Shown: piece by piece, positions 1-64,000 of the stretch
Numbering within the stretch: the first letter of the stretch is position 1
How the letters are laid out: every line of letters begins with the position of its first letter
Assembly: GCA_002256385.1 (NCBI GenBank)
Contig: NKJD01000014.1
Location: forward strand, 17,794 to 81,793
Source of the DNA: Flavobacterium sp. BFFFF2
GTDB taxonomy: Bacteria; Bacteroidota; Bacteroidia; Flavobacteriales; Flavobacteriaceae
DNA length: 64,000 bases
Direction: 5' to 3'
Program-made: the position numbers and the translations under genes
The notes under the pieces: generated by a model
Databases searched by the model: none
The model's input: only the letters and a program-made list of their open reading frames with translations
Told to the model about the DNA's origin: nothing

Positions 1-904
1 CTGTTGCACCAATCGGAATGGTCCAAGCCCGCACTTCTTTAACACCAGCGGTAAAATAGGTTTGGAGTTGCAATAATTTGTAGGCTGCTCTAATTAAAAT
101 GGATACACCTGGCTCATCAAGTCCTAAATCTTCTAAAAATAATTGGCGTTCTTCATAACTCTCGAGTTCCGCAATATCGGCTTCGGTGGCAACGGCCAAC
201 ACAATCACTTCTGCTTGTTCCTCACGCACCAAATCCCGAACTTGATCTACGTATGAATTACCTGATTTGGCGGCAGTTTCGTCCACATTGCAAACGTACA
301 AGACAGGTTTAGTGGTAATTAATTGAAAACTTTCCAGAAGAAAGGCTTCATCTTCATTATTTGGTATCACAGTACGGGCCGACTTGGCCGTTAATAAAGT
401 TTGTCTGATGCGCTCAAGCAAAGCTTCTTCTGCTTGGGCTTCTTTATTGCCGGTTTTGGCTGCACGCTTGGTTTTTTCGAGTCTTTTTTCAACGGTTTCA
501 AGGTCTTTTAGCTGCAATTCAATGTCAATTGTTTCCTTGTCACGAACTGGATTTACGCCACCCTCCACATGCACAATATTGTCATTGTCAAAGCAACGCA
601 ACACATGAATAATGGCATTGCACTCTCTAATATTTCCTAAAAACTGATTGCCGAGTCCTTCGCCTTTGCTGGCGCCTTTTACCAAGCCTGCAATGTCAAC
701 GATGTCAACTGTGGCTGGCAAAACGCGTTCTGGTTTTACCAATTCTTCTAATTTTTCTAACCGCAAATCGGGTACGTTAACTACGCCAATATTGGGTTCA
801 ATGGTACAAAAAGGGAAATTGGCACTTTGCGCTTTGGCATTGGACAAACAATTAAAAAGGGTTGATTTACCCACATTAGGCAATCCGACAATTCCAGCTT
901 TCAT
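1..904 (-). CDS. ychF: Redox-regulated ATPase / ribosome-binding GTPase YchF, partial (runs off window start)
   Basis: Reverse complement from 904 reads MKAGIVGLPNVGKSTLFNCLSNAKAQSANFPFCTIEPN, the canonical YchF N-terminus with P-loop GLPNVGKST. Confidence 0.95.
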   Translation of the reverse strand, partial: MKAGIVGLPNVGKSTLFNCLSNAKAQSANFPFCTIEPNIGVVNVPDLRLEKLEELVKPERVLPATVDIVDIAGLVKGASKGEGLGNQFLGNIRECNAIIHVLRCFDNDNIVHVEGGVNPVRDKETIDIELQLKDLETVEKRLEKTKRAAKTGNKEAQAEEALLERIRQTLLTAKSARTVIPNNEDEAFLLESFQLITTKPVLYVCNVDETAAKSGNSYVDQVRDLVREEQAEVIVLAVATEADIAELESYEERQLFLEDLGLDEPGVSILIRAAYKLLQLQTYFTAGVKEVRAWTIPIGAT

Positions 905-1036
905 AATCTATTTTTTAAAGTGTAAAAAGGGTTGCAAATATAGTTTTTTCAGGGTTTACTTTTCATAAATTGAAAGTGATTATCCGAAATACAATTCACA
1001 ATCCTCCTTATCTTTGATGCCATTAAAAAGCCTGTC

Positions 1037-1882
1037 ATGTGGATTAATTTAAAAGGGACATTACTAGAAGTAAGCCATCCGCGGGTCATGGGCATTTTGA
1101 ATGCAACACCCGACTCATTTTATGCGGCAAGCCGCAGCGAGCAGGCCGATGAATTGCTTCAGAAGGCAAGTGAAATGGTACAACAAGGCGTCGATTTATT
1201 TGATCTGGGGGCTGTGTCAACGCGGCCTGGCGCCACTGAAGTGGGCTTAAATGAAGAATTGGATCGGATGTTACCGGTTGTGGAACTGATTAATAAAACG
1301 TTTCCCACGATTCCCATTTCTATTGATACTTTCAGAAGCCAAGTGGCCAAAGAAGCCATTTTGTTAGGCGCCGCATTAATCAATGACATTTCGGCAGGCG
1401 AAGATGATCCTGAAATGCTGCAAACGGTGGCTGCGCTGCAAGTGCCCTACGTTATGATGCACAAGCGGGGCACGCCTCAGACCATGTCAACCCAAAACCA
1501 ATACCAAAATGTAGTAGGGGAGGTGGCTACCTATTTTTCAGAAAGAATAGCTCTTGCTTCAGCAGCAGGAATCAAAGATATCATTATTGATCCGGGCTTT
1601 GGGTTTGCAAAAATGGGGAATCAAAATTTTGAATTATTGCATGGCCTTCGATTTTTAAATGCACTAGATCGGCCCATATTAGTTGGAATTTCACGCAAAA
1701 GCATGATCTATAAATCACTGAATATTGGCCCTGAACAGGCTTTAAATGGCACCACAGCTTTGCATATGTTGGCATTGGAACAGGGAGCTAAATTTTTGCG
1801 CGTTCATGATGTATGGGCAGCCAAGGAGTGCATTGAATTGTGGCGCATTTGGCAACAAAAGCAATCAATAAACCTATTATGA
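1037..1882 (+). CDS. folP: Dihydropteroate synthase
   Basis: VMGILNATPDSFY, FDLGAVSTRPGA, IDPGFGFAK and GISRKSMI motifs. Confidence 0.95.
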   Translation: MWINLKGTLLEVSHPRVMGILNATPDSFYAASRSEQADELLQKASEMVQQGVDLFDLGAVSTRPGATEVGLNEELDRMLPVVELINKTFPTIPISIDTFRSQVAKEAILLGAALINDISAGEDDPEMLQTVAALQVPYVMMHKRGTPQTMSTQNQYQNVVGEVATYFSERIALASAAGIKDIIIDPGFGFAKMGNQNFELLHGLRFLNALDRPILVGISRKSMIYKSLNIGPEQALNGTTALHMLALEQGAKFLRVHDVWAAKECIELWRIWQQKQSINLL

Positions 1883-2496
1883 AGCATTACTTTCTTGTTA
1901 CGCTGTTTATAACTTTGTTTTTTTCAAGTTGTCAAAAAACAAACATTCAATTAGCCAAAGTAGGAAGTAGCCAACTTGCTGAGGTGGATAATTATTCTAG
2001 TATTTATTTTAATTATGATTCCGTGGCCCATTCACTGGCTGTAAACGATCACAACCGAATCAGTAATACCCATTGGTTATTTCATATTGATAAGCGACTA
2101 ACTATGAAAGTACTGTTGCCAACATGGCGCGCACTGCTCTTAAAACGATCCAAAAGTCCACACGAAGAAGGTGCCCATGAATGGTATTTTACAGCTTTTG
2201 ATACCATCAAAAAAAAGCCAGCGCTTATAGACGGATCTCGTTTGACATTTTTGGAAACCATACATGTGAAAAATGCACTTTTTCTTAGCAGCACTGGTAA
2301 AACGTATTGTAATGATACCTTAATCAACACAACAGCTTGGTTTGAAAACCGATTTTTACAACATGAAAAGACCGTCATTTTAATTGATCCAGCGCTGTCA
2401 TTTCAACAGTGGATTACTCATTACTCTGGTTTAGAATTATTGGCAAGCAAATACAAAACAACCATCAATGTGCAACTCAAAATGCAGCATAAATGA
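1879..2496 (+). CDS. Hypothetical lipoprotein
   Basis: In-frame ATG at 1879 gives MKHYFLVTLFITLFFSSCQK, a lipoprotein signal with lipobox; the 5' end overlaps folP. Confidence 0.65.
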   Translation: MKHYFLVTLFITLFFSSCQKTNIQLAKVGSSQLAEVDNYSSIYFNYDSVAHSLAVNDHNRISNTHWLFHIDKRLTMKVLLPTWRALLLKRSKSPHEEGAHEWYFTAFDTIKKKPALIDGSRLTFLETIHVKNALFLSSTGKTYCNDTLINTTAWFENRFLQHEKTVILIDPALSFQQWITHYSGLELLASKYKTTINVQLKMQHK

Positions 2497-2966
2497 TCAT
2501 AAAACTCATTGCCATTGGCAAAACAGATCAAAAAGAATTGGAACAATTAACGCAACAATATGTTCAAAGATTGGGGCATTATGTTCGTTTAGAATGGGTT
2601 ATCATTCCAGATATTAAATCTGTGAAAAATTTGACGGAAGACCAACAAAAAGAGAAAGAAGGACAGCTTATATTGGGTAAAGTTTCATCTGCTGATGTGC
2701 TCATATTGCTAGACGAAAATGGCAAATCAATGAGTAGTGAAGAATGGGCCGATTTTTTGCAAAAAAAAATGAACCAAGGAATCAAAACCCTGGTTTTTGT
2801 GATTGGTGGACCTTATGGCTTTTCTTCGGCGATGTATGCACGTGCCCACGAAAAAATCTCATTTTCAAAGATGACTTTTTCGCACCAAATGATTCGGCTT
2901 TTTTTTGCGGAGCAGCTATACAGAGGTTTTACTATTTTAAAAAACGAACCCTATCACCATCGATAA
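2493..2966 (+). CDS. rlmH: 23S rRNA (pseudouridine1915-N3)-methyltransferase RlmH
   Basis: 157 aa; MIIKLIAIGKT start, FVIGGPYGF and FFAEQLYRGFTILKNEPYHHR C-terminus. Confidence 0.95.
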   Translation: MIIKLIAIGKTDQKELEQLTQQYVQRLGHYVRLEWVIIPDIKSVKNLTEDQQKEKEGQLILGKVSSADVLILLDENGKSMSSEEWADFLQKKMNQGIKTLVFVIGGPYGFSSAMYARAHEKISFSKMTFSHQMIRLFFAEQLYRGFTILKNEPYHHR

Positions 2967-3014
2967 TTTAGTTTACTGCGCTTTTACTATATTTGTTTTT
3001 TTAATACGCCATTT

Positions 3015-3287
3015 ATGAAAATGAAACGAAGCAATTTTGCGCCTTTTTATGTGTTGATGATTTTTATCGTTTATATGCAATTTAACAACAATTTAATTCG
3101 ATTGCCAATTTGTGCTATTTTGGGTTTTATTGTGACTCGTAATCTTTTCTTTGATTTGAAAAAATCAAATTTAAAATCAAATTGGGTTAAAATCGTCTTG
3201 TTTATAGTGCTTTTAATTACTTTATTGGGGATATTTTCAGATCTATATTTTAAAGATAATTCTCCCTACAAAGATTTTATGAACTAA
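3015..3287 (+). CDS. Small hypothetical membrane protein
   Basis: 90 aa ORF with two to three hydrophobic segments; no family recognised. Confidence 0.45.
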   Translation: MKMKRSNFAPFYVLMIFIVYMQFNNNLIRLPICAILGFIVTRNLFFDLKKSNLKSNWVKIVLFIVLLITLLGIFSDLYFKDNSPYKDFMN

Positions 3288-3338
3288 TTTTTTTATAAGT
3301 TAGTTCATATTCAATTTATTGCTTTAATCTTTATCACC

Positions 3339-4307
3339 ATGAATGCATTGTTAAATTTAATCAGGAAAAGGATCATTCTGGTCATTTTGTATGTACCACT
3401 ACAAATTATTTGTGCACAAACAACGGTAACGAACTATCAAATTGTGAGTGGGCAAATAAAGCAAGGTGCAAAGGATTTGGTTGCATTAAGAAGTTTAGAA
3501 ATAGATCATGTCCCGTATTTTTTGGCATATGATCCAAATTTACTTCAATGTCAATTGTTGTTGCAGCAAAAGAATAAACTAGAAACATTAACGCGGGTAG
3601 AGCACGATTTTTTGAACAAAAATTCGCTCATGAATCAATTGCAAAAACAAAATTCGTCGGTTAAGAACCAGCCGCAATTGGGTTTTAAATTGGCATTTCC
3701 AAAGGGGAACGGGGTTCGTTTTATTTTAGACTTTTGCAGTTTGCCACAAACATGGGATAAAGAATTTATTAATGGCTTAATTGATAAATTGTTACAAATT
3801 GAAAAACCATTGAACATTGCCGTTAGTATCCCGGCCTCTTCATTAAAAACGCATAAAGGCGATTTGTCTTTTTTTAAAGATTTGCAAAAGAAAGGTGTAA
3901 AAATCACTTGGATTAACCATGGTGCGCACGCGGTGACGCAAACTAAAAATAAAATAGCTGAAAATTATTTAACAGACCCGAACACAGATGTCGTTCAAGA
4001 AGTGTTAGAGAATGAGCAGGTCCTAATCGGGTTAGGATTTATACCTTCCCCATTATTCATGATACCTGGCAGCCTTACTGATGTTGAAAATTGTCAAGAA
4101 GTGATTGATTATGGCTTATTACCCGTTTCAAGCGATGATGCTTTTGTAAAGGCGAGGACACTATTTCCAGGACAATGTGTTTTTTCTACATTAAATGGCA
4201 CCACATTTATGACGGATACCGATTTTTTTAGTTCCATAGCAAAAGATAAAAAACAATATGCTTCCAACCAATGGATGATCACTTTTCTAATGAATGTTAA
4301 AAAGTAA
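3339..4307 (+). CDS. Putative exported protein, distantly polysaccharide-deacetylase-like
   Basis: Signal peptide, then VRFILDF, ISIPAS-like strand, ITWINHG and FMIPGSLTD, reminiscent of a deacetylase barrel; weak. Confidence 0.5.
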   Translation: MNALLNLIRKRIILVILYVPLQIICAQTTVTNYQIVSGQIKQGAKDLVALRSLEIDHVPYFLAYDPNLLQCQLLLQQKNKLETLTRVEHDFLNKNSLMNQLQKQNSSVKNQPQLGFKLAFPKGNGVRFILDFCSLPQTWDKEFINGLIDKLLQIEKPLNIAVSIPASSLKTHKGDLSFFKDLQKKGVKITWINHGAHAVTQTKNKIAENYLTDPNTDVVQEVLENEQVLIGLGFIPSPLFMIPGSLTDVENCQEVIDYGLLPVSSDDAFVKARTLFPGQCVFSTLNGTTFMTDTDFFSSIAKDKKQYASNQWMITFLMNVKK

Positions 4308-4322
4308 TAAGTTATATTTAAT

Positions 4323-4357
4323 AAAAAAAGGCTGTCCTCACTGACAGCCTTTTTTTA
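4323..4357 (+). terminator. Rho-independent terminator, possibly bidirectional
   Basis: aaaaaaaGGCTGTCctcactGACAGCCttttttt. Confidence 0.85.
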
Positions 4358-4393
4358 TTAAAGTAGTTTAAACTTATTTGATTGAAGCGAAAA

Positions 4394-4558
4394 ATGAAGG
4401 TTTCTGTTCCAGATTGCAACCCAAATGATGTATTGGACTTTGTGATGAAACCAACACTCACAAAAAGTTTGCAATTGCAAACTCCAATAAAAAAATTGGT
4501 TCTTAATGACCTAATAAAAACAAATATTAACGTCATTAAAAAGGGAAAAGGACAATAA
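4394..4558 (+). CDS. Candidate 54-aa small ORF within the repeat region
   Basis: ATG to TAA reads MKVSVPDCNPNDVLDFVMKPTLTKSLQLQTPIKKLVLNDLIKTNINVIKKGKGQ; below the ORF track's apparent length cutoff. Confidence 0.25.
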   Translation: MKVSVPDCNPNDVLDFVMKPTLTKSLQLQTPIKKLVLNDLIKTNINVIKKGKGQ

Positions 4559-4622
4559 AGCTGGGAGTGCACGGACTTTTTTTACCGCAGATGTAGCCAA
4601 GCTACATTGAGGACAAAAAATT

Positions 4623-4853
4623 GAAGTGATTTAGACTTTTTTGATTGAAGCGAAAAATGAGGATTTTTGTTCCAGATTTTAGCTTTTTTGCACTGCATAG
4701 CAGCGCTACGGAGTAATAAAAAGAGGCAATATGGGGCGAAAAGACCATTTTGCAGCCAATTGAAAAAAGATTAAATCACTTCAATAATAAAAAGACGCAA
4801 TATGGGGCGAAACGACCATTTTGCAGCCAATTGAAAAAAGTTTAAATCACTTC
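4623..4853. mobile_element. MITE-like non-autonomous element, about 231 bp, with terminal inverted repeats
   Basis: Left end GAAGTGATTTAGACTTTTTTgattg and right end caattgAAAAAAGTTTAAATCACTTC are inverted repeats (about 20 bp, 1 mismatch); ATT on both flanks is a possible 3-bp TSD. Confidence 0.6.
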
Positions 4854-4855
4854 AT
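4715..4855. repeat. 71-bp tandem direct repeat, two copies, inside the MITE-like element
   Basis: aataaaaagaSgcaatatggggcgaaaMgaccattttgcagccaattgaaaaaagWttaaatcacttc is present twice with about 3 differences. Confidence 0.85.
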
Positions 4856-5484
4856 TGAATAATATCTAAATGTCGGGCCTTTTCAACCATATCAATGGTA
4901 TTGCTGACTTGCAACTTTGATAACAACCTTAGTTTATAGGTACTTATTGTCTTTTCATTTAAGTCGAGTTTTTGCGCAACTTCTTTGTTTTTTAGGCCAT
5001 TGCCCATTAATTGCAGCACTTGTATTTCCCGGTTAGATAATTTTCTATATAAACGGTTGTTTTTGTTCTGCTTTGCAATTAATTTCAAACTTTGTTCAAT
5101 AAATGGGCTGGTAATTTTTTCACCATAATATGATTTTTGGATATAATCATAAACCAGATCCAATTCAGCTTTTTTATTGATAAAAGCAGAAACACCCGCT
5201 TTAACAGCATTAGGTGCATACATTTCTTCAGCTAAACTAGTGAAAATAATTACTTTCATGGCTGGATGCCGCTTCATTAAAATTTGAAGGTCTTTCATTC
5301 CATCCATACCGTCAAAAGTAATTTCAATGAGTAAGACATCAACTTTAGTGTCAAGTAATTTATCAAACAATTCTTGGCGATTACGCGCTTTAACTAATAC
5401 GTCAATCTTTCCACGACTGTCAAAAAAACTGGTAAGTCCATCAACGACAACAGGTTGATGCTCAGCAATACAGAGACGAATCAT
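4852..5484 (-). CDS. NarL/FixJ-family response regulator with LuxR HTH
   Basis: Receiver domain (MIRLCIAEHQPVVVDGLTSFF, VLLIEITFDGMDG) and LuxR HTH (LSNREIQVLQLMGNGLKNKEVAQKLDLNEKTISTY). Confidence 0.9.
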   Translation of the reverse strand: MIRLCIAEHQPVVVDGLTSFFDSRGKIDVLVKARNRQELFDKLLDTKVDVLLIEITFDGMDGMKDLQILMKRHPAMKVIIFTSLAEEMYAPNAVKAGVSAFINKKAELDLVYDYIQKSYYGEKITSPFIEQSLKLIAKQNKNNRLYRKLSNREIQVLQLMGNGLKNKEVAQKLDLNEKTISTYKLRLLSKLQVSNTIDMVEKARHLDIIQ

Positions 5485-5848
5485 AATTTTAAAGGGTTTG
5501 GTTATTAATAGCGTAAATGTAAGGCAAAAAATGTTAATAATTATTTAATTTTTAAAAAACGCATTGTAATCAATGTTTTCTAGCAAGATGTCGGTCAGGA
5601 TGCACACAATCTTTGAAATTTAATAATAATTTTAAGACTTTTTAAATTCTCGATAAAAGATTGTTACCCTATTTTTATAGATGAAATTATTTACAATATT
5701 AAATATTCAATTTTTATTCATGTCGTACATTGTTGATTTCAAATATCTTAAAATAAATATAATAAAAAAACAGGAATAGTTCTTGTTTTTCTCAAACTTA
5801 ACCTTAAATTTGCAACCTCAAAACAAAAAAGATTTTTGTTTTTGGAAC

Positions 5849-5932
5849 GGAGAGGTGCCGGAGTGGTAACGGAGCAGATTGCTAATCTGTCGACGGGTAA
5901 CCGTCGCCAGGGTTCGAGTCCCTGTCTCTCCG
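5849..5932 (+). tRNA. tRNA-Ser (GCT)
   Basis: GGAGAGG/TCTCTCC acceptor stem, GCAGA-TTGCTAA-TCTGT anticodon arm, long variable arm, GGTTCGAGTCC T-arm. Confidence 0.95.
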
Positions 5933-5941
5933 CTTTTTTTT

Positions 5942-6018
5942 CGGGGTGTAGCGTAGCCCGGTATCGCGCCTGGTTTGGGACCAGGAGGTCGTAGGTTCGA
6001 ATCCTGCCACCCCGACCA
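5942..6018 (+). tRNA. tRNA-Pro (TGG), CCA encoded
   Basis: CGGGGTG/CACCCCG acceptor, anticodon loop TTTGGGA, GGTTCGAATCC T-arm, terminal ACCA. Confidence 0.95.
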
Positions 6019-6022
6019 AATA

Positions 6023-6047
6023 AACTGAACGTAAGTTCAGTTTTTTT
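6023..6047 (+). terminator. Rho-independent terminator after the tRNA-Ser/Pro pair
   Basis: AACTGAACgtaaGTTCAGTTTTTTT. Confidence 0.8.
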
Positions 6048-6048
6048 A

Positions 6049-6092
6049 TTCCCACCTGCCACCCGAGCTTGCTCGAAAGTGGCAGGTGGGAA
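6049..6092. repeat. Long hairpin (14-bp outer stem with nested inner stem)
   Basis: TTCCCACCTGCCAC-cCGAGCttGCTCGaaa-GTGGCAGGTGGGAA. Confidence 0.85.
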
Positions 6093-6345
6093 TAAAAAAA
6101 CCAACGGCTTTGTCGTTGTGTTTTTGTTGAGTAACATCACCCTTGACAGGATCAGCGCAGCTAATCCTGCCAGACGGGAAAAAAAAAGTGACGGCTCTGA
6201 CGTTGTGTTTTTGTTGAGCAACAATACCCTTTACAGGATCAGCGTAGCTAATCCTGCTAGATGGGAATAAAAACAGTGACGGCTCTGACGTTGTGTTTTT
6301 GTTCAGCAGCAACACCCTTTACAGGATCAGCGTAGCTAATCCTTA
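6088..6345. repeat. About 88-bp tandem repeat, three copies (last truncated)
   Basis: GGGAA at 6088, 6176 and 6263 each followed by (g)acggctYtgWcgttgtgtttttgtt...cccttKacaggatcagcgYagctaatcct. Confidence 0.85.
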
Positions 6346-6421
6346 TTGTAAACTGAATTGCATTTTTAGATTGTATATACGTTCTTTAAAAGTAATAGGT
6401 TCAACAATATTAAAAATAAAT

Positions 6422-6498
6422 GGTCCAATAGCTCAGCTGGATAGAGCAACTGCCTTCTAAGCAGTAGGTCTCAGGTTCGAACCCTGATTGGATCACCA
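6422..6498 (+). tRNA. tRNA-Arg (TCT), CCA encoded
   Basis: GGTCCAA/TTGGATC acceptor, ACTGC-CTTCTAA-GCAGT anticodon arm, GGTTCGAACCC T-arm, ACCA. Confidence 0.95.
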
Positions 6499-6639
6499 GA
6501 ATGACAACATATATTATTTAAAAAGCGCACTATGTTACAAATACATATTGCGCTTTTTTTATGAAAACTATTTGTTCGCTTTACTTTTGGGCGTGCTGGT
6601 TTCAAAATTAATTTTTCAGAATCAGCTTTATGACTGCAT

Positions 6640-7140
6640 TTAATCTTCTTCGTGCTCGTCTGCTTGTTCTGAAGCACCTTGCTCGGTTTGGACTTGGTTT
6701 TCGGTACGAATTTCAGTATGTCTGATTTCACCACCCGAAGTACCAACAAGTTTACTCAACAAACAGGCACCAATGGCTAGCAGTAACAATACATAATTCA
6801 ATTTGCTTTGCAGCGGATTTTTCTTGATTGAAAAATAGATATTTACCAACGACAAACCAGCTAATATATAGGTAATGAGCGCAAATTTCTCGGCCCATTC
6901 CTCGTGTTCATGAATCAAATGATGCGTGACTTGTGGGAAATTTTCTACCATTTCTTCGGCACCTTCCCCAGTATTCATGCTCACTGCTGCCGCCGCCGCG
7001 ACCACAGCAAACAAAACATAAGCAGTTTGTTGCAACGTACTGTTTTTACGTATCATACCCACCAAAAAAATACCCGTCGAAATAACCAATCCTACTATTG
7101 GAAAGTGGTTTACTAATAAGTGAAAATGTGCTGTGTTCAT
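6640..7140 (-). CDS. DUF2231-like small integral membrane protein
   Basis: MNTAHFHLLVNHFPIVGLVISTGIFLVG with four hydrophobic segments and an acidic tail. Confidence 0.65.
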   Translation of the reverse strand: MNTAHFHLLVNHFPIVGLVISTGIFLVGMIRKNSTLQQTAYVLFAVVAAAAAVSMNTGEGAEEMVENFPQVTHHLIHEHEEWAEKFALITYILAGLSLVNIYFSIKKNPLQSKLNYVLLLLAIGACLLSKLVGTSGGEIRHTEIRTENQVQTEQGASEQADEHEED

Positions 7141-7177
7141 TTTTTTTGTTTAAAGTTTAAAGTTTCAGGTTTGGTTT

Positions 7178-7420
7178 GGCGAGCTAAAGCTCGCGTACCT
7201 TACTGCCACTGGCAGTCCTCCTGTAAATATCATATCGTCCGTTCGGCCCTTTAGACCTCGGGTCAGGTTTCAGGTTTTAAGTTTCAGGTTCAAGTTTCAG
7301 GTTTCAGGTTTCAGGTTTTGTTGAGGCGAGCTAAAGCTCACGTACCCGACTGCCACTGGCAGTCCTCCTCTATATCTCATATGCACCGTTCGTCCCTGCG
7401 GGCCTCGGGTCAGGTTTCAA
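7178..7420. repeat. Duplicated about 95-bp intergenic unit
   Basis: ggcgagctaaagctcRcgtacc..actgccactggcagtcctcct...ccgttcgNccct...cctcgggtcaggtttc occurs twice (about 7178 and about 7322). Confidence 0.8.
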
Positions 7421-7480
7421 GTTTTTTAAATATCAATAAAGATCGAGAATTTACTCTAAAAAAAAAGCACTTTTTTATCC

Positions 7481-7600
7481 TTCAATCCTTCAATCCTTTA
7501 ATCCTTTAATCCTTCAATCCTTCAATCCTTCAATCCTTCAATCTTTCAATCTTTCAATCTTTCAATCTTTCAATCTTTCAATCTTTCAATCTTTCAATCC
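7481..7600. repeat. Octanucleotide microsatellite (TTCAATCY)n, about 15 units
   Basis: Continuous ttcaatcc/ttcaatct 8-mers just downstream (3') of the cusB-like gene on the minus strand. Confidence 0.9.
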
Positions 7601-7606
7601 AAAATT

Positions 7607-8734
7607 TTAATTAGGAACCAAATCATACCCCCCCTTAACCAAAATGTTAGATTGAACCGAACAGCCTCTGGTAAATTCCAAAGATACCCATTGTTCGTTT
7701 TCTTTTCCTTTTTGCACCCCTATTTTTTTAAACCAATACGACTGTTGGGTTGTTTTCACTAAGCTGTACATGTAATTTTTACCTTCTTCGGTAACCACCG
7801 CTTCTTTGCCGATGGACAGCGCTTGTTTGCTGCCAATTCCGATATTGGCTTCTACAAACATGCCCGTAAGCAGTCGCTGCTGTATCGATTCATCTAAATG
7901 GCCGTGTACATTGATGGTACGGTTTTCATTTTCAATTGATTTCCCAACCAAATGTACATTTGCATCAAAATGATCATTGGAGGCTTCTGGAACTTTAAAT
8001 TTTATTTTTTGGCCTTCTTTAATTTTAAGAATATCTTTTTCAAACACCGCCAATTCCAAATGCAAGTGATGCGGATCAACAATTTCTAAAATGACATCGG
8101 CGGGTGCAATGAACTGGCCTACATTGGCTTTCATCACTGAAATGTTGCCATCAATGGGTGAATAAATTTTAATTTCCGAACTAAACTTCCCTTTTTCAAT
8201 GTCAGAAATATTTAAATGCAGCATCCGCAATTTGTCTTTCAATCCCTGATACATCGCCTTCGTACGCAGGTAATCGCTCTGTGCTTTTAAATAGTTTTTT
8301 TCCGAGGAAATTTTTTCCCCAAACAAGGTTTTTTGCCTTTTGTATTCTGACTCCAAATAACCGATTTGCTCGGCCAATTCTAAATAATCTTTTTGCAAAT
8401 CGATGTAATCCGTGTTTTCGAGCGTAACCAAAACTTGGCCTTTTTTGACCACATCGCCCACCAACAAACGCGTCGATTTAATGTAACCACCCACAAACGA
8501 CGTCACTTTGGCTTTGTTTTGCGGGGGTACGTCAATGGTGCCAGTTGTTTTCACTTCTTCCTGAAAAATGGTGATTTCCGGATGGCCTAATTGCATGTTT
8601 TGCGCCTTGAATTGCGCCTTGGTCACTTCAATTAGTCCGCTGTTCTGTACGGCTTCCTTTGATTCTACTGCTTGTTTTTTACAAGAAATAAGTGTCAAAA
8701 AAATAAATCCGTATATAAAAAATGTGCGTGTCAT
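7607..8734 (-). CDS. Efflux RND transporter periplasmic adaptor subunit (CusB/CzcB type)
   Basis: Lipoprotein signal (FIFLTLISCKK), barrel-sandwich hybrid GYIKSTRLLVGDVVKKGQVLVTLE, IYSPIDGNISVMKANVGQFI. Confidence 0.9.
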   Translation of the reverse strand: MTRTFFIYGFIFLTLISCKKQAVESKEAVQNSGLIEVTKAQFKAQNMQLGHPEITIFQEEVKTTGTIDVPPQNKAKVTSFVGGYIKSTRLLVGDVVKKGQVLVTLENTDYIDLQKDYLELAEQIGYLESEYKRQKTLFGEKISSEKNYLKAQSDYLRTKAMYQGLKDKLRMLHLNISDIEKGKFSSEIKIYSPIDGNISVMKANVGQFIAPADVILEIVDPHHLHLELAVFEKDILKIKEGQKIKFKVPEASNDHFDANVHLVGKSIENENRTINVHGHLDESIQQRLLTGMFVEANIGIGSKQALSIGKEAVVTEEGKNYMYSLVKTTQQSYWFKKIGVQKGKENEQWVSLEFTRGCSVQSNILVKGGYDLVPN

Positions 8735-8735
8735 G

Positions 8736-11700
8736 TTAATTCCAGTTTAAATAATACAAATCAAGTTGAATGGCAGTGTGCTCGTACAAAGCATCCCAAT
8801 AATCGAGTTGCAACGTAAATGCTTGCTCCAAACTTTGAATATATTGGTAAAAATCAATTTCGCCCGATTGGTAACTGCGTTGCGCTACTTTAGTGATTTC
8901 TGTTGCTAGTTTGCGGCCATGCAAATCAAAATATTGAATCATTTCTTGGGCTTTCTTCAATTTGGCTTGTTGCGTCTTTTTAAATTGTTCCAATTTGACC
9001 ATCGCCTGCTGCTGCTGCGAAACCCAGGCCATTTTTTCTATTTGACTGGCTTGCAAACGGGCGTGATTGCCGCGACCAAATAATGGAACCGCCAATCCGA
9101 CCTGAAACCCGTATAAAGGCCCGGAAAGGCCACTGTTGGTGCCCTGAAAATAATCGATATTGAGCTCGGGCCAATACATGGAACGGTGGTACGCATTTTG
9201 ACGATCCAGATAGATTTCCGTTTGTTTCAACTGCGTCACATACACCGATTCATGCGCGGACTCTTGGGGCAGGAGCAATACCTCCCATTTGTCCGATGGA
9301 ACGATGGGTACATTTTCGGCCTGCACCCAAAACTTCAGTTCCTGCATGGCCACTTCGCGTTCCTGCATCCATTGGTTTTTCAACGTCCGAATCTTCTGCG
9401 ATTTGGCTTCCGCGGTAATTTTTTCCAAATAATTGGCTTCGCCCAATTCAAACTTACGCGAACCTGCTTTGGCAAATAAAACAAACAACGAATCCAATTC
9501 CTGCACCACTTTGCTGCGCGCATTAATGGCGATGAGCTTGTAATACAATTTGGCAATTTCTACATCGATGCGGCTTTGTTGCCAATTCAACAACCGTTGT
9601 TCCCGTTCAAAATCTTGGTTTAACAGGTTTTTAAAAGCCTTGTAATACATCGGAAGCATAAAGCGCTGTTGGACGCCAAAAACTTTTAAGGGCAAATTGT
9701 TTAAAGCCAAATTATTTTGGTCATAACTATAATAGACATTGGTTTTCTCCATCTGATAGGCCACACCAATTTGTGCTTTCATGCGGTCAACTTGCTGCTG
9801 TTTGCCTTTTAAACCCTTGTTGTTTGAATGCGCCATCTCCATTAACTGTTGCAACGGAGCAGGTGGATTCCATTGGGCTTGGGCCATCGTGCTGAAACCC
9901 AAAAAAGGAAATAGCCAAAACCCAACATGTATTTTAAATTGAGGCTTTGTGACCTTTTTTTTGTCAAACACAAAATATAAGACAGGTAGGACAATCAGGG
10001 TCAACAAGGTGGCGGTGACCAATCCGCCAATGACCACCGTGGCCAATGGACGTTGCACTTCTGCTCCGGCCGATTCAGAAATAGCCATCGGTAAAAATCC
10101 CAAAGCGGCAGCGGCAGCAGTTAACAATACAGGTCTTAATCGGTCGCTGGTTCCTTTCAATATTAAATCTTTTAGGTTGGTCGGATGGTTCAATTTAAGT
10201 TCTTTAAAATGCTCAATTAACACAATGCCATTAAGCACGGCAATCCCAAAAAGCGCAATAAAACCAACACCCGCCGAAATACTAAAAGGCAAATCGCGCA
10301 GCCACAGTAAGCCTATGCCTCCAACCGCCGAAAGTGGAATCGCTGAATACACCATCAGCGCTTCTCGCACCGATTGAAAGGCAAAATACAGCAATATAAA
10401 AATCAAAATTAGGGCAATGGGCACGGCAATCATCAAACGACTTTTGGCACTTTGTAAGTTTTCAAATTGTCCGCCATAAGTGACAAAATACCCAGTGGGT
10501 AACTTCAGTTTCGATTTTAGCTTTTGTTGTACTTCTTCTACCACACTTTGCAAGTCTCTATTGCGCACATTCACACCCACCACAATCCGACGGTGGGTGT
10601 TGTCTCTTGAAATTTTAGCGGGTCCTTGGTCATATTTAATGGTGGCCAATTCACTTAATGGAATTTGCGAACCATTGGCCAAAGGCACATATAAATTTTC
10701 AACATCCACTATAGATTCACGATAAGCGGCATCTAAACGAATGACCAAATCAAAGCGTTTTTCTCCTTCAAATACAGTGCCAGCCGTTTTTCCAGCAAAT
10801 GTCATTGTCAGTAAATCATTTAAAGAAGCAATGGTTAAACCGTAACGTGCAATTTTTGCCCGGTTGTAGGTAACACTCATTTGTGGCAAACCAGCTGTTT
10901 TTTCAATGATTACGTCGGCAGCGCCTGGAATATTTTTAATTAAATTGCCAATTTCATGGGCTTTTTTGGCCAAAATATCCAAATCTTCACCAAAAACTTT
11001 AATCGCCAGATCGCTGCGTGTTCCTGAAATCAGTTCGTTGAAACGCATTTCAATAGGTTGGGTGAATTCAATTTCTAAATTAGGAATTTTTTGTTCCACC
11101 TTTTCTTTAATTAAATCGGCCAAAGCATCTTTGCTATCGGTGGTGGTCCATTCCGATTTGGGTTTTAGCTTCACAATGATGTCGCTTTCCTCCATACTCA
11201 TGGGGTCGGTGGGCACTTCGGCTGCGCCAATCCTGCTCACGACTTGCTCTACTTCGGGGAAATTCTTTAAAATGATTTGTTCAATTTGTGTGGTCGTGGC
11301 AATGGTTTTACTTAAGGTGGTTCCTGTTTTTAAAATGGGTTGAATCACAAAATCGCCTTCATCTAAAGTAGGGACAAATTCGCCTCCCATGCTGCCAAAC
11401 AAAAGCAAGGCGCCCAATAACAACCCAATTGCGCCACTTAATACCCATTTTGGATGATGTAAGGCACGTTCCAAAACAGGTACATACATTTTTTGTATCC
11501 ATGTAATAAATTGTTTTGAAAAGGCAAAGCCTTCTTTTTTTGAAGGTTTTAAAACCAACGATGCAATCACCGGGACATAAGTAAAACACAAAATCATAGC
11601 ACCGACTATGGCAAAACTAAAAGTAATGGCCATGGGTTTAAACATTTTGCCTTCCACACCCGTTAAAGACAAAATCGGAATAAATACAATTAATATGATC

Positions 11701-13070
11701 AGTTGGCCAAAAACAGCCGAATGCATCATTCGTGAAGCGCTTTTAAAGGTAATTTGATCAATTTCAAGCTGTTGTTGTGCAGGCTCCAAACCGGTCAAAT
11801 GTTTTGATTGTTGAAAGACCTGAAAAGCGATAAATTCAACGATTATAACCGCTCCGTCAATGATTATGCCAAAATCAATGGCACCCAAGCTCATCAAATT
11901 GGCATCAATGCCAAAAATAGTCATTAGGGTAATGGCAAACAGCAAACACAACGGAATCACCGAGGCAACGACCAAGCCCGATCGAATATTACCCAACAAC
12001 ATCACCACCACAAAAATGACAATCAAACAGCCCAAAATGAGGTTTTCGGCTACGGTAAAAGTGGTTTTATGAACCAATTCGCTGCGCTGCAAAAATCCAT
12101 TGATTCGAATACCCGGCGGCAATCCTTTATTTACCAGTTCAATGCGTTTGTCAATATCGGCAATCACCGCTTTTGAATTAGCCCCTTTAAGCATCATGAT
12201 TTGGCCCATTACTTTTTCGCCCTCGCCATTTCCTGTAATGGCGCCGAAACGGTTGGCGTAGCCGATTTTTACTTGAGCGACATCGCGCACATAAATGGGG
12301 ATGCCGTCATTTTTGACCACCACTTGTTCCATGTCGGTCAAACTCTTAATTTTACCTTCGCCCCGGATAAAATAACTTTGGTTTACTTTTTCAATATAGG
12401 CACCTCCCGCAATGCTATTATTTTGAGCTATTGCTTCAAAAACTTCAGAAGCAGTGATATTCATGGCTTTTAACTGGGCGGGCTTTAAAGCAACTTCATA
12501 TTGCTTAAGTAATCCACCCCAAGTATTAATTTCAACCACCCCACGAATCCCGGATAACTGCCGGCGTACAATCCAATCTTGAATGGTGCGCAACGCTTCC
12601 ACGTCATATTGGTCTTTGTATTCGGGCGATACTTCAAGGGTATATTGATAAATTTCACCTAATCCAGTAGTAATTGGACCCATTTGTGGCACGCCAAACC
12701 CATTTGGTATTTTTTCTGAGGCCGATTTTATTTTTTCGGCAATGAGTTGTCGGGGTAAATAATTCCCCATGTCATCATCAAAAACAATGGTGACCAATGA
12801 AATGCCGAACTTTGATATGGAACGGATTTCTTTGACCCCTGGCAAATTCGCCATTTCCATTTCAATAGGGTAGGTGATGTATTGTTCGATGTCTTGGGTC
12901 GATAAATTTTGCGAGGTGGTAATCACCTGAACTTGGTTGTTGGTCACATCTGGAACGGCGCCTACGGATAGTTCGGTAACTGCATAAATGCCATAACCGA
13001 TGAGACCAAAAACCAGCAATAACACAAATAATTTGTTGCGTAAACTAAAGGCAATGATATTTTCGAGCAT
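8736..13070 (-). CDS. CusA/CzcA-type RND efflux pump fused to a C-terminal TolC-like outer-membrane factor (1444 aa)
   Basis: RND motifs (ITYPIEMEMANLPGVKEIRSISKFG, DFGIIIDGAVIIVE, TLIVLPVLYFVFD), then FKIHVGFWLFPFLGFSTMAQAQW and about 390 aa of TolC-like coiled coil. Confidence 0.93.
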   Translation of the reverse strand: MLENIIAFSLRNKLFVLLLVFGLIGYGIYAVTELSVGAVPDVTNNQVQVITTSQNLSTQDIEQYITYPIEMEMANLPGVKEIRSISKFGISLVTIVFDDDMGNYLPRQLIAEKIKSASEKIPNGFGVPQMGPITTGLGEIYQYTLEVSPEYKDQYDVEALRTIQDWIVRRQLSGIRGVVEINTWGGLLKQYEVALKPAQLKAMNITASEVFEAIAQNNSIAGGAYIEKVNQSYFIRGEGKIKSLTDMEQVVVKNDGIPIYVRDVAQVKIGYANRFGAITGNGEGEKVMGQIMMLKGANSKAVIADIDKRIELVNKGLPPGIRINGFLQRSELVHKTTFTVAENLILGCLIVIFVVVMLLGNIRSGLVVASVIPLCLLFAITLMTIFGIDANLMSLGAIDFGIIIDGAVIIVEFIAFQVFQQSKHLTGLEPAQQQLEIDQITFKSASRMMHSAVFGQLIILIVFIPILSLTGVEGKMFKPMAITFSFAIVGAMILCFTYVPVIASLVLKPSKKEGFAFSKQFITWIQKMYVPVLERALHHPKWVLSGAIGLLLGALLLFGSMGGEFVPTLDEGDFVIQPILKTGTTLSKTIATTTQIEQIILKNFPEVEQVVSRIGAAEVPTDPMSMEESDIIVKLKPKSEWTTTDSKDALADLIKEKVEQKIPNLEIEFTQPIEMRFNELISGTRSDLAIKVFGEDLDILAKKAHEIGNLIKNIPGAADVIIEKTAGLPQMSVTYNRAKIARYGLTIASLNDLLTMTFAGKTAGTVFEGEKRFDLVIRLDAAYRESIVDVENLYVPLANGSQIPLSELATIKYDQGPAKISRDNTHRRIVVGVNVRNRDLQSVVEEVQQKLKSKLKLPTGYFVTYGGQFENLQSAKSRLMIAVPIALILIFILLYFAFQSVREALMVYSAIPLSAVGGIGLLWLRDLPFSISAGVGFIALFGIAVLNGIVLIEHFKELKLNHPTNLKDLILKGTSDRLRPVLLTAAAAALGFLPMAISESAGAEVQRPLATVVIGGLVTATLLTLIVLPVLYFVFDKKKVTKPQFKIHVGFWLFPFLGFSTMAQAQWNPPAPLQQLMEMAHSNNKGLKGKQQQVDRMKAQIGVAYQMEKTNVYYSYDQNNLALNNLPLKVFGVQQRFMLPMYYKAFKNLLNQDFEREQRLLNWQQSRIDVEIAKLYYKLIAINARSKVVQELDSLFVLFAKAGSRKFELGEANYLEKITAEAKSQKIRTLKNQWMQEREVAMQELKFWVQAENVPIVPSDKWEVLLLPQESAHESVYVTQLKQTEIYLDRQNAYHRSMYWPELNIDYFQGTNSGLSGPLYGFQVGLAVPLFGRGNHARLQASQIEKMAWVSQQQQAMVKLEQFKKTQQAKLKKAQEMIQYFDLHGRKLATEITKVAQRSYQSGEIDFYQYIQSLEQAFTLQLDYWDALYEHTAIQLDLYYLNWN

Positions 13071-13175
13071 GTATTAATAATAAGAATTCAAAGTTACTGT
13101 TTCATGGATTAAATAAGTTACACTTTGTCCTTAAATTGATTTTAAATTAAGGGGAAATTTAAACAGTTTTAGACA

Positions 13176-13206
13176 CAAAAAAAGCGGCCTAAGCCGCTTC
13201 TTTTAA
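13176..13206 (-). terminator. Rho-independent terminator, potentially bidirectional
   Basis: aaaaaaaGCGGCctaaGCCGCttctttt between the convergent/adjacent gene ends. Confidence 0.75.
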
Positions 13207-13209
13207 AGT

Positions 13210-13914
13210 CTATTTTTTGATAACCAATCGAAATCCTTCGCCATGAATATTTAAGATTTCCACTTTTGGGTCTTCTTTTAAATACTTGCGAATCTTGGCT
13301 ATGTATACATCCATACTTCGTGAAGTAAAATAATTTTCGTCGCGCCAAATTTTCGTTAAGGCCAATTCGCGTGGCATGAGGTCGTTTTCATATAAAGCCA
13401 ACAATTTGAGCAATTCATTCTCTTTAGGCGACAATTTGATGGGTTCTTTGCCTTCTATTGTCAAATAACGCAATTTAGAATTCAAGTGAAAATTGCCAAT
13501 TTCAAATTCAAATTTAAGGTTGTCTGTTTTTGACTCACTCACTTTGCGTTGTAAAATGGCTTTAATTTTCATCAACAAAACATCTGAATCAAAAGGTTTG
13601 TTCAGGTAGTCGTCGGCACCCACTTTATAGCCTTTCAGCACATCTTCTTTCATTGACTTGGCAGTCAAGAAAATGATGGGAATTTCTTTGTTTTTTTCTC
13701 TGATTTCTTTGGCCAAAGTATAGCCATCTTTATAGGGCATCATTACATCTAAGATGCACAAATCGTAGGTATCTTTTTTGAATTTTTCAAATCCTTCCAT
13801 GCCGTTTTTGGCAAGGGTTACGCTAAAATCGTTTAGCATCAGGTAGTCTTTCAGAATCGCACCAAAATTTTGGTCGTCTTCAACGAGCAGTATCCTTTTG
13901 TTTGTTGTTTCCAT
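13210..13914 (-). CDS. OmpR/PhoB-family response regulator
   Basis: RILLVEDDQNFG, DLCILDVMMPYKDG, GADDYLNKPF receiver motifs and winged-helix C-terminus. Confidence 0.93.
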   Translation of the reverse strand: METTNKRILLVEDDQNFGAILKDYLMLNDFSVTLAKNGMEGFEKFKKDTYDLCILDVMMPYKDGYTLAKEIREKNKEIPIIFLTAKSMKEDVLKGYKVGADDYLNKPFDSDVLLMKIKAILQRKVSESKTDNLKFEFEIGNFHLNSKLRYLTIEGKEPIKLSPKENELLKLLALYENDLMPRELALTKIWRDENYFTSRSMDVYIAKIRKYLKEDPKVEILNIHGEGFRLVIKK

Positions 13915-13922
13915 TTGTTTGA

Positions 13923-15506
13923 TTAATTAATGATGGGTATTTTGATGATGAATGTACTTCCTTTTCCTTTTTCGCTTTCTACCGAAATAGTAGCTTGGTG
14001 GTCTTCAATAATGCGTTTTACATAAGCCAATCCCAGACCATGTCCTTTTACATTATGAATGTCTCCGGTATGTTCCCGGTAAAATTTTTCAAATATTTTT
14101 TTCAAAACGGCTTTGCTCATGCCAATCCCTTGGTCTTGAATTCGGATGAGCACATTGTCTTTGATACTCTCAGTGGAAACGTTAATAACGGGCGGGTCTA
14201 CAGAATATTTGATGGCATTATCTAAAATATTAACAATAACATTGGTAAAATGTGATTCATTGAGTAAAACCAATGTGTTTTTGGCATTCAATTGGGTGTG
14301 AATGGTTCCCTCGCGGTCCTCCACCAGCAAATGAACATGTTCAATGGCATCTTCTATAATGGTATGGATATCAAGGGGTTCTTTTTCAATATCCAGTTCT
14401 CTTTTTTCTAATTTTGAAATGCGCAACACATTTTCAACTTGGGCATGCATGCGTTTGTTTTCGTCGCGAATCATTTGCAAATAGCGGTCCATTCTTTCGG
14501 AATCACCTTGAACTTTCGGATTTTTAATGGCATCCAACGCCAAATTAATGGTGGCTATCGGCGTTTTAAATTCGTGGGTCATGTTGTTAATGAAATCGGT
14601 TTTGATTTCTGAAATCTGTCTTTGTCTAATCAGTTGGTTTAAGGCACTGATATAAGTAATCAGGATAATGAGTGTAAAAATGATGGAAAGCAAAGCAATG
14701 CTAATCACTTCCGACAACAAAAACTTTTTCTGCTGTGGAAATGAAACCATCAATTCATAGCGGTTATTTCCGTCGTTATCTGCAAGAATCGGAATGCTAT
14801 ACGTCGATTTTTTGTTGAATTGGAAATGATCTGATCCAATTTTGGTGGCCAACCCATTGCTGTACACACAAAATTCATAGGGTGTGGTAATACTGTACAA
14901 TTCCAACTCTTTTCGAATAAGCTGGGCCAATTCGTCTTTTGATAATCGGTCTTCAATGGATTTCAGTGCTACAATATCTTTAAAAAAGATTTGAAATTGC
15001 GCACTTTCCAGTAAATCCAATTTACCCAAACGTTCTACCCTTAAATCAGGTGTAACCGAATGGTGCAACCTAGGGTCATCAACCATCGGATTTCGGTACA
15101 CCTCAGTTTTTCGCTTGGATGTGAAATTTTTTAATCGAACACTGTCTTTCAGTTTATCAAAGAACGAAGAAGAAATACCGTAATCTTCTGCAATTATACT
15201 GTTTGAATATACCACCGTTTCATTGGTTCGTGAATCACGCTGATAGTATCCAAACTCCAAAAAATCTTCTTTTTCGGGCAATTTACCGATGCTATCACGT
15301 AATTCATTGTAGCGGTTGTAAAAAGTAATGGCCTCTTTTTTTTCAAGCTTTTGGGCCAAGGATCCCAATACTTGCTTGACGTGATAATGAAATTGTTCTT
15401 CGTTGTTTTGTAGTGCGGTATGAAACCAAAAAGTTTGCACTAATACAATACCTACAAGCGAAACACTCATAAGCACCACCAACAACCGAAAGAATTTTTT
15501 ATTCAT
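13923..15506 (-). CDS. Sensor histidine kinase
   Basis: Two TM segments, H-box NNMTHEFKTPIATINL, G-box DQGIGMSKAVLKKIFEKFYR, HGLGLAYVKRI. Confidence 0.93.
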   Translation of the reverse strand: MNKKFFRLLVVLMSVSLVGIVLVQTFWFHTALQNNEEQFHYHVKQVLGSLAQKLEKKEAITFYNRYNELRDSIGKLPEKEDFLEFGYYQRDSRTNETVVYSNSIIAEDYGISSSFFDKLKDSVRLKNFTSKRKTEVYRNPMVDDPRLHHSVTPDLRVERLGKLDLLESAQFQIFFKDIVALKSIEDRLSKDELAQLIRKELELYSITTPYEFCVYSNGLATKIGSDHFQFNKKSTYSIPILADNDGNNRYELMVSFPQQKKFLLSEVISIALLSIIFTLIILITYISALNQLIRQRQISEIKTDFINNMTHEFKTPIATINLALDAIKNPKVQGDSERMDRYLQMIRDENKRMHAQVENVLRISKLEKRELDIEKEPLDIHTIIEDAIEHVHLLVEDREGTIHTQLNAKNTLVLLNESHFTNVIVNILDNAIKYSVDPPVINVSTESIKDNVLIRIQDQGIGMSKAVLKKIFEKFYREHTGDIHNVKGHGLGLAYVKRIIEDHQATISVESEKGKGSTFIIKIPIIN

Positions 15507-15578
15507 CTACACAAAACTAGGTATTTTAACAAAACAATAGAAGATGCTTTAACCAAAGATTAACAAAACACTCGATTT

Positions 15579-16163
15579 TTAAATTTTCAACAAAGAATCT
15601 ATTATTTTTTCAACTTGTGCTTTGGTGTCTTCCCAATCAATATTTTGAATTGCGTAAGTGCTCATTGCCAATTTTTTATCATCGGTCCATTGCTGTGCAA
15701 CTCGCTTTTCAAACGCCTCTTTTGAGGTGCCGTCACGCTCAAATACCCTTGTTTGTCGCAACATGAGCGGTGCTGTTACAGTAATCACCACATCGCAATC
15801 AAGATGTCCCCCAGTTTCAAACAATATCGCCGCTTCTTTCAGCAACCAAGGTTGTGCTGCATGAGCGAACTTCCATTGTTCAAAATCATGTTTGACAAAT
15901 GGGTGAATAAGTGCATTCAACCATTGCAAAGCCTCTTTATTCTCAAAGACTTTGGCGGCCAATAAGTTTGCATTAATGCCATCGGGAGTTAATACGTCTG
16001 TACCAAATTTTACGGCAATTTGTGCACGTATATGTGGGTCAAGGTATGCTTTCTTGGCTTCGATATCCGCAATATAAATGGGGATTCCGGCAGCTTCAAA
16101 TAATTTGGCAACTGATGTTTTACCACTTCCAATTCCGCCTGTTAATCCAATAATCTGGCTCAT
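15579..16163 (-). CDS. coaE: Dephospho-CoA kinase
   Basis: MSQIIGLTGGIGSGKTSVAKLFEAAGIPIYIAD. Confidence 0.95.
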   Translation of the reverse strand: MSQIIGLTGGIGSGKTSVAKLFEAAGIPIYIADIEAKKAYLDPHIRAQIAVKFGTDVLTPDGINANLLAAKVFENKEALQWLNALIHPFVKHDFEQWKFAHAAQPWLLKEAAILFETGGHLDCDVVITVTAPLMLRQTRVFERDGTSKEAFEKRVAQQWTDDKKLAMSTYAIQNIDWEDTKAQVEKIIDSLLKI

Positions 16164-17167
16164 GTTTTGAAAAATAAAAAGGGGAAATGCTTCTCTGGCT
16201 TGTCACGAAGTACCTTAATTACCCACGTCATTCGGGCAAATCCCAATCCGTATCCCAGCATTTGATAGCCAAAAGCCCGTAAACTCAATAAGGCCAAATA
16301 CAAGCTTTTATGTTCCCAACACGAGGAGGCTGTTAAAGCCAAAAAATAAGCCAAATAACAAATAATCAAATAGGGAAACTCAACCAGTAAAAGGAGCAAG
16401 GAGAGTACGAGTCCACTCAAAAAAACACTAGGAAAATAATACGTGATTTTGGCATATTCAGGATGCCATTCATTTAAAACAGGTCTGGTGAGTCCAAATT
16501 TGTACACTTGTTTAAAAAACGAGGGCCAACTAATTCTCCGTTTGTGAAATACGCCAGCATCAGCAAAAAATCGGCTTTTGAATCCTAATTTCCACAACCG
16601 AATGCTTAAATCGGGGTCTTCACCCGGATGAATGGTGCCAAAACCACCCGATAATTCAAAAGCCACTTTTGAAAGTCCCATATTAAAACTTCTTGGTTCA
16701 AAGCGGCTTACCGATTTTTTGTTGCCACGAATGCCACCAGTTGTTAAAAAAGAGGTCATCGAAAAATTAATGGCTTTTTGGATGGGCGAAAAGGAAGCAG
16801 CAGCGCTGTCAGGGCCGCCAAAAAAATCGACGTAATGGTGTTGCAATGCCTTGTCAACCTGTTTTAAGTAATCAGGAGGAAGTACACAATCTGAATCAAC
16901 CAAAATCAAATAATCGCCTGTAGCCATTTTCATGCCTACATTTCTGGAGTCGCCAGGACCGGTGTTGGGTTTCTGCAAATACTGTATGGTCAATTTCTGT
17001 GAAAAATCGGCCACCACTTGTTCAGATGAAATGTTGGAACCATCTTCAATGATCACCACTTCAAAGGCCCGATTGAAAGATTGAGCTGCCAAACTTTCAA
17101 GCAATTCTTTAGTTTCCTCGGGTCGGTTGTAAACGGGTACAACGATGGAATAGGTTAAAAGGCTCAT
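16160..17167 (-). CDS. Glycosyltransferase family 2
   Basis: SIVVPVYNRPEETKELLESL, VVIIEDGS, LILVDSDCVLPPDYL, C-terminal TM segments; start chosen at MSLLTYS. Confidence 0.88.
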   Translation of the reverse strand: MSLLTYSIVVPVYNRPEETKELLESLAAQSFNRAFEVVIIEDGSNISSEQVVADFSQKLTIQYLQKPNTGPGDSRNVGMKMATGDYLILVDSDCVLPPDYLKQVDKALQHHYVDFFGGPDSAAASFSPIQKAINFSMTSFLTTGGIRGNKKSVSRFEPRSFNMGLSKVAFELSGGFGTIHPGEDPDLSIRLWKLGFKSRFFADAGVFHKRRISWPSFFKQVYKFGLTRPVLNEWHPEYAKITYYFPSVFLSGLVLSLLLLLVEFPYLIICYLAYFLALTASSCWEHKSLYLALLSLRAFGYQMLGYGLGFARMTWVIKVLRDKPEKHFPFLFFKT

Positions 17168-17175
17168 GTTTTTAC

Positions 17176-17203
17176 ATAAAAAAACCACCCGATGGGTGGT
17201 TTC
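17176..17203 (-). terminator. Rho-independent terminator downstream of fabI
   Basis: On the minus strand AAACCACCCatcGGGTGGTTTttttt. Confidence 0.8.
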
Positions 17204-17206
17204 AAA

Positions 17207-18016
17207 TTAGTCTTGAAATGTTTCCATCACCGCCTGACTGACGCCCATATTGGAGAAGCCGCCGTCATTATATAAATTTTGTAAAGTAACCTTTCGTGTT
17301 AAATCAGAAAACATGGCTACCGTATAATTGGCACAATCCAAAGCCGAAGCATTTCCTAATGGGGACATTTTATCCGCATAACTGATAAAACCATCAAATC
17401 CTTTTACACCCTGACCAGCGGTGGTTGGGGTAGGAGATTGTGAAATGGTATTGACCCGTACTTTTTTGTCACGCCCAAAGAAATAACCAAAACTACGTGC
17501 AACCGATTCCAAATAGGCTTTGTTGTCGGCCATATCATTGTAATCAGGAAATACTCTTTGTGCTGCCATATAGGTAAGGGCAACAATAGAACCCCATTCG
17601 TTCATGGCGTCTTTTTGGTACAACACCTGCATCACTTTGTGGAATGAAAGTGCAGAGACGTCCCATCCTTTTTGGGTGTAGTCATAATTTTCTTGGGTGT
17701 AATGATTGCCTTTGCGCACATTTACGGACATCCCAATAGAGTGCAATACAAAGTCCAATTTACCGCCTAAAACCGCCATGGCCTGATCGACCAAGTTTTC
17801 CAAATCAGCAACCGAGGTAGCATCCGCAGGAATGATGGTGGAGCCTGTTTTGTCGGCCAATTCTTTAATGGTTCCCATGCGCATGGCAATAGGTGCATTG
17901 GTTAAAACAAAGGTTCCTCCTTCTTCGTGAACCCGTTGTGCGGTTTTCCAAGCGATGGAATTTTCATCCAAAGCGCCAAAAATGATTCCTCGTTTTCCTT
18001 TTAATAATTCATGCAT
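17207..18016 (-). CDS. fabI: Enoyl-[ACP] reductase (NADH) FabI
   Basis: GKRGIIFGALDENSIAWKTA, VLHSIGM, YNDMADNKAYLESVAR, GPTPT-equivalent region. Confidence 0.93.
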   Translation of the reverse strand: MHELLKGKRGIIFGALDENSIAWKTAQRVHEEGGTFVLTNAPIAMRMGTIKELADKTGSTIIPADATSVADLENLVDQAMAVLGGKLDFVLHSIGMSVNVRKGNHYTQENYDYTQKGWDVSALSFHKVMQVLYQKDAMNEWGSIVALTYMAAQRVFPDYNDMADNKAYLESVARSFGYFFGRDKKVRVNTISQSPTPTTAGQGVKGFDGFISYADKMSPLGNASALDCANYTVAMFSDLTRKVTLQNLYNDGGFSNMGVSQAVMETFQD

Positions 18017-18058
18017 GATTTGACGGTTTTATAAGATGAACAAAAGTACATTTATTTT

Positions 18059-19711
18059 TTAGTTTAACAAATGGGCCGCGTGGCTCAATGCCGATTCATT
18101 CGGGTTTTTACCTGAAATCATTTCGGCCAATTCGGCAATACGTTCCGCATGGCTGAGCAAACGCAAACTGGTGGTTGTTTTTTGCCCTTCGGACGATTTC
18201 GACACTTTGTATTGATTGGCCCCTTTGGCTGCAATTTGTGGCAAATGGGTAATGGCAATCAATTGCCTGTTTTTCCCCATTTCGGCCATCATTTCGGCCA
18301 TTTTGGTAGCCACTTCGCCCGATACACCCGTGTCAATTTCATCTAAAATCAACGTAGGCAAGGCTGTATGCGCAGCTAAAATGGATTTTACCACCAACAT
18401 AATCCGCGATTTTTCGCCACCTGAAGCCACTTTGCCAATCAAACCAGGCTGGGTTCCTTTATTGACGGCCAATTCAAACCGCAATTTGTCTGTTCCCAGT
18501 GGTAACAATTCAGTTTCCAAGGTCAATTCAATAGCAAACTGTACGTCGGGCATCCCTAATTTTTTCAGTGGTGTTTCCATGGCTGCAGTTAAATGCGGCA
18601 ATGCAGCTTTTCTGATTCGGTGTAGATCGGCAGCAATTTCAACTGCTTTTTCATGATAATCAGCCACTTGTTTTTCTAATTGTGCAAGATGTTCGGTGGC
18701 CGATTCGTTTTGCAACAACTCATCGGATAAGCGATCTCGTAAACCAATCAATTCGGTAATCGTGTTTAATTGGTGTTTGCGTTGCAATAAATAAATCAAT
18801 TCTAGTTGGGCGTTCACTTGCAACAAGGCGGCAGGGTCTTGCTCCAATTGGTCGTTTTTGAGCTCCAATTCATTGGCACAATCTTGCAATTCAACATATA
18901 CAGATGCAATGCGTTGTTCCAATGTTTCATAATCTTGATGGTACCCAGCAATTTTACCGACATTGATTTTAAGTTGCAACAATTGATTCATCAATCCTGA
19001 TTCTTCTTGGTGAAGAATGTGCAAACCTGTGGTTAAATGCTCACGAATGGTATCAAGGTGCGTCAGTTGTTTTTGTTTGGCCTCGAGTTCATGAAGATCA
19101 AGTAAATCCAATTGGGCTTCAGTTAATTCTTGATAAACAAATTGTGCGTAGTCCCGTTCTGTTTCCCAAGTTTTCAGCTGCGTTTTCGCCAAATCCAGTT
19201 CTTTTTTTGCCTGAGTCCAAAGGTTTCTTTGTTTTTGGTACGCTGTTCGCAGCGCGCCAGTACCAGCCCACGCATCTAGTAAATCATATTGGTACTCGAG
19301 CTCATTCAAATTGCGGTTGTCTTGCTGCGAATGCACATCAATCAATTGTTCACTTAACAAGTTTAATGTGCCTAAATGAACTGGTGAATCATTCACGAAA
19401 GCCCTTGACTTGCCACCGGGTAAAATTTCTCTGCGAATAATGGTGTGTGGATCAAATTCCAAATCATGTTGCTCAAAAAAAGGAGCTAATGTCAAATTAG
19501 AAATGTCAAAATGCGCTTCAATAATGCATTTTTTTTCTTGGTCTTGTACCACCGACCAATCGGCACGTTGGCCTAAAACCAAACCTAGCGCACCTAGAAT
19601 AATTGACTTTCCGGCACCTGTTTCACCAGTGATGGTTGAAAATCCGGATGATAATTTTAAATCAAGTTGATCAATAAGGGCGTAATTAACAATAGTAAGT
19701 TGAGTGAGCAT
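18059..19711 (-). CDS. recN: DNA repair protein RecN
   Basis: LTIVNYALIDQLDLKLSSGFSTITGETGAGKSIILGALGL, LILDEIDTGVSGEVA. Confidence 0.95.
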   Translation of the reverse strand: MLTQLTIVNYALIDQLDLKLSSGFSTITGETGAGKSIILGALGLVLGQRADWSVVQDQEKKCIIEAHFDISNLTLAPFFEQHDLEFDPHTIIRREILPGGKSRAFVNDSPVHLGTLNLLSEQLIDVHSQQDNRNLNELEYQYDLLDAWAGTGALRTAYQKQRNLWTQAKKELDLAKTQLKTWETERDYAQFVYQELTEAQLDLLDLHELEAKQKQLTHLDTIREHLTTGLHILHQEESGLMNQLLQLKINVGKIAGYHQDYETLEQRIASVYVELQDCANELELKNDQLEQDPAALLQVNAQLELIYLLQRKHQLNTITELIGLRDRLSDELLQNESATEHLAQLEKQVADYHEKAVEIAADLHRIRKAALPHLTAAMETPLKKLGMPDVQFAIELTLETELLPLGTDKLRFELAVNKGTQPGLIGKVASGGEKSRIMLVVKSILAAHTALPTLILDEIDTGVSGEVATKMAEMMAEMGKNRQLIAITHLPQIAAKGANQYKVSKSSEGQKTTTSLRLLSHAERIAELAEMISGKNPNESALSHAAHLLN

Positions 19712-19723
19712 GGCAAAAAAATC

Positions 19724-20641
19724 TTATTTGAGGGTTTCCCATTTGGAGGCGTGTAAAGGAGCAATTTGTTCGAGTAACGGCCTAATTGGCTCCCCGTTTT
19801 CACGTGGACCGGCCGTAAATATGGAAGTGATTTCATCTACTTTGGCGTCAAAAAACAAGCGGTTTAACAAAGAATTGGGCCGTACTTTATACAACGCCGA
19901 TAGCGTAATAAGGGCATTTTTTATTTGTTCTTTGGCTTCTTTTTGGTCTTTATACATCATGTCTAGGCCATCATAATGATAGTTGTATAAGGCATCTCGA
20001 TAGGGCTGGTAGGTGGGTGACATCAAATCAGAAATCAAGAAATAACGATTGATGAGGCCGCCTTCGCCTTGCGTCCAGCCTTTGCTTCCACTTGATTGGG
20101 CTGTGACCAATACTTGTTGGGCCTGATTTAGTGCGGCTTTACCACCTAAAGCGCTAAAGCTATCCTGATCAAGACCGATAATTAAATAGCTATAAAAGGC
20201 AAAAACCGAGATCAAGTTTGAGTCAAATGAATTGATGTTAAAAATGAGCTGATCAAATTCATTATATTTAAAGGCAAAGTCTTTGTCGTTAAAGTTAAAG
20301 ATGGGCGATGAATAGGTCGAATTGAAAACTGGCCTATTGCTTTGAACTTGTAAAGTGGCTTCAAAATTGCCTGAGTCATAGCCATTCACCGTGATAAAAA
20401 ACGAGCAGCTTATTTTTTCTGTTGCTTTAAAAGGGTCGCCAGTCCAATCTGTACTATTTAACAAATCGGTTAATGATTTTTCAAGTGTCTTAAAAATTTG
20501 CACATTGGGCGAAGCCAATTGCTCGGTATTTACCGTAACTCGTGCATTTAATTGCTGTGCATGTGTCAATCCAGTGGCAAATAAAAGCCCCCATGCAAAC
20601 CAGCTAAGACAAGTGTGTAAGTACTTTTTGAAAAATATCAT
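19724..20641 (-). CDS. DUF4835 / type IX secretion PorD-like protein
   Basis: Signal peptide, QQLNARVTVNTEQLASPNVQIFKTLEKSLTDLLNSTDWTGDPF, IFTAGPRENGEPI; characteristic of the family. Confidence 0.85.
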   Translation of the reverse strand: MIFFKKYLHTCLSWFAWGLLFATGLTHAQQLNARVTVNTEQLASPNVQIFKTLEKSLTDLLNSTDWTGDPFKATEKISCSFFITVNGYDSGNFEATLQVQSNRPVFNSTYSSPIFNFNDKDFAFKYNEFDQLIFNINSFDSNLISVFAFYSYLIIGLDQDSFSALGGKAALNQAQQVLVTAQSSGSKGWTQGEGGLINRYFLISDLMSPTYQPYRDALYNYHYDGLDMMYKDQKEAKEQIKNALITLSALYKVRPNSLLNRLFFDAKVDEITSIFTAGPRENGEPIRPLLEQIAPLHASKWETLK

Positions 20642-21806
20642 AAGCTACTTTTTCTTTGGATAATAACGGAAGTTCGGTGTGTTCACCAGAAGTTTCAATG
20701 AGGGTTACTTTGTTAGTTTGCGTGCCGAATCCGGCGCCTTCATCGCGAAGCGAATTTAACACAATCAGGTCTAAATTTTTATTTTTTAACTTCTGTGTGG
20801 CATAGAATATTTCATTTTGGGTCTCTAACGCAAAACCCACCAAATATTGTCTGGTTTTTTGTTTACCCATTTCAGCCAAAATATCAGGGTTTTTGACCAA
20901 TTCAATGGTGAAAGAATCGCTTGTTTTTTTAATTTTTTCTACGGCCATTTCGGCTGGCCTGTAATCTGCCACCGCTGCACTGGCAATTGCGATGTCCATG
21001 TCTGCATATCGTGCCATTACGGCTTGTTGCATGTCAACAGCCGATTGCACGCGAATAAGTTCCAGTTGGTCATGGCTTAATTGCAAAGTGGATGGTCCTG
21101 TGATTAGACTCACTTGGGCGCCCATTTTTAGGGCCATTTTCGCCAATTCAAAGCCCATTAAACCAGTTGAATGATTGCCAATAAATCGGACAGGGTCAAT
21201 GGCTTCATAAGTGGGACCTGCGGTAATGAGGACTTTTTTGCCTGACAATGGTTTAATTCCCAATTCAGCTTCTAACAGTGCAACAATATGTTCTGGTTCG
21301 GCCATGCGGCCTTCGCCTTCTAATCCACTTGCCAAAAAACCATTTTCGGCTGGTATCACTTTAACGCCATGATTTTCTATTCGTTGCAACGATTCCAAAA
21401 AAGTTGGATGGCGGTACATGTCCAAATCCATAGCAGGGGCGACCCAAACGGGGCATTTGGCCGAAAAATAAATGGCCATCAGCAAATTGTCACATTGGCC
21501 GTAAGCCATTTTAGATAGTGTGTTGGCAGTTGCTGGGGCAATGACAATAAGGTCTGCCCACAATGCCAAATCAACATGGTGGTTCCAAATACCCGTATCG
21601 TCTTTAACGAATTTTGTTAACACAGGGCGTTGAGACAGTGTTGCTAAAGTGAGTGGGGTACAAAAATCATGTGCCGAAGGGGTCATTACAACCTGCACTT
21701 CGGCACCCGATTTTTTAAATAAACGAACCAAGTAGGCAGCTTTATAGGCAGCTATTCCTCCGGTTATTCCTAGGAGAATTTTCTGGTTCTTCAATACGGA
21801 AGACAT
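20604..21806 (-). CDS. coaBC: Bifunctional phosphopantothenoylcysteine decarboxylase / phosphopantothenate-cysteine ligase
   Basis: ILLGITGGIAAYKAAYLVRLFKKSG, PAMDLDMY, VLITAGPTYEAIDPVRFIGNHSTG. Confidence 0.95.
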   Translation of the reverse strand: MSSVLKNQKILLGITGGIAAYKAAYLVRLFKKSGAEVQVVMTPSAHDFCTPLTLATLSQRPVLTKFVKDDTGIWNHHVDLALWADLIVIAPATANTLSKMAYGQCDNLLMAIYFSAKCPVWVAPAMDLDMYRHPTFLESLQRIENHGVKVIPAENGFLASGLEGEGRMAEPEHIVALLEAELGIKPLSGKKVLITAGPTYEAIDPVRFIGNHSTGLMGFELAKMALKMGAQVSLITGPSTLQLSHDQLELIRVQSAVDMQQAVMARYADMDIAIASAAVADYRPAEMAVEKIKKTSDSFTIELVKNPDILAEMGKQKTRQYLVGFALETQNEIFYATQKLKNKNLDLIVLNSLRDEGAGFGTQTNKVTLIETSGEHTELPLLSKEKVAYDIFQKVLTHLS

Positions 21807-21812
21807 CTTGTC

Positions 21813-22130
21813 TTATTTGGCTCCGTCTCTGTAATACACTTTGTCTTCCATCCACTCTTGAACAGCCAAGGCGTGTGGTTTTGCTAATTTCTCGTAGTGT
21901 TTAGACACTTCGATTTGCTCTTTATTTTCGAACACTTCTTCTAAACTGTCGTTGTAAGTGGCAAACTCTTCTAGTTTTTCGGTCAATTCACGTTTAATTT
22001 CAGCATTGATCTGATTCGCTCTGCGTGAAATAATCGTAATGGCCTCATAGATATTGCCAGTTGGTTCTTCAATTTTACTGCGGTTATAAGTCACCGTATT
22101 TACAGGTGCTGGGCTTCTTTTGATATCCAT
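21813..22130 (-). CDS. RpoZ-like DNA-directed RNA polymerase omega subunit (Bacteroidota type)
   Basis: NIYEAITIISRRANQINAEIKREL, located between bamD and coaBC as is common in the group. Confidence 0.8.
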   Translation of the reverse strand: MDIKRSPAPVNTVTYNRSKIEEPTGNIYEAITIISRRANQINAEIKRELTEKLEEFATYNDSLEEVFENKEQIEVSKHYEKLAKPHALAVQEWMEDKVYYRDGAK

Positions 22131-22133
22131 GGT

Positions 22134-22943
22134 TTATTTATTTAAAAAGGGTTTTAAATCTGTTTCAATTCGAACCAACATTTCGTCAGCTTTTGATTTG
22201 TAAGTGGTATTGGCGTTAAATTTTATTAAAGTATTGTATGCAACTTTAGCGTTTTTTAATCGATCGCCCATTTTATTTTGTACGCTGTTGATTGCGTAAA
22301 AATAAGCCGCTTTCAATCGAATAAACAAGGCTTCTTCTTTGTAACGGGTACCTGGGAAATCATTAATGAAATTGTCAAGGTTAACCATTGCTGAAGCATA
22401 ATCTGAAATTTGAAAATACTGTTTGGCAATTTCAAAGTATTTTTTTTCTAATTTTTCACGTAAAACGGTCATCAACTGATTCGCTTCCGTCATGTAAGAA
22501 GAATTCGGATAGGTGTCAATAAACAATTGCAACCGATCGATGGCCTTTAACGTATCTTCTTGATCTAAGGAATAACGCGGTGATAATTTCGTGTAACTTT
22601 TAGCCCCTAAAAAGGCGCATTCTTCTACATTTTTGCTGGCCGGATAGTTTGAAACAAAACTTTCAAATTGATAATTAGCCAAATAAAACTGTTCTGTTTT
22701 ATAATAAGAATTCGCAAACATGTAGAACATGTCTTCTCCTTCTGGCCGACCTTTGTAATTTGACACCATTTGCTCACTCAAACGAATCACTTTTTGGTAT
22801 TTCTTTTTGTTGAATTGTTTGGTAGCTTCGGCCAACTTAACCTCCATATCTTCACTTTTCAGTGCTCTCTGGAAAGAACTGCACGAATTGAGTGTGATCA
22901 ATAGGAGGAATAACGATGTGATTTTTATGGTTAGGCCTTTCAT
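22134..22943 (-). CDS. bamD: Outer membrane assembly lipoprotein BamD
   Basis: Lipobox LLITLNSCSSFQRALKS and TPR-like repeats. Confidence 0.9.
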   Translation of the reverse strand: MKGLTIKITSLFLLLITLNSCSSFQRALKSEDMEVKLAEATKQFNKKKYQKVIRLSEQMVSNYKGRPEGEDMFYMFANSYYKTEQFYLANYQFESFVSNYPASKNVEECAFLGAKSYTKLSPRYSLDQEDTLKAIDRLQLFIDTYPNSSYMTEANQLMTVLREKLEKKYFEIAKQYFQISDYASAMVNLDNFINDFPGTRYKEEALFIRLKAAYFYAINSVQNKMGDRLKNAKVAYNTLIKFNANTTYKSKADEMLVRIETDLKPFLNK

Positions 22944-23016
22944 TTTGAATAGCTTAGCTTTTCTGGGTGATACAAGGGGGCAAAAATAGGCTTATTTGCT
23001 GAGAATAAAAATAATT

Positions 23017-23913
23017 TTAGCAATACGCTAAGATTTTTAATTGATTTAATTCACTTTTTATTTTGTTTTTTAAAGCGTCATCTGCATCCACCAATGGCAA
23101 CCTTACAACCGATTCGCACAAGCCCAATTGCGCCATTAATTCTTTGATGCCAGCCGGATTGCCCTGTTCAAAAATCAAATCAATTGAATGCATAAGCTGA
23201 TAATGCAGCGCGTAGGCCTCATCGGTTTGGCGAGCCAATGCCAATTGCACCATTTTTGAAAATGGTTTTGGCAATCCTTCACCTAGGACCGAAATCACAC
23301 CCGATCCACCTGCGAGAATCATCGGTAAAGTAATCATGTCGTCGCCCGAAATGATTAAAAAATCTTTTTTTGGATTGTCCTTTATAAGTCGCATGGCTTG
23401 CACCACATCGCCTGCAGCTTCTTTGATGGCCACAATATTTGAGAATGAAGCGGCCAAACGGAATACCGTTTCAGGAAGCATGTTGCTTGCTGTTCTTCCC
23501 GGTACATTATACAAAATAATCGGTTTGGTTGTTGATTCTGCAATGGCTTTAAAATGTTGAAAAATGCCTTCTTGCGTTGGTTTATTATAATAGGGAGAAA
23601 CAGATAATATTGCGTCAAATGCGCTTAAATCGCGGGTTTGGATTTCTTCAATCACTTGTTGGGTATTGTTTCCGCCAATGCCTAAGACCAAAGGAATACG
23701 GCCCGCGTTGGCAGCCACAATAGTGTCAATGACCAACCCTTTTTCTTGGTCCGATAAGGTAGCACTTTCGGCAGTGGTTCCTAAAACAACGATATAATCA
23801 ATGCCATTTTCAATTTGAAATTGAACCAAGCGTTTCAATGCTTCAATATCGATCGATGAATCTTTTTTAAATGGTGTAATAAGTGCCACACCAGTTCCAA
23901 TGAGTTTTTGCAT
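23017..23913 (-). CDS. dapA: 4-hydroxy-tetrahydrodipicolinate synthase
   Basis: [59 protein letters not shown]. Confidence 0.95.
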
Positions 23914-23916
23914 GGG

Positions 23917-24438
23917 TTATGATTGAATTTTTAACAAAGGTAAATAAGTAAACAATTCCTTTACAAAAGTTTCGGGTTTTTGAATGGAAGTGCCAATCAT
24001 CAGATGATTTAACCGATGATCAGTTGAAGAAAGTCCTACTTTTAAGCCCGCTTTGGTGTCATGAGAAGCCAAGCAGAGCAGGGGAGCGCCCTCTTCAAAA
24101 AAGTTGATCAGCAGATCGTAGTTTGGTTTTGCCCAACTTAAAAAATGGCCAGGTAGCCAAGCCCCTTGCCAATTCATTTCCCAATTTCCAAAAAAAGTGG
24201 GTGGCAATGGGGCTTTTCGGTCTTTTTTTGATTTATAAATCAAGAAATGAACGTCTGTTGCTAAAATGCCATTTTTGATGAGTGATTGCAGTAGTTGGTC
24301 AAAATAAGGTGCCGATGTTTCATTTAACAACACCGCAACCTTACTAATTTGGCCATTATATTGCAATGCCAAAGGTTGATCGAGTTTGTTTTCGAAACGT
24401 TTTTTTAACACAAAATGCTTGATAGCATCTAAAAACAT
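23917..24438 (-). CDS. DUF6913-like conserved hypothetical protein
   Basis: 173 aa, coding-like, adjacent to dapA; family call from general resemblance. Confidence 0.6.
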   Translation of the reverse strand: MFLDAIKHFVLKKRFENKLDQPLALQYNGQISKVAVLLNETSAPYFDQLLQSLIKNGILATDVHFLIYKSKKDRKAPLPPTFFGNWEMNWQGAWLPGHFLSWAKPNYDLLINFFEEGAPLLCLASHDTKAGLKVGLSSTDHRLNHLMIGTSIQKPETFVKELFTYLPLLKIQS

Positions 24439-24474
24439 ACTACTTTTACTTTTTGTACAAAAGTATCAAATTTC

Positions 24475-25263
24475 ATGAGGCCAACCCCCATTCTTTTAAA
24501 AAACGCAATCGATTTCATGCGTCTTTTGTTTCTTTCTTTTTTTCTGCTCTTTATTGCTTCTTGCGGGCATCAAAATTATGAACTGCGCAGAGCCCAAGCC
24601 AAAGAAGTTAAAATTACGGCTCAATTGGCCACCGACTCTGTCATTGACAGATATATCGCCCCGTATCGCAAAACCTTAGATGACCAATTGAATCAGACAT
24701 TGTCAAATGCACCCAAAACCATCGATAAATCGGGCGAATGGCAAACCCCCATGGGGAACCTACTTGCCGATGTGACCATGGAACGAGGCAATCCTATTTT
24801 TCTGCAATTGAAAGGCATGCGCATTGATGGCTGTTTGCTGAATCATGGTGGCATTCGTACCATTATTCCGCAAGGTACGCTGACCGCGCGCAATGCTTAT
24901 GAAGTGATGCCTTTTGAGAATAGCGCCGTAGTGATTGAATTAGATGGCGCAGCAATATTAACGCTTTGTCAGTATATTTTAGATGAAAAAAAACCACATC
25001 CTTTGGCGGGCGTTCAATTTAAAATAACTGCCGATGGCAAAGCTGCTGATGTAAGCATTCAAGGGAAACCAATCGATTTATCAAAACATTATTTTATTGT
25101 AACTTCCGATTATTTGGCCAATGGAGGCGATGCGATGTTGTTTTTTAAAAAGGGTTTTTCCAGAATAGATCTCAACTACAAATTGCGTGACATGCTCATC
25201 GATTATTTTAAAAATCATCCGTCAGTTGAAGCCGCAACGGATGTTAGAATTATAAAAAATTAA
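24475..25263 (+). CDS. 5'-nucleotidase C-terminal-domain lipoprotein (likely start 24517)
   Basis: MRLLFLSFFLLFIASCGH lipobox; GNLLADVTMERGNP, LNHGGIRTIIPQGTLTARNAYEVMPFEN typical of the 5'-nucleotidase C-domain. Confidence 0.88.
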   Translation: MRPTPILLKNAIDFMRLLFLSFFLLFIASCGHQNYELRRAQAKEVKITAQLATDSVIDRYIAPYRKTLDDQLNQTLSNAPKTIDKSGEWQTPMGNLLADVTMERGNPIFLQLKGMRIDGCLLNHGGIRTIIPQGTLTARNAYEVMPFENSAVVIELDGAAILTLCQYILDEKKPHPLAGVQFKITADGKAADVSIQGKPIDLSKHYFIVTSDYLANGGDAMLFFKKGFSRIDLNYKLRDMLIDYFKNHPSVEAATDVRIIKN

Positions 25264-25266
25264 ACC

Positions 25267-26187
25267 ATGAATAGACGTTCGTTTGTAAAAAATACCTTTT
25301 TAACAACTGCGGCAGCTGCTGCCTTTGCCGATTTGTCTTTAAGTAGTTTTCAACACACCGAAGACGAATTGTGGTTAACCATACTTCACACCAATGATGT
25401 GCACAGTTACATTGATCCTTTTCCGGCCAATCATCCGAAAAACCCAAATATGGGTGGGGTGGCACGGCGAGCCGCGCTCATTGAAAGTGTTCGCAAAGAA
25501 AACCCCAACACCTTATTAGTGGATTCTGGCGATATTTTTCAAGGCACGCCTTATTTTAATTATTTTGGGGGAGAATTGGAATTTAAGCTCATGTCCATGA
25601 TGGGTTACGAATTAGCCACCTTAGGCAACCATGATTTTGACAATGGCATAGATGGTCTATTGCGTCAAATGCCTCATGCGAAGTTTGATTTTGTAAGTGC
25701 CAATTATGATTTTAAAAATACACCGCTCGATGGCCATGTTAAGCCATATAAAATCATCCAAAAAGCAGGTCTTAAAATAGGGATATTCGGATTAGGTGTT
25801 GCTTTGGACGGATTGGTTGACAAGAAGAATTCTTTAGAAACCGTTTATTTAGACCCCATTGAAATGAGTCAAGAAATGGTCAAGCAACTGCAGCGGGCGC
25901 ATTGCGATTTAATAATTTGCCTGTCACATATTGGCTATAAATACAAAGATGATCCAAACAGGGTGTGCGATTTGAGTTTGGCCGCCCAAACCCAAGGAAT
26001 AGATTTTATTTTAGGTGGTCATACACATACTTTTTTAGATAAGCCAACAGTTGTCAAAAATATAGTTGGGCAAGACGTGGTCGTTAACCAGGCGGGTTGT
26101 TATGGCCTACAATTAGGCCGAATTGATGTCTATTTTGACCGATTTGGAAACAGCCAAAAAGCCGTTCGAACGATTCAAGTAAGTTAA
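25267..26187 (+). CDS. Metallophosphatase / 5'-nucleotidase N-terminal catalytic domain
   Basis: MNRRSFVKNTFLTTAAAAA Tat-like signal; ILHTNDVHSY, LLVDSGDIFQGTPYFN, TLGNHDFDNG, ILGGHTHTFLD. Confidence 0.92.
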   Translation: MNRRSFVKNTFLTTAAAAAFADLSLSSFQHTEDELWLTILHTNDVHSYIDPFPANHPKNPNMGGVARRAALIESVRKENPNTLLVDSGDIFQGTPYFNYFGGELEFKLMSMMGYELATLGNHDFDNGIDGLLRQMPHAKFDFVSANYDFKNTPLDGHVKPYKIIQKAGLKIGIFGLGVALDGLVDKKNSLETVYLDPIEMSQEMVKQLQRAHCDLIICLSHIGYKYKDDPNRVCDLSLAAQTQGIDFILGGHTHTFLDKPTVVKNIVGQDVVVNQAGCYGLQLGRIDVYFDRFGNSQKAVRTIQVS

Positions 26188-27432
26188 ATGGCACGTGTTT
26201 TATTTACTAATATTCGCGAACTGGTACAAGTGCGTGAGCCACATGTGCCACTGTTAAAAGGGTCAGAAATGGCTGTTTTACCCATCATAAAAGATGCTTA
26301 TTTGATTATTGAAAATGAATCGATCACCGATTTTGGTTCAATGTCTGAACTCGCCGAAGCCATTGATTGCGATGAAGTCCATGATTTAAGCGGGCGTTTG
26401 GTTTTGCCGTCATGGTGCGATAGCCACACCCATTTGGTATACGCAGGCAACCGATCCGGTGAATTTGTTGACCGCATTCGCGGGTTAAGTTATGAGGAAA
26501 TTGCTGCCAAGGGTGGAGGTATCTTGAATTCGGCCGATTTATTAAATCGTACTTCCGAAGATGATTTGTACCACCAATCCAAACTTCGACTCGAAGAACT
26601 CATTCGCCTTGGCACGGGCGCCATTGAAATTAAATCAGGTTATGGCCTCACCGTTGAGGGGGAGCTTAAAATGTTGCGTGTTATTCAAAAATTGAAGACA
26701 CATTATCCGGTCGCCATTAAAGCCACTTTTTTGGGCGCGCACGCTTATCCGGCCATTTTCAAAAACAATAAAGAGGCCTATTTGGATTTGGTTGTCGACC
26801 AGATGCTGCCAGAAATAGCTGCAGAAGGGCTCGCTGACTATGTTGATGCTTTTTTAGAATCTGGTTATTTTTCGGTTGAAGACACTGAACGGTTGATGGT
26901 TGCAGCAAAAAGAGTGGGTTTATTGGCTAAAATACACGTCAATCAGTTTACCATTTCGGGCGGAATAAAAACTTGTGTACAACATGGTGCCATTTCCGTT
27001 GATCATTTAGAGGTGTTAGATGACAACGATATTGCCGCTTTGCAACAAGGTACCACCATTCCGGTTGCTTTGCCTGGCTGTTCATTTTTTATTCAGATTC
27101 CATACACACCTGGCCGAAAATTAATCGAAGCAGGTTTGCCTTTGGCTTTAGCTTCCGATTATAATCCAGGAACTTGCCCAACAGGTAACATGCATTTTAT
27201 TGTTGCCACGGCGTGTATTCAAATGAAACTTACGCCCGAAGAAGCGATTAATGCGGCCACACTAAATGGTGCTTATGCCATGGGGTTATCAAACAAATAT
27301 GGTAGCATTACGAAAGGCAAAATAGCCAATTTAATCATTACAAAACCTTTGCAGTCATATCATGAAATTCCTTATGCCTTTGCTACTAATTTTATAGATG
27401 AGGTTTACGTGAATGGAGAGAAGTGGGGTTAA
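26188..27432 (+). CDS. hutI: Imidazolonepropionase
   Basis: LVLPSWCDSHTHLVYAGNRSGEF, GTGAIEIKSGYGLT, ALASDYNPGTCPTGNMHF. Confidence 0.95.
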   Translation: MARVLFTNIRELVQVREPHVPLLKGSEMAVLPIIKDAYLIIENESITDFGSMSELAEAIDCDEVHDLSGRLVLPSWCDSHTHLVYAGNRSGEFVDRIRGLSYEEIAAKGGGILNSADLLNRTSEDDLYHQSKLRLEELIRLGTGAIEIKSGYGLTVEGELKMLRVIQKLKTHYPVAIKATFLGAHAYPAIFKNNKEAYLDLVVDQMLPEIAAEGLADYVDAFLESGYFSVEDTERLMVAAKRVGLLAKIHVNQFTISGGIKTCVQHGAISVDHLEVLDDNDIAALQQGTTIPVALPGCSFFIQIPYTPGRKLIEAGLPLALASDYNPGTCPTGNMHFIVATACIQMKLTPEEAINAATLNGAYAMGLSNKYGSITKGKIANLIITKPLQSYHEIPYAFATNFIDEVYVNGEKWG

Positions 27433-27658
27433 ATAGTGGGTAGCATGATTGTACATTTAATGTTACACCGATTGACCAATATTGCATTCCTTTGTTGTTT
27501 ATTATTTTTAATTGAGCAATGAAGGGTATTCATTTTTTTATTTTTTAAATTGCTGTAAATCAATCATGAATTTTTTTTAATCAATTATCAGTTTACTGCG
27601 TTACTGAAATTTTGTTCATAAATTTTACGCTTTCGTTTCCTTTTCCAGATCAACCTTT

Positions 27659-27713
27659 GACGTGGTTTAAACTTTTTTGATTACATCCATTTGATAAAAG
27701 TTTAAATCACTTC
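27659..27713. repeat. 55-bp inverted repeat sharing MITE-like termini
   Basis: GACGTGGTTTAAACTTTTTTGAT...ttgataaAAGTTTAAATCACTTC; matches the ends of 4623..4853. Confidence 0.65.
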
Positions 27714-27767
27714 TGTTAAAAAAATACTACTTTTGACTTTTTTATTCACTAATTTAAATAATCAGAT

Positions 27768-28787
27768 ATCATAACAATTAAAAAAATAGCAGCATTGGCA
27801 GGGGTATCTACTGGTACCGTTGATCGAATCATTCACAGCCGAGGTCAGGTTTCGCAAGAAAACATTGACAAGGTAAATGCTATTATTAAGTCAAGTGGGT
27901 ACAAAAAAAACATCTTTGCTAGTAATTTGGCATTTAAAAAGAAGTTTAAATTTGGGGTGTTCATACCAAAAGCCTCTGGCCTCGATTATTGGGAAATGCC
28001 TATCAAAGGCATTCATAAAGCGGAAACAGAACTCTTGAATTATGGGGTTCAATTGGTGTATTTTTACTATCCATTTACATTAGAAGGATTTCAAAAAGCT
28101 GCTCAAACTGTGCTAGATGCAGACATAGACGGCTTGTTATTTGCCCCTATATTTTTTGAATCTTCCAAATTATTTTTGACCAATTGCCAACAAAAAGGAT
28201 GGCCAGTAATTATGATCGATTCTCAGTTAGAGGGATTCAATCAGGCTTATATTGGACAAAATGCATTCCAAAGTGGATTTTTAGCAGGAAAATTAGCGTC
28301 TATTGGGTTGGCGCCCAGTAGCAAAATTATGATTGTAAAAATTGCACGTGATATTGATAGTACATCTACTTTTCAACAAAGAACCAGAGGGTTTTACGAT
28401 TACTTTTCACAATTAAAGAATGCGAACCAGTTTGAATTAATTGAAACCATTATTAGGGATGAAGATAATGCATTTAACATCAGCGAATTCAGTGATGTTA
28501 GTTCCTTATTTGTTCCCAATTCCAGGGCTTATTTGGTAGCAGAAGCCATTCAAAAATCGGGTAATTTACCCATTCGATTGGTAGGATTTGATTTATTACC
28601 TCAAAATTTAGCCTATCTGAAATCAGGCAATATTGACTTTTTAATTAATCAAAAACCAGAGGAACAAGGATACCAAGGCATACAATATCTTTATAAGACT
28701 GTAGTGCTCAAAGAGTCGGTTACTTCGTTACAATTTATGCCGTTAGATATTATAGTAAGCGAGAATTGTGCCTTCACACAATTCTAA
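27768..28787 (+). CDS. LacI-family transcriptional regulator (non-canonical start ATC/ATA; next TTG at 27795)
   Basis: Frame reads ITIKKIAALAGVSTGTVDRIIHSRGQVSQENIDKVNAII (LacI HTH) followed by a periplasmic-binding-protein-like domain. Confidence 0.85.
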   Translation: MITIKKIAALAGVSTGTVDRIIHSRGQVSQENIDKVNAIIKSSGYKKNIFASNLAFKKKFKFGVFIPKASGLDYWEMPIKGIHKAETELLNYGVQLVYFYYPFTLEGFQKAAQTVLDADIDGLLFAPIFFESSKLFLTNCQQKGWPVIMIDSQLEGFNQAYIGQNAFQSGFLAGKLASIGLAPSSKIMIVKIARDIDSTSTFQQRTRGFYDYFSQLKNANQFELIETIIRDEDNAFNISEFSDVSSLFVPNSRAYLVAEAIQKSGNLPIRLVGFDLLPQNLAYLKSGNIDFLINQKPEEQGYQGIQYLYKTVVLKESVTSLQFMPLDIIVSENCAFTQF

Positions 28788-29026
28788 ATTTATTTTTACC
28801 TTTTCCTTCTAGGTATATTTTACTTTTTTCCTTTTTGATGTACCAACCTTTTGCAAAAGGCTATCCATGTCTTTTTTCCTAATATATTCAATGTAGGCAT
28901 TGTCCTAATGCTTGCTTGTTGAATTAGATTTTTGAAGGATGTGTAATTATATTTCTAATTAATTTTTGGTAATTTATTTTTTTGCAACATTTTTTAAATT
29001 TTTCTTGATCGATATCGTTTTCTTAG

Positions 29027-29034
29027 TATATTTG
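29027..29034 (+). promoter_or_regulatory. Bacteroidota-type -7 element upstream of the first T9SS gene
   Basis: TATATTTG with TTG about 19 bp upstream (29005-29007), ending 5 bp before the operator. Confidence 0.55.
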
Positions 29035-29039
29035 TCGTG

Positions 29040-29055
29040 CCGTGTTCGTACACGG
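29040..29055. promoter_or_regulatory. Candidate LacI-type operator 1
   Basis: Palindrome CCGTGTTCGTACACGG. Confidence 0.75.
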
Positions 29056-29186
29056 TGTTTTTATTTGCTATTTAAAAATTAATTAATACAACGTATAGCA
29101 TTACCAATAATTAGTGTATGAGATTTGCACGGTGTGTATCTGAAAACTGATGATTTTAAAATTTAAAAATTAAAAATAATCCAAAT

Positions 29187-32100
29187 ATGAAAACAAAATT
29201 ACTACTAACAATTACCAACAAATGTTTGATTGCAATTTCGTTTTTTGCATTCATCCTCATCAATGCAACAGGTGCATTTGCGCAAGTCACTGTTTTTTCT
29301 GATGATTTTAATAGGTCAAATACTTCTCCTACAATCCCGTCAGGAGGTACACCAAGTGTATCTTACACCTCTACCACCTCTGGTCCCAACGCCACCATCA
29401 CTTTGTTGGCATCGGATGCGGTTGATTTCAGAATTAAAATGACTAATGGTGGTGCATCAACTTCTACTACGCCAGCAGCATCTGGAAAAGACATCATCAT
29501 GAGTTCGCTTGCTGGAATTCCTGGTTACAACCCAATTTTAAATTCAAATACAGGTTTGGTAACATGGGCATTTAATATGAAACACAACAAGCAATCGGGG
29601 TCAACTTTGTCTGGTTTTGATGTAGATAAATATGGAGTAGCTACCATTTTGACTTGTAACAATTCCAATCCATTGGCAACAAGCGCAAATGGTTTTGCAG
29701 TAGTAATGGGTGGCATCAATACCATGAATACGTACGATTTGGTATATTTTTCAGGTGGTTTAGCGGCTTCTGCGAATTTGACTACCATTATTCAGGGAAT
29801 TTCCTTAACGTCATTTAAAGATATTGTTAGCATTAAAGTAACTTACAACCCAGCAACTGGAAAATGGAACATGTTCCAAAAAGATGAAGGTAGTATTTCT
29901 ACGACCACGGCTTTTCCAGATCCTTATTCTATTGCAGTAGCTGGAATAGGTGAAGTTTCAACACCAACAAATGCAGCAAGTGCCGTTACGGCTTCTGCGG
30001 CAAATTTTGGTTTCTTATTTAATCACAAAACGGAAGGTAGCAATTCATTTTACGCCGACAATTTTAAAGTAGTAGTAGGTGCCATTTCTTTATCCAATTT
30101 CTATTTAGAATCTAATGCTGACTGTACCGATCTTTCAAAATGGTGGAGTGCTGCAAATGGTACGGGCTCACATCCAATTAACTTTACCAATGACGGTCAA
30201 ATTTTTAATATTTTTAATGCGGGTGCCAGTATTTCAACTGATTGGAATTTGAGTGGCGCAGGTAGTGTAGTTAATTTGGGTGATGGCACGGCAGCAAACA
30301 GCATGTTAATTGGTGTTAGTGGTGCATTAATTGGTAAAATTAACGTAAGTACCAATGCTACGTTGCGTATTGAAAATTTAATCGTGCCATCTTTAAATAT
30401 TATTCAAAATGGTTCAACGGTAGAATTTGCTGGGGCTGATACACAAGGGGTGCCAAGCGCCACTTATGGCAACCTTTCTATTTATACAATAGGTAATGGT
30501 GCAACGGCACAAGGAAGTGTAACCGTTAATGGAAACCTACATATTGAAACGGGAGCTATTTTCTCGATGAGTACCTATAAATTGTTAGGTATTAATTCAA
30601 TGTCGGGTGCTGGTTCACTAAAAACCAAATACTCTTTTACAGATGCATTACCTGCGGGTAATACTTGGCCTTTTGATGTGTACTACAATTATACAAGTAA
30701 CAATACAACGCAAACTGTTGCGTTGGGAAGCTATAATAACCTTGATTTAACAGGTGGACCACGCAAATTACCCAATGATTTTAGTGTATCTGGCGTATAT
30801 AACCCTGGTGTAGATCCATTAACTGTTGCTAATACTATCGATTTTAATGGTACAGCTTCTCAGATTGTTCCAGCTGCTCAATATTTTAACATTGTGGTTA
30901 GTAATCCAGTAGGTGCCGTAGCTAACGGTGTCGTTTTAGTGGGAGGTGACATTACGGGTAATAACCGTTTTGATGCGAGTGCTGCGACCATTAAATACAA
31001 CAGCGCGGCTTCAAATCAATTAATTTCTGCCAACAGCTTTGCAAATAATATGGTTAAAAATTTAATCATCAATAATACATTTGGCGTTGCGCTGCAATCA
31101 GATGTAAAAGTATCTGGTTTGCTTACTTTGCAAGCTGGTGCTTTGACAACATCTCCATCAGTGTTAACTTTGGTTTCAAATTCAAATGGCACAGCAGCCG
31201 TTGAAGGAGTTGACGGCACTGTTTATACTGGATCTATAATTGGTTCTGTTAAAGTGGAACGTTTCTTAAATTCTGCTCAACGTGGCTGGAATTTATTTGG
31301 AAGCCCAATTTTAGATCCAATTACATTTGCCAATCTATCCGCTCAAAGTACTACACCATTTGATATTACTTATACAAATCCATCATCAAAAAGATTAAAC
31401 AATACTACTTGGAGTCCTGTAACTACTGATACTGAAACATGGTCATTTGATAGTGGAATTGCTTTATTTAATCGAGGTGTGGCTGGTGAAGGATTTCAAG
31501 GAAATTACACAAATGGAGGTCCTTCAAATGTTACCGTTTCTCTTTCTGGTGGGTTAAATCTTGCTCAACAATCTATAACTACTACTTCTGGTCAGTTTTA
31601 TTTAGTAGCCAACCCGTTTGCAGCACCAATTAGTTTATCAGCTGTTATGCAATCATCAACAGGTTTAGATGGGGCCGTTTATATTTACGATCCAACTGCC
31701 AATAGCCCAATTAATTTGCAAACTATGGCTGGTGGATTTATGACAGCGATGCCTTCAGGTGCTCCGGGTGACCCAACAGATGTGGTAATTCCATCATTAG
31801 GTGCATTTATAGTTAAAGCTACTTCTAGTGGTTCAGTGAACGTTCCTGTAGCTTCTATTTACACTGGGTTGATTACTCCAAATACATCATTAACTGTTAG
31901 TACCATTCCAGCAGCAATTGGCCAAGATCCCGATGCGCAATTTATGGATGTGTCAACTTTTGGTTCAAAAAAATACCGTGTGTTCCCTAATCCAACTGCT
32001 GGTCTAGTTAATTTTGAAAGTACTTCTGACATCCAGTATGTTGAAGTGGTAAATATGTTAGGTCAAATTATTGCTACAAATAAACCACAGTCTACAAGTA

Positions 32101-32195
32101 GTCAAATTGATACGACGAGTTGGTTAAGTGGCACCTATTTAGTAAAATTAGTTTCTGAGGAAGGTACAGAAAGTGTAAAACTTATTAAAAAGTAG
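29187..32195 (+). CDS. Large T9SS type A sorting-domain surface protein
   Basis: Signal peptide; C-terminal KYRVFPNPTAGLVNFES...YLVKLVSEEGTESVKLIKK. Confidence 0.88.
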   Translation: MKTKLLLTITNKCLIAISFFAFILINATGAFAQVTVFSDDFNRSNTSPTIPSGGTPSVSYTSTTSGPNATITLLASDAVDFRIKMTNGGASTSTTPAASGKDIIMSSLAGIPGYNPILNSNTGLVTWAFNMKHNKQSGSTLSGFDVDKYGVATILTCNNSNPLATSANGFAVVMGGINTMNTYDLVYFSGGLAASANLTTIIQGISLTSFKDIVSIKVTYNPATGKWNMFQKDEGSISTTTAFPDPYSIAVAGIGEVSTPTNAASAVTASAANFGFLFNHKTEGSNSFYADNFKVVVGAISLSNFYLESNADCTDLSKWWSAANGTGSHPINFTNDGQIFNIFNAGASISTDWNLSGAGSVVNLGDGTAANSMLIGVSGALIGKINVSTNATLRIENLIVPSLNIIQNGSTVEFAGADTQGVPSATYGNLSIYTIGNGATAQGSVTVNGNLHIETGAIFSMSTYKLLGINSMSGAGSLKTKYSFTDALPAGNTWPFDVYYNYTSNNTTQTVALGSYNNLDLTGGPRKLPNDFSVSGVYNPGVDPLTVANTIDFNGTASQIVPAAQYFNIVVSNPVGAVANGVVLVGGDITGNNRFDASAATIKYNSAASNQLISANSFANNMVKNLIINNTFGVALQSDVKVSGLLTLQAGALTTSPSVLTLVSNSNGTAAVEGVDGTVYTGSIIGSVKVERFLNSAQRGWNLFGSPILDPITFANLSAQSTTPFDITYTNPSSKRLNNTTWSPVTTDTETWSFDSGIALFNRGVAGEGFQGNYTNGGPSNVTVSLSGGLNLAQQSITTTSGQFYLVANPFAAPISLSAVMQSSTGLDGAVYIYDPTANSPINLQTMAGGFMTAMPSGAPGDPTDVVIPSLGAFIVKATSSGSVNVPVASIYTGLITPNTSLTVSTIPAAIGQDPDAQFMDVSTFGSKKYRVFPNPTAGLVNFESTSDIQYVEVVNMLGQIIATNKPQSTSSQIDTTSWLSGTYLVKLVSEEGTESVKLIKK

Positions 32196-32240
32196 TTTTT
32201 TAGTTAATTAAAGTAGTTTTTCTTTGTTTGTTTAGTTATG

Positions 32241-32267
32241 ACCTTAGGTGCTTTTGGCACCTAAGGT
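32241..32267 (+). terminator. Intercistronic hairpin (terminator/attenuator candidate)
   Basis: ACCTTAGGTGC-ttttg-GCACCTAAGGT followed by T/A-rich ttattttaatttt. Confidence 0.6.
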
Positions 32268-32296
32268 TTATTTTAATTTTAAATTTTTCTTACTAC

Positions 32297-34300
32297 ATGT
32301 ACACTCGGGTTCGATTGTTTTGCTTAATTATTGTATTGTTCACTATACAATCTACTCATGCTATATCATATTACATTGATTCTGCGGCTGGTAATGACAG
32401 CAATAATGGTACAACATTGACAACAGCTTGGAAGAATATAACCAAATTAAACACACTTACTTTAACAGCTGGAACTAAAGTGTTTTTAAGGTGTGGCAGT
32501 GTGTGGAACGGACAACAATTAAAATTTTCAGGTTCAGGAAGCAGTCTGTTTCCAATTGTAATTGATCAGTATGGAACTGGTGCAAAACCTATTTTGAATG
32601 GGAATGGTTTGTTTGGAAGTACTTCTACTACTATCAATGATGCAAACAAACAAGGGGTAATCTATTTGTACAACCAAGATTACATTGAAATTAATAATTT
32701 AGAAATCACCAATTACCCACCGTTAACACTTCCCGCTACCAATCCGGATTCTTTATTTTTTATAGGATTATTTGGCAACGGAAATAACCCCAAAGGTGCT
32801 GATAGACGCGGGATTATGGTAGCTGTTAAAGACAAAGTTAATTCTTCAACTAACAGTAAAGTCTGCAATCATATATATTTTAAAAACATAGATATTCATC
32901 ATGTTAAAGGACAACTTGGTACTTCTGAAACGGTATTCAATGGAGCCATTCCGAAACAAACAGGTGGCATTTATTTTGTTGTTTTAAATGAGTCAGCAGG
33001 AAGTGATTCCCGTTTTAATGATTTATTAGTTGAAAATTGTACCATTGCTTATTGTGAAAATATTGGTATTGCACTAGATAATGAAGACAATGTGTATTAT
33101 CCTGGTGGAACTGAGTACGCTAATTGGTTCAAAAGACGCTTCACCAATGTGAACATTAAAAGCAACGTGATTCATCACATTGGTAAAAATGCGATGATTA
33201 TTCGCTGCACCGATGAAACAGGTTTAATTGAACGGAATGTTTGTTATGAAACGGCATTGGGAACTACTGGTAATACCATGTTTACCGCACGAGCAAAAGG
33301 AACTGTATTTCAGTATAATGAAGGTTCTTTTAATAGAGCTGCCACCCAGCAAATTGATCCTGGAAATATTGATGGTTGTATGTATGATCCAGATTTTGGT
33401 AGCATTGGTGTTATTTTTCAGTACAGTTACAGCCATGATAATTCCCATGGTATTTATTGGGGTTGCAATACTCGTTCGTCAAGTAATAATACCTCAGGCA
33501 TTCCAGATCCCGAAGATGTTGGTTGTACATTACGGTACTGTATCAGCCAAAATGACAAGGGTAATTTAGTTTACTTTAATTACTCATCCGCTGGAAATGA
33601 AATTTACAACAATGTATTTTATATCAAATCGGGCTTAAGCCCAACCATCATAAAAGAAAACAGTGCCAACAGACATACCTATAATTTTTATAATAATATC
33701 ATTTACAACATAGGCACTGGTTCTTATAATTTTGGCAATGATGTGAATTACCCACAAACAAGAACCATTCAAAACAATGTTTTTTATGGCTACCACCACA
33801 GCGCAGAGCCAGCCGATGTGGCAAAAATTACGCAAAATCCTCAATTTGTAAGCCCAGGCAGCGGAACCACTGGATTAAGTTCATTAGATGGGTATAAATT
33901 ATTAAGTACTTCTCCTGTTTTGACAAATGGAAAAATCATAGTAAGTAACGGCGGCAAAGATTTTTATGGAACAACACTTCCTACAACAGCGCCGTGTCGC
34001 GGTGTATATCAAGGTACAGGCGTTTCATTAGATATTTCGTATTTTAATTCAGCGGAAAATGATATCGTTTTATATCCAAACCCCGTAAATGAGGGAATCA
34101 TAAATGTCAAAATTCCACAACATCTTGATTTAATTACTGAATTATCAATTATTAACGTATTAGGACAGGAACTGTTTCAAATTCCTATTTCAAATAAGGA
34201 AGCCCAAATTCAATTGCCTAGTAATTTAAATGGCACTTTCTTCATTCAGTTTAAAAATGGCATTGAATCAATCACAAAAAGAATAATTGTTAATCCTTAA
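32297..34300 (+). CDS. Right-handed parallel beta-helix (pectate-lyase-like) T9SS-sorted protein
   Basis: SYYIDSAAGNDSNNGTTLTTAWKNITKLN start of beta-helix, many N/I/Y-rich rungs, C-terminal YPNPVNEGIINVKIP...RIIVNP; start chosen downstream of the hairpin. Confidence 0.82.
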   Translation: MYTRVRLFCLIIVLFTIQSTHAISYYIDSAAGNDSNNGTTLTTAWKNITKLNTLTLTAGTKVFLRCGSVWNGQQLKFSGSGSSLFPIVIDQYGTGAKPILNGNGLFGSTSTTINDANKQGVIYLYNQDYIEINNLEITNYPPLTLPATNPDSLFFIGLFGNGNNPKGADRRGIMVAVKDKVNSSTNSKVCNHIYFKNIDIHHVKGQLGTSETVFNGAIPKQTGGIYFVVLNESAGSDSRFNDLLVENCTIAYCENIGIALDNEDNVYYPGGTEYANWFKRRFTNVNIKSNVIHHIGKNAMIIRCTDETGLIERNVCYETALGTTGNTMFTARAKGTVFQYNEGSFNRAATQQIDPGNIDGCMYDPDFGSIGVIFQYSYSHDNSHGIYWGCNTRSSSNNTSGIPDPEDVGCTLRYCISQNDKGNLVYFNYSSAGNEIYNNVFYIKSGLSPTIIKENSANRHTYNFYNNIIYNIGTGSYNFGNDVNYPQTRTIQNNVFYGYHHSAEPADVAKITQNPQFVSPGSGTTGLSSLDGYKLLSTSPVLTNGKIIVSNGGKDFYGTTLPTTAPCRGVYQGTGVSLDISYFNSAENDIVLYPNPVNEGIINVKIPQHLDLITELSIINVLGQELFQIPISNKEAQIQLPSNLNGTFFIQFKNGIESITKRIIVNP

Positions 34301-34318
34301 TACTTTTTTTAATTTTAT

Positions 34319-34334
34319 CCGTGTACGCACACGT
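34319..34334. promoter_or_regulatory. Candidate LacI-type operator 2
   Basis: CCGTGTACGCACACGT, 27 bp before the ATG of the next gene. Confidence 0.75.
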
Positions 34335-34360
34335 TTAGTAACTAAACCATTTTATAAATT

Positions 34361-37300
34361 ATGAAAACAAACAAACAACTCGTTCACCAATCATGGCAAA
34401 GGACCATGATGATTTGGTGCGGTTTATTGGGTATGATTTTTGGTTATGCTCAAACAACTTCTGTTAGTGTAACCACAGCAGGAACATCCACTTGGACATG
34501 TCCCCCTGGTGTAACCAGCATAAACATTGAATCATGGGGCGGCGGCGGCGGCGGTTGCGGAACATCAAATTCCGCTTCTAGATCGGCTGGCGGTGGTGCT
34601 GGTGGTGCTTATGTGAAAGATATCAACATTGCTGTGACCCCTGGGGCCACCTATACTGTAGTAGTAGGAGCTGCTGGAGCTGGTGGGGTGGGTAATCCTT
34701 CTACAGGTGCTCCTGGCGCAGGTGGTTTCACTTCATTTACAAGAAACTCCGATAGTGTAATTTTAGTTAAATCGGTTGGAGGTGCTGCAGGTGCTGCAGC
34801 AACTTCCACTACAGGAGGAGCTGGGGGAGTAGGTTCTACTAGTGGAAATGTTCTTTCGGGTGTTACCGGGTCTTTAAGCTATAAAGGAGGCGATGGCGGC
34901 ACTGGAATAAATGGCGTTCCTGGGACGGGAAGTTCTGGTACAGCTGGCACGGCTGCTGCTGGTGGCGGAGCAGGTGGAAGCAACGGAAATGGATCGGGTA
35001 GAACAGCTGGAACTGGAGGCGGCGCTGGTGCAACTGCATTAACAGCTGGGACGAGTGGAAGTGGAACTGCTGGATCTGCACCAGGTGGTGGCGGTGGTGG
35101 CGGTATATCTGCTGCTGCGTCTGCTAAAAATGGCGGTGCAGGCGGTGCTGGTAAAATCACCATATCGTATGCTACACCTGCCAATCCTACCTTAACCACT
35201 TCGGTTTCTACAATGAGTTTAGCTGCTGCCTCTGGAACAACTCCAAGTGCACAGACATTTACAGTGAGTGCTACATTATTAACAGATGTGGTCACTATTT
35301 CTACAGCGACAACTAATTACTTAGAAATTTCTAAAGATAATACCACTTTTTCAAACAGTGTGTCTATAACCAACCCATCTGATGGAACTTTAGGGAATAC
35401 GACCATCTATGTGCGTTTAAAATCTGGTTTAAGCTTGGTGAATGCCTCAGAAAATTTGACTGTAGCTTCAACCAATGCTACTTCAAAAACGGTTGCAGTG
35501 AGCTTTGTAGTTTATAAAAATTATTATTATGGGGGTTCAGGTGATATTTCCTCAGTTTCTAATTGGTGGACTAATACTAATGGAACAGGAAGCAATCCTA
35601 CCAATTTTACAGCAGATGGACAATTCTTTAACATCATAACCAATGCGGCTAGTTCAGGAACAGGCTGGGCAGTTGGTACAGGTTCAAAAATTATTTTAGG
35701 TGCCAGCAATGTGGGTCCAGTTACACTTACGATTTCAAATGGGGCTCCTATTACCGGCCCATTAGATGTATCAGCAGCTTCATCAGGTTCCAATGTAATT
35801 AGCATTCAACATGACATTTTACATTCAACTACATTAACCACATTTACAAACCCAACGTGGGGAACCATTGACCCAAGTACAATTATCGAATTTTCAGGTA
35901 CTACCAATGCAACCCTTGGAGGAACCAATAATTTATTCAACAAGACGGTTAAAACCATTCGTTTGGTAAATAATGCCGTTGGTAAAATGAACGGTGTTGC
36001 AAACAACATACCGACATTGACTACGGAATTAAACATTGGAGCTGGTTGCTCTTTTTATACAGGTCAAAACTCATTAAGTTTTATCAATATTGCAAGTGGA
36101 GGAACAGTGGCCGTAAATGGCACACTGTATACTGAGAAAACCACAGGTTACCTAAGTAATGATGCAACCGCTTCAGCTACTTCGGGGGCTATAAATTTTG
36201 TAGGCACAATTTCCATTAGTTTCGGAACCAATGGTATTGTTGAATATGGTCGTTTTTCGTCAACAACAGCGCAAACGATTACACCACGAACCGATTATCA
36301 AAACCTTACCATCGGTGGTTTGGATTCAGGAAAAACATTTACTGGGGTTACTACAATTGGTGGAAAGTTAAATATCAATTATTATACCGTATCGGGTAAT
36401 CGTGCTATCACTGCAACGGGTGCCATTACCGCTGCTGAATTGGTTTTCAATGCGCCTGCATTGCAAACAGTTTCAACCACTATTATGCCATTTTTGTCAA
36501 ATGTAACGGCACCTATTACATTTAAAAATGCCACTGGTGTTCAATTGGGTTCAGCAGATGCATTTCCAAATGGCTTAGCTTACAACTTAGCAGGTGGATT
36601 ATTGAAAACAGGTGCTACTGCTGGTTTTTCAGATGTTTTAGGTACATTAAATGTATCTGATAACTCAACCATTTCTTTTGGGACTGGCGACCACAGTTTA
36701 CAATTTGCTAGTTCATCAGCTGTTTCTTGGACTGCTGGAAAAACATTAACTGTTACGGGATGGACTGGTTCACTTGGTCAAAGTGGTACTGCTGGAAAAT
36801 TATTTTTCGGTTCATCAAATACAGGTTTAACTTCAGGTCAATTGGCTCAAATTAGCTTTTCAAATTTCCCAACCGCATCAGCTATTCAGTTAAGTACTGG
36901 TGAAGTGGTGCCGCAATGTGCCAATCCAACAAGTGGCGGTACAATTACTGGAACAACAACCATTTGTAATGGTCAAACGCCTTCAACTTTTGGAAGCAGC
37001 AGTCTTCCAAGTGGTCAAATTGGCAATGCTAGTTTGGAATACCAATGGCAAATGTCTTTGAATAATTCAACATTTTCAGATATTTCTGGTGCCAATGCTA
37101 CAACATACAGCCCAGGTTCATTGAGTGCAACTACTTATTACCTTCGTTTATCACGTGTTGGTTGCCAAGCAGATTGGTCTGGCGCAACGGCATCGAATAC
37201 GCTGACCATAACTGTAAATACGACATCAGCGCCTTCGGCTGCATCATCGCAGTCATTTTGTACGGGTGCTACAGTAGCCCAATTAGCTGCTACGGGTAGT

Positions 37301-39280
37301 TCTTTGGCATGGTATGCAGCAAGCACAGGTGGTTCAGCATTAGCAAGTACTGACATTTTAAGTTCAGGAAACTACTACGTTTCACAAACCCAAAATAGCT
37401 GTGAAAGTACACGAACAACAGTATCAGTTACTGTTAATTTTACGGCAGCTCCAGCTGCTTCTAGTCAATTATATTGTGTTGGTTCAACAGTTGCACAATT
37501 ATTAGCAACAGGTACGGCATTAAAATGGTATGCTGGCGCAAGTGATGCATCACCTCTTGCAAGTACTGCCGCTTTAAGTTCAGCGACTTATTATGTATCT
37601 CAAACATTGGATACCTGCGAAAGTACAAGAACAGCCGTTACTGTAACCATTCAAAATACAGGTGTCCCAACGGCATTTGAAAATTGGTTAGCACCTGCTT
37701 CTACAGTAGCACAATTAGTAGCAACTGGATCTTCATTGAAATGGTATACTTCAAACGTATCAAATAGCCCATTAGCTGGCATAACTGCTGTGTCTTCTGG
37801 TACCTATTATGTTTCACAAACTATCTTAGGGTGCGAAAGCAACAAGATTCCAGTTTCAGTTACAGTCTATTCTACGGGGGGTTTAGTGCCATCAATTTCT
37901 GCGGCTTTGTGCGGAACTACTTTGTCAACTATTTGGACTAGTATTCCATGTAGTTCAGTAGTTGGGGCCAACTTGTATCATTTTGAAATTTCAAATGGAT
38001 CACAAAAAGTAATTTACGAATCAACAAGTAATTCATTCCAGCTAACTTCTGTTTCTGGTGGGGTTAATTTTGGAACTACTTATTCTATTCGAGTTGCCGC
38101 TAGAGTAGGAGCCAATTGGTCAAACTTTGGATCAGCTTGTGCTATTACAACGCCAGCTTCTCCTGCACCAACTCAGATTAGTACTTCAAGTTGTGGCGTA
38201 ACTTTAGCCAATTTTGAAACAAATATTTATTGTGGCCAACCATTTGGTGCTACTGGATACCGTTTTCAAGTAAGCAACGGTGCGTATTCTGAAACAATTG
38301 ATCGACCAACCAACTCATTTAATTTTGGTCAATTAACAACCTTGCCAAGTTTTAGTACAACGTACAGCGTTCGTGTTGCAGTACAATACAACGGCGCTTA
38401 TGGCAGCTATGGAAATGCTTGTTTTGTGACTACGCCGTCGGCACCAGCGCCAACGCAATTACTTGCTTCGCAATGTGGAACGACTTTAAGTAGCATTTAC
38501 GGGGCCTTATATTGTGGTAAACCAATTGGTGCAGAAGGCTACCGTTTTGAAGTAACAAGCACAGGAGGCTCTACCACTGTAGATCGCAGCACGAACAACT
38601 TTAACTTGATGATGATTAGTGGGGGTGCTGCATACAGCACGACTTACTCCGTGAGAGTAGCTGTATTAGCCAGTGGGATTTATGGCGCTTTTGGCCCTAG
38701 TTGTAGCGTTACAACGCCTGCAGCTTCTTCTTCTTTATCAACCATGTTAAACTGCGGTGCGCAAGCAACCAACAAATGGACAGCACTTTACAGCTCACAG
38801 GTCCTTTATGCTACCCAGTATAAATATGAATTAACAAATGGTGGTCAACTTTTTGAAATTACAAATACACGTAATAATTTCCAATTTGGTTCTTTTGTAG
38901 GATGGACAACCAACACTGTTTATTCAGTGAAAGTAGCAGTGATGATTAACGGAACTTGGCAACCTTACGGAACGTCATGTTCTATAACAAGTCCAGCTTC
39001 ATTTGCTCGTCATAATAGTGAAACCGAAGCTATTTCATGGACGGTTAAGTGTTTCCCGAATCCAAGTGAGAACTATTTTAGCTTGAATGGTGCTGGATTC
39101 AATCAGGAACCAATTCATTTGCAAAGTTTTGATTTAACTGGAAAATGTATTGATGACCAAACGATAGATGCGGCTCAAGTGGAGAATGTAGCATTTGGCA
39201 GCTCTTGGAATTCTGGTATTTATGTAATATATATTACCCAAGGTGAAGAACAATCAGTTCAAAAACTGATCAAAAAGTAA
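34361..39280 (+). CDS. Giant glycine-rich, Ig-like/FN3-like repeat T9SS surface protein (1639 aa)
   Basis: Gly-rich N-domain (GGGGGGCGTSNSASRSAGGGAGGAYV), three Ig-like repeats (VAQLxATGSSLxWY...YYVSQT), four about 95-aa repeats (CGxTLxxI...YRFxVSNG...YSVRVAV), C-terminal sorting domain. Confidence 0.88.
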   Translation: MKTNKQLVHQSWQRTMMIWCGLLGMIFGYAQTTSVSVTTAGTSTWTCPPGVTSINIESWGGGGGGCGTSNSASRSAGGGAGGAYVKDINIAVTPGATYTVVVGAAGAGGVGNPSTGAPGAGGFTSFTRNSDSVILVKSVGGAAGAAATSTTGGAGGVGSTSGNVLSGVTGSLSYKGGDGGTGINGVPGTGSSGTAGTAAAGGGAGGSNGNGSGRTAGTGGGAGATALTAGTSGSGTAGSAPGGGGGGGISAAASAKNGGAGGAGKITISYATPANPTLTTSVSTMSLAAASGTTPSAQTFTVSATLLTDVVTISTATTNYLEISKDNTTFSNSVSITNPSDGTLGNTTIYVRLKSGLSLVNASENLTVASTNATSKTVAVSFVVYKNYYYGGSGDISSVSNWWTNTNGTGSNPTNFTADGQFFNIITNAASSGTGWAVGTGSKIILGASNVGPVTLTISNGAPITGPLDVSAASSGSNVISIQHDILHSTTLTTFTNPTWGTIDPSTIIEFSGTTNATLGGTNNLFNKTVKTIRLVNNAVGKMNGVANNIPTLTTELNIGAGCSFYTGQNSLSFINIASGGTVAVNGTLYTEKTTGYLSNDATASATSGAINFVGTISISFGTNGIVEYGRFSSTTAQTITPRTDYQNLTIGGLDSGKTFTGVTTIGGKLNINYYTVSGNRAITATGAITAAELVFNAPALQTVSTTIMPFLSNVTAPITFKNATGVQLGSADAFPNGLAYNLAGGLLKTGATAGFSDVLGTLNVSDNSTISFGTGDHSLQFASSSAVSWTAGKTLTVTGWTGSLGQSGTAGKLFFGSSNTGLTSGQLAQISFSNFPTASAIQLSTGEVVPQCANPTSGGTITGTTTICNGQTPSTFGSSSLPSGQIGNASLEYQWQMSLNNSTFSDISGANATTYSPGSLSATTYYLRLSRVGCQADWSGATASNTLTITVNTTSAPSAASSQSFCTGATVAQLAATGSSLAWYAASTGGSALASTDILSSGNYYVSQTQNSCESTRTTVSVTVNFTAAPAASSQLYCVGSTVAQLLATGTALKWYAGASDASPLASTAALSSATYYVSQTLDTCESTRTAVTVTIQNTGVPTAFENWLAPASTVAQLVATGSSLKWYTSNVSNSPLAGITAVSSGTYYVSQTILGCESNKIPVSVTVYSTGGLVPSISAALCGTTLSTIWTSIPCSSVVGANLYHFEISNGSQKVIYESTSNSFQLTSVSGGVNFGTTYSIRVAARVGANWSNFGSACAITTPASPAPTQISTSSCGVTLANFETNIYCGQPFGATGYRFQVSNGAYSETIDRPTNSFNFGQLTTLPSFSTTYSVRVAVQYNGAYGSYGNACFVTTPSAPAPTQLLASQCGTTLSSIYGALYCGKPIGAEGYRFEVTSTGGSTTVDRSTNNFNLMMISGGAAYSTTYSVRVAVLASGIYGAFGPSCSVTTPAASSSLSTMLNCGAQATNKWTALYSSQVLYATQYKYELTNGGQLFEITNTRNNFQFGSFVGWTTNTVYSVKVAVMINGTWQPYGTSCSITSPASFARHNSETEAISWTVKCFPNPSENYFSLNGAGFNQEPIHLQSFDLTGKCIDDQTIDAAQVENVAFGSSWNSGIYVIYITQGEEQSVQKLIKK

Positions 39281-39302
39281 TAACCTTTATTACCAAATTA
39301 GT

Positions 39303-39340
39303 GAAACAGGCCGTTCAATTTGAATGGCCTGTTTTTTTTG
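39303..39340 (+). terminator. Rho-independent terminator
   Basis: aaACAGGCCgttcaatttgaatGGCCTGTtttttttt. Confidence 0.85.
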
Positions 39341-39527
39341 GTGATTTGTAGTAAGACGAAGTCAAAAGGATCATTGTCAATAACATACTTTCGATTTAGT
39401 CCGACTTGATCTACAATAGATATTATAGCAAAAAAAACTTCAATTTGTAAGGAATTCCACTTTTGCGATTCTAATAATTTTTTCTATATTTTTAAAATAA
39501 ATTCCTTTTTTTATAAACTAAAAAATA

Positions 39528-39535
39528 TATATTTG
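39528..39535 (+). promoter_or_regulatory. Bacteroidota-type -7 element upstream of kdgK
   Basis: TATATTTG ending 4 bp before operator 3; no clear -33 motif. Confidence 0.5.
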
Positions 39536-39539
39536 TCTA

Positions 39540-39555
39540 CCGTGTACGCACACGA
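39540..39555. promoter_or_regulatory. Candidate LacI-type operator 3
   Basis: CCGTGTACGCACACGA, 41 bp before the kdgK ATG. Confidence 0.75.
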
Positions 39556-39595
39556 TTGAATTGTTTAATTTTTCTATTTAAAAGTAAATTTCATT

Positions 39596-40621
39596 ATGAG
39601 TCATAAAGTCGTTACGTTAGGAGAAATCATGTTAAGATTATCCACACCTGGTTTTGAGAGATTTGTTCAAGCTCAACAATTTGATGTAACTTATGGAGGT
39701 GGAGAAGCAAATGTGGCCGTTGCTTTAAGTAATTATGGGCTTCAGGGTACTTTTGTAACCAAAGTTCCATCTAACCCCATAGGTCAAGCAGCCATTAACC
39801 ACCTTAGAAGATTTGGGGTTGATACCCAATTTATTGCAAGAGGAGGGAGCCGTTTAGGTATTTACTTTTTAGAAACTGGTGCTTCCATGCGTGCCTCGCA
39901 GGTTGTCTATGACCGTGAAGGTGCGTCAATTGCGCAAGTGACGGCAGATGAATTTGATTTTGATCAAATTTTTGAAAATGCAAGTTGGTTCCATACAACC
40001 GGAATCACTCCTGCCTTAAGTGATGAAGCTGCTGCGCTTACTTTACAAGCATTAAAAGAAGCTAAGTCTAGAGGGATTACCACAAGTATCGATTTGAATT
40101 ATAGAAAAAAATTATGGTCAAAAGAAAAGGCCCAAAAAGTAATGACCGAATTGTGCCAATATGTGGATGTATGCATTGGAAATGAAGAAGATGCGGAAAC
40201 TACATTAGGGTTCAAAGCAGACGGAACAGATGTCACGAAAGGCGAGCTTCACCTTGAGGGGTACCGAAATGTTTTTGAACAAATGAAAGAAAAATTCGGA
40301 TTCAAAGTGATTGCTTCTTCATTGCGTGAAAGCCACAGTGCCAGCGACAATGGTTGGAGTGCTTTGGTGTATGACGGAACCGAATTTTACCACACCAAAT
40401 CCTATCAAGTTCGTATCGTTGACCGTGTTGGTAGCGGTGATTCATTTGCAAGTGGGCTCATCTATGGTTTGGTAACAGGTATGCCCATGCCAGAAGCAGC
40501 CGAATTTGGCGTAGCAGCAAGTGCATTAAAACATACCATTCCTGGTGATTTTAACCATGCAACCCTCAGTGAAATCAAAGATTTAATGAAAGGCGACGGC
40601 AGCGGCCGCGTGCAACGATAA
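39596..40621 (+). CDS. kdgK: 2-keto-3-deoxygluconate kinase (PfkB family)
   Basis: VTLGEIMLRLSTPGFERFVQA, GGGEANVAVALS, DRVGSGDSFASGLIYG. Confidence 0.9.
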   Translation: MSHKVVTLGEIMLRLSTPGFERFVQAQQFDVTYGGGEANVAVALSNYGLQGTFVTKVPSNPIGQAAINHLRRFGVDTQFIARGGSRLGIYFLETGASMRASQVVYDREGASIAQVTADEFDFDQIFENASWFHTTGITPALSDEAAALTLQALKEAKSRGITTSIDLNYRKKLWSKEKAQKVMTELCQYVDVCIGNEEDAETTLGFKADGTDVTKGELHLEGYRNVFEQMKEKFGFKVIASSLRESHSASDNGWSALVYDGTEFYHTKSYQVRIVDRVGSGDSFASGLIYGLVTGMPMPEAAEFGVAASALKHTIPGDFNHATLSEIKDLMKGDGSGRVQR

Positions 40622-40632
40622 TTCATTTTTAT

Positions 40633-41085
40633 ATGATAATAGATCATTTAGTTGAACTGAAAAAATATGACAACATGTTGCCTAAAATGGATGAAATCAT
40701 TCATTTTTTATCGCAACATGATTGGACAAATATAGCTGATGGTACACTTGATGCGCCTGAGGGAATGAAAGCTTTTGTTCAAACCTTGGAGGCGAAGACA
40801 GAAGAACAAAGCCTTGAAAAATTTGAGTGTCACGATCAATTTATTGATTTGCAATACCTTATTTCTGGTGTAGAAACATTTGCTTGGAAATCAAGAAAAA
40901 ACTGTGTAGTACCGAAAGGGGATTATAACATGGAAAAAGATGTTCGGTATTTTTCAGACGAACCAGACATCCATTTTTTGTTGCAACCGGGGCATTTTGC
41001 CATTTTTTACCCATCAGACGTGCATGCGCCAGCCATTGGAACAGGTACTTTGAAAAAACTCATTATTAAAATTCCAGTTATTTAA
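40633..41085 (+). CDS. YhcH/YjgK/YiaL family protein (sugar anomerase-like)
   Basis: FECHDQFIDLQYLISGVETFAW, FAIFYPSDVHAPAI. Confidence 0.88.
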   Translation: MIIDHLVELKKYDNMLPKMDEIIHFLSQHDWTNIADGTLDAPEGMKAFVQTLEAKTEEQSLEKFECHDQFIDLQYLISGVETFAWKSRKNCVVPKGDYNMEKDVRYFSDEPDIHFLLQPGHFAIFYPSDVHAPAIGTGTLKKLIIKIPVI

Positions 41086-41097
41086 TTTCCGACGCAT

Positions 41098-41763
41098 ATG
41101 TCAGCTCAAAATACTTTACAGATTATATTAAAACAAGGGGTATTGCCTCTATTTTATCATCCAGACATTGAAGTGTGCATGGGGGTTTTAGACGCCTTGT
41201 ATGCCGCCGGCATTCGGGCGGTGGAGTTTACCCACCGAGGCGATGCAGCAGAAACAAATTTTATTGCCATCAAAGCAAGTATACCAACTCGGTATCCAGA
41301 TTTAAATATCGGAATTGGCACTTTAAAAAACAGGGCGCAAGCACAAAAATATCATGAGTTAGGGGCTGATTTTTTAGTAAGTCCAGGTTTGGTTCCATCC
41401 ATTGCTCAATACGCGTCTGAGCACAATATGCTTTATACACCTGGATGTATGACACCGACTGAAATTATTCAAGCGGAAACCTTAGGAATCACTTTCGTAA
41501 AATTATTTCCAGGCAATTTACTAGGGCCGGAATTTGTAAGTGCCATTAAAGAATTGTTTAAAGGCATGTATTTTATGCCGACAGGCGGCGTAGACGCCAC
41601 AGATGAAAGTATTGGTTCTTGGTTTAAAGCAGGCGTTTCAGTGGTTGGCATGGGCAGTAAATTAATTAGTAAGTCAAGATTAGACCAACGAGATTATTCA
41701 TCAATTGAGCAATCGACTCGTCAGGTGATACAATGGGTGCAATCACATCAAGCCAACCGTTAA
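41098..41763 (+). CDS. kdgA: 2-dehydro-3-deoxy-phosphogluconate (KDPG) aldolase
   Basis: GIRAVEFTHRG, IGIGTLKNRAQA, YTPGCMTPTEI, VKLFPGNLLGPEFVSAIK, MPTGGVD. Confidence 0.93.
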   Translation: MSAQNTLQIILKQGVLPLFYHPDIEVCMGVLDALYAAGIRAVEFTHRGDAAETNFIAIKASIPTRYPDLNIGIGTLKNRAQAQKYHELGADFLVSPGLVPSIAQYASEHNMLYTPGCMTPTEIIQAETLGITFVKLFPGNLLGPEFVSAIKELFKGMYFMPTGGVDATDESIGSWFKAGVSVVGMGSKLISKSRLDQRDYSSIEQSTRQVIQWVQSHQANR

Positions 41764-41774
41764 TAGCTAAAAAC

Positions 41775-42587
41775 ATGATGGATTTATTCAATGTAACAGA
41801 CAGAGTAGTCATAATTACCGGAGGCACGGGCGTTTTGGGTAAACAAATGGCCCATACCTTGGTTTCCTGTGGTGCGCATGTGGTGCTGTTAGGGCGAAAT
41901 CTGGAAGACACAAAAGCGGTAGCTTCAACTATTACGGAAGGTCCGGGTACCGCTACTGGGATGTCTGCTAATGTGTTGGACGTTGATTCTCTGCAATTAG
42001 TCAAAGAACAAGTGTTGGCACGTTGGGGCAAAGTGGATGTCCTCATTAATGCGGCTGGGGGCAATATGCCTGGCGCAACAGTGGGTGAAGCACAACACTT
42101 TAAAGATGTATCAACCGATGACCTTCGAAAAGTAATTGATTTAAATATCATGGGTACGGTGTTACCTAGTCAAGCTTTTGCTGATGTTTTTGAAAATCAA
42201 AAACACGGTGTCATCATCAATATTTCGTCGGCTGCGGCGCAAAGACCACTCAGTAGGGTAGTAGGCTATGCGCTTTCAAAAGCCGCCATTGAAAATTTCA
42301 CTTTATGGTTAGCTGTTGAAATGGCGCATAAATATGGCGAAGGCATTCGGGTAAATGCCATTTCACCAGGCTTTTTTATTGGCGAACAAAACCGGGCATT
42401 GTTAACACAACCTGACGGTTCTTTAACGGCCCGCGGCCAAAAAATCATGGACATGACGCCCATGAATCGTTTTGGTTTACCTCAAGATTTATCAGGGGCT
42501 TTGTTGTATTTATGCAGCGATGCCTCTCAATTTGTAACTGGCACAATCCTCCGAGTAGATGGTGGGTTTGGTGCCTCAAGCATTTAA
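41775..42587 (+). CDS. uxuB: SDR-family D-mannonate oxidoreductase / fructuronate reductase
   Basis: VVIITGGTGVLGKQMA, NAAGGNMPG, SSAAAQRPLSRVVGYALSKAA; sits directly before uxuA. Start chosen at MMDLFNVTD. Confidence 0.82.
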   Translation: MMDLFNVTDRVVIITGGTGVLGKQMAHTLVSCGAHVVLLGRNLEDTKAVASTITEGPGTATGMSANVLDVDSLQLVKEQVLARWGKVDVLINAAGGNMPGATVGEAQHFKDVSTDDLRKVIDLNIMGTVLPSQAFADVFENQKHGVIINISSAAAQRPLSRVVGYALSKAAIENFTLWLAVEMAHKYGEGIRVNAISPGFFIGEQNRALLTQPDGSLTARGQKIMDMTPMNRFGLPQDLSGALLYLCSDASQFVTGTILRVDGGFGASSI

Positions 42588-42590
42588 AAT

Positions 42591-43802
42591 ATGGAACAAA
42601 CATGGCGTTGGTTTGGCCCTCAAGATCCTGTTTCATTGGCTGATGTACGTCAGGCTGGTGCAACGGGTGTGGTTTCGGCCTTACATCAAATTCCAAACGG
42701 AACTGTGTGGGAAATTGATGATATTCAGCAGCGTAAAAATACTATTGAATATGTAGATGGAAATACCAGCAACAAAAAGACAGGATTGGTTTGGTCGGTT
42801 GTTGAAAGCATCCCAGTTCATGAAGACATTAAAAAGAGGACTGGTAATTACAAACTTTATATAGAGAATTACAAAAAAAGCATTGCCCATTTGGCCGCCT
42901 GTGGCATTCATACGGTTTGTTATAATTTCATGCCGGTACTTGATTGGTCCAGAACTGATCTTGCTTATGAATTGCCCGACGGCTCAAAGGCCCTGCGTTT
43001 TGATATGAACCAATACCGAGCCTTTGATTTATTTATTTTAAAAAGACCGGCAGCTTTAGATACATATACAGCCGAACAAATTGAATCGGCCAAAAAATGT
43101 TTTGAATCGCTTTCGGCTGCAGATAAACTACAATTGCAACACAATATTTTGGCTGGCTTACCAGGATCAGAGGAAAGTTACAGCTTAGAAGCATTTTTGG
43201 CGGTTTTAGACGAGTACAAATTCATTGATCATGCGCAGTTGCAAGCCAATTTATTTGATTTTTTACGTGAAATTATACCCGTGGCAACGCAACATGGGGT
43301 TAAAATGGCCATTCATCCAGATGATCCGCCATTTCCGATTTTCGGACTTCCTCGCGTGGTAAGTACGGCGGCAGATTTACACGACTTATTTCATGCAGTT
43401 CCATCGATACATAATGGACTCACCTTTTGTACTGGATCGTTTGGCGTTCGCGCCGATAATGATTTGGTTCAAATGGTGGAAACCTTTGGCGACCGCATTC
43501 ATTTTATCCATTTGCGAAGCACCTTACGCGATGCGGAAGGAAACTTTTTTGAAGCAGACCATTTAGCGGGTGATGTTGATATGTATGGCGTCATTAAAGC
43601 CATTCACAAAGAAGAAATAACATCGTTAAGAAACATTCCTATGAGGCCCGATCACGGCCATCAGATGCTTGATGATTTAAATAAAAAAACAAATCCTGGT
43701 TATTCAGCCATCGGCCGTTTGCGCGGCTTGGCTGAATTGCGTGGATTGGAATTAGGAATAAAAAGAAGTTTCACCGAAACATTGAATTATGCCAAATCGT
43801 AG
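42591..43802 (+). CDS. uxuA: Mannonate dehydratase
   Basis: [57 protein letters not shown]. Confidence 0.95.
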
Positions 43803-45207
43803 TTTTATAACAGAAGATTTTTTGCTTCATTCTGAGACCGCCAAAAGGCTGTATCATGACTATGCTAAAAACCAACCCATTATTGATTATCATTGTCATT
43901 TATCAGCCAAAGACATAGCAGATGACCGCCAATTTGAAACAATAACGGCACTTTGGATTGATGGCGATCATTATAAATACCGTGCCATGCGAGCTCATGG
44001 GGTTGATGAATACTATATTACGGGCGCAGCCAGTCCTTTTGAAAAATTCATGAAATGGGCCGAAACAGTTCCTTATACACTTAGAAATCCGCTGTATCAT
44101 TGGACACATTTAGAGCTTAAAATGTATTTTGGCATTGATCAATTGTTAAACCCAGAAACAGCCGAAGACATATTTTATTTAACAAATAAAATGTTGCAAA
44201 CTCCCGAGTTTAGCGTTCGGTCATTGCTCAAAAAACGCCTTGTACAATTTGTTGGCACCACCGATGACCCGATTGATGATTTGGCGGATCACAAAAGATT
44301 GCAAGAGGAAGACCTTGATTTGATGGTCATGCCTTCATTCAGAGCCGACAAAGCAATGGCTATTGACCAACCAGAAGCATTTTGTAATTGGATTAATAAA
44401 TTGAGCGCTGTCACGCAAATGCCTATCTTGGAATGGCACGATTTGATTGATGCTTTAAAACAAAGACACAGCTATTTTCACCAAATGGGCTGCCGAATCT
44501 CCGATCATGGACTCGATCAGTTTTATGCCTTTGAATACACCGAAGATCAAGTGAATGCCATTTTTAAAGCTGGATTAAAAGGCGACGCCATTCAAAAATC
44601 AGAGGTAGATTGCTATAAATCTGCGGTCTTGCATCAGTTGGCCATCATGGATTTTGAAAAAGATTGGGTACAACAATATCATGTAGGTGCTTACCGCAAT
44701 GCCAATTCAAGAATGCATAGCCAATTGGGGCCTGACCAAGGATATGATACCATTGGCGATTCCTTGATTGGTGCTGATATGGCCCGTTTTTTTGATCGTC
44801 TAAATACCGAAAATAGATTGGGTAAAACCATCGTTTATAATTTAAATCCGCGCGATCATGAAATGGTGGCTGCTATGGTTGCTAATTTTAATGAAGGCCC
44901 TACTGCTGCTAAAATGCAATACGGCGCTGCTTGGTGGTTTTTAGACCAAAAAGATGGCATTCAAAGGCAACTTGATGTGTTGTCAAACTTTGGTTTATTG
45001 CCGCATTTTGTGGGCATGTTAACCGATTCCAGAAGTTTTATGTCGTTTCCAAGACACGATTACTTCCGACGCATTTTGTGCAATATGTTGGGTGCCGAAA
45101 TGGAACGCAATGAGCTGCCACAACAAATTCATTTAATTGGAAAGGTAGTCGAAGGAATTTGCTACACCAATGCTTTACACTATTTTAAACTGCCATTACA
45201 TGTCTAA
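43789..45207 (+). CDS. uxaC: Glucuronate isomerase
   Basis: [52 protein letters not shown]. Confidence 0.95.
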
Positions 45208-46540
45208 TAAACCATCAAATTATCGTTGGACCGTTTGCGGTTTGTTGTTTTTTGCAACAACCGTCAATTATTTGGACCGCCAAGTGCTCAGTTTGTTAGC
45301 GCCACAATTGACCGAGTCATTTCATTGGACCAATGCTGATTACGCGAACATCACGACCATTTTTCAGTTAGTGTATGCGTTATCGATGCTCGCAGCTGGC
45401 CGATTCATTGATCGGGTAGGTACCAAAAGAGGCTATCTGATTGCCATTAGTGTTTGGTCAATTGGTGCCATGATGCATGCTTTTTCAGAAGAAATGGGCG
45501 CAGCAGCATTGCCATTACTCGGTTTGGTTGGCTTGTATGCCGTTCCTGCCTCGGTGTTGGGATTTATGATTTCAAGAGCGGTGCTTGGATTGGGAGAGGC
45601 CGGAAATTTTCCTGCAGCGATCAAAGTAACTGCCGAACATTTTGAACCAAAAGAAAGAGCTTTTGCAACAGGAATTTTTAATTCAGGCGCCAATATTGGA
45701 GCCATTTTAGCACCACTTACGGTGCCATGGATGGCTGAATTTTGGGGTTGGCAAACCGCTTTTATTTTAGTTGGTGCGGTCGGTTTTATATGGATCTTCT
45801 TTTGGCAAATTATGTATAAACCAGCTGTACAATCTACTGCTGAATCTACTGCTGTTGAGTCTATTTCTGAATCAGACCAGCAAGTAGCTGATGCGAATAC
45901 ACCATCTACTGGGGTTTTAAAATCAACGGCTGCATGGGCATTTATTGCGGGAAAATTTTTCACCGATGGGGTGTGGTGGTTTTTCTTGTTTTGGTTGCCA
46001 AAATATTTAGATGCCCAATACCAAATGAAAGGCACTGAGATTATTACACCATTAATTGTATTATACAGTTTAACCATGGTGGGCAGTATTGGTGGCGGTT
46101 GGTTGCCCTCCTTATTTATTAAAAAAGGATATACAACGCTTCGCGCCAGAACCGTATCAATGGGTGGCATTGCTATTTTACCGTTGCTCGTATTGTTGGC
46201 GCAACCATTAGGAGGAATTAGTTACTGGGTTCCTGTATTGTGTATAGGCTTTGGTGCTGCAGCGCACCAAGCTTGGTCAGCTAATTTGTACACGTTGGTT
46301 TCTGACTTATTTCCTAAAAATAAAATCGCACGCATCGTTGGAATTGGCGGTATGGCAGGCGGTTTAGGAAGTATTCTACTCACCCAAATTGCGGGTAAAG
46401 TATTTGATTATTACGACGCTCAAAACAATATATCGTTGGGTTATACTTACATATTTATATATTGTGCCATTGCATATATTGGTGCTTGGTTCTGCATTCG
46501 TATGTTACTGCGACAACAATTAAAAAATGCCATTAATTAA
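45200..46540 (+). CDS. MFS hexuronate transporter (ExuT-like)
   Basis: RWTVCGLLFFATTVNYLDRQVLSLLAPQL, 12-TM MFS; overlaps the end of uxaC. Confidence 0.88.
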   Translation: MSNKPSNYRWTVCGLLFFATTVNYLDRQVLSLLAPQLTESFHWTNADYANITTIFQLVYALSMLAAGRFIDRVGTKRGYLIAISVWSIGAMMHAFSEEMGAAALPLLGLVGLYAVPASVLGFMISRAVLGLGEAGNFPAAIKVTAEHFEPKERAFATGIFNSGANIGAILAPLTVPWMAEFWGWQTAFILVGAVGFIWIFFWQIMYKPAVQSTAESTAVESISESDQQVADANTPSTGVLKSTAAWAFIAGKFFTDGVWWFFLFWLPKYLDAQYQMKGTEIITPLIVLYSLTMVGSIGGGWLPSLFIKKGYTTLRARTVSMGGIAILPLLVLLAQPLGGISYWVPVLCIGFGAAAHQAWSANLYTLVSDLFPKNKIARIVGIGGMAGGLGSILLTQIAGKVFDYYDAQNNISLGYTYIFIYCAIAYIGAWFCIRMLLRQQLKNAIN

Positions 46541-46548
46541 TTTAATTT

Positions 46549-49500
46549 GTGATGATGAAAAACAATTATTTATATTTCATTTTACTGGCTTTTTCCATGT
46601 CTTTTGGCCAAAAAAGCGTGTCGGGAATTGTTTCAGATGCTAAAGGCCCTTTAGCAGGTGTGAATGTTTCAACTAATTCAAAATCAAATGCTGTAAGCGG
46701 ATTAGACGGAAGTTACACCATTAAAGTAAAAGACGAAAACACGACCCTCACTTTTAGCATGTTGGGTTATGCCACTCAAAAAGTGAAAGTAGGCAATCAG
46801 ACTACCATTAATATTACTTTGGTTGAAAGCAAAAACGAATTAGATGAAGTGGTCGTAGTTGGATATGGAAGTCAACGTAAAAAAGATGTGACTGGTGCCG
46901 TTTCATCGGTGAATATGAAAGAGATGATGACGGTGCCCACCACCAATGTGAATGAAATGCTCCGAGGCCGGGTTGCTGGGGTTAATGTCACCGTAAATTC
47001 GTCACGTCCGGGTGGAAGTTCTGAAATTTTGATTCGAGGACAGCGTTCCCTTTCTGGGAGCAATTCTCCATTGTATGTGGTGGATGGTTCGCCAGTTTCG
47101 GATATAAACGATTTAAATGCCAACGACATTAAAAGCGTTGAAGTTTTAAAAGACGCATCATCACAGGCCATTTATGGCGCGCGCGCATCGGCAGGGGTTA
47201 TTTTGGTGACCACAAAAAGAGGTGCGGCAGGTAAGTTACAAGTTGATTTTTCAGCAAGTACTTCAGTGCAACGTCTCAAACAAAATTTTGATTTGATGAA
47301 CGGTGAGGAATGGACCCAGAAATTGTTGGCACAAAGAGGCGTTTTTACCCCACTGTCGCAGTTAGATAATAATACCATTTCAAATGCCATTGGCGATACC
47401 CAACTTTTTAACAATTACTTAGCAGGTAAAAGTGTTAATTGGCTTTCTGAATTGATTAGACCTGCCACGCAACAAACTTATAACCTCAGTATTCGCGGAG
47501 GAAACGAATCAACCAAAGTTGGGTTTAGTACCAATTATTTCAAGCAACTGGGCATGGTATTAAATTCGGGATATGAACGTATTTCGGCTCGTTTAAATTT
47601 GGACCAGCGCATCAATTCAAAAATAAAGATGGGCACCAATGTGTCATATACTTTTGCCATTACCAATCAGGAAGATGGCAAAAACAATTCGACGCCATCG
47701 AACGATATGTTTCAAAAAGCAATTACCTATTCTCCCTTTTCATTACCGTATGATGATGATGGAAATGTAAGTCGTTACGTGACTTCCGATTTAAAATACA
47801 ATCCGATTTGGAACAGTAACAATTATTTTAATGAAATAAAAGCACATCGTTTTTTGGTTAATTTTTTCACGGAATTTGACCTATTAAAAGGGCTGAAATA
47901 CCGATTTAATAGCAAATTTGACAGCCGTCACGAGTCGCAGAAAAGTTATCAAACCAGTTTGCATCAATATGGGGCTCCAACGAATGGCTGGGGTGAAATT
48001 AATTATACCGATGATTGGGAATGGTTGGTTGAAAACATTTTTACCTACGAAAAAACAATCAATGAAAACAATCGCTTTGACGCTACATTTGTACAGAGTG
48101 CAAACAAGTTACAAACTGATTCATACACGCAAAACGCTACTCAATTTCTAAGTGATTATTTTGGGGTCGATGGAATTAGCAATGCTTCGACTTTTTCAAA
48201 ACCTAGATATAATATCAGCCAGAGACAAATCTTGTCTTTTATGGGTCGATTGCGTTATACTTTCATGGAGAGGTATTCATTTTCGTTGTCGGTACGTCGT
48301 GATGGTTCCTCTGTTTTTGGGCAAGAAAGTAAATGGGGATCATTTCCTTCTGTTTCAATGGCATGGCGCATCAATGATGAACCATTGGTTAAAAAGTATT
48401 TACCCAAACTGCATATTTCAAATTTAAAGTTGCGACTTAGTTATGGGGTGGTTGGAAATCAGGGTATTGGGCCTTTTCAATCGGTGCCGTTACTCAATGA
48501 ATACGACATGCTATTTGGTGATTCAAATACCTATTCTGTTGGTTTAATGAGTGGGAACTCGTTAGCGAATCCGTTTTTAAAATGGGAGCAAACCACCTCT
48601 AAAAACTTAGGTATCGATTTTGGCTTTTTTGACAACCGCATTTCAGGTAGTTTTGAATATTACGATACCAGAACCACCGATTTGCTGGTTTATAAGAAAC
48701 TACCAGCTGTTACTGGATATTCCAACCAATTAACCAACATTGGCGAAGTACAAAACGAAGGGATCGAATTGCAATTAAGTGCCGATCTTATTAAAACGAA
48801 ATCTTTTTATTGGGGGGTAAATGTAACTTATAGTCGCAATAGAAATATTATTTTGCAAATTGATGGCCAACGCGACGCCAATGGCAACTTATTGGATCAA
48901 CCAAATAATGGTTGGTACATTGGTCATTCCATTGACGCTTACCGAGAATATGATTTTGCGGGTATTTTTAACAACATCGAAGAGGTAAGAAATTCACCTC
49001 AAGGAAAGGACCCAGCAACTGGGGTAGTATTGACAGATAGCCAATTGCAAGCTAAAGTAGGGTCCATTCGAGTAAATGATGTAAACAACGATGGTGTTAT
49101 TACAACGGCTGATAAAAAGATATTTGATGCCACGCCAAAGTGGATCGGTTCCTTAAGTACCACCTTCAAATATAAAGGCTTTGATTTGTTTCTGGATTTT
49201 TATACCGTGCAAGGTGTAATAAAGAGAAACACCTATCTTTATGATGATAATTATGGCGGGTCAAATTTTGGTTCAGCCAATGGCATCAAAGTAGATTATT
49301 GGACACCAGACGGAAAAGGCCAAGAAGCACCGCTACCAAACATAAGTTCATCAGATACTTATATCAAATCACTAGGATTGCAAGATGCCTCTTATTTTAG
49401 ATTGAGAACAATTTCATTGGGCTACACGGTACCGAAAGGCAAATGGATTGATGCTTTGTCCATTTCAAGGTTAAATGTCTATGTTTCATTGACCAATTAT

Positions 49501-49599
49501 TTTACTTGGACCAATTACAAATCATTTGGACCCGAAACAAGTCCGTCTAGTTATCCAGAGGCAAAAATCATGAATGTAGGTATGAATTTATCTTTTTAA
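46549..49599 (+). CDS. SusC/RagA-family TonB-linked outer membrane protein
   Basis: Carboxypeptidase-like domain, DEVVVVGYGSQRKKDVTGAVSSV, SPLYVVDGSPV, ASSQAIYGARASAGVILVTTK. Confidence 0.95.
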   Translation: MMMKNNYLYFILLAFSMSFGQKSVSGIVSDAKGPLAGVNVSTNSKSNAVSGLDGSYTIKVKDENTTLTFSMLGYATQKVKVGNQTTINITLVESKNELDEVVVVGYGSQRKKDVTGAVSSVNMKEMMTVPTTNVNEMLRGRVAGVNVTVNSSRPGGSSEILIRGQRSLSGSNSPLYVVDGSPVSDINDLNANDIKSVEVLKDASSQAIYGARASAGVILVTTKRGAAGKLQVDFSASTSVQRLKQNFDLMNGEEWTQKLLAQRGVFTPLSQLDNNTISNAIGDTQLFNNYLAGKSVNWLSELIRPATQQTYNLSIRGGNESTKVGFSTNYFKQLGMVLNSGYERISARLNLDQRINSKIKMGTNVSYTFAITNQEDGKNNSTPSNDMFQKAITYSPFSLPYDDDGNVSRYVTSDLKYNPIWNSNNYFNEIKAHRFLVNFFTEFDLLKGLKYRFNSKFDSRHESQKSYQTSLHQYGAPTNGWGEINYTDDWEWLVENIFTYEKTINENNRFDATFVQSANKLQTDSYTQNATQFLSDYFGVDGISNASTFSKPRYNISQRQILSFMGRLRYTFMERYSFSLSVRRDGSSVFGQESKWGSFPSVSMAWRINDEPLVKKYLPKLHISNLKLRLSYGVVGNQGIGPFQSVPLLNEYDMLFGDSNTYSVGLMSGNSLANPFLKWEQTTSKNLGIDFGFFDNRISGSFEYYDTRTTDLLVYKKLPAVTGYSNQLTNIGEVQNEGIELQLSADLIKTKSFYWGVNVTYSRNRNIILQIDGQRDANGNLLDQPNNGWYIGHSIDAYREYDFAGIFNNIEEVRNSPQGKDPATGVVLTDSQLQAKVGSIRVNDVNNDGVITTADKKIFDATPKWIGSLSTTFKYKGFDLFLDFYTVQGVIKRNTYLYDDNYGGSNFGSANGIKVDYWTPDGKGQEAPLPNISSSDTYIKSLGLQDASYFRLRTISLGYTVPKGKWIDALSISRLNVYVSLTNYFTWTNYKSFGPETSPSSYPEAKIMNVGMNLSF

Positions 49600-49617
49600 T
49601 TATTAAAAAATACTCAG

Positions 49618-51549
49618 ATGAATACAAAAATGTTAAAACTATTATTAGGTTGTTTTTGTTTCTTTACAATGGGATGCACTCATTTTTTGGACGAAAATTC
49701 ACCGACCGATCTTAATAATGATTTCATTTATAAAACACCCGAAGGATTACAATTTGCCGTTGTTGCCATGTACAACTTTCAAAGAGACATGGCTAATTTT
49801 GGTGCGGGAGAAGGCAGTTTGCCCGCAAACTCCTTGATCGGTGGTGATGATATTACCTTTACTAGAGCAGGTGAATCATTGGGTGATTGGGCTGGTTGTA
49901 CTAAATATGATCCAAATTATTTAAATTCACTCAACAAAGATGTGGAAGGATATTGGAATTACAATTACAAATTAGTCGGTAGAGCCAACGAGATTGCATT
50001 TTACGCATTAAAAATGGATCAATCTAATCCACTAGTTAAGCAAGCGCTTTGTGAGGCTTATTGCTTTAGGGCATTGGCTTATTTTAATTTATTGCGCCGA
50101 TATGATAATATTTATTTCACCACAAATCCGGCATTAAACAGTGACCAAGAGGTGAATTATGCGCCTGCCAACCAAGCAGATGTAATGAATCAAATTAAAC
50201 AAGATTTGGATTATGCCATTGCAAATTTAGCTTGGACCACACCAGAATTAGGAAGGTTTACCAAAGGATTTGCCTGTCATGTAAAATCACTTGCCGATTT
50301 ATGGCCCATTAATGGCGATCCATCAACCATGGATTTAACGGATGCAGCTGCTCAGGTTGAAACGATATTGGCTTCAAATACCTATTCGTTAATGAATGAA
50401 CCTAAAGATGTATTTGCACCTATCAGTACTTCATCTACTAGCGCAAAATTAAACAATAGTGAAGCCATATTTGTCCATCAATGGAGTAACGAGATAGGTG
50501 GTGCAGCAGTCAATTCTTCAAATTCCTTAACTGGACATCGTTTCGCTTCCTCATCATTAACACGTTATGATAAAAACACCGTGTTTTCAGTTTCTGACAG
50601 TTACTCCATCAATACTGATTTAGAACAAGGCGGCGTTACTTGGGGTCGTTTTTATCCGAATGATTATTTGTTGAGTTTGTACGATCAGGCAACAGACAAA
50701 AGATACACACAATATTACCGCAATACGTTCACGTTCAATAATATTCCTTCAAGTCAGCCATTGACGCGAAGTTTGGTTATTCAATCACACGACATTAAAT
50801 ACTTGTTTGTAAACGGTCAACCCAATACAAATATGGGTTTGTCAACAACCATTTTACAGCAGTTGCAAAACTATGGTCCAACAGGAGCCGTAAATAAAAC
50901 ATTGAATTTTACGTTCAGAAATGGCGATGCTGTTCCAAAATTTATGTCTCCCAATATTGCGCAATACATGCGTCCCTCTTCAACCAAATATTTCGACAAA
51001 TGGACACGTGATATTACTATAAATCCATCTTTTAAAGATATCATCGTTTACAGACTTGCAGAAACGTATTTGGTAGGGGCAGAGGCCTATTTACGTGCTG
51101 GAAATATGGGTAAAGCCGTTGATTTATTTAATAAAGTTTGGACGCGCGCTGGAAATACGCCTAAGACCAGCATTACGCTTCAAGATATTTTAGATGAAGA
51201 TGCCCGTGAATTTGGTCAGGAAGGATTTGGACACCGTTGGTATACACTCAAACGATTTGGAGCTGCCACGATGGAGCAACAAATCAAAAAATACGCGGGC
51301 TGTTTGTATAATGACAATATTAATGGTTATGTATTTAAAACACCAATGGATTTCTACAGTTATCTAAACCGCATTAATTACAATGCTGGCAACCGCAAAA
51401 CAGATATTATTACCAATATCAATACGGCAAAAATTTATGACGATGCAAGAGATAATTTTGACGTGACCAAACACATCCGTTGGCCTATACCTCAAAATCA
51501 AATCAATGCCATGGGTGGGAATTTCCCGCAAAATATAGGGTATAATTAA
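49618..51549 (+). CDS. SusD/RagB-family nutrient-binding lipoprotein
   Basis: FTMGCTHFLDENSPTD, ALCEAYCFRALAYFNLLRRYDN, IVYRLAETYLVGAEAYLRAG. Confidence 0.93.
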   Translation: MNTKMLKLLLGCFCFFTMGCTHFLDENSPTDLNNDFIYKTPEGLQFAVVAMYNFQRDMANFGAGEGSLPANSLIGGDDITFTRAGESLGDWAGCTKYDPNYLNSLNKDVEGYWNYNYKLVGRANEIAFYALKMDQSNPLVKQALCEAYCFRALAYFNLLRRYDNIYFTTNPALNSDQEVNYAPANQADVMNQIKQDLDYAIANLAWTTPELGRFTKGFACHVKSLADLWPINGDPSTMDLTDAAAQVETILASNTYSLMNEPKDVFAPISTSSTSAKLNNSEAIFVHQWSNEIGGAAVNSSNSLTGHRFASSSLTRYDKNTVFSVSDSYSINTDLEQGGVTWGRFYPNDYLLSLYDQATDKRYTQYYRNTFTFNNIPSSQPLTRSLVIQSHDIKYLFVNGQPNTNMGLSTTILQQLQNYGPTGAVNKTLNFTFRNGDAVPKFMSPNIAQYMRPSSTKYFDKWTRDITINPSFKDIIVYRLAETYLVGAEAYLRAGNMGKAVDLFNKVWTRAGNTPKTSITLQDILDEDAREFGQEGFGHRWYTLKRFGAATMEQQIKKYAGCLYNDNINGYVFKTPMDFYSYLNRINYNAGNRKTDIITNINTAKIYDDARDNFDVTKHIRWPIPQNQINAMGGNFPQNIGYN

Positions 51550-51562
51550 TTTTATTAAAACC

Positions 51563-53713
51563 ATGAAAGCCAACTGGATTTTTTTACTTCTTTGCTACGG
51601 ATTCTTATTACAAGCCCAACCGCCAAAACGCGTTACTAAGACTTTTAATGGGATGGCAGGAGTGTATTGCAATACCGTTAAAACCGATGCAAAACCATGG
51701 GCTAAAAACAAAGATTTGCCTTGGGATGTTTTTGAAGCCTACACCTTGAATGGTTTGAGTGATTATCATCCTAAAACCACCAAATTTTCTCAATTTGGTA
51801 GTGACCAAAGTAAAAAATTTAATGCTACTGGTTTTTTTAGGGTCGAAAAACAAGGCAACCGTTGGTGGGTGATTGATCCGAATGGGTACAGAACCATTGT
51901 AGTGGGCATTAATTCGTTGCGCGCTGGCAAATCTGAATCAAATTTAGAAGCCTTAGCCAAAAAATATAAAAATCCAGAACAATGGATGAATCAAACCATT
52001 GATACTTTGCAACAACTGGGCTTCTTTCACAGTGGTTCATGGGGCGATGATGAAGCCATTCGCAAACACAATTTAAGTTCTAAAAGCCCAATGACCTATT
52101 GTCCGCAATTGAATTGGATGAGCGGTTATGGCAAAAAACGTGGGGGAACTTATCAAAAAGCAGGCAATACGGGTTATCCGCACGATGTGATTTTCGTTTT
52201 TGACCCTACTTTTAAAACCTATTGCGATTCCGTGGCTGTTTCATTGGCCACACACCGCAATGATGCCAATTTGTTTGGTTATTTTTCAGACAATGAAATG
52301 CCTTTGGGCAATGACAATTTAGACAATTACCTTGCCATAGAAAACCATGAAGATTTTGGATACAAAAGAGCGACTCAGTGGCTAACGGAGCAAGGAATTG
52401 CTTCCGATAAAATAACCGATAAAGTACGAGATGCTTTCGCTGGATTTGTCGCACAAACCTATTACAGCATTGTGTCAGAAGCGATCAAAAAGAATGATCC
52501 GAATCATCTTTATTTGGGAAGTCGGTTGCATGCCGATGCCAAACGAAGTGAAGGCGTTTTGGAGGCAGCTGGGAAATACTGCGATATTATTTCATTGAAT
52601 TACTACGGCGACTGGTCACCAGATCCAATCATGGTGGACCAAATTGACCGCAAAGCCAACAAACCCTTTATGGTGACCGAGTTCTATACGAAAGGTATGG
52701 ATTCAGGATTGGCGAATACAACAGGAGCTGGTTTTACCGTGAAAACCCAAACGGATAGGGGGAATGCTTATCAGCATTTTTGTATGCATTTGCTGAACAG
52801 CAAATCGTGTGTGGGTTGGCATTATTTCAAATACCAAGACAACGACCCAAAAGCTAAAAATGTTGACCCGTCAAATGTTGATTCCAACAAAGGGTTGGTC
52901 AATACCCAATACCAGTTTTACAAGCCCTTAGTTCAATTAATGAAGACGTTCAATTTGGAGAAATATGATGTCATTCAACATCTTGAAACGGAATCACCCA
53001 AAGTGAAAGCATTAGAACCTTTAGATATTATTTTAGCAATAGGGCAATCAAACATGGCTGGACGAGGCCCCATACCCGCCGAAGACAGTGGCACAATGCC
53101 GAATGTATATTTGCTCAACCGCGATAATTTCTTTGAACCTGCCTCGCAGCCGTTAAATAAATATTCAACTATTAGAAAAGAACTCAGAATTCAAGGAGTG
53201 AGTCCATCGTATAAATGTATGTTGGACATCCAAACAAAAACCAATAAGCCATGGGGTTTGGTGATGAATCCGCAGGGCGGTTCTTCCATTAAATTGTGGT
53301 TTAAACCCGGAAAAGCCAATTACGATGCCACCTTACTTCGGGCACGTGAAGCCCAAAAACACGGCAAATTACGAGCCATTATTTGGAATCAGGGTTCAAC
53401 GGACAACAAAGATGCCAAAGACGACAATTTTGTGACCTATAAATCCCAATTAAAAGAAATGGTAGCGCATTTGCGCGAAGATCTCAAAGAACCCAACTTG
53501 CCTTTTATTTGTGGCGAATTGTCGGAACGTCCCGATTTTATCGAATTCAATCAAAAGGTGATTAGAACGGTGAAAGATTACATTCCAAATAGTGATTTTG
53601 TGACAAGTGAAGACACGCATTTATTAGAAGACAACATTCATTTTGATGCCGAAAGTGCCAATAAAATGGGGGTTCGTTATGCCCAAAAGGTATTGGAAAT
53701 GCTTAATAAATAA
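51563..53713 (+). CDS. Two-domain enzyme: agarase-like GH module plus SGNH/SASA carbohydrate esterase module
   Basis: GFFRVEKQGNRWWVIDPNGYRTIVVGINSLR (GH module), then IILAIGQSNMAGRGPIPAEDSG ... LVMNPQGGSSIK ... WNQGSTDN (SASA esterase). Confidence 0.82.
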   Translation: MKANWIFLLLCYGFLLQAQPPKRVTKTFNGMAGVYCNTVKTDAKPWAKNKDLPWDVFEAYTLNGLSDYHPKTTKFSQFGSDQSKKFNATGFFRVEKQGNRWWVIDPNGYRTIVVGINSLRAGKSESNLEALAKKYKNPEQWMNQTIDTLQQLGFFHSGSWGDDEAIRKHNLSSKSPMTYCPQLNWMSGYGKKRGGTYQKAGNTGYPHDVIFVFDPTFKTYCDSVAVSLATHRNDANLFGYFSDNEMPLGNDNLDNYLAIENHEDFGYKRATQWLTEQGIASDKITDKVRDAFAGFVAQTYYSIVSEAIKKNDPNHLYLGSRLHADAKRSEGVLEAAGKYCDIISLNYYGDWSPDPIMVDQIDRKANKPFMVTEFYTKGMDSGLANTTGAGFTVKTQTDRGNAYQHFCMHLLNSKSCVGWHYFKYQDNDPKAKNVDPSNVDSNKGLVNTQYQFYKPLVQLMKTFNLEKYDVIQHLETESPKVKALEPLDIILAIGQSNMAGRGPIPAEDSGTMPNVYLLNRDNFFEPASQPLNKYSTIRKELRIQGVSPSYKCMLDIQTKTNKPWGLVMNPQGGSSIKLWFKPGKANYDATLLRAREAQKHGKLRAIIWNQGSTDNKDAKDDNFVTYKSQLKEMVAHLREDLKEPNLPFICGELSERPDFIEFNQKVIRTVKDYIPNSDFVTSEDTHLLEDNIHFDAESANKMGVRYAQKVLEMLNK

Positions 53714-53719
53714 GGTGCG

Positions 53720-55252
53720 ATGGGGCGGTTAGGGTACCTTTTTTTAATCTTTTGTGGTCTATTTGTACAAGGCCAATTGCAACTTTCGCCCCTGTTTTCA
53801 GATCACATGCTGTTGCAACAACAATCAGAAGCAGCCATCTGGGGAACCACCGAACCGAATGCTACAGTAACGATCACTGTTGATTGGTGCGTAAAACCTA
53901 CCACCACTGTAGCAGATGCATCAGGAAGCTGGAAAACTACGATTAAAACAACGCAAGGCACATTTGTTCCTCATTGGATTCGCCTTGAATCTGGCAGGGA
54001 GAAACTGGAATTAAAAGATGTTTTAATTGGAGAGGTTTGGCTGTCGTCTGGTCAATCTAATATGGAGTTGGTTATGCGGCGGGTTGAGCAAGCGGAAACG
54101 GAAATACAAAAAGCCAATAAACCTTTTATACGGTTGTTTCAAGTAAAACGAGGTACTGCTTCTGAGCCTCAATTTTCCTTTCCCAGTGGGTCAAAGTGGG
54201 CCGTTTGTACTCCCGAATCGGTTAAAGAATTTTCGGCTATGAGCTATTATTATGCCTGTAAATTACAAGAAAAGTTGCAAATTCCCGTGGGTATCATTAA
54301 TGCCAATTGGGGTGGAACAGGAGCCGAAAGTTGGACACCAGCAACATCGATGAATTCTGAACCTAAATTGGCGAGCGTGTATGATCGGTGGAAACTATGG
54401 GAAACCAACCGCACAACTGATAGTTTGGCTTACGACCAACTGAAACTATCGAACCCCAAGGCCGAATTACCTCGCTCATTATATATGCTCAAACGGCTAC
54501 ACCGCAGGCCATCTGTGCTTTTCAATGCGATGATTCATCCAATTATTCCATATACCATTAAAGGTTTTATTTGGTATCAGGGCACTTCGAACCGAGAATG
54601 GGCCTATGAATATACCGACCAAATGAAAGCCTTAATTACGGGTTGGAGACAGTCATGGGCAAACGCCAAATTGCCTTTTTATTTTTTACAATTAACCGCC
54701 TACGGTTACAGTGACAGCCATTTAGCCAATGTCATTCGCGAAAGCCAAGTGCAAACTTTACAATTGCCTTACACCGCTTTGGCCACGACCCTCGATTTGG
54801 GCGATATGGGCGAATTGCATCCCAAAAACAAGAAACCATTTGGTGAACGTTTGGCTGCCATTGCTTTAAACGAAACCTACCAGCAAAATAAAGACTTGTA
54901 TTGTGGGCCTTTATTAGTGAAAACAAAATTTAAAAAGGGGAAAGCTATTTTAAGATTCAAGCATGATGAATGGTTGCAAATAGCTACTGATACACCCAAA
55001 TCACTGTATATTGCGGGCGAAGACCAACATTTTTACCCAGCCACGGCCTTTCTGAAAAAAAAGCTATTGTACGTATATGCAAATGAGGTTCCCCATCCGG
55101 TTGCTGTTCGTTATAACTGGAATAATTGCCCGCAAACCTACCTGTTTAATGCAGCAAATTTGCCTGCCTCTCCATTTAGAACTGACCAGTGGAACGAAGT
55201 GCGCATTCCAGAATGGGCCATCCCAGTATCAACCACGCCAAACCAAGATTGA
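53720..55252 (+). CDS. Sialate O-acetylesterase family protein
   Basis: LFSDHMLLQQQSEAAIWG, VWLSSGQSNMELVM, NANWGGTGAESWTP, FIWYQGTSN. Confidence 0.92.
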   Translation: MGRLGYLFLIFCGLFVQGQLQLSPLFSDHMLLQQQSEAAIWGTTEPNATVTITVDWCVKPTTTVADASGSWKTTIKTTQGTFVPHWIRLESGREKLELKDVLIGEVWLSSGQSNMELVMRRVEQAETEIQKANKPFIRLFQVKRGTASEPQFSFPSGSKWAVCTPESVKEFSAMSYYYACKLQEKLQIPVGIINANWGGTGAESWTPATSMNSEPKLASVYDRWKLWETNRTTDSLAYDQLKLSNPKAELPRSLYMLKRLHRRPSVLFNAMIHPIIPYTIKGFIWYQGTSNREWAYEYTDQMKALITGWRQSWANAKLPFYFLQLTAYGYSDSHLANVIRESQVQTLQLPYTALATTLDLGDMGELHPKNKKPFGERLAAIALNETYQQNKDLYCGPLLVKTKFKKGKAILRFKHDEWLQIATDTPKSLYIAGEDQHFYPATAFLKKKLLYVYANEVPHPVAVRYNWNNCPQTYLFNAANLPASPFRTDQWNEVRIPEWAIPVSTTPNQD

Positions 55253-57915
55253 TGAAAATTGAGCTGTCATTTTTGGGAAAAACCTTGTTGCTAAGTTGCT
55301 TGTTAAGCGTGTTTTTAAGTGGAGTAACACAAGGCCAATCTGCTTTTGTGTCGCAGAAAATTCCTTTTGACCAAGCTTGGTCTTTTTACAAAATGGACAC
55401 CGATAATCCTGCTGACATTCCGCAAAGTGGCGGTGAAATAGTGCACATTCCGCATACATGGAATCAGAAAGATGCCCTTGATGATGCGCCAGGTTTTTAT
55501 AGAGGTTCAGGCTGGTATCGCTATCAATTCACCATTGACGCAACTGATCAATCCGTTGATTATTTGCGCATTGGGACAGCCTGTATGCAAGCATGGGTGT
55601 ATGTCAACGGCCAATTGGTGAGCCAGCACCAAGGCGGGTATACTGCATTTGTTTCCAATTTGCAAAACAAATTACATACTGGTCAGAATGACTTGTTAAT
55701 TCATGTTTCCAATGCGCCCGATGCCAATGTTGCCCCTATTTCGGCTGATTTCACCTTTTTTGGTGGACTTACACGCGGCATTTGTCTGTATAGGTTCCCC
55801 AAGACACATATCCCTTTCGGGCAATATGGTGAAAGGGCTGTTCATGTGACCTATCGAGATGTCCTTCAAAAAAAAGCCTTTCTTGACATTGAAACCAAGG
55901 TGCAAGGTGCCCAAAAAGATATAACCATTAAGCAACGACTGGTCGATCAACAAGGCGTCATTTGTGCCCAACATAGTTATAAAGTAAGGGAAAGCAATGC
56001 GTTGTTGTTAACTACCCGTCAAACTTTATCCATCAAGAAACCATCACTTTGGTCGCCTGAGGACCCAGTGATGTATACCCTCATTACCGAATTGGTAGCT
56101 GAAAATGGGAGGATCATCGATACAAACCAATCGCCTATTGCATTTCGAACAGCTTCGGTATCAGGCGAACACGGGTTTTTGTTAAATGGCCAACCATACA
56201 AACTGAACGGGGTCAATCGGCACGAAATGTGGTTGGGGCAGGGGAGTGCCCTACAAACTGAGCAAACGAATGCGGATATGGCCGCCATTAAAGTGATGGG
56301 GGCCAATTTTATTCGCATTGCGCATTATCCGCAAGATGACGCGGTTTTGCAAGCCTGCGACCAATTGGGACTCATTGCTTTGGTTGAAATTCCCGTCGTG
56401 AATGAAATTACGGAAAGCGACGCTTTTTTGGCCTCGTCCGTTCAGCAAATGCACGAAATGATTGCGCAATGCGAAATACACCCGTCCGTAGTAGGCTGGG
56501 CTTTTATGAATGAAGTTTTGCTGCGATTGCCTTATAAAAAAGAGCCGGAGAAACAAGAAAAATATTTGTTAGAAGTGCAACGTCAAGCCAAAGTATTGAA
56601 TGAAACCGCCAAACAAGTTGACCCAAGTCGGTTCACCTTGCTGCCCTGTCACGGCGATTTTGGCTTATATGAAAAAGCAGGTTTGCTGACCATTACCGAT
56701 GCGATAGGCTGGAATTTATACCAAGGTTGGTACAAAGGCAAAACGGAAGAATTAGGAGGTTTTCTAGATCATTTTCACCAAAAATACCCCAACAAGTCGG
56801 TTTGGCTTTCTGAATACGGCGCCGATATGGATCCGCGTTTGTACACCGAACAACCACAACGTTTTGACTACACCCCCCAATATGGCCTACAATGGCACCA
56901 ACAGGTGATGGCACAACTCGATCAACGTGCTTATTTGGGTGGAACAGCCGTTTGGAATTACAACGACTTTTACTCTGAATACCGCCAACATGCCACGCCG
57001 CATGTGAATAGCAAAGGCTTGGTCACTTTAGATCGGAAGCCCAAAGAGGTGGCGCAGTGGTATCGGTGTCATTGGTCAAAAACGCCTTATGTGGCTATTG
57101 GCCGAAACGAACACAAATCGCTGGTGGTTCGGGGAAATCAATTTCCGATAACCATTCAGGTACCTGTTTTTACCAATTCATCCAGTATTCAGTGGTTTTT
57201 GAATGAGGAGAAGCAAACCGATTTGGAAGTAAAAAACCAAATGGTGGTGTTACCTATTCAATTAAGTAAGCCAATTGAAAGTATTCATATCCAAGTGTTA
57301 ACAGCTGATGGAAAAGCAAGTGCAGAAGCGACTTGGCGATTAGTTTATCTCATGAATGACGGGCTTACCCTTCAAAAACCAATGGGATTTTTAATGGGAA
57401 CTGCCCGCGATTATTTTCAGGCCTCCGCAGGTATTTGGTGGGTGCATGAACCCAAATCGAATGAGTTTACTTGGGGAAGTGAAGGGGGAGGTGCCTTGGT
57501 GTTTCAAACCAAAAACGGGGCTTTACCGGCCAGTGATTTGGCCATCAATGAAACAGAAGATGACCCCATTTATCAGACGCAGCGCAAGGGGATTACCCAA
57601 TTTTCTATGCCATTGGAAGCGGGTAAATACCGCATCAGCTTGTTGGGGACCCAATTGGAAGTGAATCAGAAAAAAGAAGGCTTGGTGAATCAATTGGGCA
57701 CGCAAGTGCGTCATGAATCGGCTTTGCCTATCGGAATGACCGTCCACTGTGGATCTACAGAAATAGGGACTTTTAGCCCGCCACAGGCCCCTGAAAGCCA
57801 ATCGTTTCAATTTGAAATAGATCATACAGGTGGGTTGTTCACCCTCCATTTCACCCCTTTACCTCAATGTGAAGCAGCTATTAGCGCCCTGCTCATTGAG
57901 TCCATTCAACCTTAA
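55252..57915 (+). CDS. Glycoside hydrolase family 2 (beta-galactosidase/beta-glucuronidase-like)
   Basis: VHIPHTWNQKDALDD, LNGVNRHEMWLGQG, GWAFMNEVLL, VWLSEYGADMD; start chosen at MKIELSFLGK signal peptide. Confidence 0.92.
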   Translation: MKIELSFLGKTLLLSCLLSVFLSGVTQGQSAFVSQKIPFDQAWSFYKMDTDNPADIPQSGGEIVHIPHTWNQKDALDDAPGFYRGSGWYRYQFTIDATDQSVDYLRIGTACMQAWVYVNGQLVSQHQGGYTAFVSNLQNKLHTGQNDLLIHVSNAPDANVAPISADFTFFGGLTRGICLYRFPKTHIPFGQYGERAVHVTYRDVLQKKAFLDIETKVQGAQKDITIKQRLVDQQGVICAQHSYKVRESNALLLTTRQTLSIKKPSLWSPEDPVMYTLITELVAENGRIIDTNQSPIAFRTASVSGEHGFLLNGQPYKLNGVNRHEMWLGQGSALQTEQTNADMAAIKVMGANFIRIAHYPQDDAVLQACDQLGLIALVEIPVVNEITESDAFLASSVQQMHEMIAQCEIHPSVVGWAFMNEVLLRLPYKKEPEKQEKYLLEVQRQAKVLNETAKQVDPSRFTLLPCHGDFGLYEKAGLLTITDAIGWNLYQGWYKGKTEELGGFLDHFHQKYPNKSVWLSEYGADMDPRLYTEQPQRFDYTPQYGLQWHQQVMAQLDQRAYLGGTAVWNYNDFYSEYRQHATPHVNSKGLVTLDRKPKEVAQWYRCHWSKTPYVAIGRNEHKSLVVRGNQFPITIQVPVFTNSSSIQWFLNEEKQTDLEVKNQMVVLPIQLSKPIESIHIQVLTADGKASAEATWRLVYLMNDGLTLQKPMGFLMGTARDYFQASAGIWWVHEPKSNEFTWGSEGGGALVFQTKNGALPASDLAINETEDDPIYQTQRKGITQFSMPLEAGKYRISLLGTQLEVNQKKEGLVNQLGTQVRHESALPIGMTVHCGSTEIGTFSPPQAPESQSFQFEIDHTGGLFTLHFTPLPQCEAAISALLIESIQP

Positions 57916-57927
57916 AACTTGTAATAA

Positions 57928-59112
57928 ATGAATTCTACTATGACCACCAACGAACGAAAAGCCCTGCTGACAGCTTGCTTTATCGGCTTTGCTTATTCGG
58001 CAAATTACACCAATCATGCACCTTTAAAAGACATGCTGGTGGCTGCCTTTGAAACGTCTACTTTTGAATTTACCAAAGCGAAATTTGGCCTATTAACAAC
58101 GGCCATCTTTTTAACCCATGCCTTGATGCAAATTCCGGGCGGTCATTTGGCTGATCATTTCGGCCCAAAGAAAATTCTCATTGCCGCATTATCAGTTGTT
58201 GTTATTGGTAATTTCGGTATTTCAACGTCAACGACCTATATGGCCTTAATCACTTGGAAGTTCCTCATTGGTTTTGGCACAGGAACCTGTTTTATTTCTG
58301 GCGCTCGGTATATTTATCAAAATTCAAAACCCGAAAGAGTACTTTTGAATCAAGGCTATTATGGTGCCTGCATTTTGATGGGTTCAGGATTTGTCATATT
58401 TGCTGTGCCATTGATTGCAAAGCATTTCAATGCTTGGAATTATGGTTTTTTGGCCACAGCCATCGTGGCATTATTGGGGCTGATTGCGGCCTTATTTGCG
58501 CCTCAAGCTGAAGCCAAAGAACATCCGCAAACTTCATTAAAAGCACTTTTATCACATGGTCCATTGTATGCCCTGGGTTGGGTGCAAATGGCTTCCTTTG
58601 GTTTGGTGATAGTCATTGGATCGTGGATTACCACTTTACTGACCGAAAAATCGGGCATTGAATCCAAATGGCTTATTCATGCGGTGGCATCGTTGGTATT
58701 GCTGATTGGTATATTTTCCCGATCGTATGGCGGTAATTTGGTTCAGCGCCATGGAGTTAAAAAAGTATTAGTAGGCAGTATTTTCATGAATGCTACGGGT
58801 TGCATGTTGCTGGCTTTTTTACCAGAAGTATTCCCCGTTGTATTGTTGGCGATCGTATTATTAGGCTTGGGCTGTGGGTTTCCTTATTCTGCCTTGTTTA
58901 GCAGAGCCACGTCCTTGTTTCCAGGTAGGGCAGGAGCTGCCATGGGCTTAGTAAACATGATGGGCATCGTGTTTATTTTATGTGGTGCACCCTTGGTAGG
59001 CCAACTTACCGACTTAAGTGGTAATTTCACCACTGCCTTCTTAAGTTTAGGACTATTTGCCCTTTCGTCTTTATTTGCAATTGTTAAAATTCCAGCAACT
59101 AACCAACATTAA
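57928..59112 (+). CDS. MFS transporter (candidate malonate/dicarboxylate importer)
   Basis: 12-TM MFS architecture; HALMQIPGGHLADHFGPKKIL; substrate inferred only from its operon partners. Confidence 0.85.
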   Translation: MNSTMTTNERKALLTACFIGFAYSANYTNHAPLKDMLVAAFETSTFEFTKAKFGLLTTAIFLTHALMQIPGGHLADHFGPKKILIAALSVVVIGNFGISTSTTYMALITWKFLIGFGTGTCFISGARYIYQNSKPERVLLNQGYYGACILMGSGFVIFAVPLIAKHFNAWNYGFLATAIVALLGLIAALFAPQAEAKEHPQTSLKALLSHGPLYALGWVQMASFGLVIVIGSWITTLLTEKSGIESKWLIHAVASLVLLIGIFSRSYGGNLVQRHGVKKVLVGSIFMNATGCMLLAFLPEVFPVVLLAIVLLGLGCGFPYSALFSRATSLFPGRAGAAMGLVNMMGIVFILCGAPLVGQLTDLSGNFTTAFLSLGLFALSSLFAIVKIPATNQH

Positions 59113-59133
59113 TATTTATATTTCTTTAGCAAT

Positions 59134-60576
59134 ATGAACCTCTATCAACTTTTTAGTTTATCCCTGAAAGGCCGCGCCAACAAAGAAGCCCTTCAATTTC
59201 AAGACCAAACATTTACTTTTGGACAATTAGACCAACGAAGCCAGCAAATGGCTTTGTTTTTGCAGCAAAAAGGCCTTGTACAAGGCGACCGCTTGGGCGT
59301 ATATTTAGAAAATGGGGTTGAATTGATTGACCTGTTTTTGGCCTGTGTCCAATCGGGCATCATTTTTGTTCCCATGAACATTATGTATCGAGAACGCGAA
59401 TTAACGCATATCATTGAAGATGCGGCCCCCAAATTATTAATCAGTGATGGACCCGTTCCCGGCGGCTTTGACTCACTTTTAAAATCAGAATTAGCGGCCG
59501 TTTATGAAACGGCTTATGCCCCCTTTATTCCAGCCGTCATTTCAGGCGATGATCCGGCGGCATTGGTTTATACCAGCGGAACTACAGGCAAATCAAAAGG
59601 GGCTGTTTTAACGCATAACAACTTTTTGTCCAATGGGGTGAACTTGTGTTCAAGTTGGCACATCACTGAAGCTGATCGGTTTTTGTTGGCTTTGCCCTTG
59701 TTTCATGTACACGCATTGGCTAATGGCATTCACAGTTGGCTGATTAGCGGCTGTCACATGCATTTATTACCTCGTTTTGAGTACCAAAAAGCACAAGCTC
59801 AGTTTGAAACCTACCAACCAACCCTGTTTTTTGGGGTGCCTACCATTTACATTCGATTGTTAGATTGGGATGCGAAAATCGCTGAAAAAGTAGGCAAAAC
59901 TGCCCGTTTATTTGTTTGCGGATCGGCGCCATTGCCTCCGCAGGTTCTTACTGATTTTGAAGCCAAATTTGGCCATGTCATTTTGGAACGATATGGCATG
60001 ACCGAAACGTTGATGAACCTGTCAAATCCGTATATCGGTGAGCGCCGTGCAGGTACGGTCGGTTTTACGTTGCCTGGCATTTCAGCCAAAATTATCCAAG
60101 CTGACGGCAATGTGGCACCGATTGGAGAAGAAGGCGAAGTGTATATTAAAGGCCCCAACGTGTGTGCCGGTTATTGGAACCGACCCGACGCCACCGAAGA
60201 AGCTTTTGTTGATGGCTATTTTAAAACGGGCGATATGGGTGAATGTGCCGCCGATGGGTACATTACCCTGAAAGGCCGCAAAAGCGATTTAATCATAAGT
60301 GGCGGATTTAACATTTATCCCCGTGAAATTGAAGAATACCTCAGTGAACAAGCAGGCGTTTTGGAAGTGGTTGTGGTCGGAATACCGCACGAATCCAGAG
60401 GGGAAGTACCTGTTGCTTATTTAGTAACCGATCAAGATTATGATGATGAAACCGTTCAACAAAATTGTGTAAGAACCTTTGCTTCTTTTAAAATACCACG
60501 CGCCTATATCCAAGTGGATAGTTTACCGAGAACAGCGCTTGGAAAAGTGCAAAAACATTTATTACCTAAACCCTAA
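59134..60576 (+). CDS. AMP-forming acyl-CoA synthetase, malonyl-CoA synthetase (MatB)-like
   Basis: ALVYTSGTTGKSKGAVLTHNNFLSNGVNL, VILERYGMTETLMNLSNPYIGERRAGTVGFTLPG, ISGGFNIYPREIEEYL. Confidence 0.88.
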   Translation: MNLYQLFSLSLKGRANKEALQFQDQTFTFGQLDQRSQQMALFLQQKGLVQGDRLGVYLENGVELIDLFLACVQSGIIFVPMNIMYRERELTHIIEDAAPKLLISDGPVPGGFDSLLKSELAAVYETAYAPFIPAVISGDDPAALVYTSGTTGKSKGAVLTHNNFLSNGVNLCSSWHITEADRFLLALPLFHVHALANGIHSWLISGCHMHLLPRFEYQKAQAQFETYQPTLFFGVPTIYIRLLDWDAKIAEKVGKTARLFVCGSAPLPPQVLTDFEAKFGHVILERYGMTETLMNLSNPYIGERRAGTVGFTLPGISAKIIQADGNVAPIGEEGEVYIKGPNVCAGYWNRPDATEEAFVDGYFKTGDMGECAADGYITLKGRKSDLIISGGFNIYPREIEEYLSEQAGVLEVVVVGIPHESRGEVPVAYLVTDQDYDDETVQQNCVRTFASFKIPRAYIQVDSLPRTALGKVQKHLLPKP

Positions 60577-60598
60577 AAATTTTATATCCCCACCTGTT

Positions 60599-61186
60599 AT
60601 GAGCCCTATTATTCCTTATGGAGACCCCGCTTTTGACCCTGCTTGGTTGTCATTGATTCAGCACGATCCGGTGCATCCAAGTATTCCGCTTGAAAAGCGC
60701 ATTACGGGCAACCGCACCTTGTATGTGTATGTACACGACAACATACCACAATTTATGGTCTGCGTTCGGGTAGGAAACCGCTTGCCGCATACCATGATCG
60801 ACATTTTGGAAGACGATGATTACCATTCAAAATTCGATGTGAGTTATGCCATTTTTTACTCGATATTTAGGTTGCCGGGGGCCACGCAAAAAGGAGCGGG
60901 AACACTTGCCATTAAAAGCCTGATTGCTTATTGTCGGGCCCAAGGGGTTCAAGGATTTTACACCTTGAGTCCAGCGCCACAAATGCGCGAACATTTTAAA
61001 CAAAAGCCCAGCGAAGCCGATATTCGCAAATACTTAGAAGCCTTTGAAGGCCCGGTGGCCCGGTTTCACTTAAATAATGGTGCCCGCATTCACAGCATTA
61101 ATTTTAATGCCGATATGTCGGTGCAGCGCATCGATGAAAGTTGGGGCATCATGGTGAATTACGATTATAATTTTTGTGATCGATAA
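60599..61186 (+). CDS. Stand-alone malonyl-CoA decarboxylase catalytic (GNAT-fold) domain-like protein, 195 aa
   Basis: GATQKGAGTLAIKSLI, GFYTLSPAPQM, VARFHLNNGARIHSINFNADMSVQRIDESWGIMVNYDYN resemble the MCD C-terminal domain ([38 protein letters not shown] in human MCD, from memory). Confidence 0.75.
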   Translation: MSPIIPYGDPAFDPAWLSLIQHDPVHPSIPLEKRITGNRTLYVYVHDNIPQFMVCVRVGNRLPHTMIDILEDDDYHSKFDVSYAIFYSIFRLPGATQKGAGTLAIKSLIAYCRAQGVQGFYTLSPAPQMREHFKQKPSEADIRKYLEAFEGPVARFHLNNGARIHSINFNADMSVQRIDESWGIMVNYDYNFCDR

Positions 61187-61212
61187 AACAGCAGATAAAA
61201 ATAAATTTTACA

Positions 61213-61248
61213 AATAGCGCCTCGTTTGCATAAGGCGCTATTTTTTTT
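61213..61248 (+). terminator. Rho-independent terminator ending the operon
   Basis: AATAGCGCCtcgtttgcataaGGCGCTATTTTTTTT. Confidence 0.88.
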
Positions 61249-61276
61249 CAACCAAACATATCTTGCGCTTAGCCTC

Positions 61277-61353
61277 GTCGAAAGTCGAAAGTCGAAAGTC
61301 AAAAGTCGAAAGTCAAAAGTCAAAAGTCAAAAAGTCGGAAGTCAAAAGTCGAG
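61277..61353. repeat. Heptanucleotide microsatellite (GTCRAAA)n
   Basis: gtcgaaagtcgaaagtcgaaagtcaaaagtcgaaagtcaaaagtc... Confidence 0.88.
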
Positions 61354-61721
61354 AGACTAGACATCATTTCGTGTAAACTCAACAAAAATGGGACATCCGA
61401 TCTGACCCTACGTGGTTTCCAAAATCAATTCTTGGTACAAAAGCAGGGTAACTGCAAGGGTCACCTAACATGGTACTACTGAAACGTTGTTACAATATTT
61501 AAACATTAGCTTCGCCCCATTTGTCTCCATGCCGCAATAGCAATCGGGATCAGGGCCTCATTTTCAAATTTTCATCCAGATAGCTATCGGGATTGAATCC
61601 TTCAATTTTTCAATCATTGTAAGGCAGTAGCCATTGGACAATAGTTTTTTGTTTAAAGCTTAATGTTCAAGGTTTAAGGTTTAAAGTTGTTTTCAACCCT
61701 CTAAAAATCTCAAACCACAAA

Positions 61722-61867
61722 ATTCAAATCCTTCAATCCTTCAATCCTTCAATCCTTCAATCTTCCAATCCTTCAATCCTTCAATCCTTCAATCCTTCAA
61801 TCTTCCAATCTTCCAATCCTTCAATCTTTCAATTCTTCAATCTTTCAATCATATAATCTCTCAATCA
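61722..61867. repeat. Octanucleotide microsatellite (TTCAATCC/TTCCAATC)n
   Basis: Runs of ttcaatcc and ttccaatc units immediately upstream of the epimerase gene. Confidence 0.88.
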
Positions 61868-61911
61868 AACATTCAAAATAAATACATTTGCAAACAACAA
61901 ACAAACTACTT

Positions 61912-62853
61912 ATGAAACCTACCATTTTAATTATTGGGGCTTGCGGACAAATAGGCACTGAACTTACTTTTGCATTGCGTCAGAAATACGGAAAAGAACG
62001 CGTCATTGCTTCAGACATTCGCAAGTTAGTAAGCCCTGTAGTTGACGATGGTATTTTTGAAGTAATCAATGCCCTCGACTTTAATCAGATAGAACACCTT
62101 ATTGAAAAATACCACGTTACAGACGTGTATTTAATGGCGGCCTTATTGTCGGCTACTGCCGAGAAAAATCCAGCGTTTGCTTGGGATTTAAATATGAATT
62201 CCCTTTTTCATGTACTTAATTTAGCCAAAGCAAATAAAATAAAAAAGGTATTTTGGCCATCAAGTATTGCTGTTTTTGGTCCATCGACGCCACGGGAGCA
62301 TACACCGCAGTATACCGTTACCGAACCTTCAACCGTATATGGGATTAGTAAACTGGCTGGTGAACGCTGGTGTGCCTATTACCATGAAAAATATGGGGTT
62401 GATGTGCGCAGTATACGTTATCCTGGGCTGATCAGTTGGGGGACTCCTCCAGGTGGTGGAACGACCGATTATGCAGTTGATATTTTCCATCAAGCATTGC
62501 AAAAAGTCACTTATACCTCTTTTTTAAAATCCGATTCTGCATTGCCGATGATGTATATGGATGATGCCATCAGAGCAACCATTGAAATCATGGAAGCGCC
62601 TGCAGATTCCATTCGAGTTCGTTCATCGTATAATTTAAGTGCCATGAGCTTTACTCCTGAACAACTGGCAGTTGAAATTCAAAAGCACCTGCCTGATTTT
62701 ACTTTACACTGTGATCCAGACTTTCGCCAACAAATAGCCGATTCATGGCCCGCGTCAATTGATGATACGGAAGCCCGAACCGATTGGAACTGGCAACCAG
62801 ACTTTGACTTAGGACGTATGACAGAGGATATGTTGACACATTTGAAAGTTTAA
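61912..62853 (+). CDS. NAD-dependent epimerase/dehydratase, L-threonine 3-dehydrogenase-like
   Basis: ILIIGACGQIGTELTFALRQKYG, YGISKLAGERWCAYYHEKYGVDVRSIRYPGLISW; start chosen at MKPTILIIGA. Confidence 0.88.
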   Translation: MKPTILIIGACGQIGTELTFALRQKYGKERVIASDIRKLVSPVVDDGIFEVINALDFNQIEHLIEKYHVTDVYLMAALLSATAEKNPAFAWDLNMNSLFHVLNLAKANKIKKVFWPSSIAVFGPSTPREHTPQYTVTEPSTVYGISKLAGERWCAYYHEKYGVDVRSIRYPGLISWGTPPGGGTTDYAVDIFHQALQKVTYTSFLKSDSALPMMYMDDAIRATIEIMEAPADSIRVRSSYNLSAMSFTPEQLAVEIQKHLPDFTLHCDPDFRQQIADSWPASIDDTEARTDWNWQPDFDLGRMTEDMLTHLKV

Positions 62854-62962
62854 AGGCGAAAGTCAAAAGTTTAAAGTCGAAAGTCGAAAGTCAAAAGCTG
62901 AAAGTCAAAAGTCAAAAGTTGAAAGTTGAAAGTTGAAAGTTGAAAGTTGAAAGTCAAAAGTC
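62853..62962. repeat. Heptanucleotide microsatellite (GTYRAAA)n
   Basis: gtcgaaagtcgaaagtcaaaag...gttgaaagttgaaagttgaaag. Confidence 0.88.
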
Positions 62963-63133
62963 TTTTCTAATCTTTCAATTTTTCAATTTTTCAATCAAAG
63001 AAAGGCAATAGCCATTAGTCAATAGTTTTTTAGTAAAAAGTTACAAGTCAAAAGTCAAAAGTCGAAATCATTCAATCATTACAATTTTTCAATCTCAAAT
63101 CTCAAATCTTTCAATCTTTCAATCTGAAATAAA

Positions 63134-63625
63134 CTATTTCTTCTTCTCCAACCACGCTTCATCCCAAGCGGTTTTTATTTTAACAATCTCATTGGTTTTG
63201 TCGTTTGGGATAAGCATAGACAACACATATTGTTGGATTTTCCAATGGCCGTTTTTAAAAATCAAAACACCTGACCCACGACAAAGTTTCATTTGGGTGT
63301 TTAACACTTCGTCAAACCAAGCCCATTGTTGATCAGCTGATAAGTGTATATGTCTTTCGACGGCTGTGAAATTCCATGCTTTTTTTCGGTCGAAATAAGG
63401 TTTGGCAAAGATTTCAAAGCTTTTTTTATCCCAGCGTTCGCCCGCTTCTGTGCCGATATAAATGGCTTCGTCATCTAATACTGAAAAATATTGTTCCCAA
63501 TCTGCTTGCGCCGCTGCCTGATGCCACCCGGTAAGCAATTGGTCTAATTGCTGGGACAAGGTTTGGCTTTGGACAGATATGAATAAAAGAATAAATCCAA
63601 TAGTAATAATCGTTTTAGGTTTCAT
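63134..63625 (-). CDS. SnoaL/DUF4440-like (NTF2-fold) exported protein
   Basis: Signal peptide, WHQAAAQADWEQYFSVLDDEAIYIGTEAGERWDKKSFEIFAKPYF. Confidence 0.8.
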   Translation of the reverse strand: MKPKTIITIGFILLFISVQSQTLSQQLDQLLTGWHQAAAQADWEQYFSVLDDEAIYIGTEAGERWDKKSFEIFAKPYFDRKKAWNFTAVERHIHLSADQQWAWFDEVLNTQMKLCRGSGVLIFKNGHWKIQQYVLSMLIPNDKTNEIVKIKTAWDEAWLEKKK

Positions 63626-63889
63626 TTTAAAATAGATTTTATTATTAATTGAATTTTTAAACTCCGCCGTTTTTTACATGCATCCAGAGGATATCATGCT
63701 GAGGTGTTTTTTGATTTGTTCAAAGTTCGTAAATTTATGTGGTTTATTTATCGGTTTGTTTGGATTGAAATATCTACAATTGAATGCTTTATATTTAATG
63801 TTGAAAAGTCAGTTTTAAACTTTGCCACCTTGTTAATATTCGCTTAACATTAGTTGTATAGATTTGCACGATCATAGATATAAATTGCG

Positions 63890-64000
63890 ATGAACTTAAA
63901 TGCTGTTTTTCAATTTTTTGTCCCGAAGGACACCAAGTTTTTTCCCTTGTTTGAATCGGCGACGCAGCATTTGGTGCTGATGGCTACTACCTTGCATGAG
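63890..64000 (+). CDS. DUF47/PhoU-like phosphate-transport accessory protein, partial
   Basis: MNLNAVFQFFVPKDTKFFPLFESATQHLVLMATTLHE runs off the window end. Confidence 0.8.
   Translation, partial: MNLNAVFQFFVPKDTKFFPLFESATQHLVLMATTLHE

Follow-up and report, generated by a model that had tools for sequence, protein, structure and literature searches.

LacI-family regulators of uronate use are known in the Bacteroidota from Bacteroides, where KdgR (BT0487), UxaR (BT0824), UxmR (BT3613) and UxuR (BT1434) govern local glucuronate/galacturonate/KDG regulons through palindromic operators (PMC3878776, PMC4052901). The KdgR and UxmR regulons extend to periplasmic or extracellular proteins (PMC3878776, PMC4052901), and even palindromes with a central CG are a hallmark of LacI-family operators (PMC4052901). 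The Flavobacterium locus described here likewise combines a LacI-type gene, palindromic sites and a predicted local uronate/KDG regulon, and its candidate operator set is a further case of this known type of regulation; the surprise is the regulator's start codon. AUC is almost never used as a bacterial start codon. Gene finders take ATG, GTG and TTG only, so that a repressor beginning in this way would lose its first helix in annotation.

Parallels to such a start are found in unrelated bacteria. infC is autoregulated via a near-cognate start, AUU in E. coli and ATC in Streptomyces (PMC5472188), and shares with the Flavobacterium regulator a conserved AUH codon and the lack of ATG, GTG and TTG; it encodes IF3, however, whereas the Flavobacterium gene encodes a predicted sugar-pathway repressor whose near-cognate start is predicted from sequence. 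Streptomyces sigR has a GTC start that is repressed by IF3, as proved experimentally (PMC5472188). Here too the non-canonical start of a transcription regulator is conserved, and it limits synthesis, but sigR is an oxidative-stress sigma factor with an extended SD and uses GTC rather than AUH. The AUA start of ccpN in S. aureus and B. subtilis was measured at ~10% of the AUG level when the medium is poor and at as much as 30% when it is rich (PMC13009471); ccpN, too, is a metabolic repressor whose near-cognate start is conserved, but it is of an unrelated family and depends on an extended Shine-Dalgarno. A milder parallel is E. coli lacI, a LacI-family repressor whose weak GTG start raises basal operon expression and improves lactose adaptation (PMC11445065), although GTG is a standard alternative start accepted by gene finders and AUC, AUU and AUA are not. 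In the literature we found no account of the Flavobacterium regulator, of its motif or of the T9SS coupling.

Palindromes and genes of the locus

The preliminary description of the 64-kb stretch of Flavobacterium sp. BFFFF2 analysed here (the window) had claimed three near-identical 16-bp palindromes, and all are present at the positions it gave (Table 1). The pattern CCGTGTNCGNACACG matches only there in the window and in none of 100 shuffles, and no further site appeared in the window with two mismatches allowed. The genome-wide scan that had been proposed found the core CGTGTNCGNACACG exactly three times in the draft genome (3,715,988 bases), each time at a claimed place, versus 0.07 expected from base composition and no match to the reversed pattern; many matches at unrelated loci, which had been named as grounds for doubt, are thus absent. 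All three palindromes have an NCGN centre, which is kept in the sites of relatives, and hence the even symmetry and central CG of LacI-family operators.

Table 1. Features of the window discussed in the text (SEQ tokens denote sequences)
Feature	Position	Strand	Basis or remark
Candidate -7 box of regulator gene, TACTTTTG	27728-27735	+	TAHHTTTG match; leader ~28 nt
LacI-family regulator (HTH_LacI + Peripla_BP_4)	27768-28787	+	profile matches, codon alignment
-7 box of site 1, TATATTTG	29027-29034	+	sequence; 5 bp before operator 1
Operator 1 (candidate), CCGTGTTCGTACACGG	29040-29055	.	sequence match, window and whole genome
T9SS-secreted protein, 1002 aa, putative target of site 1	29187-32195	+	Por_Secre_tail
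T9SS-secreted protein, ~671 aa	32285-34300	+	resembles lacto-N-biosidases of 5gqc/7v6m type
Operator 2 (candidate), CCGTGTACGCACACGT	34319-34334	.	sequence match; without TAHHTTTG box
Giant glycine-rich T9SS protein, 1639 aa, putative target of site 2	34361-39280	+	Gly_rich_2, Por_Secre_tail
-7 box of site 3, TATATTTG	39528-39535	+	sequence; 4 bp before operator 3
Operator 3 (candidate), CCGTGTACGCACACGA	39540-39555	.	sequence match, window and whole genome
Uronate catabolic operon	39596-46540	+	domain matches; equal gene set behind motif in relatives
Polysaccharide locus continuing uronate operon	46549-59112	+	gaps <=20 bp, some genes overlapping

The genes behind sites 1, 2 and 3 are those named earlier, a T9SS protein, the glycine-rich T9SS giant and a KDG-kinase-like sugar kinase. 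The kdgK-like kinase opens the uronate operon and is followed by a YhcH-family protein, the KDPG aldolase (eda), an SDR D-mannonate oxidoreductase (uxuB-like), uxuA, uxaC and an MFS transporter (exuT-like). The polysaccharide locus holds SusC, SusD, a GH50-like/SASA esterase, a SASA esterase, GH2 and MFS. The predicted regulon of the window thereby also takes in T9SS proteins and, via the kdgK operon, the SusC/D-GH2-esterase locus; in one relative (G235) the SusC and MFS homologues have motif sites of their own. The GH2 enzyme is similar to beta-glucuronidases/galactosidases and the esterase fusion to GH50 agarases, likenesses that, together with that of the ~671-aa protein to lacto-N-biosidases, do not settle which glycan the locus targets.

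The LacI-family gene reported just upstream of the palindromes was found there. Its product carries a periplasmic-binding-protein-like effector domain (PF13407, E 3e-29), and its best PDB match is 3gbv, a putative LacI-family regulator. Close homologues were found in Flavobacterium, in a Lutibacter MAG and in unplaced Flavobacteriales/Bacteroidetes MAGs, and nowhere else. The nearest Bacteroides-labelled match (L141) is only 38% identical and lies outside the subfamily in the tree. The window regulator is the deepest member of its subfamily, on a long branch, and its specificity could therefore differ, though its sites are those of its relatives. No operator within two mismatches precedes the regulator gene in the window; most relatives have one, and the autoregulation usual among them thus seems absent here. 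Autoregulation, reported for 72% of studied LacI-TFs (PMC4052901), is a common trait of the family and no strict criterion of it.

Co-occurrence of palindrome and regulator

We read the palindromes as putative operators for the LacI-family protein encoded beside them, a KdgR/UxuR-like repressor of glucuronate/KDG catabolism, near-cognate start included, with a probability of roughly 0.83. The preliminary description had linked sites and regulator by inference, and comparison of 250 Flavobacterium genomes, with the motif found by exact search and counts that ignore shared ancestry, lends the link strong support. The motif is present in 62 genomes, a regulator ortholog in 64 and both in 61, leaving three with the regulator only, one with the motif only and 185 with neither (Fisher p 2e-53, uncorrected for phylogeny). 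Sites with one mismatch occupy the expected gap in two of the three regulator-only genomes. Relatives carry the motif in the stretch that separates the regulator from a divergent kdgK-yhcH-eda-uxuB-uxuA-uxaC-exuT operon, usually at 103-109 bp ahead of the regulator start. On contigs other than the regulator's it also precedes uxuB-uxuA operons (G236, G082; L094, L096) and stands beside a pair (L090) that, read by eye, is KduI/KduD-like. The motif is thus conserved across species ahead of uronate/KDG catabolic genes, although the invariance of the collected sites is partly a product of the exact-match search.

That another transcription factor binds the sites, with the LacI-type gene a mere neighbour, is very unlikely. 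Such a factor could account for regulators that do not adjoin a perfect site (G236, G082 and the second copy in G088), for a site without a regulator ortholog (G201) and for the missing operator of the window regulator itself. It is opposed by the near-complete coupling in both directions (61/62 motif genomes with regulator, 61/64 regulator genomes with motif), by the regular distance to the regulator start, by a symmetry and central CG that fit the LacI family (PMC4052901), and by the conserved neighbourhood, where no second transcription factor is found among the identified genes.

Promoter boxes

Two of the palindromes had been said to follow a -7 box by 4-5 bp, and TATATTTG is indeed found before sites 1 and 3; a TTG ~19 bp upstream of the site 1 box resembles a -33 element. 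At site 2 neither a TAHHTTTG box nor another recognisable promoter was found. Across the Flavobacterium genomes a TAHHTTTG box stands at fixed spacing near 64 of 87 sites, versus 2.9 expected; it lies 7-9 bp ahead of the core on the operon strand in 56 cases and abuts the core on the regulator strand in 26. The motif is predicted from this spacing to overlap promoters, in support of the earlier proposal that the palindrome would cover the transcription start. We infer that the regulator, as a dimer, would occupy CCGTGT-NCGN-ACACGG across the transcription start, beside the -7 box, and would block initiation until an intermediate of the uronate pathway, probably KDG or a uronate, releases it. 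In this genome the regulon would tie the cytoplasmic breakdown of uronates to T9SS-secreted proteins and a SusC/D locus.

The box spacing also puts the palindrome at about +1 to +20 of operon transcripts, where as RNA it could form a 5-bp stem with a 4-nt loop, and a 5' hairpin that protects mRNA or tunes translation might be imagined. We consider this highly improbable. A transcript from the regulator strand, where the -7 box abuts the core, would carry the palindrome only in part; the 1-mismatch sites CGTGTACGTGCACG and CGTGCACGTACACG disrupt one arm with no compensating change; and palindrome presence follows the regulator gene across genomes. An RNAalifold consensus of 20 regulator leaders, most including the site, has no pairs.

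Start codon of the regulator

The listed start of the window regulator, TTG 27795, removes the first HTH helix; in the alignment the start codon falls at ATC 27768. Read from this ATC, the LacI HTH (PF00356) matches over profile positions 1-46 with 44.0 bits (cut-off 27); from TTG 27795 the match covers 9-46 only, with 32.6 bits. The ATC (27768-27770) is preceded in frame by TAA TCA GAT, and the window gene has no in-frame ATG, GTG or TTG before the DNA-binding helix. Among 76 relatives the aligned start (codon -6) is ATC in 60, ATT in 9, ATA in 2 and ATG in 5, while ATC makes up 18.5% of Ile codons elsewhere in regulator genes. No ATG, GTG or TTG lies at codons -15 to -4 in 70 of 76 regulator genes, the window gene included. 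Of the 27 outgroup paralogs, 26 have one there, and in nine it falls exactly at -6. The regulator is accordingly predicted to start at a near-cognate codon, AUC here and AUC, AUU or AUA in relatives. A sequencing error was rejected as the cause because ~70 distinct genes show the same pattern in assemblies made independently.

The context of the aligned codon is Kozak-like, with adenine fractions of 0.74 at -3, 0.86 at -6, 1.00 at -12 and 0.87 at -13, and adenines at such positions favour initiation in F. johnsoniae (PMC6847099); the window gene lacks them at -3, -6 and -13. Codon -5, AUA, is conserved almost to the same degree as AUC at -6, and translation could begin there instead.

An illusory ATC start, with translation beginning either at an upstream codon in another frame followed by frameshifting or at a downstream GTG or TTG that leaves the HTH incomplete, is very unlikely. 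A downstream GTG, TTG or ATG that gene finders would choose is present in most sequences, and an A-rich AAAAAAA stretch is slippery in principle. Yet 55 of the 70 non-AUG genes have no gene-reaching ATG, GTG or TTG in any frame within 120 nt upstream, and in those 55 a frameshift from an upstream ATG is impossible. The downstream candidates fall at differing codons between species, inside or past the HTH, a region that shows constraint at the protein level (entropy 0.34/0.20/1.27 for the three codon positions). The start position is moreover canonical in homologues, the aligned codon itself being ATG in five orthologs and TTG, ATG or GTG in 9 of 27 paralogs.

Loss of ATG might also mark a decaying gene, as would an internal TAA in the second copy of G088 (C29) and the degraded site that is the only one beside the G272 regulator, but ~70 distinct genes retain full-length frames, HTH, operators and a near-cognate start, and the tree shows at least eight switches of the third start base among C, T and A, which makes decay extremely improbable. 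The near-cognate start instead suggests deliberately weak, possibly IF3-sensitive synthesis of the repressor. Such a start would keep the repressor scarce, leaving a basal level of the pathway to make inducer, and repressor supply would probably be IF3-dependent.

A leader element shared with infC

The infC (IF3) genes of the genus also lack a canonical start and have ATA in its place. They have TTTAACTTAAA at -21 to -11 in common with the regulator genes, in equal register, and the leader of the window regulator keeps it partly (TAATTTAAA). TTTAACTTAAA-N10-ATH matches 10 times in three genomes (16.6 Mb); six of the matches are infC and the regulator, and no open frame follows the other four. 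The reversed control is about as frequent, with 15 matches over the same genomes; the element as such is therefore not rare, and it is its placement that stands out. The GTTTAA of the infC element is probably the end of thrS, which leaves only CTTAAA free to vary there. SD pairing is not used by Bacteroidota ribosomes (PMC9976891). Tentatively, and with rather less than even odds, the shared start and element may mean that free IF3, and hence translational state, determines how much repressor is made and how strongly the whole polysaccharide/uronate regulon is expressed at its basal level, with TTTAACTTAAA acting in the leader as a signal for near-cognate initiation in the absence of an SD.

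Regulator and infC together offer a natural test of how ribosomes that ignore Shine-Dalgarno pairing choose a near-cognate start. The regulator also bears on whether sugar repressors are generally held at low levels by weak starts, a role shown for the lacI GTG (PMC11445065) and suggested by the ccpN AUA (PMC13009471). The candidate operators outline a ready-made Flavobacterium regulon of uronate and polysaccharide use, suggest a connection of T9SS secretion with cytoplasmic sugar-acid catabolism that can be tested, and have a motif rare enough for transfer to other genomes. Extra TTCGAA-centred sites in G128, G201 and G171 were considered as tRNA arms, and no tRNA was found at them; that of G128 precedes a T9SS-like large secreted protein.

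Palindromic sites and genes of the locus

The three palindromes of the preliminary description are present and rare. CCGTGTNCGNACACG was matched at sites 1–3 and at no other place in the window, with no match in 100 shuffles of the window, and a window search allowing two mismatches gave no palindrome site beyond these three. The genome-wide scan proposed earlier, now run on all 118 contigs of the draft genome (3.716 Mb), found the core of the palindrome, CGTGTNCGNACACG, only at these places (0.07 expected from base composition; none for a reversed control pattern). The promoter element (-7 box) said to lie 4–5 bp ahead of two sites was likewise found at sites 1 and 3; a box of the TATATTTG type was searched for at site 2, and none was found. 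The LacI-family gene does lie upstream of the set. No separate kduI or kduD was identified in the window locus, which would fit glucuronate being freed intact and not as a lyase product.

Positions of the features in the window and in compared loci
Feature	Position	Remarks
LacI-family regulator gene (+)	27768–28787	Predicted start ATC 27768; listed start TTG 27795
Site 1	29040–29055	TATATTTG box ends 5 bp upstream; ahead of a 1002-aa T9SS protein, then a second T9SS protein, sequence-similar to lacto-N-biosidases
Site 2	34319–34334	Between two genes 60 bp apart; ahead of a 1639-aa glycine-rich T9SS protein
Site 3	39540–39555	TATATTTG box ends 4 bp upstream; ahead of a tightly packed run: KDG-kinase-like, YhcH, KDPG aldolase, mannonate oxidoreductase, UxuA, UxaC, MFS, then SusC, SusD, GH50-like/SASA fusion, SASA esterase, GH2, second MFS
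GH50-like (beta-agarase-type) and SASA acetylesterase domain fusion	51563–53713	64–65% identity in a locus of G235, G108 and G165
infC of the window genome	G000:C78:65509–66012	
CGTGTTCGAACACG perfect palindromes	L089:10591; L098:9894; L099:16208	Flanks TTC..GAA or CTC..GAG
Second regulator copy, G088 C29	L100:10896–11738	Internal TAA

Regulator and motif across the genus

One set of 250 Flavobacterium genomes served for both counts, of regulator orthologues (E <= 1e-60) and of exact motif matches. The regulator was found in 64 genomes and the motif in 62; both occurred in 61, the motif without the regulator in one and the regulator without the motif in three (Fisher p 2e-53, uncorrected for ancestry), two of which have a one-change site in the expected gap. 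In most relatives the motif lies 103–109 bp upstream of the regulator start, and mostly immediately ahead of a divergent kdgK-yhcH-eda-uxuB-uxuA-uxaC-exuT operon, whole or partial. In two genomes (G236, G082) the motif precedes uxuB-uxuA and the regulator is on another contig, as demanded of a trans-acting factor. Co-occurrence and conserved placement thus bear out the suggested link of the sites to this regulator. As read by eye, sites in relatives also precede kduI/kduD (L090), a pectinase-like gene that is itself followed by a uronate operon (L101), large secreted proteins (L089, L103), and SusC, an MFS and a secreted beta-helix protein (G235), so the T9SS connection is not peculiar to the window. 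LacI-family operators are normally even palindromes with a central CG (PMC4052901), and the nearest described kind is that of the Bacteroides LacI-family uronate regulators KdgR, UxaR, UxmR and UxuR (PMC3878776). Sites and regulator very probably make up a LacI-type regulon for uronate use, of a familiar kind.

The -7 consensus of F. johnsoniae, TAHHTTTG (PMC6847099), was searched for within a tested span around the sites and occurs near 64 of 87 distinct exact sites, versus 2.9 expected from shuffled flanks. Among 69 regulator-linked cases, 56 have a box on the operon strand that ends 7–9 bp upstream of the core; on the other strand, that of the regulator, box and core are directly adjacent in 26. 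Taking the G of the box as -5, both promoters have their +1 inside the operator or right at its edge, in keeping with the earlier placement of the palindrome over the transcription start; this predicted position suits repression by occlusion.

The predicted start codon of the regulator

What is unusual is not the regulon but the synthesis of its repressor, which from the sequence probably begins at AUC. The start region in the window reads TAA TCA GAT ATC ATA ACA ATT AAA AAA ATA GCA, with no ATG, GTG or TTG ahead of the HTH. The listed TTG loses the first eight HTH profile positions (32.6 bits), and reading from ATC restores the profile (44.0 bits). The aligned codon (codon -6) is ATC in 60 of 76 distinct subfamily genes, ATT in 9, ATA in 2 and ATG in 5, and 70 have no canonical start at codons -15 to -4; among paralogues from other genera, 26 of 27 have one there, nine at the aligned codon itself. 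Neighbouring Ile codons do not share this ATC preference (codon -5: ATA 66, ATT 9, ATG 1; codon -3: ATA 35, ATT 34, ATC 7); ATC makes up 18.5% of Ile codons elsewhere in these genes.

Initiation at codon -5, ATA in the window, was weighed by upstream adenine. Relative to codon -6 (position 0), its frequency is 0.74 at -3, 0.86 at -6, 1.00 at -12 and 0.87 at -13, the four upstream positions at which it is reported to promote initiation in F. johnsoniae (PMC6847099). With codon -5 as the start, it is only 0.61 at -12 and 0.77 at -13, so codon -6 is the somewhat better fit. The window regulator has A at -12, not at -3, -6 or -13. An upstream canonical codon reading into the gene in any frame is absent in 55 of 70 cases. 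The first downstream ones vary between species and are located in or past the HTH, a region whose entropy by codon position (0.34/0.20/1.27) indicates protein-level constraint. In the tree (subfamily support 100/99), the window regulator is the deepest member, on a long branch; the ATT label alone requires at least eight changes, and ATG occurs in only two small clades. No conserved fold was found in the regulator leader, and no description of the regulator or its start in the open-licence literature.

Comparison with infC

The textbook case of a near-cognate start is infC, which encodes IF3. Of 27 infC genes read (genus loci L186–L215, the window genome's own included), 25 have no in-frame ATG, GTG or TTG upstream of the conserved core of IF3; in the other two the sole such codon is a TTG, lying a long way upstream or within the protein. 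At the aligned start stands ATA (ATC in one gene) with GCA as the next codon, and this appears to be an instance of the known near-cognate initiation of IF3. Many infC and regulator leaders have TTTAACTTAAA at exactly -21 to -11, a match to be read with caution, as ancestry is shared and the GTTTAA part in infC is probably the thrS stop. TTTAACTTAAA-N10-ATH has 10 matches in three large genomes; infC and the regulator account for six, with one match apiece in every genome, and the remaining four are non-coding. The element was absent at -26 to -6 from all 395 ATG-started ORFs of the fetched loci and from the five ATG-started regulator orthologues. TTAACTTAAA occurs in 40 of 71 near-cognate orthologues, and the window leader has the element in partial form only, TAATTTAAA.

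Streptomyces sigR (GTC start) is held down by IF3 (PMC5472188), the AUA start of S. aureus ccpN yields, relative to AUG, ~10% when the medium is poor and up to 30% when it is rich (PMC13009471), and in E. coli lacI, starting at GTG increases basal expression of the operon and aids adaptation to lactose (PMC11445065). On these precedents, we propose that an AUC start would keep repressor molecules scarce, and that scarcity would permit sufficient basal uptake and catabolism to make inducer. Repressor supply would probably depend on IF3.

Paralogues, duplicates and related palindromes

A second, paralogous LacI-type regulator (46–48% identical) adjoins a SusC/D-GH2-T9SS locus in G235, G108 and G165 (L104, L107, L110), all three of which have the uronate-operon regulator as well; a single regulator seems to serve both loci of the window. 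The CGTGTTCGAACACG palindromes are not tRNA genes; the one in G128 precedes a large secreted protein, and G201, also with the palindrome, is without the regulator. The second regulator copy in G088 lies beside an intact uronate operon and site and looks like a decaying duplicate, with a full-length copy on contig C84.
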